This document shows positions 1 through 64,000 of a DNA stretch of 64,000 nucleotides, one piece after another. The notes beneath the pieces are model-generated. The model did not search any database. It saw only the letters and a list, made by a program, of their open reading frames with translations, and was not told where the DNA came from. The position numbers and the translations under genes are program-made. The stretch covers positions 7,665,253 to 7,729,252 of the forward strand of contig JAJEKV010000017.1 in the NCBI GenBank assembly GCA_021234155.1. The letters are read 5' to 3'. The DNA comes from Isoetes taiwanensis (lineage: Eukaryota; Streptophyta; Lycopodiopsida; Isoetales; Isoetaceae). Numbering within the stretch: the first letter of the stretch is position 1; each line of letters starts with the position of its first letter.

Positions 1-140
1 AGGAGTGAATCACCTATGGTGCATTGCATATTGTAGTGATGTTCTGGTATATAAGATGTAATGCATAAGATATAGTAATGTATTAATTCGAAAAAAGTAG
101 ATAGCAATATAAAATAACTACTTTAATGTACCTGGAATAC
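1..140. other. AT-rich 3' flank of the DUF7869-type gene
   Basis: Short noncoding stretch downstream of the minus-strand gene that ends at 141. No repeat or gene is seen. The outer end of element 1 is probably to the left of the window. Confidence 0.4.
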
Positions 141-3100
141 TCAAGTTTCTTCTACGTCTTCTGAGGCCTCTTTAGCCAATAGTTCTTGCACCTGGATTCC
201 TACGCTAGCAGGAATCACAACTTGCAATGGCTTTGGTTCAACTAACCAAGCATAATCTATCGTTTTGAGAGGCTGATAACGTGGTCTGTCATTAGGATTC
301 GGCCGCCACTTTTTATGCCAGCAGTCTCGATACTGTTGAGCATATGCAGTGCCTTTCCTAGCCACAGGCTCCCACCAAGACACAAAAACCTCATTATGGG
401 GTCTTGTATAGGATCCTCCTCTGCATATGTTACCCATGTAGGACATGCATCTGCCGGTCTTACAAGCAGAAACATTCCTTTCTGTACATCTTAGTATGGA
501 TCAAATATTTCCACTGCGTTCTTGGGTTTATCCTTAGCAGGTCCAACGAAGGCAGTTGGAGCGTCGTATCGATCGACCTGAATAGATTCAGGCTCGTCAA
601 GCACAACTTGCCTTGTGCGAGGCCAGAAGTTCTGAATTTCTGCATTGCCCGGGGGTACTTCACCTAGAACACGCATCACTTCGCACCAGTAGTCTATGAC
701 CTCGTTCATGTAGGTATTGGACCACGAGTTCACACCAGCCCTGGAGATATTAGCCCAATGCACCATGTACTTTGCAATGGACGACCTCAATGCTCCTATG
801 TCTTTGAGGCTTGCATATGGCTTGACAGTCTTGGACGACCCAATCGGTATCATTGGCAAACCATTGTCATCTGCTTTCCACATCCGAATACCCTTCTCTG
901 GCAACCATTCTCTATGACCAGGTCTCATCTTGTAATACATTACTGGCCACCCATCATTCATGCAAAACTTAAACAATAACGGCTCCAAGTGACTAACCAA
1001 ACTTTTTATCAGGAATGTATCCTTCGACGAAACCCTTCCAATCGAGAACCTCAGTAACAAGATATGGTGTTGGTGCCTTTGTGCTACATTCTCGGAAGAG
1101 TTGCATTAGTTCTGGAAGAGTTAGAGCATCAGACCTACGCATTAACGTTGAATAGTTACCGAATAGTGCATCAATGTCATCATGAGTGTGGCCTACCATC
1201 ATGAAGCCAAGCTGTATCTGATCAAATACACCCAACCACACAAGATAGGATAGATAAGAGAAGAGATATATGTTCTTATTTTGCCCAGCGCAATTGTCTA
1301 CCTGCAAGTATAGTCGCCTAGGTAACATCTTAAAGTGCGAAGGTTGCTTAGGAGGTGCTACAAAGTCTCCCCCAGTGCAATTGCTTTTTTTGGTCCTCAA
1401 CCCCGCACTGTCGAGGGGTGCATTGACCCACATGCCCTCAGGCCGTCCTTGTTCTCTCAAATGGCCCCAATTATCTTCAGAAGTATCCTCTAGTGTTTTG
1501 ATAGCATGATTCAAGGAACCAACATGAAAGTTTGAATCATCCTTCCAAAGGTCGAGTGAGAAATGTCCCAATGCACCTATGCCATGGCCATGCATCAGTG
1601 CTCCAGTCACACTAACTTTCAAGTGTTCACCTCTCCATACTGACTTTGCTAATTTCTCCAGTCTTGGAATCATAGTCTTGTTTTGGTCCATTTTATCATG
1701 TATGATAGTGAGCGCCTGATCCGGTGATCGATGGGACAGAGCTCTCCATGACCAGTACAAGCTCCTACAAGAGATCTGGGCAGTCATGTGTGCCTTCCTT
1801 TCAATCTGCAATTCTCTTCTCTCCCTTGGATCTCTCGTCTTAGCCATTTTCTCTTTTATTACAATACATGTATTGCACTTAGAGAAAGCTATCCTTTTAG
1901 CTATTGCAACCTCGTTGTGATTTACCTTCCACACGTGAAAATGAAGAATGACAGACGTGCTTGCCTGTCATCTCCATCACATTGGCGTTCACCTCACGAA
2001 GAATGTCCTTTTTGGTTAGGACAGAGGGTAGCCTCTTCACATTCTCTCTCACACCTTCAGTACTGATTTTCGATCTGTGGGGCATTGTCTCAGCGTTCTC
2101 ATCTATGTACATAGACAGCACGGCCTTCCCTGCTAGAGTGTGAGACCTCGGTTTTTTCGTGCCCGTGTTACCATGTTCAGCAACTCTGTGACCAGCAAGG
2201 AAAAGTCTTCGCCACTTATAGAAAGTGGACATTGGAATGCCATAGGCTATATGCCATGCTTTCAAACAAACCTGCTTGTTATTTAGCATGAGCATCTTCA
2301 CCTATCCGTTCTCTGAACAAACGTCTAACATATTAAAAACAAATGTGGTCCTGTCTGAAGCAGTCAAGTTCCAAAAGAAGGTACGCATGCACCCAATCTC
2401 CGCTGTTGAGAAGTTTGCGCAGCATCTTCTCATGCAATAAATCGAAGATGTAAAGTTTAAAATGGAAGCTACCGTGATCTTTCTCTGGGCTTTGGTCACA
2501 ACAGCTTTACGTGGAGTCCGTTTCATCATTCTGTACATCCTCTTGGGTGCCTTTTCGACATCAATTTACATGGCATATGGTTCTGCTTCAATGACTGTCT
2601 CTCTGACAGTCTTTATGAGTGTTGACACAGCAACATTGTCTACTAACACCAAGGCATTCGACCACTTCACCAAGTCGTGCAACTGTGGCATCTCAGCACA
2701 AGCTTGACATCTCATTGACGGTTTTTCTGGCATGGGGCATAGCTTCATCAAGGTGGCAGCCAGGAAGTCATCACCTAATCTAGTATCAGCAACTGCTTGA
2801 TTAGGATCGGTAAAGATGATCACACCGAAGCCATAAGGCATATCACAGCATTCATGCAAAAGTGTGCAATTCTTCTCGACAAGTTCTTCCCTAGAGATAC
2901 CCCCATGACGATGTACTGAACCAAACGGAGTCGTGGGATCCTCCAACGACAACCAATTCAGCTTCTTTATCCGTGGCAGTGGAGGGAGGCGGCTTCAAGT
3001 TCAGTCACATCTCTCTCGGGCCACAAAATAAAACTCCCTGTGGACTCTGCAAGTATTGTAATCTCGGGTTCCGGATAAGGCAATGGAATGCTCCCATCAA

Positions 3101-3374
3101 GAATGACTTCCACGGACCTACAAATAAAACCCTCGGGCAAGGGCAAGTTATGGTGCTTTGTGAAGTTGTGTAGACGAGCCTCCCCCACCTTCGTCCCATT
3201 GAATAAAATAGACCTCAATTGGTCCATCCTGTCATGTAAACATAATGGAATGTTGTGAGAAATCGCGGAGGCGATTTCATGGAGCACTATCTGCCAGTGT
3301 TTAGGCGAAACTAATTGCTGCGTTAGATTGCCACCGCGATCTGGTTCAGCACTCACGGTCCACAATAGCGTCAC
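141..3374 (-). pseudogene. DUF7869-type transposon protein, decayed (element 1)
   Basis: A long minus-strand coding region broken into six or seven frames. In order: an N-terminal part (3374-2967, then 2952-2566); a Cys cluster with CMRRCCANFS (about 2440); a YGIPMSTFYKW motif (about 2235); and the diagnostic core with LQVDNCAGQNKN (about 1300) and GFMMVGHTHDDIDALFGN (about 1200). It ends at 141. DNCxGQNKN and VGHTHxDID are hallmarks of DUF7869 proteins, which are repetitive and transposon-associated in ferns, animals and protists; an RNase H-like catalytic fold is my inference. Breaks seen: stop codons at 2566-2568, 2302-2304 and 491-493; frame changes near 2960, 1935, 1000 and 400. Some could be introns, but the in-frame stops favour a pseudogene. 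It diverges from the methyltransferase-like gene at 8.7 kb; palindromes shared by the two 5' regions tie them to one element. Confidence 0.85.
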
Positions 3375-3438
3375 CTACTGACGGTCCAGTACGTGCCATA
3401 AACTCTAAGACTATTGCCTTGAAACGCGACCGCGATCC
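3259..3438. repeat. Two ATCGC-N4-GCG(A/T)T palindromes at the 5' end of the DUF7869 gene
   Basis: 3259-3278 reads GAAATCGC-GGAG-GCGATTTC, a perfect inverted repeat with a 4-nt centre. 3423-3438 is the exact 16-base reverse complement of 8443-8458 in the palindrome cluster ahead of the methyltransferase-like gene. The same bipartite core recurs at 8.3-8.7 and 12.5-12.6 kb, but I do not see it elsewhere in the window. It suggests a dimeric protein-binding site belonging to element 1. Confidence 0.65.
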
Positions 3439-3440
3439 GA

Positions 3441-4700
3441 TTGATCAGAAAGAAACTCCAGATGTGCTGAACTGTCCTAACCTTCTGTACCAAGAATGAA
3501 GTGTTTTAAAAAGGTCCCAACATGTTGCATGTTCTCTAACATGATCAGGCAACGTGCATTTACTTCATGCGGCAAGGAAGTTCATACAAAAACAACAGAC
3601 CTATTACTGACATATAGCAGAATGGAATTATTGTAGACAAACCTATTAAAGGCATAAAACAGGTTGGAATTAATGTAGACAGACCGATTAAGGCATATAA
3701 CAAAGGATTAATTATAGATAGACCTATTGAACGCATAAAACAGTTCATGGTAAAGATCACTGCAATTGAAGATGTGACCGATCAAACTCATGCAACTCAA
3801 ACTCATGCAACAGAAATTTCAGAAGCATATAACAATTCATGGAACAGAACAATGCAATCGAAGGTAAGTGATCTATCCACGAAATGATGCAGAAGAATAC
3901 TACTGTCCCAACAACAAGAACAATGCAACAGTAGTCTGGAATAAGAATGCAAATACCCTATTCAGGCATGCAACAATGCGAGAAACAGATTTCGAACAGT
4001 AAATTTGTATATGCAAATCAAATCATGTAGTGGACATCGATTCTTGCCTGTATTGGCCACTTATATGTTGATCAGATGCAAAATATTGTAGAGCACCAGC
4101 AGCCGCCTCCCTTGCGCCTCTGCAGAAATCTCCCGAGCGCCTGAGCTAGTAATTCACTGTGAAATTGCTTGGAATGAGTTGCTTGGGCGGGGAAATTTGA
4201 TTTGGCTTGGGCGGGGCGGGGAAATTTGATTTCGAAATTCAAATCAATGTCCTGTTATTAGCGCCATAATTAGAAGGACACTTACTGTCGCAGTCATCGT
4301 ACATTAAGTTCAAGGCACATTCGGACGACCGTACGCCTTGGTTCGTCAAACTTTTTAAAAACAAGCAGCAAATTTCCTACAATTCTCAAATCAGCCTGCT
4401 AATCACAAAAGTTAGCCTACAATTTCCTACAATCTTAATGGGTACCAGAAAATTTCCTGCAGCATATGTTTTAGCCGGAAATCAAAATTAATTTTCATTA
4501 ATTGCACACCAATATAGAAAAATCAGATACAGTGGACATCATTCTAAATACTCAATACTCATCATTTTAAATACTTTAAGACAACTTTAAGACAAAAGGA
4601 TTCAACATTGTTGATCAGGTTAAGTCTTCATCATTATCATCAGTGTCCTTGTTTTCTTCAATTGTGCGAGTTCGTTTTGAACTTCGAAGCTCGAAATAAA
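3441..4700. other. Noncoding region with 42-bp tandem repeat
   Basis: No gene recognised. 3599-3760 holds four imperfect copies of a unit beginning ACCTATT, at 3599, 3641, 3683 and 3722 (spacing 42, 42 and 39). A duplicated CTTGGGCGGGG / GGGAAATTTGATTT block lies at 4186-4235. The region separates the element 1 promoter side from the inserted hAT element, whose exact left end I could not place. Confidence 0.5.
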
Positions 4701-6970
4701 TATGTCGATATACTTAGCCTTAGATCTCCATATACTAATAGAGTCTTCAAAATCAAACTCATTAGCAAACTTTTCCATGGATGGCCCTTCGATTGCAACC
4801 CTTAGAAGAGTGTCTACACTTACTACTTTTCAGTGGGATTCCTCAGTACTTGTCTTTAATATGGTTCATTTGGCTGAAACCCCTCTCACAAATTGTTTGT
4901 ACTTGCACATTGAACCATGGCTACTTGCTGCTAGCTTTGACATTTCAGCATATTTATCCTCCCTATAAAATTTTTCGAAAGGATAATTGACCAAGTATCC
5001 ATGAAATTCTTACCTTGCCATTCTGTACTAGCTTGGATCTTGAACTTTCTATATTCCATTACAATTTACCGGCATCTATAATGGCATCAATCTTAACACC
5101 CTCCACATGCCGAGGCTCTCCATAAAATTTCAGCAAATCATTCATCTCTTTTTTTATAATAAGATTCAAAATCGCCTTTGCTTGCTTTGGAATGTGAGCT
5201 GGTGTAAGAACCTTTAAAGCATGAAAGAATATCTCGCTCAAAAAATTTCATCTAAAGCATCTAAAACACGTTGAGCAAATTATTTTTGAAACTCAATTGC
5301 TTCAAACAAATCCTCACCATCAATACTTCGATTCATTTGAATGCTGCGATACATGTCTCCTTTGACCACACCTCTAAGAGCTGCAAGCTGCCCATTTGGA
5401 CCTCCAAATTCTGGAATCACAAGGTATCCTTTGCTGTCATAAAAAACCCATTTAAATCTAATGCTGCTGTTTCATTCAAAAAGTCCATCTCAATTTGTAC
5501 CTTTGTTGGATTTACAAGGCTTGATATCATTGTAGCATCCACATAATCTCTTTGAAAATCCGCACTCAAGAGAGTTAAATGCCTCAAAATATCAGCCAAG
5601 AAATGCAATGTATATACAATCTTAAACTCCCTTAATTCATCAAACAACCAAGATGAATTTTGTTGAAGCGCCTCCATCACGGGCTCAAATACCTCACACA
5701 ATTTATGGATAGCATGGTGTCTACTCAACCACCTTGTATTTGAAATGCTTTCAAGTCTAAGGGTAGAATAGGCTAGTTCCTTTCTAAATCTAAAAAAAGC
5801 TTACCTCTTAGGTCAGCTGGCTGAAAAATAAGACGCCGGCCCCATTTACCAAATGTATCAATCTTCTGACTTAGCTCCTTGCAGCTTGCATGTTTACCTA
5901 CAGACTCCACACACAAGTTGGTCCGATGTGCAACACAATGTATGGATGTCAAGTATGGTTGTTTCTTCTTCAACCTTTGCCACCCCAGTCCTACGTCCAA
6001 CCATAACAGATGCTCCATCTGAACCAAAACCCATCATTTTTGCATGTCCAATTTGCCTTCATCTAGTCTCTTCACTATGGCGTGTTATTATTCTTGCCGT
6101 GATCGCTTCATCTAAATGCAACAGACCTAGAAATGCTCGTCTTGGCTGAAAGTCATCAAGGTAATTTGCATACAAAATAAGGGTCTTTGTCACACTAACA
6201 TCAATAGACTCATCCACCATGACTCCAAACCATGGACTTAATTTTATCTTTTCAAAGATTTTTGTTTCTAATGATGCACTCATACATTTTAAAAATCTGC
6301 TGCAAGCTTTGTCATCATTATAAAAAGTGGAAACATCAACACCAACAGCCCTGAGAAGATGCAAAAGACCACCAATTTTTCGATATGCTAAATCTTCTTT
6401 TCCAATAAAATACGCTGCCATGAACAAAGTGAGCACTTGTTTATCTATAGAGTGCATCTTTTGTTTATCAACTTTCAAGAGTGAGTCTTTTCCTCCTCCT
6501 TTCATCACCCATCTTGCATGCTTATGTTGGTCACTCTCAGCATGCTCCCTAAACGCAGAAGTCCTTAAGTTAGTTGCACCTTCTTTCCCAAATGCACTTC
6601 TACATTTAGGGTCTTGTTGACAATAGATACAAAATGCTCTCCCAACATCATAATTAAAGCGTAGCCAATCATGATCATCTAACCAGCATTCTCTCCATAT
6701 TTTTCTTGCTTGTGTTATCCTCTCATGCTCAACATTCAACTCTCTTGTACGATCTGCCACACCATCAGCAAACTTTGTGCTCTCATCCATAATATCATTA
6801 TCATTCAATTCATTTTGCTTATCACATGAGGGGGTCTTGTGAAAACCGTGCATTTGTAAAATAGATTGCTGGTTGGTTTGCTTTCTGGAGCTACTTCTAG
6901 AACTCTTAGGGGCCATTGAATGTCTCCTAAAATCAAACAGAGCAAGTATTGTTAATAAGGAATGTAACAT
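4700..6970 (-). pseudogene. hAT-superfamily transposase (TTF-type zinc finger), degenerate
   Basis: The best start is the ATG at 6916 (MAPKSSRSS). The first frame (to 6059) has a TTF/BED-like finger, CIYCQQD followed about 30 residues later by FREHAESDQHKHA, then WFGVMVDESIDVS, the first conserved block of KIAA1586/ZMYM-like hAT proteins. The frame then shifts within the GSDGAS block (about 6010). The next piece (6027-5773) has HCVAHRTNLCVE, a typical hAT motif. Further pieces lie at 5728-5417 and 5241-5059. A degenerate hAT dimerisation motif (CERGFSQMNHIK) can be read near 4880. The role is cut-and-paste transposition; this copy has several frame breaks and is inactive. It sits between the two divergent genes of element 1, so it is probably a later insertion. 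Its terminal repeats were not identified. Confidence 0.85.
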
Positions 6971-7055
6971 AATTTAAAAAAAATGCTCTAAAACTGATTG
7001 CATTCAGCATTTTACATCTTAAAAAATAAAAAATAAAACACACACACATATAAAG

Positions 7056-7305
7056 GCCACTTTAACATACCTTGAAGAAAGGCTCTCTTGTACAGTTTAG
7101 ATTGAGTTGAAGCTGCTCTGTTGATGCTGTTAGAGGTGTAGAAAAGCTTTAAAAACAGTAATTCCTTGGATATTAGTATATTTGGCACTTTAACATACCT
7201 TGAACAAAAGATGAGATTGGCTCTTTTGTACAGTTTAGATTGATTAAAGCACCTCACTTGATGCTGTTGGAGGTGTAAAAAGGATTAGAAAACAGTAACT
7301 CCTTA
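7056..7305. repeat. Imperfect tandem duplication (~130 bp x 2)
   Basis: CACTTTAACATACCTTGAA followed by TTGTACAGTTTAGATTGA, GATGCTGTTRGAGGTGTA and AACAGTAAYTCCTT occurs at 7056-7167 and again at 7190-7304. It lies just upstream of the hAT coding region and may be its 5' untranslated or promoter part. Confidence 0.7.
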
Positions 7306-8293
7306 TGCAATAAGAAGATTAGATGGAGTATACATACCTTTCCAAGCAGCTTCAATAATAAGAAACAGAGCAAGCAAACATCTCTGAGCCCTCTTCACTC
7401 TCAACAGCAGCAAATGGCGCTCTAAAAATGAAACCCAAAAAACGTATGGCTTTCCCTCCATTTCAAGGCCAAGGGCCTTCATGACTGACGGCTGATGAGC
7501 AGCTGGCGTGGCGGATCTTATTGCAAGCAGGGCAGGGTGGAAGCCGAAGAAGAAGAAGCCGTAATTGATGGGATATGGGGCCGGATCGCCGGATCGGATA
7601 TGGCCGCCGTCCAAGCAACGAAACAAAAATACTTAAAATACCTAGGTAAAAAAAACCCTTTATATGTGTACCCGTAGCTTTTCCGGACGTTTGCAAATTG
7701 TGTTGCAAATTTTCCGGCTCTTTTTTTTCCAGTCGACAATATTCCGTTTAACACAACATTTTGTTCGGAAGGGCTTCCGACAAATTTGTGGACAGCATGC
7801 AAATTTTCAATTTTGTCCGAAGGTTTGATGGACTTCCTCGGACTTTGCCGAACCAAGCCGTACGCTGCCCCTGTCTGACGGGAATTTTCTGTTTGACTGG
7901 GTACTATCTTTTCACCCATAAGTTTATGCCAACTGCGGTTATGTCAGACGCATTTATGTCAGGACATTAAAGACAGGGTATTAAGTACGATGCCTTAATG
8001 CAGTCCGCTGGCGGAATTAAATGCGCACGTGCGAGTCTGACACGTGCAATTATGACGTGCAATTAAGACCGGGCATTTATGGCGGGACATTTATGGCGGG
8101 CGGCTCCAGCCTATATTAAGCGCATTTCGCGATTTTTTTAGTTAAAGTTTCTTTGCGCCACAAAAAAACTTAGCGCCTTCGTAAGAAATCCAGCGCCTTC
8201 ATGTCTCGATCAGCCGCCCTTAAAGAAGGTAATTTCCGCGCTTTTTTTCAGCACTAGTCCATTGACACCATTTGGTTCTTAAAATTTCAATGA
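7306..8293. other. Noncoding region between hAT and palindrome cluster
   Basis: No gene recognised. Near 8050-8100 a short direct repeat, GCATTTATGGCGGG / ACATTTATGGCGGG, is seen. The stretch probably contains the right end of the hAT element and the promoter side of the methyltransferase-like gene. Confidence 0.4.
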
Positions 8294-8680
8294 AAAGAGC
8301 TCGACAGGATCGCGATGGCGATCTTGTCGATCTCTTTTCTATTAGTTTGACGTTTATAGTGCTCAAGGGAATCGCGGCCGCGTTCCTTGCCTGCATTTTA
8401 TGGAAATGTTCAATTGCACTTGCTTGTTTGCATTGCTTGCAAGGATCGCGGTCGCGTTCCTTGCCTGCATTTTTTTGAAATATTTAATTGCACTTCTTTC
8501 TTTGCATTGCTTGCAAGGATCGCGATCGCGTTCCTTCCCAGCACTCGTGTTAAAATGTTTACTTGCATATCTCTTCATGGAATAGAGGTTTTAAGTGTCC
8601 TCAGTTATCGCGGCCGCGATTTCTCTGAGGGGTTCATTTATAACAATATCGCTTGCAAAGATTGCGGTCGCGTTCCTTAG
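8294..8680. repeat. Cluster of six GC-rich palindromes
   Basis: Six inverted repeats share the plan ATCGC-N4-GCG(A/T)T. They are centred near 8315 (near-perfect over about 44 bp, arms TCGACA/TGTCGA), 8377, 8451, 8525, 8613 and 8667. Three sit in a 74-bp tandem unit (centres 8377, 8451, 8525). The cluster lies immediately upstream of the methyltransferase-like gene. The same motif occurs at 3.26 and 3.43 kb and at 12.49 and 12.60 kb. Confidence 0.8.
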
Positions 8681-8698
8681 AGGCTCTTTTGTTTTGAG

Positions 8699-11600
8699 AT
8701 GTTTATTGACATCTTTCATCACCTTCATGCAGCACTTGACCTCTTTCGAGGTCCAAATGTTGAACCCATGCGAATAGTAACTCCCGACAAAAGTCGGAAG
8801 TGGTGCATGGAGATTGCCCAAGCGATACCGCATATCAAAGGGGACCGCAGGAAGGACCTCTGCCTCTTCTTCAGGACAGGTAAGGGCCCAAATGACTTCG
8901 AACAGTTGGGCATCATCGTAGCCATGTGGAGGGTACGAAGAATAATGTCCAGGATGCCGCTATATGTAGCGTTGAGGACACGCAGCAGTTGCAGTTTGTG
9001 GAGTACATCCTGAGATGGAAGAACTACGACCCGTCCATCATGGTCGCAAACAAGAAAGCAACCGAACAAAGCCGACTGGTGGCAAAGGTGTACTTAACTA
9101 GTGCAAAGGGCTATGGTTGGATTCTACCATCATATGATTCTTTGTCTCTCTCTGGTATTAAGTGCAACAAAGATCTTCTTGTCGGCTTCAGCAAGTGCAG
9201 AAAGGGATTGTCAACAGATAAAAAGCCTCCTTCTTGTGCCTTAAAGGCTACTAGGGACAACAAGCTACCCTCGCGTATGAATACTAACTGGTTGCGTGCA
9301 GTTGCTAAGAAAAGGACTGTTGCTCCATTGGCTGCAGTTGGTGAATCATCTGCACCGAAGGATCCAGTTATGACCTGCTCAGCTAATCCAATATCTTCAG
9401 CAGTTGTAGATCCTACTGCTCCGAAATTGCTCATGCCTCCTCCTATAGTACATTCTCTTTGAAAAAGGAGAAACCCGATTAAAAAGAAATCAAATATTTT
9501 CAAGATTAAACTTGGAAGTTAAATGTAGATGATAAGAGCCAGCCTTCTACATCATCTACACCTACCTCATCAGTGTCCCAACTGCCACATCAAGTGCAAT
9601 AACTTGGCCTTCTGATACTCGTATGCCTAAGGAACTCAAGTTCAACCCTGCTGAAGAAAAAAAACTTGCAGAACAAACAGCACAAAAACTCGAAGGGTTT
9701 AGAAAATTTTATCCTATGGGGTGAATTGGTTCACAAAAGTAAGTATCTTCGATTGGTGAGGGCGACTCCAGCTACAATGGCCTTACCCATTTCGTTCTAA
9801 CGACCATGTGCAAACTCTAATAAGGAGCTTTAAGAAGTGCCCTCTGGGAGGTTCTTACACGGCGGATGTTGTGCCTTTTGACCCCATCACAAAGTAAGTA
9901 CTTTGTATACATACATTACTTGTGATGTATTAAATTACTAAATTATTTTGTTTCGCTAAAAATAATAACTTGGTCGAGACACGAGGAGCTTGAAACAAAA
10001 CATTCTACATTATTTAAAACCCGCGGCATTTTTGCTGCTTTCGGATCCTTTATTTCTGTTATGGGCGACATTGAACAACGATGGAATTTGCAAAGTTTAC
10101 GCCAAGAGAAGAAACACGGGTGCTCAATAGAAACTGTCGAGCAGGGAATATATTCAATTATCCATTCAATGCAACGACATAATTGCGGATAATCGTTTAT
10201 AGAGAGCCAATTGTGGAGAAGCTTCAACAAATTGCATAATCGGACAAGGCTTTGGTTGTCCTCCACGGGGACCAACGCACACCTGCGGTGTCATCGGCTT
10301 GGAAGGTTAGCCTATTCATTTCTTCTTTGAAACAGTCGCGACCAGCGATCCTAACGAAAGCATTTCATTGCGAGGATTTTGTTGAGGTGGCCACTACTAC
10401 ATTGAAGGTCAAAGAACTTAAAGACGGTTTCTATTTATGCACTACCAGAACCATGGGCAAAGTTCATGGAAGTTGTAAATAAGTGGGCAACCCGGGAAGC
10501 TATCGGATGATCATGGAGAACGCCGGAGAAGCCCACGAAAGATTTTTTTTAATAAAACATTTCTCGGTACCTTCCATTGGCATGAACAATGCGAGGTAGC
10601 CCGGCTTATGGATGAGATTCTTTTGGGAAAGACATATTTAAAGGTGCAACTGGTTATCTGCGGCGGGGCATGATATTAGCGGAGGGCCTTAGACATAAGA
10701 ACTCGACTTTGATGCACCGTGAGGTACTATCCTATGCCAATTGCTTGCTAGATAAAAAATATGGCTGACATGGAGGAGCTTGTGGCAGTATTCCCTGAAC
10801 TCAATGAAGAGAGGCTACTTGATATAGCAGGTATGGATTTTGATTATATCAAGGCCAACTATTACAAGGATCACGTCCAGGGAAATCTTCCCACTGTTTT
10901 CCTAGAAGCTATACTAGCTATACTCAAACCCGAAGAAGCAAGGAAACAGAAAGAAAAGATGAATATTGTGAAAGCAGTAACAAAATCTGGTGTTCTTGTG
11001 CGGGGGCAAGTATCGGAAAATGCTACCATGGTTTTTATTGATATCTTGCTTGATTTCGATCAGTATGGGAAGTAAAAAAATACACGGATCTTTTCAGCAG
11101 GATTGCAAGCATGACAACTGCAAAGGTGTATTACATCGTCATGCTCTTGAGATCAGTTCATTTGCCAAACTGCTTGTACAGCCAAAGTCAAATCCAGGGG
11201 AGTTCGCATGTCTCCACGGGTGCTTATGAAGAACAGGGCTGGGTTAGCAAGAAAATGATAAAAAGAATTTCAATACCTACGTCACCCATGTGACGATCAA
11301 TAGAAGTAAGGCGTATCTTGCACGTGGCAACCCGGGGTTGGAGCTGCGTCTAACTTCGGGGACCAATGCACCAAGAGGCACACCTCTACCAAAGTATCCA
11401 ATCACGAGTAATGAGGAGGTGGGCGCCAAAACAAAGAAAAAGTATCAGGAATACTTCACAGGTAAGCCAAAGTTATCATGGGCAGCTATGGAAGGGGATT
11501 TTGGCCAGGCTAAAACGTCGTATATTTATGCCATGGTCAAGGAGTTGGTTCCCGATGATGGAGCTGTTCTTGACTTCTTTTCTGCGGGGATTGCTTCTAG

Positions 11601-12304
11601 AGTGGCTCTGATGCAAAGGAAATGTAGCGTTTCCTTGGAGTATGACGACAAAGGTCTCAGAGGTTTTGAGATCGTTCTTGAGACCTTGAGAAAATGACAA
11701 GGCCAAACTGTGAAGCAGAAGAAGAGGAACAGAAAGAAGTCCCTGATGCAGGAGATGTGCCAAACATCAAAATAACTCAATCGACCGATCTGAGTAACAT
11801 GGAAACAATCCTGGACCAGTTAGATCAGAAAGGTTTTGAAGAGAGGCTACAGGGAGACACCTGGCTCGCTAGAGAAGACGGAAAAAGGACTTCTGGCGCA
11901 CTTGATAAGACATTTGAAAAGCTCGAGTCTTGAACCGAAATTTGAAATGGCAATGCCATTAATAACTGGTATGATCAATAAACAATCATCCCAGTTTGAA
12001 TACGTGGGTACCTCTGAATCCGACAGTCAGTTTGAAGACCCAGAAAATATAGAAGGAAGCAAGAGAAGGAAATTACTAGATAATCCTGAATTCGCTAGTG
12101 AGCTACGGGGGGGATTGTTGGATACCACGGTTAACGTAGGCGTGTCAGGATATCGCCAATGCAATGGAAGTAGAAATTCCTTCGGTTACAGGATATTTGG
12201 AAATGAATCTCTCACAAGCCCTTGCCTTAGGTAAGGCACATGCAGATAGAATGGCCAAGGATCTTGGCATTATTCCAGATTCTGTGAAAGAGACTCAAGA
12301 TTAG
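8699..12304 (+). pseudogene. ParB-like / beta-class amino-methyltransferase gene, degenerate (element 1)
   Basis: Plus-strand coding pieces in changing frames. 8699-9460 is an N-terminal part of unknown fold (frame change near 8935). About 9805-9894 ends at a GT donor and aligns by eye with the ParB-like part of the 44.4-kb gene; 10215-10305 has ALVVLHGDQRTPAVSSAW, resembling the ParB box II. 10761-11073 leads to a degenerate motif IV (DFDQYG, about 11060). 11290-11697 has AVLDFFSAGIASRVAL, matching the position and shape of the FxGxGT motif I, preceded by a motif-X-like stretch. An acidic C-terminal tail (11694-12304) ends ...SVKETQD-stop. The order motif IV, target recognition, X, I is that of beta-class N4-cytosine/N6-adenine methyltransferases. 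Catalytic motifs are poor (DQYG for DPPY, FSAGIA for FxGxGT), so it is likely inactive. Identification rests mostly on similarity to the better copy at 43.5-47.6 kb. Confidence 0.6.
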
Positions 12305-12485
12305 TGAAGTTTTCTGGCTTTTATGGATGTTGAAGATCATGTAAAGTCTAGGAAATATTATAAAAGACTTCTGCTTTTTTGAGATTGTGTATATTTTCTT
12401 ACATTGTTTTACTGATTAGAAATACTGACCTTGTGTATTATTATCCGAAAGTTGTGTATTCATATCCGAAAAGTATTACTGAAAT

Positions 12486-12616
12486 TGTCGGGAAGATCGC
12501 CATCGCGATCTTCTCGACATGTTTAGTAATATGGGAATGATATTAAACTCCTCCCATAAAGCTTGCACTGAGCTATCACGCCTTGTTTATCTGCTCAAAA
12601 ACATCGCCATGGCGAT
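12486..12616. repeat. Two palindromes downstream of the methyltransferase-like gene
   Basis: 12486-12519 is an inverted repeat with arms TGTCGGGAAGATCGC and GCGATCTTCTCGACA and centre CATC. It is the inverse counterpart of the palindrome at 8301-8330. 12603-12616 is the perfect palindrome ATCGCCATGGCGAT. Both keep the ATCGC-N4-GCGAT plan, so the motif brackets the gene. Confidence 0.75.
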
Positions 12617-13490
12617 TTCCACGAGCACTTTCAACATTATAGCTGTTGAAAGTTTTGTGTTCCAACACAGTGAAGGCAGTCCCATAAGTGCTTTGCCCGC
12701 GGATAATAATATTGCAAGCGAAAAGTGTGCTCACTGTCATTGCAATTTGCTTGACAATAACAACTTTTCGCTTTCTAGGACGGTACTGCGACCTATTTCG
12801 TCTCGATCGAGAAAACCAAATTTCTCTAATTAACGAAATACTGCTTAGTATCAGTATTGCAACTTGTTTCTACATCCCTGCATGTTGGAGCCTTAGCACT
12901 GTAACTTTTTATTTTCTTCGAGATAAATTTATTTATATTCTCATCATTGCCACCATCAATTTTGAACGAATCTAAAAACTTAGTTTTGTAGTTTTTAACT
13001 TTCTTGTTAATATACCTTCTCATTGATCATAACGTCCGTACTATCACAACTTTCTTCATCCATAGTGACTGTAGCTCTAATCTGCTTTGATCTCTATATT
13101 TTTCTAATCTTTACCGAGAAAAGGGATTTCTACTTGAAAATCAATTACATGTTATAGGTCATTGCTTTGTATGTGGACAAATTAAATTTGGCTTTATAAA
13201 CTTGGGGTTTTGATTTCGTTATGTAAATTTGGCTTAATGCTTGCTCTATTTTATTGCCTTGCACCACGTTTGTATTTATGAAAGAGGGCAGATACATATG
13301 GATGGGGAAGGAAAAAAATCTATCCGGTTTGCCATAGAACCTGTCAGACTTCATTGCCACGTTCTACATCAACTATGGACTTTGGTAAAAAGAAGCCATA
13401 AAGAGGAAGTCATTCATGATTGGAAAAACCACGAGTTTTGTCACGAGTTGCAAAAAAGGATTTGCCTTTGTCACAAGTGGCAAAATTAAA
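12617..13490. other. Noncoding AT-rich region
   Basis: No gene recognised. From about 13430 short TTTGTCACRAGT / GTGACAA repeats begin; they belong to the CACTA end described next. Confidence 0.4.
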
Positions 13491-13556
13491 ATACGTGACA
13501 AGCTTTATTGGCGTGACAAATTTGCCCGTGACAAAAGACCCTTTTGCCTTGTAGTG
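13430..13556 (-). mobile_element. Terminus of a CACTA (En/Spm) transposon
   Basis: Read on the minus strand from 13556, the sequence starts CACTACAAGGCAAAAGGG, the classic CACTA terminal motif. It is followed by repeated subterminal GTCACG / TTTGTCAC motifs (about 13530, 13510, 13495, 13470, 13440). The 3 bp outside are ATG. I see no matching second terminus in the window. The other end may be missing or lie outside, and the terminus may be a truncated remnant. Confidence 0.65.
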
Positions 13557-14153
13557 ATGGCACGGGTTTCTCTACTAGATGGGTCTTAGCAAGACTTGAT
13601 AAGAAACAGAACGCTTATAGGTGAGCATTCTGGGTTTTTAGTGTTTATTTCATACTTTATCAAGGGTTGTGAATATGTATTGTAGATATATCATACTTTA
13701 TTAAGGGTTGTGAATACGTATTGTAGATATAAGTTGAGAAAACAAGTATGAAAAAAATCCAATGAAGAGACCTACATATTGCATGAAAGATAAGGCATGG
13801 GAGTTATTTAAAGAAGATAGTAAGAGGAAAAATGAAGACAAAAGAATGCTGCTGAGCAAAAAAAAAGGAAGCATGGGACGAGTTCAGGGGGATTGGACTC
13901 CGATAAAGCTGATTTTGTAAGCGCGAAAAATCAAATACTTACCTTTATGGTACTTCATCACGAAATCAATACGGGATAATACTTGAGTATGCCACTGAGC
14001 CTGACGACGGTTGAGCACTCGGTACTACCCTTTATATGACATTGTAAAGGTTCACATTATGTGACCTTTTCTATTATGTGCTACTTGTCACCTTTTAAAA
14101 TAGGCGATGCTATATGTGATGACCATTCAAAATCTGTAAGGTAAGATAATCGC
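13557..14153. other. Noncoding region
   Basis: No gene recognised. A near-duplicate phrase, ATACTTTATYAAGGGTTGTGAATA, occurs at about 13651 and 13691. Confidence 0.4.
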
Positions 14154-14158
14154 TATGG

Positions 14159-14603
14159 TGTAACGGGCCATGGTAGACCGCTCGAGTATTCGAACCTTGA
14201 ATGTGTCTGTGGGGCGTTCCCGAGACACCAGCATAAATGGGAGAAGCGACTACTCATAAACGTCTAGACGGTTTTGCCCATTTGGCTAAGGGCATGTCGG
14301 TTAGGAACGTTACAGTTGGTATCGAGTTTGAGTCTTCATGGGTGCCTATATGCATGAGTAATTTGCAAAGACTTGGTAATCATTATGACATATAGACATG
14401 GTATAGCCTTGGATGCTCGAGAACGAGCATAGTTCTAGTGGGAGAGTGTAACGGGCCATGGTAGACCGCTCGAGTATTCGAACCTTGAATGTGCCTGTGG
14501 GGCATTCTCGAGACACCGACATAAATGGGTAGAAGCGACTACTCATAAACGTCTAGACGGTTTTGCCCAGTTAGTTAAGGGCATGTCGGTTAGGAACGTT
14601 ACA
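14159..14603 (+). mobile_element. TRIM (terminal-repeat retrotransposon in miniature)
   Basis: A complete 445-bp element. LTR 1 is 14159-14314 (156 bp) and LTR 2 is 14447-14603 (157 bp); both begin TGTAACGGGCCATGG and end GGAACGTTACA. The 5-bp duplication TATGG flanks it at 14154-14158 and 14604-14608. A primer-binding-site-like TTGGTATCGAGTTTGAG follows LTR 1 directly, and a purine tract (GTGGGAGAG) precedes LTR 2. There is no coding capacity in the 132-bp interior, so it must have been moved in trans by an autonomous LTR element. Confidence 0.9.
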
Positions 14604-14689
14604 TATGGGTATGCACCATTGCCGACCATTACTTAACGGCTAACCATTGTGACCAAGCAAACGGCAAGCGAGACAAATGCGACATTCAC

Positions 14690-14811
<122 letters not shown>

Positions 14812-16020
14812 GTTGGTATTCAAATGCAACAAAACTGACATTAATAAACAACACAAATTTGGCATACCTCTTGAATCGATGAAGAGAACTACTTCAGCTT
14901 TTATATAGCGACTAAGAAGAAATTGCCGGAAGCTACAATGAAGTGCTCATTTATACCGCCAGGCATTTAATGTAACCAGGTACGTGGCTTCATCTCACCT
15001 CTTTCTAACCCTAAACTGGATATAGATCGATGCATTGATAGATTCTATCAACAACGTCGCATGACTGGATAAAGCCGATGATCAAGTACAAATGCTGGCA
15101 AAATTTATATGGATAGTTAGATTAATGTACGATATCCTAGTTGTCGTTCATTGTCCAGTCATGACTGGAATACGATATTTTTGCATAAGGTAATCATCAA
15201 CAAATGATATCTGTGGACAGGAAATACTCCAGTAGATTAACGTCCATAACAAATGATGGCAGAATTTCTATGGACAGAAAATATCTAATATCAGACTCTT
15301 AACGTTCTTGGCCTCTGCATTTAGCCGTAGGATTAAATCCCAGCCATCTATTCTAAGGGGTTATATCCAGTTACAATTTCGGGCCAAAACTGTTATGTCC
15401 ATAACAAAAATGTTATGTCTATAACATCCTCTGCTATCACATACTATTTTTTCTGGGCACTCCGCCGTGGTCGATCCTTCGCAAAAGACCACCATAGCCA
15501 GGCCTTCGGCCTTCATAGCCAGGCCTCCAAGCCATAGCCAGACCTCCAGGCGACTTCTCTCTTTTCCTTGAATGGCCCTGCGCTTCCTTTTTTCCGATTT
15601 TGGTGTTTGATCAGGTAGCAGCCACAGCTATGCAGTACGCAACCACCACAGCTGGAGCTTCTAACACAAAAAAGGAATGTGTTAGAATTTGACAAGATTT
15701 CTACCCAGATCTAAATCTGTATTGAAAGTTAAAGAACTGGCAACAAAGATGTTACAAGCGAATGATTATGAACTGCTCTGAGCAAATTCGACTCATTTGT
15801 GCAAATCCGACTCCCTTGCCTGTTTAAATCAGCCTCCCCTGTGCAAATCCGACTCCCCTTCTCTGTTTGAATCCGTTTCCCTACTCTTCGCTGCATCATA
15901 TATTCTGTTTTGAAAACAGAGACTTACATTTTGTTTGTTTTTCTTGCCAGAATGCAGTGCGGGCTGGCAAGCTTGACTATGGCGACTCTGCCAAATGCCT
16001 CGGCCAAGGACGTTAAGGTC
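14812..16020. other. Noncoding region
   Basis: No convincing gene. 15395-15435 contains the small repeat TGTTATGTCCATAACA / TGTTATGTCTATAACA. 15800-15880 has three related CAAATCCGACTCCC phrases. Confidence 0.4.
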
Positions 16021-16181
16021 GATAACATCCTCCCCTCAGTGTTATGGCCTATGAAAATGGCCTCGTGGCCATGTGGCCAAGAAATTCTGCGGCAGTACTG
16101 CTGTACGGCCTCGAAATTTCTTGGCCACATGGCCATTCAGCCATTTTCTTGGGCCATAACGCCTCGTGGGAGGACATTATC
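16021..16181. repeat. Foldback element, ~160 bp
   Basis: A long imperfect inverted repeat: GATAACATCCTCCC ... GTTATGGCC ... GTGGCCATGTGGCCAAGAAA on the left pairs with TTTCTTGGCCACATGGCCA ... GGGCCATAAC ... GGGAGGACATTATC on the right, around a loop of about 30 bp. Transcribed, it would make a strong hairpin, as expected of a small foldback or MITE. Confidence 0.8.
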
Positions 16182-16907
16182 TAACCCATCAATCATTTCT
16201 TATCTCATAGTATGTTATTTTTTATATATTTTTTATATATGCCATGCAGACGAGAGGGAAATGAAAATAAATAAAGTTCCTGATTGTTTGTAGTGGAATA
16301 AACGGAAAAAAATGGAGCAAATCCAGCAGGCTACATTCTGAGACTTAGAAATAACTAAAGTTCCTCATGATAAAGTCCATGATCGCTTACAATAGAGTAA
16401 AAGGAAAAGTGATGCAAATCCAGTATACTAAATTCTGAGGCTTGGAAAACTCCTCATTGTTAATACAGAAGAATATGGAAGTCTCATCTAATATGCACGT
16501 TTCCATTTTATGAGCAAAAAAGATGACCTGAAAAAATGATTTTCATCATTTCTGCATTGTTTGCTACATAAGCGCTTTTCCATATTTTTTTTAATCATAA
16601 GCCAGCCTTAAAGTTTAAGATAAAACTAGGTTTCTCCGTCATATATGCATTGTTTGCTATACAAGTTGTCTTCCATATTATCATAAGTAACCTTAAAGTT
16701 TACAGATAAAACTAGGATTATGTTTTGTAATAGTTTATTATTCATGCTGATATATACTACTCTCAAGATGCAGCAGAGACTGCAATACAACTTTTGAAGG
16801 ATTCTACTATTCTACAATTGCCCACGTAATATATCCAGCAATGCAGTTTACGAAGAAGAAGACATATACACGCACTACCAGAATCGGCATATGTATCTCC
16901 CACAACA
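16182..16907. other. Noncoding AT-rich region
   Basis: No gene recognised. It probably includes the 3' flank of the minus-strand gene ending at 16908. Repeated phrases such as AAGTTTAMAGATAAAACTAGG occur at about 16612 and 16696. Confidence 0.4.
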
Positions 16908-17444
16908 TCACTCCTGACCAATCCAATCCTTCACCATCTTCTTCAGACAGTTAGAGCAGCAATTGAATTCACTATCCTCGCCATCTTCAATATTGATCAT
17001 ATGAAAGCAATCTTCACAACGAAAAACAATATCGCAATCAAACAGAACCTCAAGAGGAATGAAAGAAGGCACATTTTCATGCAAGCTTTCTTTAGGAAGA
17101 CACATTTCAAGAAAATCATATACTTCATCACCATCATCATCATTTTGCTCAACAAAACCAATAGTCTCAAGACTTGGAACCTCAGTGTCACATGTATAAT
17201 CCCATGCCAATCCAGCATCTGCAACTACACTTCCATCACGATCATAGCAATCCAACGAACTGCTTCCATGTGCATGATCAAAGCAAAGACAATTTGCATC
17301 ATTCTCACATTCTAACCATTCATCTAGTCCCGATCTTTTTGAAATGGGCATCAGCTCATCCTCTCCATCGCTGACAATTTCACCATGCTTCCGCTGCTTT
17401 GATCCCATGTCCGAGAGGGTTGAAGCAACGCAAAAAAAAACCAT
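16908..17444 (-). CDS. Unidentified acidic protein with C-terminal CxxC pairs
   Basis: A 178-residue frame. The second Met (codon 13, ATG at 17408, MGSKQRKHGE) is the more natural start. The protein is rich in Asp/Glu, with an acidic middle (EQNDDDGDEVYDF). Near the C-terminus FRCEDCF and, about 15 residues on, CCSNCLKKM form two CxxC pairs that could make a small zinc ribbon. There is no signal peptide or membrane segment. I do not recognise a family. Length, composition and the absence of repeats in the frame favour a real gene over chance, but unseen exons are possible. It is divergent from the gene at 18259, about 850 bp apart. Confidence 0.45.
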   Translation of the reverse strand: MVFFCVASTLSDMGSKQRKHGEIVSDGEDELMPISKRSGLDEWLECENDANCLCFDHAHGSSSLDCYDRDGSVVADAGLAWDYTCDTEVPSLETIGFVEQNDDDGDEVYDFLEMCLPKESLHENVPSFIPLEVLFDCDIVFRCEDCFHMINIEDGEDSEFNCCSNCLKKMVKDWIGQE

Positions 17445-18258
17445 TCCTATTTAAGCAGGAAGCCATCGATTCCAAACCGGCAGCCTTTAATTCCTATTAA
17501 TCATGAAATCATAATCTTAAATGCCATTCTTATCTTATATTACAACTGTTGATAACCAGGAAAGCAAACACAGACTCCAACCATATCATCACATCCTGTA
17601 CGTACTTGCACGTCCTGCGGATTTCGTTGACGACAGATGGCGCACGAAACACCGTAATATTTCGAGGTTCGTTCTTTTTTTCTCCTTTCATAATTTCATA
17701 CATTTTTGGCCCGATGATGCATGAATATTCTTGTTGATTCTTCCTAATAAGAATTATATATGAAGGATAATATATAAATGTTCAAGTGAGATATCTACAT
17801 TGACTAACCTGCTAAGCTTTGTATTTGTTCTTTCACACAAGGGCTGATGCATGGTGATGCTGGACTGGTTGCCAGATCCTGCTTGGGCTCTGGCTTTAGT
17901 TGCCACAAAAACCCAAGAAAATGATTTTTTACCAAGAAAATGAATTTAATTGTGTGAATGCAACTCGCCAACAGATCTATGCAACTGCTGGGATTTTGCT
18001 TCAAAGAAGGAGTTGAGTGTTAGCATATTCAAATAGCATAGAACACCTCAAGATTGATATCTTTGTGTAGAGCCACGAAGCAAACCCAGCCATAGCGATA
18101 GCCATAGCCATAGCCAAAGCCAGATTGACAAAAACTGGTAACGCCATTACCATAGAGTGAGGTGGCAGTTTTGGAAGGGACGTGGCAAAAAGACGTGGCA
18201 GTTCTAACAAAAAGTCGCGCACCGCTTTGTATGGCGATTTAGGTTTTGGGAATGCAAA
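17445..18258. other. Intergenic region between two divergent unidentified genes
   Basis: No gene recognised. 18092-18120 holds a short tandem run of CCATAG / GCCATA hexamers. Confidence 0.4.
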
Positions 18259-18831
18259 ATGCTTTCATCTTTCAACATGGACGCCGGAGCTATGGATGCC
18301 CAATCCCTTAAGCTCCTCACGGCCTTTGCATTCTCAACTACGGCAGCTTTCATCCTTGTGCTCACAGGACATCGCAAAGATAAAGCACGGCGTCAAAAGG
18401 AAGCCATCAAATTCAAAGCTCCGGCAAAACAAGAGCTTTTAGGGCTGGAACGCGATGGAGATCTGGATGCGGATTTGAAGTCGGTTGGTATTGGTGACAT
18501 GAAGAGGGAAGAAAACTCAAATGCACCAGCTATGCCGGAGGCTGGGATTTGCGAAATAGGTAATGCAAAGGAAGAAGTGCGGTGTTCTTGCAGTTTGAAA
18601 TCTGTGTGTGATGCATCTTTTGCTCCTCCTATGCATGTCATATTTGCGCAGTCTGTTGGCTCCAAGCCGCAGAGTAGGTCTCAGGAAATTTATGAAGATG
18701 CTGGAGTATCACTCTTTCCCCCCTTAAAAATCCTGGAGGCAATCCTCGTCTTGTTTTGGCTTGCCATCACTGCTTATATTGCCTGGATGTTCAGAGGCTA
18801 CTCCTTTAAACCTAGGTATTCTCAAGTTTAG
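18259..18831 (+). CDS. Unidentified two-helix membrane protein
   Basis: A 190-residue uninterrupted frame. The first ATG gives MLSSFNMDAG; Met 7 (MDAGAMDAQ) is an alternative start. A hydrophobic segment at about residues 20-35 (FAFSTTAAFILVLTG) is followed by a basic stretch (HRKDKARRQKEA). A middle region with Cys residues (EVRCSCSLKSVCDASF) follows, and a second hydrophobic segment lies near the C-terminus (EAILVLFWLAITAYIAWMF, about 158-178). The plan suggests a small membrane protein with a roughly 120-residue loop. I do not recognise the family. Downstream (18870-19070) there is weak coding potential (MREADICQRQAFLTYV) that could be a further exon or unrelated. Confidence 0.5.
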   Translation: MLSSFNMDAGAMDAQSLKLLTAFAFSTTAAFILVLTGHRKDKARRQKEAIKFKAPAKQELLGLERDGDLDADLKSVGIGDMKREENSNAPAMPEAGICEIGNAKEEVRCSCSLKSVCDASFAPPMHVIFAQSVGSKPQSRSQEIYEDAGVSLFPPLKILEAILVLFWLAITAYIAWMFRGYSFKPRYSQV

Positions 18832-21800
18832 CCAGATCTAAATTCTTTTGCTTTTCCTCGAAATAACTCTTTGAAATCCTTGAAGAACAGCGCCTGAAGT
18901 TGAAGGGGTTGTGGTATGATCTTGGGCTCATGAGAGAGGCAGACATTTGCCAAAGACAAGCGTTCCTAACATATGTGATCAATGAACATGGGTGGAAACG
19001 GAAAAGCGTAACTAAGATGAATGAAATGTATCTGTTGCCTGCTGATTTTAAACTTCCTTCATTCACTAGTTTGGTCCTTCCACTCGCTTTTTAAGTAAAT
19101 TTCTTTTCTCTTCTTATAACCAGCTGAATGGAGCATGTGGTAAACTATCTACCCATATTCTAATCTACACCTTATAACCATAAACTATGGGAGCCATCAT
19201 CGTTGATTTTGAGGTACGCCAGATCCTTACATTCCAGTCTGTACTCGTGGATCAATCTAGATCGCAGTCTGCTCCACTGCATTACAGTTTTGACTGTTTT
19301 GTAAAACACACTAAGCCAGCTTGTTGAATGAGGAATGAAGAAGTTTTGGGGAATCTTGCCCTAGAGTTGTACTTCATATGGGAATGCCGAAATTAGAGAC
19401 TCTTGTGGAGCTTTGATGCACCTTAGTTAAACACTTCAAGGCTAGTAAAAGTGGCATCAGTTCTATCCTCCTTGCATTGCTTTATGATTATCTCCTTCAT
19501 TCTTCCCCTTGTTATTTCAACTTTGGACACTCGTCCTCGTCCGATACACTTTCTCGGCAAGGTGCCTAGCCGGAAGCGGTAATGCTGAGTTACTCCAAAT
19601 AATCTTGGTCCATGTAGTCTTATGATGGTTATCAAATAATCTTGGAGTTACTCCAAATAATCTTGGTCCATGTAGTCTTATGATGGTTATCAAATATTTT
19701 ATTTGAGTAGAATATGACCTTGGATATACCATTGAAGAGGGCAAGGATTTCACTTTGCCACTCAACTTGAATGGAAAATCCTTAGTTCTCCCATTCCCTA
19801 GCATGCCAAAGTTTTGGTAAGGCAATCAACATCAATCTTCAAAAAATGAAGCAAAAGATTATCCAAGTGAAATATAGTTATATTTCTTAGCACAATTAGG
19901 CCGGGATTTCACTGCGGCCAGTATAGAAGCAACTGATATTTTGAGTTTGTTATGTAGATGGGCTAAGACATTGAATTTTGTAATTGAACATAACCGAATA
20001 ATAAGCAAATAGAGAGCTTTGTTTGAAGCTTGATTTAAACTTTGGGTTTCTTGATTCTTTAGAGATGTTGAATATAGTTTTGATACAAAGTTTTGACCTT
20101 CATACGTCTTGCAGTAGAACAACAATATGCAGTCCATTGTAAGATGAGCAACATATTGTCGATAGTGCAGTTGAATCTACTACTTTACGTTTACAACTAA
20201 GGCATGGTTGCACCAATAATATTACCTTAATATTTGGATCTTCTCGTTGTTTATCCATAATTCTTCTTTAAAATAACTCTTTGTACAAAAAGGCTTTGCA
20301 TGGTGCAACATAGCTAGGAGTACTTGTGTTAGAATGAAGTTTCAACATCATAGTTTTATGTATCCTAGAATGTTCCATTACAATTTTGTTGTTGATTCAT
20401 ATTGTACGTTGTGTAGTTTACATTGGATAGATGGAAGCTTCAACCTAATTGGAAGGCTACCACTTAGATACAAAAAGCAATAGGGGCTCCTCAAGTTTTC
20501 CACGTCTTCCCGCTATGCGAATCGATGACATTCTTGCGCTGCGACTCGCATGAAACCAACAACATCCCGATACCAGAGAACTTCAAATACTAGATCCGAG
20601 GAGAAAAGTTGATGATTGTCCTATGTCGGACAAAAGGGCAAAGATAGAAGAGGTTAGAAAGGATATGAATGGTCAAGAAAGAGTAGCTCATGCAAGAAGA
20701 AGCCCTTTTTCCGCATGAGATCAAAGAATAGAAGCCATGGATACTGCTGAGAGATGAGAAAGCGCCGATGAAACGTCGATGAAGAACTCTGCAATAAATA
20801 GCGATCCCCCGACCTGATGAACGGCCTAAAAATGCATGCGATGCATGCAATGCATGCATGCTCGTCTTGTGCAAGAATGTCGATCCGCTACACGAATCGA
20901 TGACAATGATAAAAAAAAATAAGGCCAACGTTCCTCGGCATCACCACGTCATTGAAGTCACCATAAGGTTTCGATCGTTCCCTTGATCAAACTCATATCA
21001 AACATCTCTGCATATAATTCCATCCCAACATTCAATATTTACAATAAACCACCTAGCTAAGGATTTTAATATTTCATATCAAAATTCCACTACCTTAATT
21101 TAAATGATACATTACTGCGAGCTCCCAAAAGAAAACCACATTACCGGCTTAATTATCCTTTATACTGAGTCCGTTTATGTCCATTATCCATACTAAGCTT
21201 TTCCCTTGCATAATCTCCATCTTTGGGAATAAAATTCAATGTCGTATATTTCCTTAATTATTTCGTTTTTTAAACCAACAAAGCATAACATATAATTTAC
21301 TCATGCTGACCTTTTTACACTTATTGCTATTCCTTCATATTCCCTCGAGACTGGAACTCCAAAAGTGGCAATTTGCTACAATAGCCCCATCCTTTCATCC
21401 TTGCTATAGGATAAATAATTTTTAAAGGCAGTAATCAATTCTTATTATGAAATTCCTCTAGCAAGTCTGGTTCTTTCCCATTTTCTAGTTCACCACTATC
21501 ATAACCTATAGGCTACTCTGCAGACTCCATTTCAGATTGATCCATGGGTTATTTAACAAGCATAAGACAAATGAACAATACTAGCAAAAGACTTGACAAG
21601 AATTTAACAAAGCAGCAACATAGCAAATATAAACAACAGAAAGCTTAGATGTCCTAATCTAGCCACTTCGTTGTAGTTCTCAAGCACTGGTTCTTCTGAT
21701 TGAAGATCCCATAAGGCAAGTCAGCCTTTCTAAGCCCCAAATTGGCCCTTTTTATGGATATTTAGCTCTGATTTTGCTTGGATTAACCCTTGTTTCTCAT

Positions 21801-22705
21801 ATTTCGGCAACCTCTCATAGAACTAAAACACCCAACTAAACTACAAATCATGCTCAAAACGGCACTGCAACATCAAAAACGACACTTTCCAAATCTAAAC
21901 CGGGCCACTATAAGCAATTTCGACCTGCTCCTTAATGATTCTGGACCACTTTTACTCCAATCTTAACAGTTGAAGCCACTTTGAAAGTTTCTTAATCCAT
22001 GCAGATTCAATCAAGACGGCACTTGCTCTTGTAAATCAGGCTGTTTTCTACCATTTCCGGAGTGGCTCATCCATGCCTACTTGCAACTTAGGGCCCGTAT
22101 GCTCTGATCCATTCTTGTTAACTAGATTCCAGATTGGCTCTTTCTTAAGCAAATCAGCCTCTTCACAACAATTTCAAGGGAACATCTCAATCAACAGCCT
22201 ATTCTAGAATATGTGCAATTCATTGCCTTACATGCTCTATCAAAGCAAGTACAGACTTGATCATGACGAATATGCAATGAATCCTTGACCCAAAAGCATA
22301 AGCATGTATCTATCCATCCACAACAGCTTATGCAACTCAATTGAATCCGTAGAAACAAAACCCCACTTGATAGAATAGATTGATGCAGTTCTTGATGCGA
22401 TCTTCAAGCTCCTGCCTTCTTGGTGTCTCCTCAGCACCACAAGCTTCAAAACCCTTCTCTTGCAAAAAAGCCTCATGTTTGCCAAAAGCCCTCTTTCCCA
22501 AAATCCATTTCTAAGCAAAACCTTTGTTTATATTTATCACATGCTGCATGTATGCCAAGCATGCATATACGCACATAAATACGTATACTAAATTGTCAAG
22601 TGGCCAGGACCGTTACAGCCCAACCACTAGCTGCCATGTCAACAATAAAAAAAATTCTGTATTCCACTACATTCGACACATTGCCTATGTTGCATTTGAT
22701 TGGGT
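18832..22705. other. Long noncoding region
   Basis: No convincing gene over about 3.9 kb. 19589-19704 is a tandem duplication (listed separately). 20830-20862 is a cluster of overlapping GCATGC palindromes (ATGCATGCAATGCATGCATG). The rest is AT-rich intergenic sequence with short chance frames only. Confidence 0.45.
19589..19700. repeat. 58-bp tandem duplication
   Basis: GTTACTCCAAATAATCTTGG followed by TCCATGTAGTCTTATGATGG starts at 19589 and again at 19647, nearly identical. This is a recent local duplication in noncoding DNA. Confidence 0.9.
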
Positions 22706-23111
22706 GAAGATAAAGTTACCCCGGTTTTGATGATTCCACGGCAAAGATATCCCTTCCGGTGGAATCACCAAAGTTGCACAGTAACTATGCAGTCATGTTG
22801 ACTGCATCTGCTCAACCATTTTTTTGCTCAGGCCTTTGAGCTTGAATACCTCGGTCGTTCGAGCTCCAAATTGATTCGGATCACTTCTATGTGGGTCAGA
22901 ATAAGACGGATTAGAGAACATCCATGCAAACCAAAAATCAGATCGAGCGCCTCCGGATTTAGCCCATTGCAAATGGGCAAAAAAATGCCCTCAAATGCGC
23001 AGTTACTACGTTGGGCGAGTGATTCCGCGGGACGGAATTTTTTTTGTGGTGATTCCACCGGAAGGGATATCTCTGCTGTAGAATCGCCAAAACCGGTGTA
23101 ACTTTATCTTC
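22706..23111. mobile_element. MITE copy 1 (~406 bp)
   Basis: It begins GAAGATAAAGTTACCCCGGT and ends with the inverted counterpart ACCGGTGTAACTTTATCTTC. The inverted repeats extend about 65 bp inward, with GATTCCACGG, AGATATCCCTTCCGG and GGAATCACC shared between ends. There is no coding capacity. A second copy lies 67 bp downstream in the same orientation. Confidence 0.8.
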
Positions 23112-23177
23112 CTACTGCGGAATCACCAAAACTGGGGCTTTTGGTGATTCCAGGGCAGAGATATCCCTTCCTGGGAT

Positions 23178-23601
23178 GAAGATAAAGTTACCTTTGTTTT
23201 GGTGATTCTGCGGTAGAGATATCCCTTTCAACGGAATCACCAAAGTCATGCAGTAACTGCACAGTCACACTGACTGTGTCTGCCCCTTAACCATTTTTTT
23301 GCTCAGATCTTTGAGCTTGAATACCTCGGCCGATCGAGCTCCAAATCAATTCGGATCACTTCTATATGCGTCGGAATGAGACGGATTAAAGTAGATCATC
23401 CATGCAAATCAAAAATCAGATCGAGTGCCTTCGGATTCAGCCCATTGCAAAGGGGCAAAAAATTGCCCTCAAAATGCGTAGTTATTGCATTACTGCACAG
23501 TTTGGGCGAGTGATTCTGCGAGAGAGAATTTTTTTGTGGTGATTCTACCAGAAGGGATATCTCTGCCGCAGAATCACCAAAACTGGGGTAACTTTATCTT
23601 C
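23178..23601. mobile_element. MITE copy 2 (~424 bp), tandem to copy 1
   Basis: Same family as the previous copy: starts GAAGATAAAGTTACCTTTG and ends ACTGGGGTAACTTTATCTTC, with the same inner blocks (TTTGAGCTTGAATACCTCGG, AATCAGATCGAGYGCC). Between the copies (23112-23177) lies a third, terminal-repeat-only remnant (CTGCGGAATCACCAAAACTG), suggesting serial nested or tandem duplication. Confidence 0.8.
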
Positions 23602-24249
23602 ATCCCATTTACCCATGTCGCATTTTCTTTAAACTGTCGAAGCACTCTTCAACGAACGGGCAGTACCCTCCGATAGGAGCAATTTTTGAGCGGGCACTCC
23701 GCAAAACTGAAAATCGATCTATCCCAGCTCTTCATAAGAATTTTGGTTTGGCTTTTTGCTCGAACTTTTTGTATGTGTTGCTCGATTTATAGCATCATCA
23801 AATTTTTTTCTTTAAACTCTTTCGTTTCTGATATGCTCGAAAATCTCTTCCTTTGCCTCCATTCTAGAGAAACCTCTGCGGCTCTAGAGTTACTTAGATT
23901 TCCAGAAATATGCTTGAAAACTCCAAACCCAGCTCACATTAGCATAATTCTTCTGGAAAAATGACGATTTTTGAAACTTGGTTGTTAAGGAAATGGGAAT
24001 TAAAGGATGATTGCCATGATTTACAATAGCGGCAGGTCTTGGAAGTTTTGAATGGTCATCAGAAAGCACAGGTAAACTTCATAAAATACATAAAAAAAAT
24101 TCTAAATGGAACATTACAAGAAATTACGGGCAATAAAAATTCTACCGTGATGGAACACCATCTCAGCCAACTATAGGACAATCATGGTTAGTTCATTCTT
24201 TGCAAAACTAATAGCAGCATCCTTGAATAACAATTGACAATGTGGATAG
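23602..24249. other. Noncoding region
   Basis: No gene recognised. A plus-strand open frame at 23704-23964 has no recognisable domain and I regard it as chance. Confidence 0.35.
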
Positions 24250-24780
24250 AGGAAGCAGAGGTGAGGGCTCTCACACAGGTAGAATTCAGACCCCCACATT
24301 CCACCATTGACCACATATTCACGCTTCTCGTCCTTGATTAAAGATAGCATGAACCGCTGCCAGGATCTTTACTACTGCTTTGTCGACTTCACAAAGGCCT
24401 TCGACAATGTGCCTACAGAAAAGTTGTGGGAAAGTCTAAGACAATTGGAAGCCCCTGAACACTTGCACAATGCGGTATACAGACTCTTTGAGACATGTTC
24501 CGGCCGACTGACACCAACATGACAACCTATCAGTAGTAACATTGGTGTCCCCAGGGATGGCCCGCTCTCCTCAACATTGTTTAGTCTCTACATTGACCAA
24601 TTGGAGGGGTGACTTGCCGACCGCGGAGGTGATGGAGCTCAGCTTGTGCACCAGATTATTAGGCAGTTCATATATGCAGATGATGTGGACCTCTTAAGTC
24701 TAGAGTCTGGTCATATCCCTAGCCACGTGGAATGAATTGGAGCAGGTATAGAAAGCCTTTTTGGCACAGGCATTTGGGGT
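24250..24780 (+). pseudogene. LINE (non-LTR) reverse transcriptase fragment
   Basis: Consecutive RT blocks appear in shifting frames: FRPPHSTIDHIFTLLVL (about 24277), then CFVDFTKAFDNVPTEKLWE (about 24379), then GVPRDGPLSSTLFSLYIDQL (about 24547), then FIYADDVDLLSLES (about 24670). These are RT motifs 1-5 of plant/fungal LINE elements, with the catalytic YADD retained. At least two frameshifts and a stop in the GCPLSPTLF-equivalent block mark it as a dead, 5'- and 3'-truncated copy. Confidence 0.85.
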
Positions 24781-25154
24781 GAAATCCACAGTTCCATATC
24801 AGATCCTTCTGCAGGAGACTATCATGAACCTACGTGGAAACAAGGAAAATACTTGGAAAATATACAAGAAATATAGAGAAAACATGCCAAGATCGGTGAA
24901 GAATCTAATATATGAACAAGAATCAAGAGTACAATGGCCCGAAGGCAAGTAGGAACACGAGACAGATGCCTAGAAAGCTCAAGGCTTGCGTTGAACCGGA
25001 ATGGTTCGACAAGAAGGAAGTGCCTCCTTATATATCTAGGCCACTGGTCAGGATGTGCCACTCCAATGAATGAGATCACGCCAAGTGTATGTAGGTTCTA
25101 GAATATTCTAGAACCTCCTAGAAACAGCCCACATATGAGGAAGATGCAAGGGAA

Positions 25155-25310
25155 TATCTTCAACAAATATTGGTAGCGCACTTGGCAAAGGTGTGTGACT
25201 TGCAACTAGAAGGTTGCAAGTTTAAATCCTGTCTTGTGCAACTACCCTTTTGCATCAGTGTGACGACCATCTTCTGTATATACGAGTATAATATTCGTAT
25301 AATACGAATA
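25155..25310 (+). mobile_element. tRNA-derived SINE (probable)
   Basis: TGGTAGCGCACTTGGCAAAG resembles a pol III A box region of plant SINEs. GGTTGCAAGTTTAAATCC, about 35 bp later, resembles the B box. A tRNA-unrelated body follows (about 25240-25310) with the AT-rich repeat ACGAGTATAATATTCGTATA. The ends are not sharply defined. Confidence 0.55.
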
Positions 25311-25334
25311 TCCATATGGTCATCACACCATCCC

Positions 25335-26145
25335 CTTCCTATGACGGCGACGAGTCCTCAGAGCTGGGGCCGGAGTACTCGAACTTGGCTTTATCTGGAT
25401 AACGTTGGCCAAACTCCGCAATTTTATCTGGAGCATTAGTCAGATTCTTGGCAGGCTCCCGGGTTCTTTTACTTGGTGAGTAACCTTCTCAATCGACAAA
25501 GTAATACAATCGCCGACGAAGAAGCTTGGAGTCCAGAATCTCTCGAACCTCGAACTCCTCATGATCATCAATTTCCACTGGTGGTGGCGGCGGAGGAACG
25601 CGATCCGAAAAAGTGCTCCAATAAAGCAACATGAAATATTGGATGGAGCAAACAACTGGAGAGAGCTCGAGCGAAAATGCCACATCGCTGATCTGAGTCG
25701 TGATCCGGTAAGGACCAAGGCAACGATAGTCAAGCTTGTTGCAGGGACGTGAGGTAGGGAGGTCCCTACAAAGAAGCTAGACAAGGTCACCAATGTGAAA
25801 TTTAGGAGCTTCCTGCCGATGCAAATTGGCATGATGTCGATAGCGTTCCTGTGCTCGGTGAAGATGATGCTGAAGATCTGATTGAAGAGCTTGGAGTTTC
25901 TCAAGTCGAGAATCGGCACTAGCATTGACAAAGTCACTGCTAAGGTACCAAAGAGGATGCTGACCAGAGTTCAGAAAGAATGGAGTCCGGCCAGTGGAAG
26001 CATGTACTGAGTTATTATAGGCAAACTCAGGTAATGGAAGGTCAAGAAGATTGGAATGAAGACGAACCAATGTCGACCAATGCCGCCATTGATTCAGGTG
26101 AAGTAGATGATTGTCACAATAGTAGTAACCAAAGTAGGAGTGCAA
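25335..26145 (-). pseudogene. Ty3/gypsy chromovirus integrase C-terminus and chromodomain
   Basis: The first piece (26145-25777) has LPEFAYNNSVHASTGRTPFF, the conserved integrase core end of gypsy elements, and continues to APKFHIGDLV (GPY/F-type start). Further on, in another frame, FEVREILDSKLLRRRLYYFV (about 25560) and WEGYSPSKRTREPAKNLTNA (about 25480) form a chromodomain. A frameshift near 25775 and another near 25495 break it. The 5' part of the element is missing in the window, so this is a truncated fragment. Confidence 0.85.
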
Positions 26146-26149
26146 AAAG

Positions 26150-26797
26150 TGATAATGGATACTGGAAGTTCCAATAACTTCATATTATCTAAAGTTATTC
26201 AGAGACTCAAGCTGCCAACAAGTAATGAAGATCAAGGTCAGGTTAGCAAATAGACTAATGACTATGACATCAGATCAAGGCAGTAGATTGTGAAGTGAAC
26301 TTTCCAGATCTGAGGGCACAAATATCAGCAAGTTATTGTCTTAGGGAAGTATGGCATGATTATCAGCATGGAATAGTTGAAATCGAGCAGACGATAATAC
26401 ATTGCTACTATAGAGAGATTGCAGTCATCAGCGAAGGCAAGAGGAGAGTAATCATAGAAGGTAGTCATCTAATACGGGGGCTTAAGTTAATGTCCTTTGG
26501 GTCGTTGAATGAGGCTAATAGATCATCATGTGGAGCTAACCATAGTAGTCCTCGAGTCAAGCACAACCTAAGCAAAAGAAGAGCTTCATAGCAGATAAAG
26601 GGCCTCCTTCAAGAGTAGGGTGATCTTTTTGTAGAGAAAATTCCACATCGACCACAAAAGCGAGAAGTCAAGTGTGAGATTGGTCTTTTAGAGCCCGTAA
26701 AAAACCATATATATAATATATGTAAACTTACAAGACCTAGATTTGGTTTTTCTCTATCCTATGTCCTCATGGCCAATGTGGCATGGCGTAAAAATAC

Positions 26798-26886
<89 letters not shown>

Positions 26887-27902
26887 TAAAAACCCATATA
26901 TAATACGTAAACTAAGATTAAGATCCATTTAATCTATTACAGTGGCATGTGGTATCAAAGGAGTTGCATTTTTATTTGCTCAGCCATATGCCATGTCAAC
27001 CTTATTCTTAAAGACCTGTTAGAATATTGCTTGAGAAAGTTGCCCTAATAGCTCTTTTGCACAAATCAAATGGGTTGTGAATCACACCGTAAGTTTTCTA
27101 AAGAAAATAGGGCGTTTGGCTAAAAGAGTAATAATTAGTCTGTGACTAACAAATAAGAAAGTGTCATTCACAAAAATTTATGTGTAAAACCCTTTAATGA
27201 CAGTAAAAATATACAAAATGGAACTACAAGGATAACTACTTTTTTTAAGAGTGCTTTAAGAAAAACAACTAAAAAGAGCATAAATAACTCAAATTTAAAT
27301 AGGTTTGATCTTGTTTAATCTACAACATTCGTGAAGCCAACTTTTGAATGTAATAAACCACAAAAACTTTATTACCATATCTACCAAAATGCCCTACATT
27401 TTTTAGGGCATTTTGGTTTGATGATTGATTTTGTAAAATTGATTTTGTAAAATGATTGATTTTAAAAAACTTTCAAATGAATTGGAATGTCAAATGCCAA
27501 CTCCGAGTTGTGTCGCTAATGCCAACTCAGACGTTGTCTCGCTGATGGAATCCCTGTATTGTTCAGGTCTCGAAAGATCAATAATACTCTCCTCGTTATC
27601 AATCCGAGTGAATAGCAGCAAGGAGATTCGGGTCTCAAAAGATCAATAATCCTCTATTTTGTTTAGTAATCCAAGTGAATCGCAGCAAGAAAGTAATCCA
27701 CGGGGATATGTTAATCTTTATTCATGAAGAAAATAATAAATTATATACACTTTGCCCTTTCCTGCTAATACTTCACTGTACTTATCTATCTGGCCGCCCT
27801 TCGGATTTTAGAAACAGAAATCCTGTCTTTGAAACGTTGTTTGCCTTCAACTATATTGCTATACTTCAAACCTCTTTTCAAACTTAAAAGTATACTTCAA
27901 AA
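26150..27902. other. Noncoding region 3' of the heavy-metal ATPase
   Basis: No convincing gene. It contains the (ATCT)n array and, at 27410-27470, the small direct repeat TTGATTTTGTAAAA (x2). 27560-27690 has the near-repeat TCTCRAAAGATCAATAATMCTC (27568, 27632). The last few hundred bases are presumably the 3' UTR side of the minus-strand gene ending at 27903. Confidence 0.4.
26799..26886. repeat. (ATCT)n microsatellite, ~22 units
   Basis: An uninterrupted tetranucleotide array, 88 bp. Its complement is the same motif family as the (GATA)n array at 14.7 kb. Confidence 0.97.
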
Positions 27903-30900
27903 CTATACTTTGAATCTGTTTTTACAACAGGAACTGGAACATGTAGTTTTAGGTTTTGGACCATTCATCTCCATTCCAACTCCCTGAGAATCTATCATGT
28001 TAGCGTGATCATGGCATTTGACAGCTTTCGCACCGTGCTCAAACTGATCTTTCTGATGCCCGTGGCATTTGACAGGATGTTGAACTTTCGCACCATGCTC
28101 AACATGATCCTTCTGATGCCCAAATCTGTTTTTACAACAGGAATTAGAACATGTATTTTTAGCCTTTTGACTGTTTAAAACTGTAGCAGGCAAATCCACC
28201 TCCAATTCAGTTCCCTGAGTATCTACTTCTACTATGTTGACATGATCATGACATTTGACAGGATGTTGAACTTTCATACAATGCTCAACATTATCTTTCT
28301 GATGGCCAAATCTACTTTTACAACAGGGACTGGAGCATGTACTTCTATTCTTTTGAGCATTCAAAACCGTAGTAGGTAAATCCAGCTCCATCACAGCTTC
28401 CTGAGTATCGACCATGTTAGCATGATCATAGCATTTGACAGAATGTTGAACTTTCACACAATCTTTCTGCCCTTCTTGGTTCTCTCCGTTATGCCCCTTC
28501 ACATGATTATGTCTATGGTCATCACATTGGTGCTCAGCCTGATTTTCATAAGTAGCATGATTATTGTGATTTCCATGCTTATGACCATCGTGATTCCCAT
28601 CATGACCACCACACTGCGAATGGTCATGCTTACGCTTGTGACAGTCATGGGACTGGCAATGACTTGAGCTACAATTCTTTTGGTGTCTTCTTCGTAAAAG
28701 CAACATGCTATTAAAGGTGACAGCAATACATGTGCCAACATCTGCAAGAACTGCTGCCCATAGAGAAGCATATCCCACAGCCGCAAGCACTATAATGATA
28801 ATTTTTGTAATCAACGACAATGATACATTTTGAATGATTTTAGCACGGCACCTTCGGCCGAGACGAATTGCTTCAGCAACTTTTCTAAGGTCGTTTGTCA
28901 TCAAAGCAACATCTGCAGTTTCCATTGCAACAGCAGAACCAGCAACTCCCATGGCAATGCCTACATCTGCTGCTGCCAAAGCTGGTGCATCATTTATTCC
29001 ATCCCCTATCATTCCTGTAGATCCATCTGCCTTCAACTCATGAATAATTCTAACTTTATCCTCCGGTAGCAGTTCGGCATTAAAATCAAGCCCACCAAGC
29101 TTTAAAAAGACCAAAGAATTATCAGTAACTAAGAAAAGCAAATCAAAATCTAACTAATAACGTACCTTCATTTGCAAAATGGATGCTGCAGTAATATTAT
29201 CGCCTGTCAGAATAACTGGCTTGACGCTCATATCCTATATGTCAATATTAAAGTGAGAACGCAGCAATACATAGGATGAGAAGGAAAATATAAAATATGA
29301 TTAAAAACCTTTAAAGACTGCACTGCTTCAAGTGCACCTTCTCGAAGCTGATCAGCAATTGCAAAAACTCCTACATTCTTCCCGTTAATTCCCACCCATC
29401 CAACTGTTGCGCCTAATCTTTTGTGCTCTTCTAATGGTTCTGCAGAATTCCACAGAAGAACTCACAATCTAAGCCCTACCTGTCCTAAGCTTTAATGCAT
29501 TGTACTTAAACGAATTCTACATCTAATGGGGATGCAGTTTCCAGTCTTTGAGGAGATCCAAAGATCATGAACTCTACATCTAATGAGGAGGGCAGTTTCT
29601 CAGTATCCAAAGATCTAATGAGGGGCAGTAAGGAGATCAAAAGATCATGCACTGGAGTCCTACCCCACTTGATTCCCATTTCCATGAACGTCAAAACCAA
29701 GGTATGGACTGACGAGCCATGACATAGGAGCCTGCGGGACCTTTGTGGTATAGGGTAGCAGTCTCGTTTCTGGTTGCCCAATTATTATGAAAACAAATTT
29801 GGTATTAAGAAAACTGCAATTACCTGTATCCCATGAAAGGCGTGATGCCAATCGGGCATTTCCAATCTGAACATGCTGCCCATCGATCATTGCGAGACCC
29901 TTCCAGGATGTATTTCAAACTCTGCAACATCCTGTGATGGCTCTATCCCATTTAAAACGGCATATGAAACTAATGAACTTGCAATAGGATGGTTTGACTT
30001 TATTTCCACGCTTGCTATCCTGGAATAGTGAGATTATAATTTGACATACATGAAGCATGTGCACAACATAGATAGGAAGAAGTAAGTATATGCATACCAA
30101 TATAAAAGTTCTTGTATACTTGAGGTGTTATTGATGGCACTTATGTGTGACACGCTAAAAAGCCCTTCTGTTAATGTTCCAGTCTTGTCCATTGCTATAA
30201 CCTTTAACTTGCCAAGTACTTCAAGGTAACTGCCTCCCTTAACTATCAAGCCCATATGAGCAGCCTGAGCAATTCCACATGTCGTTGTCACTGGTGTGGA
30301 TATAACCAACGCACATGGACAGGCAACAACAAGCAGAACTAAAGCCAAATAGAACCAATGCTTTTGATTATGAACATGTAATGCCAGCGGAACAAACGCG
30401 ATGGCAGCTGCTGTCAAAACAAGAACTGCACAAGAAAGAGTACCAGCGATAAGAACTTCAAGCAGCAAGAATATGACAATTCAAGCATGAAAGTTACCTG
30501 GAGTATAGTACTTTGCAAAACATTCAATTAGTAACTCTGTTGGTGACCGTTTGTTTTGAGCTTCCTCAACTAACCTTATCATCCTTGCAATAGCTGAATC
30601 TTCAGAAAGGGCACTGGTCTTCATGGTCATGAATCCTGTAAACCATTTTAGATAAGAAACCAAACTAAACAATGGTATTCTGTGGTATTTACCAGTTAAG
30701 TTCATGGTTCCCGCCCAAACACGGCTTCCAACCTCCTTGTCTACTGGTTTAGCTTCACCTGTAAGGCTGCTCTCATCAACAGAACACTTTCCTGATATCA
30801 CAAATCCATCAATAGGAATCATCTCTCCAGCCTTTACAGCAATGGAGGTACCCACTTTCACTTCTTCAACACGAACACTCTGCCCACTATCCGCCAGCAC

Positions 30901-33326
30901 AGCATTTTGCGGTGCTAAATTGATCACTGAAGACAATGCAGCCCGTGCCTGACAATGTATGAAATAATCAGATAAGCAGCTAACGTTAACATTGCAATGG
31001 CAACCGATTGCAAACTAGAATGGCCACTAGCTGGAAACATGATGACAGCTTCATATGTTAAGAATACATGTTCCAGAATAACTTTCCATACCTGTCTGTA
31101 TTCTGACAATGATGACATGTTCGGGAATGGACATTGACTTTTCATACTTGTGTCTTGTTCTTCTCAATATACAGAATAAGGATAAGGATGACATGTTTGG
31201 AGGAGGACATGATAGGGTGGCGTCCCATGGACAATACAAATGCGAGATGCTGGTTCATGCAGGCCTACTAAGTCCTTAAAATGCTTATTCTATCTCTACT
31301 TCACTCTATTACCTTTTCATTGGATCTTGATTCCAACCAGTCTGCTAGAGTAAATAAGAACATAATGTTCGGGAAAGGACAATGACTTTTCATACTTGTG
31401 TCTTGTTCTTCTCAATATAGAGAATAAGGATAAGGATGACATGTTGGAGGAGGAGCCTATAGGGTGGCATCCCATGGACAATACAAATGCGAAATGCTGG
31501 TTCATGCAGGCCTACTAAATCCTTAAAAAGCTTATTCTATATCAATCTCTACTTCACTCTATTACCTTCTCACTGGATCTTGATTCCAACCAGTCTGCTA
31601 GAGTAAATAAGAAAACGATTGATGCTGCTTCAAGATAGTCTCCTAAAGCAATTGCACCAGCAACTGCAGATTTAAAACCAAGATAATCAGCAGTGAAGGC
31701 AAGATTAGCACAGACACACACATTCTGATTCACACCTGCAATAAGCATAAGAATGTTTATGTCCAAAATAAGTCGGCGAAGAGAAGCCAAACTCCGCATG
31801 ACGATTGGTGGAATTCCAATTGCCACTGCTCCAATAGCAACCCAGTGAAGGGGATGGTAAAGATACTGGAAAAAAGCTACCACTAGCAAAATCCCGCAAG
31901 AAATAGTCCACGGACTGGGCCATTTATGGCCAGACTTCACCTCTCCACGACGGTGAATACTGGCATCCAATCTGGCTTCATTAAGAGCCTTTACTGACAT
32001 AGCACAAATACAAGGAATGTTAGCTCTTATGTTAATTACAGGAGCCAGGATCAAGTGAGAAACACTAGAACGTACCTAACTGTACATTTGTCACCAGAAG
32101 TCTATCGTGTAGAACAGTCACAGTCCGAGAGGTAATATTGACTGATACTTCTTCCACTCCGGGTAATGGTTCTAATATTTTCTTGACCAACGGAGCCTCT
32201 GCTGGGCAGCAAATTCCCAAAACATTGAGCACAGTTTTTTCAAACCCAGTAGCATTTGCCGGGATGTCTACCTTTACCATCTCTTCCTTGACTGAGGGTT
32301 GTGGAGAAGAGAACAAAGCACAGGCATTTTTAAGCTTCTCCTCAATTTGAATTTCATTGTCAGTAACTGACAAACTCTCATAACCTTTTCGTTTTGGGCT
32401 TTCATAACTGAAAAGGTCAACCAATTTTTTGGGTCTCCTTTTCAGCTTTCCTAACGACTCTCCAACTTTCACGAGACGACCGTGCTCTATAAACTGGGAG
32501 CTGCCATCATCTGTCATAAGTGCATGACTCAATAAGAAAGAACCATCAGTCAATGGAACAAGCCAATCAAAATGGTCCCCATGAGCAATTTGATGATGCC
32601 CACAACCCTCTCTGTGTTCGTGACCATTATCCTGGTTTGAGATTGATGTATAAAGACCTGGTAAATCCCATGGCATTGGCAACGCACAGCATTCTTCCTC
32701 CAGGCACTGGACAGAGGAAAAGAAACGCTCATTTCATCTATTTTCCTATAAGATACAAAAAGGTAATCAAAGTAAAACGGCATTGAACGTTACCTCTTCC
32801 AACAAAATATCCTCTGTAATATCACCATGATGAATGTGTGCATGGATATGTCCAGATTCTTGATGGCAACACCTATCAGACTGTAGATCCCAAGCTCCAC
32901 GATGATGATCGCCAAAACAAAGCTTCGCTTTTTCGTCAATTGTAGAATAGTTTTTTAACGGAGGCACTAGCACGTATTCCACTTTTCCGCCTTCCAAAAC
33001 CAATAGATGCTTCTTTTCTTCGTGATGCTTCTGCAAAAAAGCACAACAAGCTGCTGAAATTAGCCATTCCACAGCACAATAGACTGAATACAACTAAGGA
33101 AACAGAAACACGGCAATTGGCCGTTTTGGATTCGACAATTTTCATTTACTAGTTTTCTTTCAATCTTAAAGCCGGATCTAAGCAATGGCCAGCTTCTTAG
33201 GATCCGAGCACTTCCTAATGAAAATAGAACCGTGAAATCGATGCCAAGTTAATCACGCATCTTCACCTGATGGGATGGCGATCCACAAAGTGTAGCCATT
33301 AAATGTGACGGGGACATCTTTGCCAT
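27903..33326 (-). CDS. HMA: P1B-2 heavy-metal (Zn/Cd) transporting ATPase, HMA2/3/4-like; one frameshift
   Basis: Twelve exons with GT-AG introns: 33326-33267, 33030-32794, 32706-32076, 31993-31736, 31663-31566, 30948-30693, 30635-30498, 30425-30098, 30019-29824, 29439-29309, 29234-29166, 29099-27903 (about 1,199 residues). Such pumps export Zn2+/Cd2+ across plasma or vacuolar membranes. Motifs: HMA domain with GICCPAE (about 262), SSLTGEAKP, CPCALVIS (TM6, about 593), DKTGTLTEG phosphorylation site (about 640), SNHPIA, GDGINDAPAL (about 827), and TM8 DVGTCIAVTFNS. GICC and CPCAL indicate the Zn/Cd/Pb group. Before the HMA domain is a roughly 250-residue extension with His clusters; after TM8 a 270-residue His/Cys tail has three CCK repeats. 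All exon phases fit except that one base is missing in exon 9 at the conserved PGEG (about 29900), creating a TGA. Exon 10's donor (GTTTTT) is weak. An upstream in-frame Met at 33482 is an alternative start. Confidence 0.92.
31118..31613. repeat. 248-bp tandem duplication in the ATPase gene, copying part of exon 5
   Basis: 31118-31365 and 31366-31613 are tandem copies (about 90% or more by eye) starting TGTTCGGGAA and ending CTAGAGTAAATAAGAA. The second copy contains the 3' half of exon 5 with its donor site. The first therefore holds a duplicated half-exon plus donor (about 31313-31365) inside the intron, with no acceptor of its own. Confidence 0.9.
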
Positions 33327-35026
33327 TTTGGGAGAACAAGATTTAGGGGAATTGACAACTTTAAGAACGAAAGAGCCCAAATTAAGTTGAGCAAAAGAAA
33401 GCTCTGGAAGCACCACTGCCGGAAACAGTGCTCCAATAAACCAATCCAATGCACAAATGACAAGTTTAGGAGTCAGAAACACGCAACATATAAGAAAACG
33501 TCAACAATTGTTTAAAATTGAAGCAACACCGCATAAATATTGAGTGGGAGCAGTACAGGAATCCATCTTTTTAGTATGATAATGCAGAGAAAGAGGTCCC
33601 ACTATCAGATCATCATAGTGAAAGCCCTAGTGTGGGATCTAATATGCGGAGCAGGACCGGAAGTAGGTTAGATGAAACAGTAAAAATTCTGGGTGCAGGA
33701 TCTTTGGTGCAGGAAAGGAAATGATAAATGGACAATGCGTTGGTTGGTGCAGGAACAGAGGCTTACCATAGCCGGAGGCGGAGGAGAACCGGGTTGGGGA
33801 CGCCCGTAGGCCATAGCCAAATGCTTTGCTCCGAGATGGAATGGAGAAAACCGCCCTCCCGGTCGAGGCCCGAAACCGCGCACGTAAATTATGTGGCGAC
33901 GTGTCCTGCCTTCATCCCGCCGCATTCCTCATTTAACGTCACTTTCCATGCCGGAATGTATCGTGTCAATATTTAAGGTCCTTTTCCTAGCCGGAATAAA
34001 ACAAAAAGGCAACGTGTCAAGTTGGACACAAAAAGGTCCTCCCGCCTTTTGTACGCCAACATGTATGTTGACTAACCATTGAAAACAAATTTGTTCCTTC
34101 TCTTTGGTGGAGGATGATGATGTATAAAGCTTTTTGTTTATTATGAGATTGCTCCTCTTTAGTCCCCCACGTGAAACTGAGAATTGTGTTGCTTCATCCA
34201 TTCTAGATTCTTGATATGGCAAGCCTGACGCATCCTTCCAGACAGCTAGTCTGCATGCCTTTACTATTCCATTCTACAGCCTCAATCAAGCATCCCATGA
34301 ATTACGCTCCTTGGATTCTTGATGTATGCATACAGTGTGGATACGACAATGCGAGATGCACTAATATGTCATCAAGAGATAACACAGAATCTTTTTTTAG
34401 CCAACCTAAAATAACTTAGGTAGGTATGTTTTTCGTTCCTCTTTCCTTTTATTCTTTAATTTAATCAATCCCCTGGTTCGGTTGAATATGAAGTATGCTA
34501 TATTGTTACAAAAATCTTGAAGTCAAGGAGAATAAGAATTAATAAAACCTTATCTAATATATGATATGGTTGATGATGCTACAGTAACTTTATGGAAGTC
34601 GTGAGTACATTTGGCTTTCTTGTCATTTATTATTCTTAAATGCCAATCATGCTTTAGTTTACTACTAGTAAAACCAGTGCGATTATAACACTAAATTTGG
34701 TAGGTTTTGAGTCCTAACATAGCATACTAGTATAACAAAGAAAAATAACTCCTTTTTTTGCTTGGAGTTAAGTCAATAAGATGCTTGAAGATGTCATTTT
34801 TCGCCCGATGACAGTTTTAGTGCATCAAATCTTAATGAAGTCTGATATTTTCTTGCACTCATAAATCTCTGCCAATGCATTTCAATTCCTTATTCTAGAT
34901 AATCTATCGAAATATTTCCACTTGGTTGGTTGGATGGATGGATAGATAGATAGAGATTTTTTATGTCTGGTGGGATCCTAGTGGGCTAAGGGATGAGCAC
35001 AAAGAAAAAGAAAATAGCAGAAACAT
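33327..35026. other. 5' flank of the ATPase gene and intergenic DNA
   Basis: No gene recognised. The first part is presumably the 5' UTR and promoter of the minus-strand ATPase gene; no metal-response motif can be claimed by eye. Confidence 0.4.
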
Positions 35027-35284
35027 GGATGTTGGCGGCACTAAAAATAACCCAACCAAGGGTCCTGAGGCCATTAGTCACAAATGATAGATGTGCCTCC
35101 CCTTACATTGACCACTTTTTTGCAGTCTAGCCACTCGTACTTTACACAACTCCTCGGATGTTGGCGGCACTAAAAATAACCCAACCAAGGGTCCTGAGGC
35201 CATTAGTCGCAAATGATAGATGTGCCTCCCCTTACATTGACCACTTTTTTGCAGTCTAGCCACTCGTACTTTACACAACTCCTC
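35027..35284. repeat. 129-bp tandem duplication
   Basis: Two virtually identical units, 35027-35155 and 35156-35284, each starting GGATGTTGGCGGCACTAAAA and ending TTTACACAACTCCTC. They differ at about one base (GTCACAAATG versus GTCGCAAATG), so the duplication is recent. Confidence 0.97.
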
Positions 35285-36980
35285 ATGTTGCATTATCAAC
35301 TGTGTCGTAGAGAGATCCTCTTGGATAGAGAAGTTGGTGCCCTTGAGGTGGCTGATGTGCTGATAGACACAGTTTATCCTACGAGGTATTGAACTTTACA
35401 ACAATATGACGAAGCCGATCAGGTCTCTGAGCCCCAATTCTTTGGAATGTAGCAATACTAGGTTTCTGGATGTGCATGTTTGTAAAAAAGTGTGCAGCAT
35501 GTTTTGTGCCCAAGCAAGAACCTCTTTCAGGTATCCCCATACGCAAATTCAAGCCTCTGTCCTGCCGGACTGGTGCAATGCTAGGTCATGCATGGGGCAC
35601 AAATCTGATCCCCCTACCTGTGAGAATTTGTGTCTAAGCATAGTTGCATTTGTACATCAGTCATTATAGCATCTGTGCATGAGGCGAGATCTGTTTAAGT
35701 CATGGCATCTATCATGGCATTTGGCTTCATTATAGCATCTGTGCATGAGGCGAGATCTGTTTAAGTCATGGCATCTATCATGGCATTTGGCTTCCTTCCA
35801 CCTGAAGAGAAGGAAGCCTTTCATATCATATGTGAAAGTTTCCACACGTAATGTAATCTAAGGGATGAAATGTACAAAGAGACATCACATGTGTCGCAGC
35901 AAAGGATAAAACATCATATTTGCATATTAGCAAATTGGATATTGTTCTGCACAAAACAAAGGAGTACCTAAACAACAACATGCATCTTAAATAAAAAGTG
36001 CTATGTGGTTTAAGATGATCTTCAACAACTTAAAAGAAATAATTCTTTTAAAAGTCGAATGTTTATTCTCTCTATTATAAATACATTGGTTGAACATGAA
36101 AATAGCATTTCTTTAGCTCTATTTTAAATATAAGGTTCTAATTTTGTTGCATAACTTGCGAAGGCTTTAAAGAGTGTTGAAATCAATGATGATGAAGTCT
36201 ATTATTGAAATGATTTTACTTCACTTTAAGTTTGTCAAATTTTGTACATGCATTCTCTTGCTCAAATGTGCATCATTACAAGCTCATATCAAATCAATGA
36301 GAAGTAACAAACTTTTACAGATACTACATAATGAAATTAAAGTGTCAGCATGTAGTTCATTGTTGCTGATGTGCATGGACCTTTACAGAAAAAACCTATT
36401 ATGTTTGAAAAAGAAATTCATGTTCTTATAGCTACAACATATTGATAACCGTAGTGTCCTAAAATTGTCATTCTTATATGATTTCGTCAATGGGTTTTGC
36501 TAGAAACATAGGAAGATTTCTTATTGTGCTTCTTTGGGGGTGGGGGGGAGGGGGGGGGGGTTTAACCCGGACCGTAATACACTTGCTCAGCCTCTTGTTG
36601 GGTCCCATAGGTCAATTAGTCTTTGTGGACGATAAAAACTCTATTCTATTCTATTCGTGTATGAGCAAGAAGAAGATTTTTTAGTTGGGCTTTTTTTACA
36701 TGGTTCGTGTATGGGTTGGAATATAGAGGATTTGGTTTCATGCGGGCTATTAAAAGTAGCCCGACCATGGCAGATGCTAAAACTGCAAGTTCTTTCTGGA
36801 TAATCTTGCAATGATCTATGACCTGCTGAGCGAGGCATCCATGACTTCTCTAAGCTCTGAGATTTTTTGATCCACCATGCTCTTCCGTAAATTACGAGGG
36901 TAGATAGAAAGAAATCCTTGGATGTGTCACGCAGCAATTCTGCAGCTTCCCAACAACGGGGGGAAAGGCCACCGGTCTAC
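35285..36980. other. Noncoding region up to the copia insertion
   Basis: No gene recognised. It includes the 66-bp duplication listed separately and a G-rich tract (GGGGGGAGGGGGGGGGG, about 36543-36560). Confidence 0.4.
35662..35793. repeat. 66-bp tandem duplication
   Basis: CATTATAGCATCTGTGCATG ... CATGGCATTTGGCTT appears at 35662-35727 and 35728-35793, identical by eye. Confidence 0.97.
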
Positions 36981-37423
36981 TGAAAGGAATATAATTCAAA
37001 TTCAAACTTCACTTAAACAATTATTATCAATGCACATGTCATACACTTATGCAATGTTAAACTCAATCATTAGAAATAGTTTCGAAACTCAATCATTAGA
37101 AATAGTTTCGTATATTGTCAAGGCAACCTTCGATCAATTCCTGCAAACAGCTCCTTCATCCGTATCCCTTAAGATTCTACTTATACTTCTTATAGGATCA
37201 CCGCTTTGCAGTGACTCAAGAATCGGCCCCTTTGGATTAGCCTGTCGGTGGCTAGATCCATGGTCTCGCAACCACCTGGCCGGTGACACTGTTCACCGAG
37301 CTAGGTCTGTGGGATATTTACATGTAAATAATATACAACCTATGACCATAGTCTATAGGCATATTAATATTCAATGATCCAACACTTACCTTAGGTTAAT
37401 CGATTGTTCTGCCATTTCTATCA
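36981..37423 (-). repeat. 3' LTR of the copia element
   Basis: 443 bp, flanked outside by TCTAC. It contains an internal direct repeat, AAACTCAATCATTAGAAATA, in two adjacent copies (also in the other LTR). Confidence 0.97.
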
Positions 37424-39339
37424 CTCCCCTTTCATTGAATATTCCTGTACAGGTCTGTTGCAGACTTCAGCATATTGTACTTTAATTTTTTCTCTTAACC
37501 TGTTGAATCTTGGTTCTCTAAGAGCTTTAGTCATTATATCTGCTATTTGATCTTCAGTTGACACATAATTCACAGAAATGATTTGCTTATGTACCATCTC
37601 CCTAATAAAATGCTGCTTCATTTCTATGTGCTTTGATCTTTCATGAAGCACAGGATTCTTTGTCATAGCTATTCCACTTGCACTATCAGACCATAATACT
37701 GTTGGTTCATCACTCTTTATTCCAAATTCTTCCATTAACCTTCTTATCCAGATTATCTCCTTAGCTGCCGATGTTATGGCAGAATATTCTGCTTCAGCAC
37801 TTGACAATGCCACAGTGTTTTGTTTCTTACACTTCCAGCTTACTGGATTTTCTCCAATCATTACTACGTATCCAGATGTTGAATGCCTATTGTCAGGGTC
37901 TCCACCCCAGTCTGCATCTGCATAAGCATCAAGCATACAACCTTTATCTCTATAAGTTATTCCATAATCCATTGTCCCCTTTAAATATCTTAATATTCGT
38001 TTAGCTGCTCCCCAATGCGGTCTCCCAGGATTATTATTGTACCTGCTTAGTAAATTTACTGCAAATGCAATGTCTGGCCTTATTGCTGTTGCTATATGCA
38101 GTAAACATCCAATCAGACCCCTATATGGAACTCTTTTCATGTACTGTATTTCTTCCTCTGTATTAGGACACATCCTCTGACTGATCTTATGCCCTGGTAC
38201 CAATAGTGTATTTGCAATATTACATGCTGCCATATTGAATCTTTCTAGCATGCCTTGTATATAATCTGCTTGACTAAGACTTATAACTTTCTCATCTCGA
38301 TTCCTTATGACTTTTATTCCCAAAAACTTCTTCAATTCACCTAAGTCAGTCATCTTAAACCTGGATTTCAGCAGATTTTTACAAGTTTCACATCATTTGA
38401 AAACATTACACAATCATCAACATACAAAGCTATTAGGCAAAACTGCTCACCTTGTTTGAAGATGTACAAGTTGCCATCTCCATTTAATTTCAGAAATCCC
38501 TGCTCCATTAAATGATTGTCCATGCATTTGTACCAAGCCCTGGGTGATTGTTTAAGTCCATAGACCGCTTTCTTTAGCTTCCAAATTCTCCCTTCTTTCT
38601 CTTCAAAACCTTTTGAAGGTTGCATGAATATTTCTTCTTCTAATTCAGCGTTGAGAAATGCAGTACTCACGTCCATGTGATGGATTTCTAGATTCAAAGA
38701 ATTTGCTAGTGTCAACATTATCCTTATGCTTGCCAATTTCACTATTGGTGAATAAGTGTCATTGTAATCTACTCCTTTTTGCTGGGAAAACCCCTGAGCC
38801 ACAAGTCTTGCCTTAAATTTTCTTTGCCCATCAGGTAATTCCTTAATTTTGAACAACCACTTATTTCCTACAATGTTCCTGTTTTCTGGTTTGTTCACAA
38901 CCTCATATGTTTTCGTTCTTATGAATGCTTGCATCTCCTCTGACATTGCCCTTTCCCATTGCTTACTGTTTTCATTTTGTATAGCTTCTTCAAATGTCAG
39001 TGGTACATTATTGTCCAATACTGCCATTAAGGCTGGAGCTATTTCTTCGTCAAGTTTTTCCAATCTTTTACTTTTCCCATCGTCTTCTCTTCCAAGTTCA
39101 TTGATTCTAATACCTTTGTCTTCTAATTCTTTTCTTAACCTTTCAGCCTCTGTCATCCTTTTTCTTTGTCTTGTTGTGCTTCCTTCACCCTGTATTGGTA
39201 TATCTAAATTGTTTGTTCCTCCAATATTCACATTTTCTGTTTTATTTACACAGTTTTCAGACTTATCAAAGTCTTCTTCATCACTGCTGTAATCTATACC
39301 AGATTTAACAATTGCCTCATCAACAAGATTGCGTATTAA
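37421..39339 (-). pseudogene. Copia pol, 3' part: reverse transcriptase and RNase H
   Basis: 39384-38368: a hydrophilic linker, then the RT core with QGFSQQKGVDYNDTYSPIVK, MDVSTAFLNAELEEEI and the catalytic YVDD (about 38400). After a one-base frameshift at about 38370, 38353-37421 continues with MTDLGELKKFLGIKV, the thumb, and RNase H with YADADWGGD, SSAEAEY and HIEMKQHFIRE. It ends in TEDQIADIMTKAL and a stop near the polypurine tract. Residues upstream of 39339 belong to element 2. The frame break makes this copy defective. Confidence 0.95.
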
Positions 39340-39384
39340 ACGGGAGCAAATCATTGAAACGAGAGCAAAAGGAATATTCCTCAA

Positions 39385-39902
39385 AGATTCCTTTTTTTTT
39401 TTACAAAAAAAGGGGTAAAACGAGGTTAAAAAAAAAAAGATGCATGAAATTCTATTTTGACCCCCCCAAATGACTAAATTTTTTTTTTTTTTTTTCTAAG
39501 AATTGACTTTTTAAAGTGTCACTTTTTTAGCAAATAGAATGTTCTTAAAGTATGTTTTAAGAGAGAAACTCTAATTTTAGAGGATAAAATATTTAACAAA
39601 AAATTGAAGTAAGTCTCATGAATCAAATCTGTAGTATTCTCAAAATTTGAAGATAGAATCTTCATATTCACATGCAAAATTCTGATCTTTTTCTAAGACT
39701 TCGATTATGTGCAAAAGTGTGAGGAGTGATGAGAGAGGGATCCAGGGCGTCATCATGTTCATTTTATGCCATCGTCATCACCTTCACTTCTTTCAACATC
39801 CACTTTCGAGGAAGTGCTTGAGTTATCTTCCTTATCACTATCAGCAGACGGTGAAGCATTGCCACCACCTTCTTCATCATCTTCTTCGTAATTACAAGCT
39901 TT
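39385..39902. other. Left subterminal region of element 2
   Basis: Homopolymer A/T runs near 39388-39500, otherwise AT-rich noncoding sequence. No gene seen until the 3' end of the DUF7869-type gene. Confidence 0.45.
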
Positions 39903-42870
39903 TTAAGCAAATTGATAGTCCTCACGGCAGACGATTGTCGATTTCAATTTAAAATCATAGCACAATATAGTCACGTCATTAAGGTTCATTTCGTCCCTAC
40001 AACCCACCTTCTTGAACTTTCTCCCTTTTCCTTGGCTTCTCATTTCTAACTCATATCTACCTTCAAAAGCATTTTCCCGAAAGTGTTGCAAGCCAATGAA
40101 TCTTGAGTTTAGTGACTAAGCCTTCCTCCTTGGCTGTGTCAAGCACTTTTGCTATCCGAATCGGTTGACCTTTGTCATCCTCCTCGGTCGGAAGAGCAAT
40201 TAGCATACCTTTTGGTAATTTACGTGATATTACCTTGAGGCTCATTCCCGCGTCTTGTCCGAGGTACATGACTCGATCCTCCTCGTCTTCTCTGCGCCGG
40301 TGCAAATGTAGCAATTTGCTTGGACCTGCTTTGGTGTTGTTGTTGATGGAAGGTGTCGGGCCATTGAAATGGTTCTTGCAACCGCCTTAGAGCTATATTT
40401 TGTACAACAATTTTACGTTAGAAAAGAAATTACTCCACCACATCCGATCTTCTTCTAAGAAGTACTTAAAGCTGAGGAAATTCCATTTTCAATGGCTTTT
40501 AAGGATGACTCTCACGGGTACTTTTCTTCCTTGGACTCCTTAGGATTTTTGAGAGGAAGTTGCTCAAAGACGTTCTATGAAGGAAGTGTGCGGAATATAT
40601 TTAAGGAAGCGTAATCCCTCCTCGGTGGACTCAGTCCTTAGTTGTGGTATACTTCTTCCCCGTAAGAAGCTTTGGCCATCCTTCGGTAGAACTTGATGTG
40701 ATGTTGAAAGGTGAGATCATTCAACTTATTCACAGGCTTGTTCTCTGTTTGAACGTTGAGAGAAAAAAAAACTCTCTCGAAATCAGCGATCTCTTTAAGA
40801 AGACCGACCAACGGAGTAGGAGTGTAAGAATCTTCAATAATTGAATAAAGCGGGAAGACCTTCTTTCTTCCTTCTAAAAGAGCATGAAAAATCTGCTAAA
40901 CATTTGGTCAATCGATCATGAGTGTGGCCTACAAGTAAGAAACCGAGCTTCACTTTTCTAAAGATCCCTAGCTCCACTAACATGGCACGATCATAAAGAG
41001 TGTTTGATTCTTGTTCTCCCTTGTAGTATTGTCAAGTTGCGGATAAAGCACCGGGTGGTAATTGCTCTTGCTTTCGCCGCGGGGACCTTGTTAAGAATTG
41101 TAATTGTGAGGTTCGGGTCACCATGCAAGTTTGGATACGTCAAAAATACTTTGCACTTTAGACTTCCTTTGAAGACCATAGCTCCTACAAGGTGGACCTT
41201 AACAAAACATTCCTCTGGCACATCTTTAGGAATATTCAAGAAATGTGGTAGAGTTGTTTTTTTTTTTGTCCATTCCATCAATCACAACAGACATGTATTG
41301 CAGTGGACGTTCAAGAGCTTTTTTTCTGTGCTTGGCAAGCTTTCTTCTCTCTGCTGCTTGTTGTTCACGATGTCTGGCAAGGTTCTGTTGCACAATATCT
41401 GTAGAAGAAATCAGGTCAAAGCATTTTCTTTAAAACAAGTGAGAGGTTGGAGAACATGAGCTTACTTCTTTCGACCTCTGTCTTTGCAATTTCTCGTTGA
41501 CTCTTTAATTTTGCACACCTTGAGCAAACAGACATTCTATGTTTTCTAGGAATTTTCACAAGACCGAATTCACTTTTCCACAGTCTGGTGAAGTGTGAGT
41601 AAGAGATGTCTTGAAGAAGAAAGTGCAAGTCTCTTTGTACTCATTAAAACATCCTTTTGGTGATGTTATCGGTTAAAATGATACATGTTGCTTTGTTAGG
41701 TAGCTTCTCACATGTTTCTTTAAAATATTTCTCCATCCATGACACAAGTGACAAGGGCATGCATGGTTACAACTCTTCTCGGTCCACAATGATCATCGAT
41801 TCTTTGGATTTTTGTCCGATCTTTTATGTATTCTAGACATTACGGTGGACCCTAAGCGGTGGACAACCATAAAGCACTTCCGGCAAACTTCTTCCACGGT
41901 TAATGTAGTGCAAGAAGGTGTTGCGGTCTGGTCTTACATGATAAGCTAAGTAGGCATTCTAGTTTGCCAATGTCATTGAACTATAGTTGTCTCTAATCGC
42001 CAGAATTTAGCCATGTTAAATCTGTTGATGCAACCCAATGAGCAACATTTAGTTCTCAAAAGTCTCCTCATTTTGTGTTCATCCATAAGATTTCTTCTTC
42101 TTCTGGGAGCACGCCCTCAAACCAAAATCCACCTTGAATTTCTTTGAAGATTGGCTGGGGAACATGTAGTCTCTTTGTTCCTCGTTGGTGTCTTCATCTT
42201 CTGATGAAACTTCTACTCTGGGGATGACTTCCTCTGTCCTGAGTGGTGTGTTTGTAGAGGAAAACAGACCACGTGAAGTTGTTCCCGGAAAAGGCGGGGT
42301 ACAGTGTTAAATGATGGTGATGGCCCATAAGAGGTTGTGGCATCAGCTGTTCTTGTACCATCTTGAAAAGGAGTTCTTGCAAATATCTCCTTTAGAGCGG
42401 ACTGGAATTCTGCAAATCCATGTGTCACAACCGTTGTGTGAAGAGGAGTGCATGCTGGAGCGTCGTCCTCACAGTCTTCTTGACTTTCTGTGTTCCTTGT
42501 ATGTTTGAGTGAAGGGGCAAAGCTACAAATGGGGGTTAGCTTGTTCTTGAACACCCGTTGTTGTGGAGCTTCAGTAGGTTGTCGGGGATGGAACAAAGGG
42601 TGGTGGCAACATGTCTCCGAATTGGTGGTGATGCTTTGTAAGGAGATGCCAGCATCTTGTCTGAGGACTTGGTGGCGGTTGGAAGGGTGGTGGAAGTCCA
42701 TTACGTCTTTGGACTTCGGTGTGTCTTGAAGCAACAACGATGAAGCGGAGGTAGGAGCCTGAGAATGCCGGTCTTGATGAAATGACGTTGTTCCCAAGCG
42801 TGTCCCTCGAACTAGACGAGCTTGAGACAACAAAAGGTGGTGGAAGCTTGTTCACGAAGCGGTTCGTCAT
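39903..42870 (-). pseudogene. DUF7869-type transposon protein, decayed (element 2)
   Basis: Minus-strand pieces, in order. 42870-42213: a Ser/Pro-rich N-terminal region without recognisable domain. 41628-41416: SHFTRLWKSEFGLVKIP and CSRCAKLKSQREIA, the usual DUF7869 block ahead of the core. 41281-40991: LPHFLNIPK, KVHLVGAMVFKG and HGDPNLTITILNKVP. The core follows, LYPQLDNTTRENKNQTL (about 41035), then, after a one-base shift, GIFRKVKLGFLLVGHTHDR (about 40950). The C-terminal pieces (40314-40063, 40091-39903) include LKIHWLATLSG and YELEMRSQGKGRKFKKVG. The DNC and DID positions of the family core read DNT and are lost after HTHD here. Many frame changes; introns may explain some, but the core shift looks like decay. 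It belongs to a different subfamily from the 141-3374 gene. Confidence 0.8.
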
Positions 42871-43526
42871 CTTAACAACCGCAAAATAGTAAAGAGATTT
42901 GAGAAACTTTTCAGTAGTCGCGAGCTTTTCTTATTCCCTAATACACGCCCGTGTTAGTACAAGTAGAAGTTCCAGTACTAATCAAGTGAAAGTCAAAACA
43001 AAAGCTATTACGGAATACACAGGGGAGTAGGATAGTAAAGCTAAACATATTCCGCTTCACATAGAAAAAGAGCAAGACGAAAATGATATCTTTAAAAGGA
43101 AATTAAAAGCTTTTCGGTTCGTATTCCGGTCTCGAGCTCAAATTCGCTAGCGCCCAGTATATGGATTAAAATATTCAGAGATCAGATCCATCCACATAGA
43201 GAAAAACATGGACCAGGTGAGTAAGAAAGTACAATGTACAATCATTTGTGTGTAATGTTTCTTATTCCGAATACACTTTCGCCCAGTGAAGGAAGGCGAA
43301 AAGTGTATCCGAATACACTTTCGTGTTTTTAGGTTTTAAAAGGTTATTTTTCCATGAGTTTTTAGTAATTTTAGGCGTTTTTCCTCTTTAGAACTTGTTT
43401 AGACACATTTCTTTGTCAAGATTGCGGTCTTTGTTTTGGCATTTTTCTCCTCTTTTGCCCTCTTTTTTTTGCAAGACATTTTGTATTCTGGAATAGTTTT
43501 TTGCCACTGTTTTCTCTAACAAGGTC
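42871..43526. promoter_or_regulatory. Divergent intergenic region of element 2 with palindromes
   Basis: Lies between the two divergent genes, so should hold both promoters. 43264-43311 is an inverted repeat (CGAATACACTTTCGCC / GGCGAAAAGTGTATCCG) around AGTGAAGGAA, followed by a third CGAATACACTTTCG. 43484-43495 is TATTCTGGAATA, one of the element-wide TATTC-N2-GAATA sites. TATA or transcription starts cannot be fixed by eye. Confidence 0.5.
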
Positions 43527-45268
43527 GTGTTTACACACATTTTGCACAGACAAGAAGGCAGCAAGAAACAACAGAAGAGGCCCCTTAAAATCCCACAAAA
43601 ACCGCACCCACAGAGAAGGGTTGAGGAGACAGATGCGCCTGCTATCTACGAAAACTTCCAAACTCAATGGTTTTTTACAAGGGGTACTTCTGGAAAGTAC
43701 AGCACCCTTACTTTCCTACATATGCAGCCAGACCCCGGAAATAAAAGGTATGATGACGGGAATTTGTCCCGCATGGGTACCATCCAGTAGTGGAGTGAAG
43801 TAGGCGGGGAGTCCGGTCCTACAAGGGAGACTGTCTTTTCAGACATCCCAAGGCTTTATTCATGTTGATGAAGCCTATCTTAGAGTGGTGAAAGTAAATC
43901 CTCAGCCTCTTTATAAGTATGTTTCTCACTACCTCAACAAGAGGTCTCTCTGTGCCATCATTAACTACATTCGAAGTACAATGAGCGAAGACTTCCCCTA
44001 CAGCGAGTCATCACAAGGGGAAGAGGATAACCTACAGAGCCCGAGCAGTGCATCATCACAATCTGGGAGTCCATCACAGTCCGAAGAAAAGCCACCGTCA
44101 CCACCACCAAAGAAGCGGCAAAGGCCAAGCATTGCTGCTAAAGAGCCTAAAAAAAAGCAAACGACTTTAATTGCAACAGAAGATGCTCCTGAGGAACCTA
44201 AGAAGAAGAAGGGGAAGGGCAAAGCACCTGGTGTTGCTATTAAAGAAAAAAAAGTTGATAAAACATCTGAGAAAATGGAAGAGATTAACCTGCACAAGTT
44301 TGTGCAAGATGTCATTTATTTGCCAGTCACTTCAATGAAGCCGCCCCAAAGAATGAAGCCGGTGAGAGGCCACTTCAGTTCGAAAGATTTATGCTTTGCC
44401 ACCTAAGGAACCTAAAGGGCGGGATCGGGAGCAATCCAAATGCTCATGTGGCCCCAATAGTTGTCCTTGTTGGCGGGAGCAAAGGCAAAACCCCCCGGAC
44501 TATGACAGCAGAAAAAAACGGACACCTACACTCACTCGTCTTGGGAGGTAATCACGACTTCAAGGCAAGAAGGCAACTTTATAAAGAGAAGAAGAACCCG
44601 AGGTACCTCTCCGTCCTCTGCGCTGTTTACTGTGGTCTTACCGATGAAGAAGCAAAAATCATTGCCAACACCCACAATGCTGACAACGAGTACAAACTAA
44701 AGATGAGCTTCGTCGACAAGATCCGGTTTATGCACAGGGAGTACGTAATTTTTAAGGAAAAGTACGGTGAGGACCTGAAGAAGCCAGCGTTTTCCTTGGA
44801 GCTTAAGGAGGCGTGTGCCATTGAATGCTGCCTGAAATATGACGAGGCCAATAAAAGGCAGTCTCTCATTGGCCACGATAACTGGTTCCAATTAGCTTTT
44901 AGAGATGGCAAGGTAAGCACAAAACGTATTCTAGAATAACAATCCAACTATCTGACGTGAAATCTTCTTGAACAGATTTGGGAACTCCAGGACGAGATCT
45001 TTACAATGTTCGAACGAGGGGAGTTAAAGAGCAAGGGCAAGGAGACAGCCAAGAAAAAATCATCTGACGTGCCCAAAAAAGAAATGACCATTACCGTCTG
45101 GCGAGAAATGCAGGGCTTCTCCGACACAGAGCTTCTGGAGCAACTTCTCCAAAAAGTTGTTGATAAGGAGTTTAGCCTAGAAGAAATGTCAAAGGAATTG
45201 CACAAGTAAGATCTCGACACAAACTTTACTCTTTAGATGTTAGAGTCCCAAAAACATCAGCGTAGATA

Positions 45269-45532
45269 GTGTATTCCAGAATACACATGCCTTCCTTCAC
45301 ATGGGCAATGTGTATTCCGGAATACACATTCTTGTCTCTAGAAAAGCATTGTGTATTCCGGAATACACATTGCTCCTCTGAAGGAAGGAATGCGTATTCC
45401 AGAATACACATGCCTTCTTCTAGAAAAGAATTGTGTATTTCAGAAGACACATTGCTCCTCTGAAGGAAGGCATGTGTATTCTGGAATACGCATTCCTTCC
45501 TTCAGAGAAGCAATGTGTATTCCGGAATACAC
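45269..45532. repeat. Seven 18-bp palindromes at exact 41-bp period
   Basis: GTGTATTCCGGAATACAC or close variants start at 45269, 45310, 45351, 45392, 45433, 45474 and 45515: every step is exactly 41 bp. The 23-bp spacers are related to one another, some inverted (TGAAGGAAGGAAT versus ATTCCTTCCTTCA). The fifth copy is most degenerate (GTGTATTTCAGAAGACAC). The array fills an intron of the methyltransferase-like gene. 41 bp is close to four helical turns, so all sites face the same side of the DNA. Confidence 0.95.
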
Positions 45533-46446
45533 AATGTTTTTCTAGAGACAAGCAATGTGTGTATCCTGTAACAGAACCATTTTCTGCATATTGTTTCGAG
45601 GTAGCATCACCAGTTAACCAGTTTGTATTCCAGAATACAAATAGCTTGACTTTTATTTGTTTTCCTTCTACTTTGCCTTGTTTCTTACTTTTTAACTCAT
45701 TGTTTCCTTAACGTCTTGCAGCCAAAAGAATGTCATAACATGTCAAACATGTTTGATGGAGCAGACTAAACGTCGAGACATGGGAAAGGTCACGGGGAAC
45801 TCTACCCAATAGCCACTTCCGACGCCAGCGCATTGTGCAATATGCACCAAATTTTGAGGGGCTTTGGGTAAGTACTCTCAAAATTCCTCGTCTTTGCACA
45901 AAACGATCTCCCCATTCAGTTGTTGTTATGTTTTTCGGCCGAGGAGCAAAAGAAAAACAAGGACCTTCCCGAGGGCTTTATGCATTTGGTTAGAAACGAC
46001 CGAAGAGAGGTCGTTAGGCGAAAGAAGAAGCTGTTGGAGCGAAACCATCCGACTACGAGAGATTTTGCAAGTTTGATCAAAACAATTTATATTCAATCAT
46101 TCATGGTGATTGCACGAATCTTGTCCCGAATCGGTTAAGCCACGGGGACTTTACTTTGGTTATTCTTGATCTTCCCTACGGGTTTTAAGCTTAAAGACAG
46201 CCAGAATCTGACGACCCGACCCTTCAAATTTTTCTGAGTTTAATGCTTTCATTGATGGAATCAAGCAGATCACAACGGCCAAACATTGGCGTTCAGTTAC
46301 GTTCCATTCGAGCATGCAGTCTGGCTTGGTAGAATCAGCTTTCAAAAACCACTTTGGTTCTCCAGTTCAGGCGGGATATGAAAACCTTGTCTGGTAAGTC
46401 TTATTCCAGAATACAGTTACTTTTCTCTTCGATTGTGTTGCAAAAA

Positions 46447-46765
46447 TACGCGTATTTTTTGAAAAGAATCCATTCCGTACCGTACTTGTACGTACGTACG
46501 TATTTTTAAAAAAATACTCCTGACGTTTTTTTCTTAAATACTACTTGTTTTTCACAAAACAGTAAACTTGCACTTACCAGGAATTGAACCTGGGCCTCCT
46601 AGATAGCAAACTAACATGCTAACCAACTTCCCCTACATCAGTTTTATATTTTATTTCACTATTTTATTCTATTTAAACACTGTTTTTTGATTTTTAAAAA
46701 ATACTCCAAACGTACGTAATGTACGTATGGCTGAAAAAAACGTATTTTTTAAAAAATATGTACAA
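46447..46765. mobile_element. Foldback insertion (~320 bp) with a tRNA-like core, in an intron
   Basis: The left arm (AATACGCGTATTTTTTGAAAA, then CGTACGTACGTATTTTTAAA and AATACTCC) matches in inverse orientation the right arm (GATTTTTAAAAAATACTCC, CGTACGTAATGTACGTATGG, AAAAACGTATTTTTTAAAAA). The interior carries the tRNA-like segment at 46571-46640. It looks like a small nonautonomous insertion in the last intron of the methyltransferase-like gene. Confidence 0.65.
46571..46640 (-). ncRNA. tRNA-like sequence (SINE head or tRNA pseudogene)
   Basis: On the minus strand GTTGGTTAGCATGTTAG resembles a D arm, and CCAGGTTCAATTCCTGG forms a perfect T arm with the B-box consensus GGTTCAATTCC. The anticodon arm pairs only about four bases and the acceptor ends do not pair convincingly. 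It is therefore a SINE-type pol III promoter or a pseudo-tRNA rather than a working tRNA. Confidence 0.5.
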
Positions 46766-47566
46766 TGCGACGCAGATGCAGTGCAGCGTCGGGTTTCAAC
46801 ACCGACGTAGTGTATTCCTAATAGTATTTCACATTTACGGTTTTGAATTGTTTACTTATTTTTGCTAACATCACTTTAAATGTTTCACTAGGTACAAAAC
46901 AAACATCAACTACCATGGTGGAGGACCAAGGTTGCTCAACAAGGTAGAGTACCTTCATGTAGCTTATTGGAGTTTTGATGGGAAGAGGACCATGGAACAC
47001 TTCAACAACACCCTTTGTCAAAACTTTTCAAACGTCCTAGAGTTTCCAAATAGTCTTACGAAAATTGCGGGACCCAAGTGCACAAAGGCGGGATTGTGAA
47101 TCACTACCGTAAACCACAAAAGCTCATCAACCATCTCCTGGACATGTTCTCGCGTCCGGTGAGATTGGAATATGATGCTTTCTCTGGTTCTGGTACTACT
47201 ATCGCATGTGCACTTAAGAAGGGCCGCAAGCGTGTTGCCGTGGATATTGATAAGGATCTTTGTGCATTTTGTGAAGATGAAACCGGCTGCCTTACCTACT
47301 TTACCGGATGAAAATCAAGAGTTAGGGGCCAAGTCTTCATCCGATTATGCTAAACTAACGCCTTCGAGATCTGCCTCCATTCTCAAGCTCACTAGGCAGG
47401 CGAGGCAACCTTTGCAGAGCTTAAAGAAGTAGCTTTAGCTACCATTCCGAGGGACAAGGAGGATACAAAACTTAAGTCTCCAAAGAAAGGAGCAGCCGGC
47501 CTGAAGGACGGCCGTGAGAGGCAGAGAGCAAAAAAGAATGAAGAGGACTATGATGTAGATCTTTGA

Positions 47567-47898
47567 CTACTGCATATTAAAACTATCATTGTTTATTACA
47601 ATGAATCTTCCATAATGATGTACAAAAATTTATTAAAAACATAGTATTTTTTTTTCCTTTCTATTCTGATGCTTTTTTTTTTCATGCTTTCAGTCTCTTC
47701 AAGTCTATGCCTAAATTTCGCTATTTTTATGATTTCTGTTTCATAAGTACGAAGTTATCGCCTAATGATGGCCCAAAATGACATGAAAAAAAATGCGAAC
47801 CCCTAGAAATTCTCAACAACTATCAAAAAAGGCTTATTTTAGAAACATGGTGTTTTTTAAAAGGGAATCTTTGAAACGGGAGTGATGCAACACTCCCG
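47567..47898. other. Right subterminal region of element 2
   Basis: 3' UTR side of the methyltransferase-like gene, AT-rich, ending in the terminal inverted repeat. A local hairpin, AACGGGAGTG / CACTCCCGTT (47874-47900), forms the very end. Confidence 0.6.
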
Positions 47899-47902
47899 TT
47901 AG

Positions 47903-50271
47903 TTTGCAATCGTGTTCATCATCATCTTGGTCTGATTTAACAAATTTAGTCTTCTTCCTGTCTTTATACAATTGTTCTTCAACGAAGACCACATCTCTGC
48001 TTATTATTATCTTCCCTTTTTCTGGTTCAAACAATCTATAAGCCTTTGCCTCTTCATCATACCCAACTAGGAATGCAACTTGTGCCCTATCATCCAATTT
48101 GCTTCTTAACTCCTCTGGTATATGAACATAAGCCATACATCCATAGGTTCTAAACCCTTGATATGATGGTGTTTTGTTTGACCATAACATTTCTGGTATT
48201 TCTCCATTAAGACTAACACTTGGTAATCTATTCTGTCTGTAAATTGCAGACTTCAATGCTTCTTCCCAAAGTTTGTTTGGCAGGCCAGCATGCTTAAGCA
48301 TGGCTCTAACAGCATTTAGACATGTTCTATTCTTCCTTTCAGCTACCCCATTCTCTGCTGGGGAGAATACCTACATGTTAGCTGCCTCCTTATACCTTTT
48401 TCAGTACAAAATGCTTTGAATTTTCTTGAGATATATTCACCTCCTCTGTCAGATCTTAGACATTTTACTTTGTACCCTGTTTCTCTCTCTACTTCAGTGA
48501 CATACTGCTTGAATGCTCTTAAAGCTTCAAATTTCCTTGACAAACAATAACATTTTGCTTTCCTAGTAAAGTCGTCTATAAATGTAATGAAGTACCTTTT
48601 TCCAGTGCTGCTTCTTTTGTTGAGAGGACCACATATGTCAGTGTGAACCAGCTCTAATAGTATCTCTGCTCTTTTGTGTCTTCTAGAAAAAGGAAGTCTT
48701 GTACTCTTACCTATCATGCATCCCCTGCACACAAAGTTATGTTGCTCCTCTTTTATTGCATCAATATACCCCAATTTACTTAATGCTTTTACATTTTTCA
48801 TGTTTGTGTGTCCCAAACGCTCATGCCAGATCTTCAAGGTTGGGACTGATGCAACATTTATCATTGGAATTGTTTCACAAGTACTCATTTCAAAAAGATC
48901 ACCAACTCTTTTTGCCAAAAAACAGATTTTATTATCCTTCACAATTTTGCATGCATGCTTGTCAAATAGTACTTGGTAATCCAAGTCAACTAATTGACTT
49001 ACTGAAATCAGGTTTTTAACAATAGAAGGTACACAAAATACTTTTTCAATCTCTACTGGCTTTCCTTGCAAATCAAACAACTTAAGCATTCCTGCAGTTT
49101 CAACTTCTTTTATTCTTCCATCTCCTTAGCGTATGCTCTTCAAATGTGTCTTCTTATCCTTCCTTGTGAGTAAGTCTGTGGAATCTAAGATTGTTCTTTC
49201 AGCTCCCGAATCTACAACGAAAGATGTTTTAGCATTACATTTCTTGCTCAAGCAATTTGCAAAAACAGTAGTTACCTCTTCCTCGGAGCCTTCTTCTTCT
49301 GATTCTACTACTGCTACATTAGTATGTGCAGCCTTAGAACCCCTGCCCCTACCTCTGCTCATGCTCCAGCTATTTGCTTTGCCTCTGCCCCTGCCCCTAC
49401 CTCTGCCACTATCTTTAGGCGTTGGACATTTTGAAGCCACATGGCCTACACCTCCACATGTAAAACATGTTCTAGTATTCTTTGGGCAGTTAAATTTTAA
49501 GTGCCCAACTTCACCACACCCATAACAGGGTCCAATCTGCCTGCCTTTATCATAACTCCCCTTTCCTTTCTTGACAACAAGCACTTCAGCAGACTCCTCA
49601 TCCTCCTCATTCTCATTTTCAATCATAAGCTTTTGTTCTATTTCAGTTCTAGCAATTTTCTCAGCTTCTTCCCTAGTTTTAGCAATAGTTCTAATAAGTG
49701 TGGCCAATGTCCCATAGTTAATAAACATTTTTGATATTGCTAAGATCTGATGGTTTTCTGACATAGTTACACCAGCTGCCTCCAAGTCTGCACACAATGA
49801 ATCAAACTTGTGGAATAATGTGGTCAAATCCATCTTCTCATCATACTTTAATTTTCTGATTTCCTTTTCCAATACATCAATTTGGGAAGAGCTCTTAGTC
49901 TGATATGTCTTTATCAGATATTTCCAAGCCTCCTTAGGACTCAAATTTCTTAGTTTTAGCATTATGCTAGGAGCAACCTTACACATAATTATGGCTTTGG
50001 CCTGACTTGTTTTCAACTCACCACTTAGCTTTTCACTGCTAGTACTAACCTCTTTAGATTTGCCAGTGGATTCCCCTGACCTGGCTGTTGAAGATTCTCC
50101 AGCTGCAGCACTACTTGCTTCATCAGTAATCTCAGCATTTGGTTCAACAATGCTCCACAGGCCTTCAAATTGCAGCACCTCTTTGATCCTTTCTTTCCAA
50201 ATTTGAAATCCACCAACACCCTGGAATATGTCAATAGAACTCAAGAGTGTTGCACCAAAACGTGTAGACAT
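47903..50271 (-). pseudogene. Copia gag, protease and integrase
   Basis: The start is the ATG at 50271 (MSTRFGATLL). Gag: UBN2-like segment (TYQTKSSSQIDVLEKEIRKL), then two CCHC zinc knuckles, CYGCGEVGHLKFNC and CFTCGGVGHVASKC, and an Arg/Gly-rich stretch. Protease active site: FVVDSGAERTIL. An in-frame TAA at 49126-49128 interrupts the frame. Integrase: HERLGHTN and CRGCMIGK (HHCC), LVHTDICGPL, FIDDFTRKAKCY, LRSDRGGEY. A two-base insertion near 48350 breaks the frame just before the catalytic Glu block. The frame continues to 47903, where element 2 is inserted. With two breaks here and one in the 3' part, the copy is non-functional despite near-identical LTRs. Confidence 0.95.
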
Positions 50272-50282
50272 CGTGCAATCCT

Positions 50283-50294
50283 GCTCTGATACCA
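50283..50294 (-). other. Copia primer-binding site
   Basis: TGGTATCAGAGC on the minus strand, one base inside the 5' LTR; complementary to the 3' end of plant initiator tRNA-Met. Confidence 0.9.
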
Positions 50295-50295
50295 A

Positions 50296-50738
50296 TGAAA
50301 GGAATATAATTCAAATTCAAGCTTCACTTAAACAATTATTATCAATGCACATGTCATACACTTATGCAATGTTAAACTCAATCATTAGAAATAGTTTCGA
50401 AACTCAATCATTAGAAATAGTTTCGTATATTGTCAAGGCAACCTTCGATCAATTCCTGCAAACAGCTCCTTCATCCGTATCCCTTAAGATTCTACTTATA
50501 CTTCTTATAGGATCACCGCTTTGCAGTGACCCAAGAATCGGCCCCTTTGGATTAGCCTGTCGGTGGCTAGATCCATGGTCTCGCAACCACCTGGCCGGTG
50601 ACACTGTTCACCGAGCTAGGTCTGTGGGATATTTACATGTAAATAATATACAACCTATGACCATAGTCTATAGGCACATTAATATTCAATGATCCAACAC
50701 TTACCTTAGGTTAATCGATTGTTCTGCCATTTCTATCA
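50296..50738 (-). repeat. 5' LTR of the copia element
   Basis: 443 bp, three substitutions relative to the 3' LTR (AAGCTTCAC/AAACTTCAC, GACCCAAG/GACTCAAG, GGCACATT/GGCATATT). TCTAC follows at 50739-50743. Confidence 0.97.
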
Positions 50739-50743
50739 TCTAC

Positions 50744-53700
50744 CGCCCACTCCACGAACTCCCAGAGTTCCCCATGACCGATGGGATTAATCTCTCAAAG
50801 ACTAATCAGGAAGCCTAGCTTCCTCTTGATTCTTCCCAAAAGAATCGAATGATCCTTTGCACACAAGGATCAATGAATTATCTCCCTGAGATAATTCTTT
50901 GGATGCAAGTATGAACCTGGCAATAGTTTGCCAGTACTGCAAATCAATGCAAGTAAGGTCTTTGCATTCCAAATACAAAGCAATGCTCTTGCAACAGAAT
51001 CCAACTTCAAAGCTTGCAAGCATTACAAGCAAGATGATTCCTTCTAGCTCTTAAGAATACCACCCAGTGATGTAGCAAAGAGCCCGAATCAAGCACTAAG
51101 AGGTCGGATTTGAGCTGTAAGTCTTCGGATCAGCAAAGGAATTTCAGCCTACACAAGAACAGCAGCAATACCAATCTTTGTCAATTCGTGGGTCCATCAA
51201 TTGGCTTTAAATAGGACCGATTTGGGCTCTAACATGCATAATCTATCAGTTTAGATCATACCCAGGTGTCAATCATGCCCTGGCATGCCATCCAAGAGAG
51301 GAATCCGGCCTGCTGTAGTTCGCTCAGCCATGTATCAGAAAAGCATTCGAGCTTTTCTAAGCATTTCCTTATTGGCCCATTCAAACCAATAGTAACGTGC
51401 CACATGGCCTCCTTTAACATTAACATTAATATTGCAAGGAACCATAGCTAATGTTTTATTGATAACATTAAATGTTGTGCCCCTAGGGACAACTTTGCTA
51501 ACCCCTGAACGTCCCCATAGCCCGATTACGAGCTTACGGTCCGCCGCATAGCCACTATGCCCCCGGCATGCTATCGATGGTACCCCCGTGCTCATGGATA
51601 TTTCGTCAGGAGTCCGTAAAAACGGCCACCCCTGGAAGCACCTGTAACAGGATGCTATAGAAAAGCCCACAAAGAGCAGTGTCGTGTAGCATGTAGGGGT
51701 CTATGAAAGGACTTTAAACTTGCAAAAGATCCCAACTTCCAGAAGAACTCCCTTTTGGAGGTGGAGACAGAGAGTCTTGCAGATGGAAGCACTATTGTGC
51801 ATGAACTAGGCAATGGTCTTGATGCTACAACAGTGTCTGCCCCTATTCCAGTGTTGTCTCCTTCTCATGTTGTAGTCTTAGAGCCAGCTTCTGCCTACGT
51901 TGAAGCTGCAATACAGAGCAAGGGAAGAAGGTTTTCTCTCCTGGTAAGAAGTTTATAGTGAGAAAGAAGATTATTATAAAGCCTGCTAGAAGGACATCTG
52001 GTAGCAGAGATGAGCCCTCATGCCTGGACATGAGTGTGACTGTAAGTGTCAGTGGTATGGATGTGTTGAAAGGAATGTAGACTGGTGTATATAGATTCTT
52101 GGATTTTGGGTGCTCTGGCATTGTAAGCTTAGAGATAAGTTCTAACCTTGACCATCTCCATGTGCAAGCTGTCCTCAGGGTTGCTCTTAGCACTTCTATT
52201 GCCAGTGACATAGGATAGGCAACCTCATTTTGTGCAAGTCCCATGCTTCATGCACTCCCATTGTTATAGGGCTCCAAAGTGATGCCACTGCCTCTTCCTT
52301 TTTGCTGTTATGTTATGTGGCAGTGACGTTGCAGGATGTTGCTTGTAACATAAGCAACAAAAGTGCAAGCATCTATGTTTTCTTTATGTGTCGTAATATA
52401 GAGCATCCTTATGTGCAAGCGTGGCCGCCTCCTTTTGTATTTCTTATGTGTACCAATTAACTGTTTGGGTTGCAAGAAACAATTTCGGATTGCAAGAAAT
52501 GTTGTCCTCCTCTTTACCAATTTGGAGATGTTATCTCTCAATGGTTTTGCTTTCCTTCCTAAAAAATTGATGACATTAGGTGCCAATGGTTTTGGTTTCC
52601 TGTCAATGGTCTTTAAAAGCATCTATGTTATGTATGCATTGCAGGAAACGTTGCCTTCCTCTTTCGACTTATCCTCTGTATCTATTTGGAGACATCATCT
52701 ACCAATGGTTTTGCTGTTTCAACCTCTCCTTTGTACAAACTTGGTGACTTTATGTGCCAACGATTTTGTTTTTCTACCAATCGTTGTTTTCTTTATGTAA
52801 GGGACATCCCAGACGTATTTGGCATTCATTGTATGGCAAGTGCTTTGGAATACATGGGTGTGAGATGTAAATTCCCCTATCCTTGATTTGGTATATTTCA
52901 AGGGTTATCGCCAGATCCAATAATCCCAGATGAGTCGTCACACGAATACAAAGTACTTTGCACATCCAATTAAAATATCCAAATAAAAGGCTTAGAGCAA
53001 TGAATAAATGCGAGTGTAACAGATTTACTCAGAATGTCCGAAAATCCTAACCTAGATGACATTATTAATGTATATGACAAAATAAATGTCAGTTTAGATA
53101 GATAGATAGAGAAGTGGTACTAACAAAAAAAATCTTAATCCAATGCTAGTTGGACTGTGCTACTTTGTATAACATGAGCTACATTATATAGAATGATAAA
53201 AGCAAGCAAAAGGAAGGCATCAAACACATACTTTCTGGTAGCATCCAAAGGAAACAAATACCCTTTTTGGTTAAGAGCATTGCAAATCTCTCTCAAAGTG
53301 AAGGATTGCTCTTTAACACATGCAAGTATCATATAGCCCTAAAGCTTCTTTGATTTACTACCAATCCCGTCCAGGTATTTTATGGAAGCTAAATGGTCAT
53401 GGGGTTATTTTGGACCCGTCATGTACATACATCTATGGACACATGTCATTCCTCTGGATTATCCTGGATAGCACATGCCCATCCATCGATGGACCTATAG
53501 CTGGGGCCATCGATTATCCTGGATGCCCATGCCTATACACCCATCCACCGGTATTTCGGGGCGTATTTTGTGCGACCCGAGCCACATGATCAATGCACAA
53601 ATGTCCCAAACGATCTAATCTCGTTCTGGCTAGCATCCATCCAATGGGTTTTTCATTTTATCCTAAGTCACCATCTTAGAGTATTTGATAAATCGAATAC

Positions 53701-53930
53701 CCATAAAAACCATTATTAGGCAATTGCTATTAGTTGGCTCAATGAAGAACTAGATGAAATACTTGTAAGTAAGGTATTTCACTTGTCTAATATAACGTAT
53801 TCAACAAGTCGAATACCATCTTCAAGTATTCGAATAGCCATAAAAACCATTTATTAGACAATCCAATACCTTGATATTAGATGGCTTCTAGTTGGCTATG
53901 TTATTAAAATTCTACAAGTGACACATATCA
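50744..53930. other. Region without recognisable gene
   Basis: No family recognised. A plus-strand coding-like stretch at 51755-52077 (SLADGSTIVHELGNGLDATT, then KPARRTSGSSRDEPS after a possible GTAAGA donor at 51943) is followed by a stop; it could be a gene remnant. 52480-52770 contains imperfect repeats of CAATGGTTTTGCTTTCCTT-type phrases. 53100-53110 is a short GATA run. 51400-51700 is GC-richer and may be a retroelement relic. Confidence 0.35.
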
Positions 53931-54760
53931 ATTTTCACTCTAAAGTCATATTGTCTAGATGTATGTTGTGCAAAAGTCTGGTTGAAGCGCACATGGTTTT
54001 TGATGCATTGCCATGTCGTAATATCCTAGGGTATATTGATTGTTGCATATGTTCACCATGGCGTGCAAAACAAAGTTTTCTCTTTCTCTTTCTCTTTCTC
54101 TTTCTCTTTCTCTTTCTCTTTCTCTTTCTCTTTCTCCTTCTCCTTCTCCTTCTCTTTCTGGGCATCTTAAAAGCTTGTGATAGCCTAATGAATTGCTACA
54201 TAATGCTCTTGTAGGTTATACTCTAGTAGATAAAATTTACCAAGTATGGGGAAAGTGAGACAACATGCAAGCTCTTTGGTCAGTTGTCAAACTGAGATGT
54301 AGTGTCTTAGGGAGCGTTGATTGCTGGATATGTTCAATAATAAAGGCCCTTCTCACTCTAGAATGTTCTAAAAACATGTAAGATGAGCTTATAGATCAAT
54401 TGTTCAAGTACTTTGAAAGCATGTGAAACCATTGGAGATATAATATAGGGCATCCATTGCAGGTCATATAAAGCAAGCAGGGTTGACTCCGACATTGTTG
54501 TGGCAAACACTTTTGATTGATATGTATACCAAGTGTGAGAACTTGGAGGAGGCACATATTATCTTCAATAGATTGATTAGATCTTATATCCTGGGGACAA
54601 TGATCAGGGGTATGTGGAGGAGCATGGTAAAAATATTCTTGCTCTAGAATGCTTTAATGAGATGTAGCATGAGAGCATAGAGCCAAATGTATTTACTTTT
54701 ATAAGCATCACAAAATCCTGTTAGTGAATAGGTGGTGTAGTAGGGCAGACATTTATATAA
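53931..54760 (+). pseudogene. Pentatricopeptide-repeat (PPR) gene remnant
   Basis: CKSLVEAHMVFDALPCRNIL (about 53970) and LIDMYTKCENLEEAHIIFNR (about 54513) are the typical 'MYxKCGxxxEAxxVFDxM' segments of PLS-class plant PPR proteins. ESIEPNVFTFISI (about 54680) is the start of the next repeat. Between them are stops, frame shifts and the inserted (CTTTCT)n array, so the gene is dead. Intact PPR proteins act in organelle RNA editing and processing. Confidence 0.75.
54076..54158. repeat. (TTTCTC)n hexanucleotide array
   Basis: About 13 units, passing into three CTCCTT variants at its right end. Open frames through it (poly Phe-Leu, or Lys-Arg on the other strand) are artefacts. Confidence 0.95.
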
Positions 54761-56287
54761 GCAAATCATTGGAACCAATTAGATGGCCCCTTCGCCAATG
54801 CACTCATTGATACAAGAATTTGTCGCGGCAGCAGTCGCCGCCGCTAGTTTGTTTTTTTATAGATGCTTATGTGTGTAAAAGATTCGAGAGGATTTTGCAC
54901 TTTCTTGTTTTCTATTCATCTAACCATTTTTTTTTGCTAGTCATGTATATGTACCCAATTTGTACTGACATGGAATGGACAAAATGTTGCGTAAATGTTC
55001 AAAATATTGAGTAAATGTCTACAATGTTATGTAAAACTTGAATACAGAAGTATCACGTGCCAACAAACAATTGGCTTCGATAGCAAAACGTAATGTAAAT
55101 ATCTTTTTTGTCGATTGCCATTTGATCTTAGGTGTGATACTCCCCATATTGTCAATATGATCTTTGTCAGATTGAAGACTTCCACACTTGTTGTATGATG
55201 TAGTGCACCGCTCTGCTCTATTCTAAGGACTCAATGTGCACATAAGAATATAAACTTACAAAAATAAACTTATATCTCATATGTTCATTAGATTTGTTAT
55301 GGTTCTTTGTTTTAAAGACATTGGTCTTCTTAAAGTCAGGATAGTAGAAGCATTAATGTTTACATACGTGTGTTCAACTGGCCCAATCTTGAACATAATC
55401 ATGAATCTTTGAACACTATCAGTGACCACAGGCATCAACATAGAGAAGTCAGCATGTCAGTTCATTCATGTTTGTCAGTTCGCCCATGTTTGATTGTAGC
55501 TCCGTGGTCAACTGCCTATCTTTGGTGCTAGAAAACTTGCTTATTACTCTGAGGCAGATAGCTCTCCCATACTAATGTAACAACATCAAACAAAAAAAAA
55601 ATCTTACGAAGCCTCCCCTCATTTTTCCCTCCTTACTTTACTTGACTACCCAAAGAGGCACGAGGACCCTCGGCCCAAACTCATCCGACTCTAATTTCTA
55701 CTTCTGCTTGCTCTTCTCAACATGGCAAAGTTGACACGTTCCTTGCATCATGCAAAGCACATAAGAGGGTGTATAATCATCAACAGAATGCTGATTTCAA
55801 AGATGAAATTCCTACTTATATTTCTGCTCTGACACCAAAAATGAAAAAAATTCCAACTTATATTTCACTGCTCAATTTTGTACACATCTGGAGCCATTTC
55901 GTGGCAGACCTCATAGTAATTTGTATAATTCTCAACAATTGTTATCATCCACTTCCAAGTCATGCATAAGATAATTCTAGATTAAAAGTTGTTATTTATG
56001 TGATCACATTTTGCAGATCACATATATCTTTCTTACACATTTAATGTTGGAAGCAAGAACCTTTCAGGCATCCACACCTTCATTTTTAGTTTTCATTTCC
56101 AGTTAAAAATATATTATAACAACTACAAATTCAAGGTCTCCCCTTTGCTCTAATCCATGCATGTAAAAAAAGAAAAGAGGAAAAACGTAGCTTACTTCAT
56201 ATAGTAAAAGAGTATTTCCAAAAATAAAATCTACATATGTAGATACAAAAGGCTTCTATGATATAACAAAGGCTTTCAATGTATTTC
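54761..56287. other. Noncoding region
   Basis: No gene recognised; AT-rich intergenic sequence. Short frames at 54820 and 55769 have no recognisable motif. Confidence 0.4.
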
Positions 56288-57914
56288 TGTGACGCTCCCT
56301 GAATATATACGGCGCTCCAGACGTATACATACAGGGACTTCCCCCTCCCATGGCAATCAGCTCACCATGAGCAGGGCCCTCCGTCTAACTCGGACCATCC
56401 ATAGGAAGATGCCCGGGTGAAGGACACGGAGGTGTCATTCGGCCCACGCCTTCAATGGGACTCCTAAGTCGCGGAAACGTGAATACATGTTAGCATACAA
56501 CATAAATCATACATAAAGAACCACCACGAAGGGTGGCACATCCATCCAAGTACTAACGGCAAATAAGATGCATCTAATCCTAAGGAAAACGCCCCAAACC
56601 CCAGGTTCTACCCCGGCTCGGACTCTGTTGGATGGGTGGCTCGCTCGGTCTCAAGAGATCGGCAGACGGAGGTATAACTGGCGTTAGGCTGGCATAGAAC
56701 AAATGGCTAGGGTTGTCCACTCCATCCGCCCTTACAGGCACACTTTGCGGATGAGCTTAATCAAGCTATGGCGTCAGAGCCTAGCCTTCCCGAGATGCAA
56801 TCCCAAGGAATCACCCTTCGGGACTACTCGGGTTACATCTCCCGGTCCGATGAGGCAGGTCGAGAGGCGTCTCCTCCCAGTCGCGGTGAATCCATGGGTG
56901 AGCTAGAGGACACGTGCCGCATCGGTGACCCCCGCATCCGTACCCAACAACTTCCCTAACTTTATCTTCAAAGTACGGGATGATCACACCACTGCATGCC
57001 GGGAGTGTCGGACCCATACCCGCCCCTCGTGGCCAGACTATTAGGCCTAGCTCACTTGAAGGAGTCCCGTAGCCTTTTATGCTCAGGCGAGACCCCACCC
57101 CACACTTCATCACTCAGCCCCTTGTGCAGTGCTTGGTGATGCCATAGATTCCACAACTTCGGTGGGATCTTGTACCTGCAGCCGCATCTAATGGGAATAA
57201 TACAGGGGCTCTATCTAGGAGCATACTACAATACATGGGCTCAAAGGTCTCTACCCCCCGTAATCCCCCATCTTCGGAGTGCTAACTAAGCAAAGAACTA
57301 CTAAACCATAAAGCAAAGCACATACAGAGACTAGAGATAAGAATACTCACCATATCAATCAAGGGTTAGCCTAACAACCCACAGAGAAAAACAGAGAGAG
57401 AACACACCACAGAGAGGCGCTACGCTATAGATCAAGAAAGAAGCCTAACAGAGGCGCTAACCTACTAGAATCACAACTAAGCTAACTATGTACTAATCGG
57501 AACCATAGCTAGCTCCACTATCCCTCTGGGTCGCCATCCTTCTGGCTGGAACAGGGGTCGAACAAAGATCTCAAGGTTGGGCAAATCTCCTCCTCCATCT
57601 CCAATTGCCCCAAATCGGTTGGGGCAAATTGAAGTGCAACCCCCAATTTGGGTGTCCCAAATTGGAAACTTCTGCTGCCCAATCGATTTGGGCGGGGTGG
57701 CATGCTAATCATTATCTACTTTAATAATTAAACCCCTTTAATTATTAGGTTAAGCCCTAATTTCGAATTAGGGTTAAGGTTAGGTTTCCACTTTAATAAT
57801 TAATGGTTAACATAGCTAACCTTAGCTTAAGAATAATTAATGTACCATTAATTATTCATAGTGATGTGTCATGTATTTATACCCAAAAGGCGTATAAATA
57901 CGTGGAACGTCACA
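56288..57914 (-). repeat. Gypsy-type LTR, ~1.63 kb (3' or solo LTR)
   Basis: In minus orientation it begins TGTGACGTTCCACG at 57914 and ends GGGAGCGTCACA at 56288: TG...CA with a longer TGTGACG/CGTCACA inverted end. The purine tract AAGGTGGGGAGAA abuts it at 57915 onward, as expected of a polypurine tract before a 3' LTR. It shares blocks with the LTR at 61955-63632, for example GGGTTGTCCACTCCATCCGC and CATTCTCCCCACCTT. No internal coding region follows, so it is a truncated or solo copy. Confidence 0.75.
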
Positions 57915-58808
57915 TTCTCCCCACCTTAGAAATGATGCTGTCCTCAGCATCAAGACTACTCTTGTTGTAGGGATAGCGTGAGATTATAAGTCACACAGAC
58001 ATTGTTATATTCAAAGTGATTAAGTTTGAAATGACTTGTAATGTGCACTTTATAACTCTGGGATATAAAAGGTAGAGCTATAGGTCAGACATGACCATCT
58101 TTTAGGACCGTCAAAGGCCAGCAGTCAAGGTTTGTGGAAGTCTCGCTGTTTTATTCGTGGTGATAAGTTCACAGTTTATCTAATTAGAAAGTCATCCCAA
58201 TCATATTAACTTGTGTGTATATGTCTGTTATATTCTCCTTTCACTTTGCAATTCGTTTTATTACAGCTAGCCTTAATTTAATTTTTGTATGTAAATTTCG
58301 TTTTGCTATTTTGTGACAGTTTTAACAACTCATATATTGTCATCGTCAGTGTTTTACATGCCCCTCAGATTTATACTTATCCTTTAATACATAAGTCTCG
58401 TTATTCCCTCAGAAGCTTGCGTAAGACATACATAATTACCCCCTTTGAATATCTTTAATGTTTCCACAGGGCAAAAGTATGCTGGTGGGTAGCAAATAAA
58501 TGCGAGCCCAGCATCAGCACCAGCACCCAAAATACATTTTTTTCCACCCTTCATATATTTTTTCCCACCCTTCACCTATATAGTACCACCTATTTTTTGC
58601 CCGTCTATTCGTCTAGCCCGTACCCGTTTATACAATCATTACACATTTGCCGCTCATGTAATGAATGCGACATTTTGTAACTGGAACCAATGAACAAACT
58701 AACTTTCAAATTTGTGTTTTCAAATCTCTCTTCCCCAACTTTCTCTACTCGGTGAAGCAACCTGGCTAATTTGTGCTCTCGGTTCCACATTAAACAAACG
58801 GATCAACC
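57915..58808. other. Polypurine tract and noncoding flank
   Basis: The first about 50 bp (TTCTCCCCACCTTAGAAATG, CTGTCCTCAGCATC) match the internal edge of the gypsy-type element; the rest has no recognisable gene. A small duplication, TTTTTTCCACCCTTCATATA / TTTTTTCCCACCCTTCACCT, is at 58536-58580. Confidence 0.5.
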
Positions 58809-59299
58809 ATGGTAAAGAAGGTGATTGATCCAGCCCAGCTCAAGCAGTAATTCCAAGGGAGGCCATGTGCCGGGTAAGCAAAAAGCAACTAAACAAAATT
58901 TCTATGGGTTTAGGGTCCCCAGTTAATTCGATTTTCTTGCATTCTTCCAGGCCAGAAGAAACGTTCCCTTAAGACCGGACTGGCTGATTGCCAAAGCAAG
59001 AAGACTTCCATGCGTATCTTGGGAGCGCCAAACGAGGGTGTTCATCCCTCTCAATTTGAAACAGATCTCATATCTGCAGCAGAGTACAATGAAGTTTGGG
59101 ATACCAACGGGGTCATTCCTGGCAAAACTTCTATTGACAAGGTAAGGCCAGAGCACGAAGAAGCTCTAATTGAACTTCTGAGCAAAATATACCCAGACGG
59201 ATTGAAGAACATAGAAGTTAGAAAGACAAGATTATCATACCTATTTGCATTCAATAAGCGCCCGAGAGCAAAGCGGGATCCGAGAGAACTTCAAGGTTA
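58809..59299 (+). pseudogene. Unidentified gene fragment (5' part)
   Basis: MVKKVIDPAQLKQ at 58809 is followed at once by TAA. The frame could continue to a GT donor at 58874, and an AG acceptor at 58951 opens a 116-residue frame (SMRILGAPNEGVHP, TSIDKVRPEHEEALIELLSK, IYPDGLKNIEVRKTRLSY) to the stop at 59300. It looks like genuine, once-spliced coding sequence. I do not recognise the family; with the RING-like piece at 59.9 kb it may be one decayed gene or element. Confidence 0.4.
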
Positions 59300-59764
59300 A
59301 TTGGGCGTGATTCGCGGCAAAGAGTAGAGCCTCACAACGGCAAGATTAAATGTGAACCCACCAGAAGGTTCTCCAGAAGCGAGCGAGACCAAAGAAATCA
59401 AATCTTAGCAAACCCACAAAGACTTTTGCTTATAGCGAAAGGCAAGTTTCGTGGAGGCACTAGTATTAAATTAGAAGGGAGGCCGCCCATTAGGAGCGTT
59501 ACAATGTGCCCAATAGCTTACACGACTTATGGGGAGAACATATCACGCGGAAGTCATGTGCAAAGCTTTGCGGGGAAGCTGTAAACATCAAAGAGGTGAT
59601 TTAGTCTCCAAGAAGGAGCTAGTTGTCGGTCGAGGCTAAGGGGACTTTCTTCTCGGCTTCACAAGAGAAATTGCGGACAATAAAAAGACAACATCTCACG
59701 TCTTCAAGCCACGAAGGTCCCGATCTTTGGTGCCTCTGCGAGCTCTTTAGAGAGAGAGAAAGAC
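59300..59764. other. Degenerate stretch between two gene fragments
   Basis: No intact frame. LCGEAVNIKEVI (about 59570) may be a relic of coding sequence. Intron or decayed exon. Confidence 0.3.
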
Positions 59765-60177
59765 ATGGCAGAGTACATGCTCAAAGCCCTTGTTGAAATG
59801 GGGGGTGGCCCAGTAGATGACGGGATAGTTCAACATGTGGCCAGAGTAGCTGCTGAGGTTGCAAACAATGAAGTGCAGCTTTACAAAAGCCCAACATTCT
59901 TTAGAATGTCAATGGGCTTGGGGAACTTACAAAGAGAGCTGGCTAGCTTGTGAGCATCTGGCCTGTGCCATTCAGGTTGCCAATTGGAGATGCGGAAAGA
60001 TGCTCCACATGCGGGCTCGCATTCCAGGATGATTACACCCTCAGTCTGAAGCTGAAATGTGGCCACGTATATCATGTCAGCTTCCTGAATTTGCTTATGG
60101 AGAAGATACACTGCCTCGAATGCTCAGAAACAGTTCCAGCAGGCTTGGTGGAGGAATTGGGGAAGACAGTCAAGTAG
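59765..60177 (+). pseudogene. RING-like zinc-binding protein fragment
   Basis: 59765-59953 encodes MAEYMLKALVEMGGGPVDDG and ends LQRELASL-stop. An overlapping frame (to 60177) carries CSTCGLAF, LKCGHVYHVSFLNLL and CLECSETVP. The order C-x2-C, C-x-H-x2-H, C-x2-C resembles a RING-H2 finger, but the Cys expected after the second His is Phe, so one zinc ligand is missing. The reading frame changes near 59950 (or an AG acceptor at 59975 joins exons). If intact it would be a ubiquitin ligase-type finger; substrate and family are unknown. Confidence 0.45.
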
Positions 60178-61131
60178 GAACCCTTATATGCTGGGGCAGC
60201 AAACAAACACATAGTTGAGACAATTGACATAGATGAGGTGGTAGCTACAACTCCGAGGGGCAGAATAGAAAAGGAAGCATGTTAAAACACCTCTTAGTAA
60301 AAGGACCCCCGACACAAGTCTACAAGGACTTGAACTCCACAACAAAATGACCAAAAAAGGTACACGCTTGTTTTCCGAATTGGGAACATTAGAAGCGCTT
60401 TAAGCAAGATGCACAACAAGATTCAAGCGTCCAGCGACACAATGCGGCACACTGAAAGCACAAGCTAAAGACACCAACATGGTCCAAAGCGATTCCAAAG
60501 GTTCGGCGATGTTGACAATTACCATATAGTTCCAAATTCTGCGGCGACCTCTACAAAGGCCTCCTCTAACACTTGTTGATGCGAGGCGGACAAGGATATT
60601 GAAGATGTGGAGAAAAAGGTCAACAAGGTTGTGACCCGAATCACTAGGCTCACAAGGTCAAGGACCAAAAATGTTCTGAGAACCCGAGTGAGGGGTGAGT
60701 CAAATGATTCGGTTGATGAGGGCGTCGTTATAACGTCGCACTAGGGAAAAAAAACCCTAGTCTAATGTAATTTTCCCCATACTTGTTTGGGGCCCAATTT
60801 TGATTGCACAAGACTTGCCAAAGCAGTTAAAGGTTTTGTTTAATACCATAATATATTTATTTATTTATTTATTTATTTATTTTTGGTGGCAAGATATTTA
60901 GATTTTATTAATAAAAAATGTTTTACAACCTTATTTATAAGCCTCTCAACAGGCTAGATGGGAAATATTTGCACCACACCCAAGAGAAAGGAAAGGTGAG
61001 ATGCTAGCTAACTTAGTACTTAAATCAAGACACCTCTACATCTTCTCTACTACAACTGGTACTACAGCGGACTCTTCAAGCCCCAGCTTCTTCCCAGAAG
61101 ATAGATACTACTGGAGCGTCTCTTGATTCTT
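60178..61131. other. Region with decayed coding traces
   Basis: RVRGESNDSVDEGVVITS-stop (to 60744) may be the C-terminal end of the preceding gene. 60851-60881 is a short (TTTA)n run. No other gene is seen. Confidence 0.35.
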
Positions 61132-61406
61132 TCCCTCATTGTGTCCTTGTAAAATTTGTTTGGAGTTTCAACCTAGGGATCAATATGCATTTGCCTGCAG
61201 AAGGAGAAAGCATCCACAAGTGGTACTTAGTGAATCTGAAGATGAGGATAGTGAGTCCGAAAATGAGGATATATTTATTTTCCCTCATTGTGTCCTTGTA
61301 AAATTTGTTTTGAGTTTCAACCTAGGGATCAATATGCATTTGCCTGCAGAAGGAGAAAACATCCACAAGTGGTACTTAGTGAATCTGAAGATGAGGATAG
61401 TGAGAG
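61132..61406. repeat. 149-bp tandem duplication containing coding-like sequence
   Basis: Units start TCCCTCATTGTGTCCTTGTA at 61132 and 61281. Each encodes, on the plus strand, PCKICLEFQPRDQYAFACRR (FEF in the second) and KHPQVVLSESEDEDSE. After unit 2 the frame runs on to a possible GT donor at 61511. An exon-like unit with CxxC and an acidic tail has been duplicated; the family is not recognised. Confidence 0.7.
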
Positions 61407-61954
61407 AACCCAGACAGATAACGAAGAAACCAAAGTGCCAAAACAACCTATTACATATAAAAGGTGCAATCCTGTTATATTTGAGAATGTGTATTCTCTA
61501 CAAGTTTCAGGTTGGTAATTGGAGCACATCCTTGCATGCGTGAGAACAAGGCAGTCGTGAATGAGGAAACGCGGAGGATAAAGCACGGAGGGCCACCGCA
61601 AAGGGTTCTTGATAGCGGGGAAACACCCATACATTGGGGGGGGGGAGATACTAATACGTATGTATCTAACTATGGCTATCAGCACTCTCCATCATCCGGT
61701 AGCAAAGCTAAAGCGCGAGAGTCTAGCAGATTGCGGCAACGTCGGCACATCTCGATTGCACTTCCCAAAGAGAGTCCAAAGACATCTCGATAGCACTTTC
61801 CAAATAGAGTCCGGCACATGTCGCGTAAAGTCCAAGCACAATCAAAGCCGGATATTGGCGGTGCTTGCAAACGTTGAGGGATGGGTACCTGCATCGAAAT
61901 TGATGGTGCTTGACATAAATGGTGTCTTCGTACGCATTAATAACAGAGGAGAAC
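61407..61954. other. Noncoding region
   Basis: No gene recognised. CTCGATWGCACTTYCCAAAK and AGAGTCC phrases recur near 61750-61810 (a short duplication). Confidence 0.35.
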
Positions 61955-63632
61955 TGTGGCGTCCCCTACTGCTGTTATACGGTGCACTCCACCGTGATAC
62001 AAACAGAGTTCATCCCCATACCAGCTCCATGCCGTCTGAGGGCCCTCCACATGACACTACAACCGTGGCGAGTTCCGATTGGGAAGAGTGAAGGGTCATT
62101 TTACCCGTCTCCCTCGGGGGCCTACCTAGTCTGCGGAAGCGTAAACATACATGTCAGTATATAACATCACATATCCACCTCGAAGGGTGGTCCATCACAT
62201 CTGCATAAACAAGGTGAGCACAATACATATGGGGAGTCCTACCCAAGGCTCGGACTCAAGGGGATGGTAGACGGCTTGGGTCTCGGAGTTCATTGCGAGC
62301 ATGAAATTCATGGCAATGGATTTGGGCTGGCATATGAACATGGCATAATGGCATAGGGTTGTCCACTCCATCCGCCCCTCCATGCACACTTTGCGAGAAT
62401 AGGCTGAAAAGTGTCGGGACTGGATCAGAGCCGCCGGGATGCATAGCCAAAGGGGCTATTCACCGGGTCTCATCCTCCCGATTCCTGATGGGGCAGGAAG
62501 GGATCGCTCCCCTCCGGAGATCTGCATGCCGACTCAAGGTGACTAGAGGGCCACGCCCAGATTCGATCAAACCCATCGGAAAGTGTACACCACTTCACGG
62601 GTGTCGAGTCTATGCCCTACCCACACTCGGTGGTAAGCCATTAGACCTAGTCGTTATGATCCCTGGTAGGCCTTACACACCAGAGGGATCGTTCAAGAGT
62701 CGGAACATGAACCTCCTTCTTAGCCAGTCTGGCCCCTTCACCCACAACCAGGTGTGGTTCTTGTGCACAGGCCGAATCTATAGTGTGCTAGAGAGGCTAA
62801 TCTAGGAGCATCTACTACCAAGCTTTAGGTCTCTACCCCCCTTCCCAATACAAGGAGTTCATAGAGATACATCATCCACACACATCACAGAAGAACTAAA
62901 GAACTATATCGAATCTATATCATAGAGTTAGGTTCTTTAGTTAGAATCTGGTATCTAGAGATCTAGAAAGCTGCTATGGGCAATTTAATAGGCTAACCCT
63001 ACTGATTCTATGATTGAAACATGGTTTAAGCTATTAAATTGCCTAAATACCTGATCCTTGAGTGGCTTCTCCTGATCTGAGCTCGACCATCCTGCTGAAA
63101 CGCTCGAATCAAGGGAAACTAATGGTGCAATTCTCCCAGGCAGAGTCTGGGAGGCGGTTTTGGCTATTGAGGCAGCCAAAACAGAGCTCTAAAACCCTAG
63201 AAACGAAAAATGGGTAAGTTAAGGTTTCTCTCCTTAAATAGACATGGGGTTGGCTAGGGTTTCCAATTATCCCCTTTAGGCATGTGGGATAATTGGGAAT
63301 GGGCCCACTTGCCTTTAATGGCTAGGTGGCAAAATGTGCCCACATGGAAATGTGTGCCCACATTAATGTGTACATTGGTAAATGTGCACATTAATTGCAC
63401 ACTTGGGTATGGCCCACTTGACATCAAGTGTCCATATGGAAATGTGTGCTCACATTAATGTGTACATTGGTAAATGTGCACATTAATACTAATGCACGTT
63501 CTTAGCAAGTTGCCCCCTAGGGGCTACCCACTTGGCTACACGTCGGCGTACACGTCAGTTGGAGTGGCGTGTACGCGTGACGGGGCAGTACAGTATACGT
63601 CCTGGGACCGTATACTGTGCTGGAATGTCACA
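61955..63632 (-). repeat. Gypsy-type 3' LTR, ~1.68 kb
   Basis: In minus orientation it begins TGTGACATTCCAGC at 63632 and ends GGGGACGCCACA at 61955. Same family plan as 56288-57914. It contains a duplicated block ATGGAAATGTGTGCYCACAT, TTAATGTGTACATTGGTAAA (63345-63395 and 63435-63485). The purine tract follows at 63633. The interior of the element lies to the right and leaves the window. Confidence 0.75.
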
Positions 63633-64000
63633 TTCTCCCCACCTTGAAATGATGCTGTCCGCAGCATCGTGGGTCTCCCCACCTTGGGATCTTCCTAACC
63701 TGCAATCATCCTGATACATACAATATACCACTATAATACTTACACATTTACTAGGATTACCTTAAGGTAATATTTTTAAGCATTATTACGCCCTTAACTT
63801 ATAATTTAACTTATCAATCCATTACATCATCAACAAGGTACTCACAATTCACTTATGACAACAATTTAGTTTATCAAAATTTTAACATTTCATAATTATT
63901 GTTCTAGGTACTCTTCATTCCTTGCAACACATTCCAACAAAATTTGTGTTGCAAGTCTTCGTAGCTCGACCTCCTTGCCCTCCAAAGCGCTCTATTGGCC
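63633..64000 (-). mobile_element. 3' interior edge of the gypsy-type element, running out of the window
   Basis: Next to the LTR is the purine tract AAGGTGGGGAGAA. On the minus strand at 64000-63905 a short frame (ANRALWRARRSSYEDLQHKF) ends in a stop. It resembles the C-terminal end of gypsy pol after the chromodomain, but the match is weak. Confidence 0.4.

Follow-up and report, generated by a model that had tools for sequence, protein, structure and literature searches.

Transposable elements that encode DNA-modifying enzymes are already known, with precedents among retrotransposons, fungal DNA transposons with TET/JBP genes and viral DNA transposons with DNMT genes. In the fungal case, several families, including Kyakuja, Dileera and Zisupton, carry TET/JBP beside the transposase gene, and two members of the Kyakuja-Dileera-Zisupton (KDZ) group have target duplications of 7 or 8 bp (PMC12730594). 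The retrotransposon precedents are DIRS elements with Dam-like adenine methyltransferases and dinoflagellate and charophyte elements with cytosine methyltransferases; DNA transposons with DNMT in marine viruses are mentioned in the same account (PMC5890265). An amino-methyltransferase of bacterial type, N4CMT, occurs in bdelloid rotifers, where it is fused to a chromodomain and used for transposon silencing (PMC8885841).

The locus analysed here almost certainly represents, in its composition as read from the sequence, a plant DNA transposon family that carries a bacterial-style DNA methyltransferase beside the transposase gene. The plan resembles that of the fungal TET/JBP transposons in placing a gene for a DNA-methylation-altering enzyme beside the transposase. 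However, the fungal enzymes, as described for those families, act on 5-methylcytosine, whereas the present element encodes a predicted writer of amino-methylation. It also stands apart from the KDZ elements described there, since its target flanks are 4 bp instead of 7 or 8 bp and its transposase gene is of the DUF7869 type. Like DIRS and the cytosine-methyltransferase retrotransposons, it is a eukaryotic transposable element that encodes a DNA methyltransferase, although the methyltransferase types differ, and neither a ParB-like domain nor a palindrome array is described in the relevant part of that account. The bdelloid N4CMT is likewise a bacterial-type amino-methyltransferase in a eukaryote, as far as its description goes, but the present enzyme is carried by a transposon.

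Proteins of the plant VANDAL/MuDR transposons act sequence-specifically on the epigenetic state of their own element, against silencing, and to our knowledge have no methyltransferase domain. The likeness lies in a transposon protein directed at its own epigenetic state, and the difference in the methyltransferase domain. These self-regulating proteins are also mentioned beside the fungal elements (PMC12730594). A plant DNA transposon with a bacterial-type amino-methyltransferase under strong selection would be a different solution, with palindrome arrays as candidate recognition sites.

Limits and copies of element 2

The window, a 64,000-bp stretch of the Isoetes taiwanensis genome, contains the element studied here, element 2, inserted in a Copia retrotransposon (Table 1). 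Both genes sit within this one insertion, and cutting it out in silico yields a single 467-aa Copia frame that spans the junction. The ends were set from 20 fetched genomic copies. Of the resulting 21 elements, 15 keep both ends, and the 4-bp flanks are identical in 14 of these 15, element 2 included; the flanks of the exception, L031, do not match. Terminal inverted repeats and a fixed 4-bp target duplication in many copies place the element in the cut-and-paste class.

The first-pass annotation had delimited the element "to the base" at 39340-47898, which is 18 bp too far inside on each side. Ends at 39339/47898, with TTA as a 3-bp duplication, were dropped because aligned copies stay conserved 17-18 bp farther outward. 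The TTA reading likewise kept the Copia frame open.

Table 1. Features of element 2 (positions in the window).
Feature	Position	Strand	Basis or remark
Left target-site duplication CATC	39318..39321		Same 4 bp as right one
Whole element 2 (8,595 bp)	39322..47916		Ends common to aligned genomic copies; excision restores Copia frame
Left terminal inverted repeat AACAAGATTGCGTATTAAACGGGAG	39322..39346	+	Copy alignment
DUF7869 gene, decayed; best conserved ~40770-41607	40066..41900	-	Pfam pieces; alignment to fern-like DUF7869 genes; fold of a relative
Two remnant palindromes between the two genes	43005..43496		Element positions 3683 and 4161
Methyltransferase gene, N-terminal part: low-complexity start, then ParB-like region (GGNHDFKARRQL)	43981..44936	+	Relatives' profile; fern-like loci
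Remainder of ParB-like region, end ...SKELHK, then GT intron boundary	44961..45206	+	Profile 1e-13; boundary shared with fern-like L003
Array of ~20-bp palindromes (TGTGTATTCCGGAATACACA type, 41-bp steps)	45266..45552		In methyltransferase-gene intron
Coding with motif IV (VILDLPYGF), stop directly after in element 2	46018..46185	+	Other copies IADLPYGF
Coding, end ...ENLVW, then GT intron boundary	46212..46394	+	Equivalent ...EGLTW boundary in L003, L008
Private ~370-bp insert within following intron	46435..46804		Absent from aligned copies spanning the site
C-terminal coding with motif I (FSGSGTTIACALKKGRK)	46892..47308	+	PF01555 2.1e-9; CcrM; fern/Ginkgo-type profile 2.1e-9 and 1.5e-3 (two pieces)
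Right terminal inverted repeat, altered in element 2	47892..47916	-	20 other copies: AACACGATTGCAAATTAAACGGGAG
Right target-site duplication CATC	47917..47920		Same 4 bp as left one

Both genes are spanned by 16 of the 20 fetched copies, and the divergent pair is present in 9 of 10 additional loci of the same genome picked for diversity; the copies were selected through methyltransferase or N-terminal matches, and these counts thus cover elements bearing the methyltransferase side. In L047, DUF7869 is absent from the stretch read. Both genes of element 2 are broken, and neither it nor the other Isoetes copies measured have full-length open genes, the longest open frames being 134-325 aa on the DUF7869 side and 137-511 aa on the methyltransferase side. 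Scans of the window with Rfam (at gathering scores) and for tRNA genes gave no match. We are confident, from the make-up of the sequence, that element 2 derives from a cut-and-paste DNA transposon with two genes and has since decayed.

The two genes and the N-terminal domain

The first-pass annotation had assigned element 2 a DUF7869-type gene and a divergent, spliced gene encoding a beta-class amino-methyltransferase, and both assignments are borne out. The DUF7869 pieces lie on the minus strand and match Pfam PF25273 at 1.7e-8 and at 2.9e-4, the latter being below that model's cut-off. The product is probably a DDE/D transposase: the predicted structure of an intact relative has an RNase H-like core fold. 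Residues D270, D351 and D393, located on the expected strands and helix, are kept in 31 of 32 aligned rows. In decayed Isoetes copies, D occupies the three positions in 16/25, 14/21 and 13/20 aligned cells. A PDB sequence search with the transposase returned nothing at E <= 1. DUF7869, a family of unknown function, would thereby join the probable DDE/D transposases.

The methyltransferase assignment is carried by PF01555 (2.1e-9), by an alignment over the whole domain to CcrM (6pbd, 1.1e-4), the best sequence match among solved structures, and by the order of the motifs, in which IV (DLPYGF) precedes I (FSGSGTT); this order and PF01555 together place the domain in the beta class. A profile match of element 2 at 2.3e-28 was left unused as evidence, because copies of the same family had built that profile. 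The usual catalytic motif IV is [DNS]PP[YFW]. In both the Isoetes and the fern-like sources described below it reads D[LI]PYGF, so that the acidic residue, the second proline and the aromatic residue are retained and the first proline is changed to L or I; IADLPYGF was read in 16 of 20 other Isoetes copies, and DPP[FY] in two phage enzymes and one bacterial enzyme compared. Bacterial CcrM-type beta-class enzymes share the domain and motif order of the present protein. For instance, the Azospirillum CcrM-type enzyme compared carries DPPY together with a RAMA domain at its C-terminus, whereas the present protein has D[LI]PYGF, and its N-terminal domain is unrelated.

Taken alone, the methyltransferase part has matches among phage enzymes (1185 records) and plasmid enzymes (2791 records) at E <= 0.01. 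A search with the whole composite protein returned 0 of 5636 candidates at E <= 0.001. A viral origin was considered and rejected, as no relative turned up in viral contigs and the N-terminal region had no phage match at E <= 10.

The N-terminal domain is conserved among family members and fused to the beta-class methyltransferase. A profile of fern/Ginkgo-type relatives matches 44289-44936 at 1.1e-44, and identity between the N-terminal part of element 2 and five fern-like loci is 34-38%. The initial label of this region as ParB did not hold: a Pfam search gave no ParBc match, and identity as ParB lies below every threshold. The ParB-like phrog_723 matches weakly (E 0.14), DUF6551 matches 7 of 17 members (lowest E 0.025), and a PDB sequence search found nothing at E <= 1. 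The N-terminal exon, folded from 5 sequences, gave a poor model (pLDDT 43), whose top Foldseek match is the ParB structure 6sdk (E 0.12).

Element 1, elsewhere in the window, had been described as repeating the same plan with a diverged methyltransferase. Its DUF7869 gene is clear (Pfam 8e-41), but the methyltransferase part of that description is unsupported by Pfam, by similarity to fern-like loci, by a Ginkgo-type protein or by profiles. No Pfam methyltransferase or ParB model matched the plus-strand pieces tested; these pieces were not among the best 15 matches listed for two family profiles, and their best match to the better methyltransferase profile had an E of 1.8. When a 149-aa piece was compared with four relatives, between 29 and 340 of 1000 shuffles reached its score.

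Relatives in ferns and other plants

The same divergent pair occurs in all five informative loci among nine fern-like loci (probably Azolla) that were found via DUF7869 alone. It lies inside inverted repeats related to those of element 2, e.g. AACACGATTGCG and AACATGTTTGCG. The target flanks are AACA/AACA in L008 and do not match in L003 and L009. Gene, orientation and two intron boundaries are retained across the Isoetes and fern-like sources. Both genes are under purifying selection in the fern-like copies, with low dN/dS over very large dS, the latter near or beyond saturation. Further relatives occur in Ceratopteris and probably in Ginkgo.

The co-occurrence of the pair inside shared inverted repeats, which the first-pass annotation had proposed as a check, was thus seen in these loci, and its central claim of a real family with the methyltransferase as a standing part is supported by the recurrence of the pair together with purifying selection.

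Palindrome arrays and possible roles of the methyltransferase

Arrays of ~20-bp palindromes lie between the genes and differ from subfamily to subfamily. Each of 15 two-ended elements has 5-17 palindrome sites, with none in the flanks read, and palindromes exceeded shuffles in 11 of 11 regions tested. Stretches outside the inter-gene regions contain palindromes as well, for example in L038 (7 in 4.3 kb), L043 (8 in 4.8 kb) and L003 (10 in 14.4 kb); L003 has only two palindromes of its main type. The subfamily-specific arrays are an addition of the present analysis to the first-pass annotation.

Because a methyltransferase and element-specific palindromes accompany the transposase gene, the arrangement suggests that the element marks its own DNA chemically. 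Self-marking had been offered in the first-pass annotation as a candidate function, together with evasion of silencing and control of transposition. The best overall explanation is a two-gene transposon with sequence-directed self-marking (probability about 0.6). The DUF7869 protein would cut and join DNA, and the ParB-like N-terminal domain of the second protein would read the palindromes and thereby recruit the methyltransferase to DNA of the element itself, where it would write N6-methyladenine (6mA) or N4-methylcytosine (4mC). The mark would control the divergent promoter and/or the ends, so that the element stays expressible or its transposition is timed. That the palindromes are the route of such marking is a little short of an even bet. 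A more specific version, in which each subfamily's ParB-like reader and own array would direct 6mA or 4mC to its own kind only, is put forward tentatively. If true, a plasmid-partition-like recognition module would have been converted into an epigenetic writer, and lycophytes, ferns and perhaps Ginkgo would owe some non-5mC methylation to the family. The occurrence of 6mA in land plants is disputed (PMC12695648), and the question gains a concrete candidate enzyme, targets and plants for the search.

The palindromes might instead be bound by the transposase or a host factor while the methyltransferase acts more widely, for instance on host chromatin or competing elements. Proteins of other transposons bind repeats near the ends of their element, and the mostly intronic array of element 2 and the sub-threshold ParB identity agree with this reading. 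It is nevertheless rather unlikely, as many arrays lie between genes, away from the ends, and are subfamily-specific; arrays so placed and so varied are as expected of a self-recognition site.

Alternatively, the methyltransferase could set the timing of movement, as opposed to silencing, with only freshly replicated, hemimethylated DNA being competent. Dam methylation times some bacterial insertion elements in this manner, and both operator-like palindromes in a divergent promoter region and a nearest solved enzyme of the CcrM type fit a regulatory role. Since the palindromes of the arrays lie away from the terminal repeats, we regard this as improbable.

A functionless passenger methyltransferase, captured once, would accord with the broken genes of the Isoetes copies, but it is very hard to reconcile with the purifying selection and the retained gene structure described above. 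It is also opposed by the count of stops, which affect 23 of some 150 N-terminal places listed for the Isoetes genome. Chance adjacency, whether of two independent insertions or of a host gene and a transposon, has nothing found in its favour and a negligible likelihood, as in many Isoetes copies both genes lie within common ends and target duplications, and common ends enclose both in the fern-like source too.

Genes and ends of element 2

Element 2 lies within a Copia retrotransposon, identified by its copia-type gag together with a partial match to RVT_2, and carries two divergent genes. The DUF7869 gene (PF25273), on the minus strand, is broken. The plus-strand gene is spliced; its N-terminal region matches a profile built from fern and Ginkgo-type relatives (1.1e-44), and its C-terminal piece scores 2.1e-9 against both another fern/Ginkgo-type profile and Pfam PF01555. 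Among solved structures, CcrM (6pbd) gives the best sequence match, which extends over the whole methyltransferase domain (1.1e-4). Motif IV (DLPYGF) lies ahead of motif I (FSGSGTT), as is typical of beta-class amino-methyltransferases. These matches and the motif order bear out the gene pair read from the sequence in the first-pass annotation. A private insert of about 370 bp (46435-46804) with ACGTACGT-rich stretches occupies an intron of the methyltransferase gene; part of it is tRNA-like by eye, with no ARAGORN call.

The genome searched comprises 1,658,258,908 bases in 1,110 contigs; the published description gives 1658.30 Mb in 204 scaffolds and 909 contigs (PMC8566536). A 301-bp methyltransferase probe returned 928 first-look candidates, and 20 extra copies, the next 20 among 40 scored matches, were fetched. 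Most align with element 2 from end to end. Both the first-pass ends (39340 and 47898) and a reading with a TTA target duplication at 39339 and 47898 are wrong: the alignments extend past the latter pair by 17 bp (left) and 18 bp (right). The left inverted repeat is AACAAGATTGCGTATTAAACGGGAG (or AACAAAGTTGCG...), and that from the opposite end is AACACGATTGCAAATTAAACGGGAG (20 copies other than element 2).

Corrected limits of element 2 and inverted repeats of three fern-like loci
Feature	Window position	Length	Identity	Basis
Element 2, corrected	39322-47916			ends common to aligned copies
Inverted repeat of L009		34 bp	94%	
Inverted repeat of L003		37 bp	81%	
Inverted repeat of L008		33 bp	79%	

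Both ends are present in 15 of the 21 elements surveyed (the fetched copies and element 2), and identical 4-bp flanks are found in all of these except L031 (14/15). The other six feature no recognisable left end within the fetched stretch. In-silico excision of element 2 together with one CATC flank leaves a 467-aa open Copia frame over the junction. Pairwise identity among the two-ended elements ranges from 86.5 to 94.6%. The surrounding Copia (37400-50400) has long open frames of 394, 323, 260 and 467 aa, and the genes of element 2 contain several stops and frameshifts. Element 2 may already have been broken when it moved, mobilised by the transposase of another copy, or the assembly may be noisy.

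Recurrence of the gene pair in Isoetes and fern-like loci

By alignment coordinates, 16 of the 20 copies extend over the DUF7869 core as well as the methyltransferase exons. The exceptions are L023, which is partial, L025 and L036, which lack the DUF7869 side in the fetched stretch, and L037, which is deleted between the two genes. A simple pattern detected motif IV in 16/20 copies, all of which read IADLPYGF. A genome search with the N-terminal region turned up 2,621 first-look candidates, 150 of which were scored, yielding 175 matches; among the matches listed (roughly 150), 23 contain an internal stop. Ten further places were picked from this list for diversity, and nine feature DUF7869, in some cases partial, on the opposite strand. 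None was found in the stretch read at the tenth, L047.

A DUF7869 alignment alone, searched against prokaryote genome contigs, identified nine loci (L001-L009). Eight of them share a cyanobacterial bin with the label Trichormus, and L001 lies in another bin. The methyltransferase gene has introns in this set, and some loci have retroelement-like neighbours, for which reasons the loci are taken to be plant contamination. The fern Azolla has Trichormus azollae as its symbiont; given the bin label, the loci are termed fern-like, and their source is probably Azolla. Cyanobacterial bins in a public collection appear to hold plant transposon contigs with long open DUF7869 genes. A divergent homologue of the element 2 methyltransferase is present in all five loci with sufficient upstream reach (L003, L005, L006, L008 and L009; best E 5e-43), so that the pair recurs in every informative case; the other four, with at most about 600 bp upstream of DUF7869, are uninformative. 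A search for the ends of three loci (L003, L008 and L009) found inverted repeats related to those of element 2 in each (for instance, AACACGATTGCG in L008). The 4-bp flanks match in L008 (AACA) and do not match in L003 and L009. Two intron boundaries, after ELHK/ELSK and after LVW/LTW, are common to element 2 and the fern-like loci.

A profile of the fern-like N-terminal exon matches 105 proteins, all at E <= 2.5e-14, among the 7,993 candidates scored, which were those with most words in common. They include one protein of Ceratopteris richardii and one labelled Gb_10123 (758 aa; PF01555 at 7.8e-19), a Ginkgo-style label.

The two-ended copies, the copies spanning both genes, the diverse Isoetes places and the fern-like loci bear out the earlier proposal that a plant DNA transposon family encodes a methyltransferase of its own: the family is real and abundant, and probably old. 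Its two-gene composition is secure, and its mechanism is hypothetical. Nei-Gojobori dN/dS values among the fern-like copies are rough because dS is large or saturated: 0.036 for the N-terminal region (1/10 pairs computable; the others are dS-saturated, with dN of 0.066-0.103), 0.035-0.092 for the motif-IV exon (5/10), 0.021 for the motif-I exon (1/3) and 0.091-0.160 for DUF7869 (25/28). Rough as they are, these values argue strongly against the methyltransferase being neutral cargo.

In the open-licence literature, a search for transposons together with methyltransferases turned up TET/JBP transposons, retrotransposons with cytosine methyltransferases, and rotifer N4CMT. Among the results listed, none describes an amino-methyltransferase in a DNA transposon of plants, and DUF7869 yielded no paper. 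The family joins the known class of transposons carrying DNA-modifying enzymes.

Palindrome arrays and the N-terminal domain

All 15 two-ended elements carry 5-17 copies of the palindrome GTATTCCGGAATAC (<=2 mismatches), located between the two genes and within an intron of the methyltransferase gene; it is absent from their flanks and from the 54.7 kb of the window outside element 2. Other Isoetes subfamilies have different inter-gene palindromes (CGGTATAAATTTATACCG types in L040-L042, TGTCTATGCGCGCATAGGCA in L045), and the fern-like loci have AGTCGATGC-GCATCGACT types. Palindromes were tested in 11 of 15 loci (4/5 two-gene fern-like and 7/10 diverse Isoetes loci). Inter-gene palindromes of any type number 4-16 per locus, versus means of 0.3-0.8 and a maximum of 3 in 20 base shuffles. 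A single repeated type dominates in 10/11 loci, with two in L006; L003 has only two sites of its own type. Outside inter-gene regions, palindromes range from 1 in 8.1 kb (L006) to 7 in 4.3 kb (L038). In fern-like L006 (2362-3840), two types, AGTCGATGCGCCGCATCGACT and GGTCGATACCAGGTATCGACC, are interleaved in a single array.

The arrays are the best clue to mechanism, hinting that a DNA-binding protein of the element may read an element-specific site. The palindromes that ParB proteins bind are of similar size. The ParB label first given to the N-terminal domain is not confirmed; ParB is only hinted at by phrog_723 (ParB-like; 0.14), a weak DUF6551 match in 7/17 members and the top Foldseek match, ParB 6sdk (E 0.12 on a poor model).

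Element 1 and other features of the window

Element 1 had been proposed to repeat the same plan. Its DUF7869 is clear (8e-41; relatives at 29-43% identity) and belongs to a different subfamily from that of element 2; the diverged methyltransferase is not confirmed. The 149-aa piece ranking best outside element 2 against the methyltransferase profile reaches E 1.8; against four relatives, its shuffles score equally well in 29-340 of 1000 tries. This piece (11248-11694, within a plus-strand gene at 8681-12301) contains VLDFFSAG, which resembles a decayed SAM motif. A few GATCGCG palindromes occur near 8.4-8.5 and 12.5 kb, and overall palindrome density is near background (1.2-1.5 versus 1.0-1.2 per kb). 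Given these scores and densities, element 1 is neutral on the methyltransferase claim and at present counts as a DUF7869 element in which no methyltransferase has been identified.

Between its DUF7869 and plus-strand genes, a minus-strand zinc-finger gene (zf-C17orf113, 1e-12; 4600-6973), hAT-like by eye, is probably a nested transposon. Elsewhere in the window, heavy-metal-associated and haloacid-dehalogenase hydrolase pieces on the minus strand (27903-32682) possibly represent a metal-transporting ATPase gene or pseudogene.
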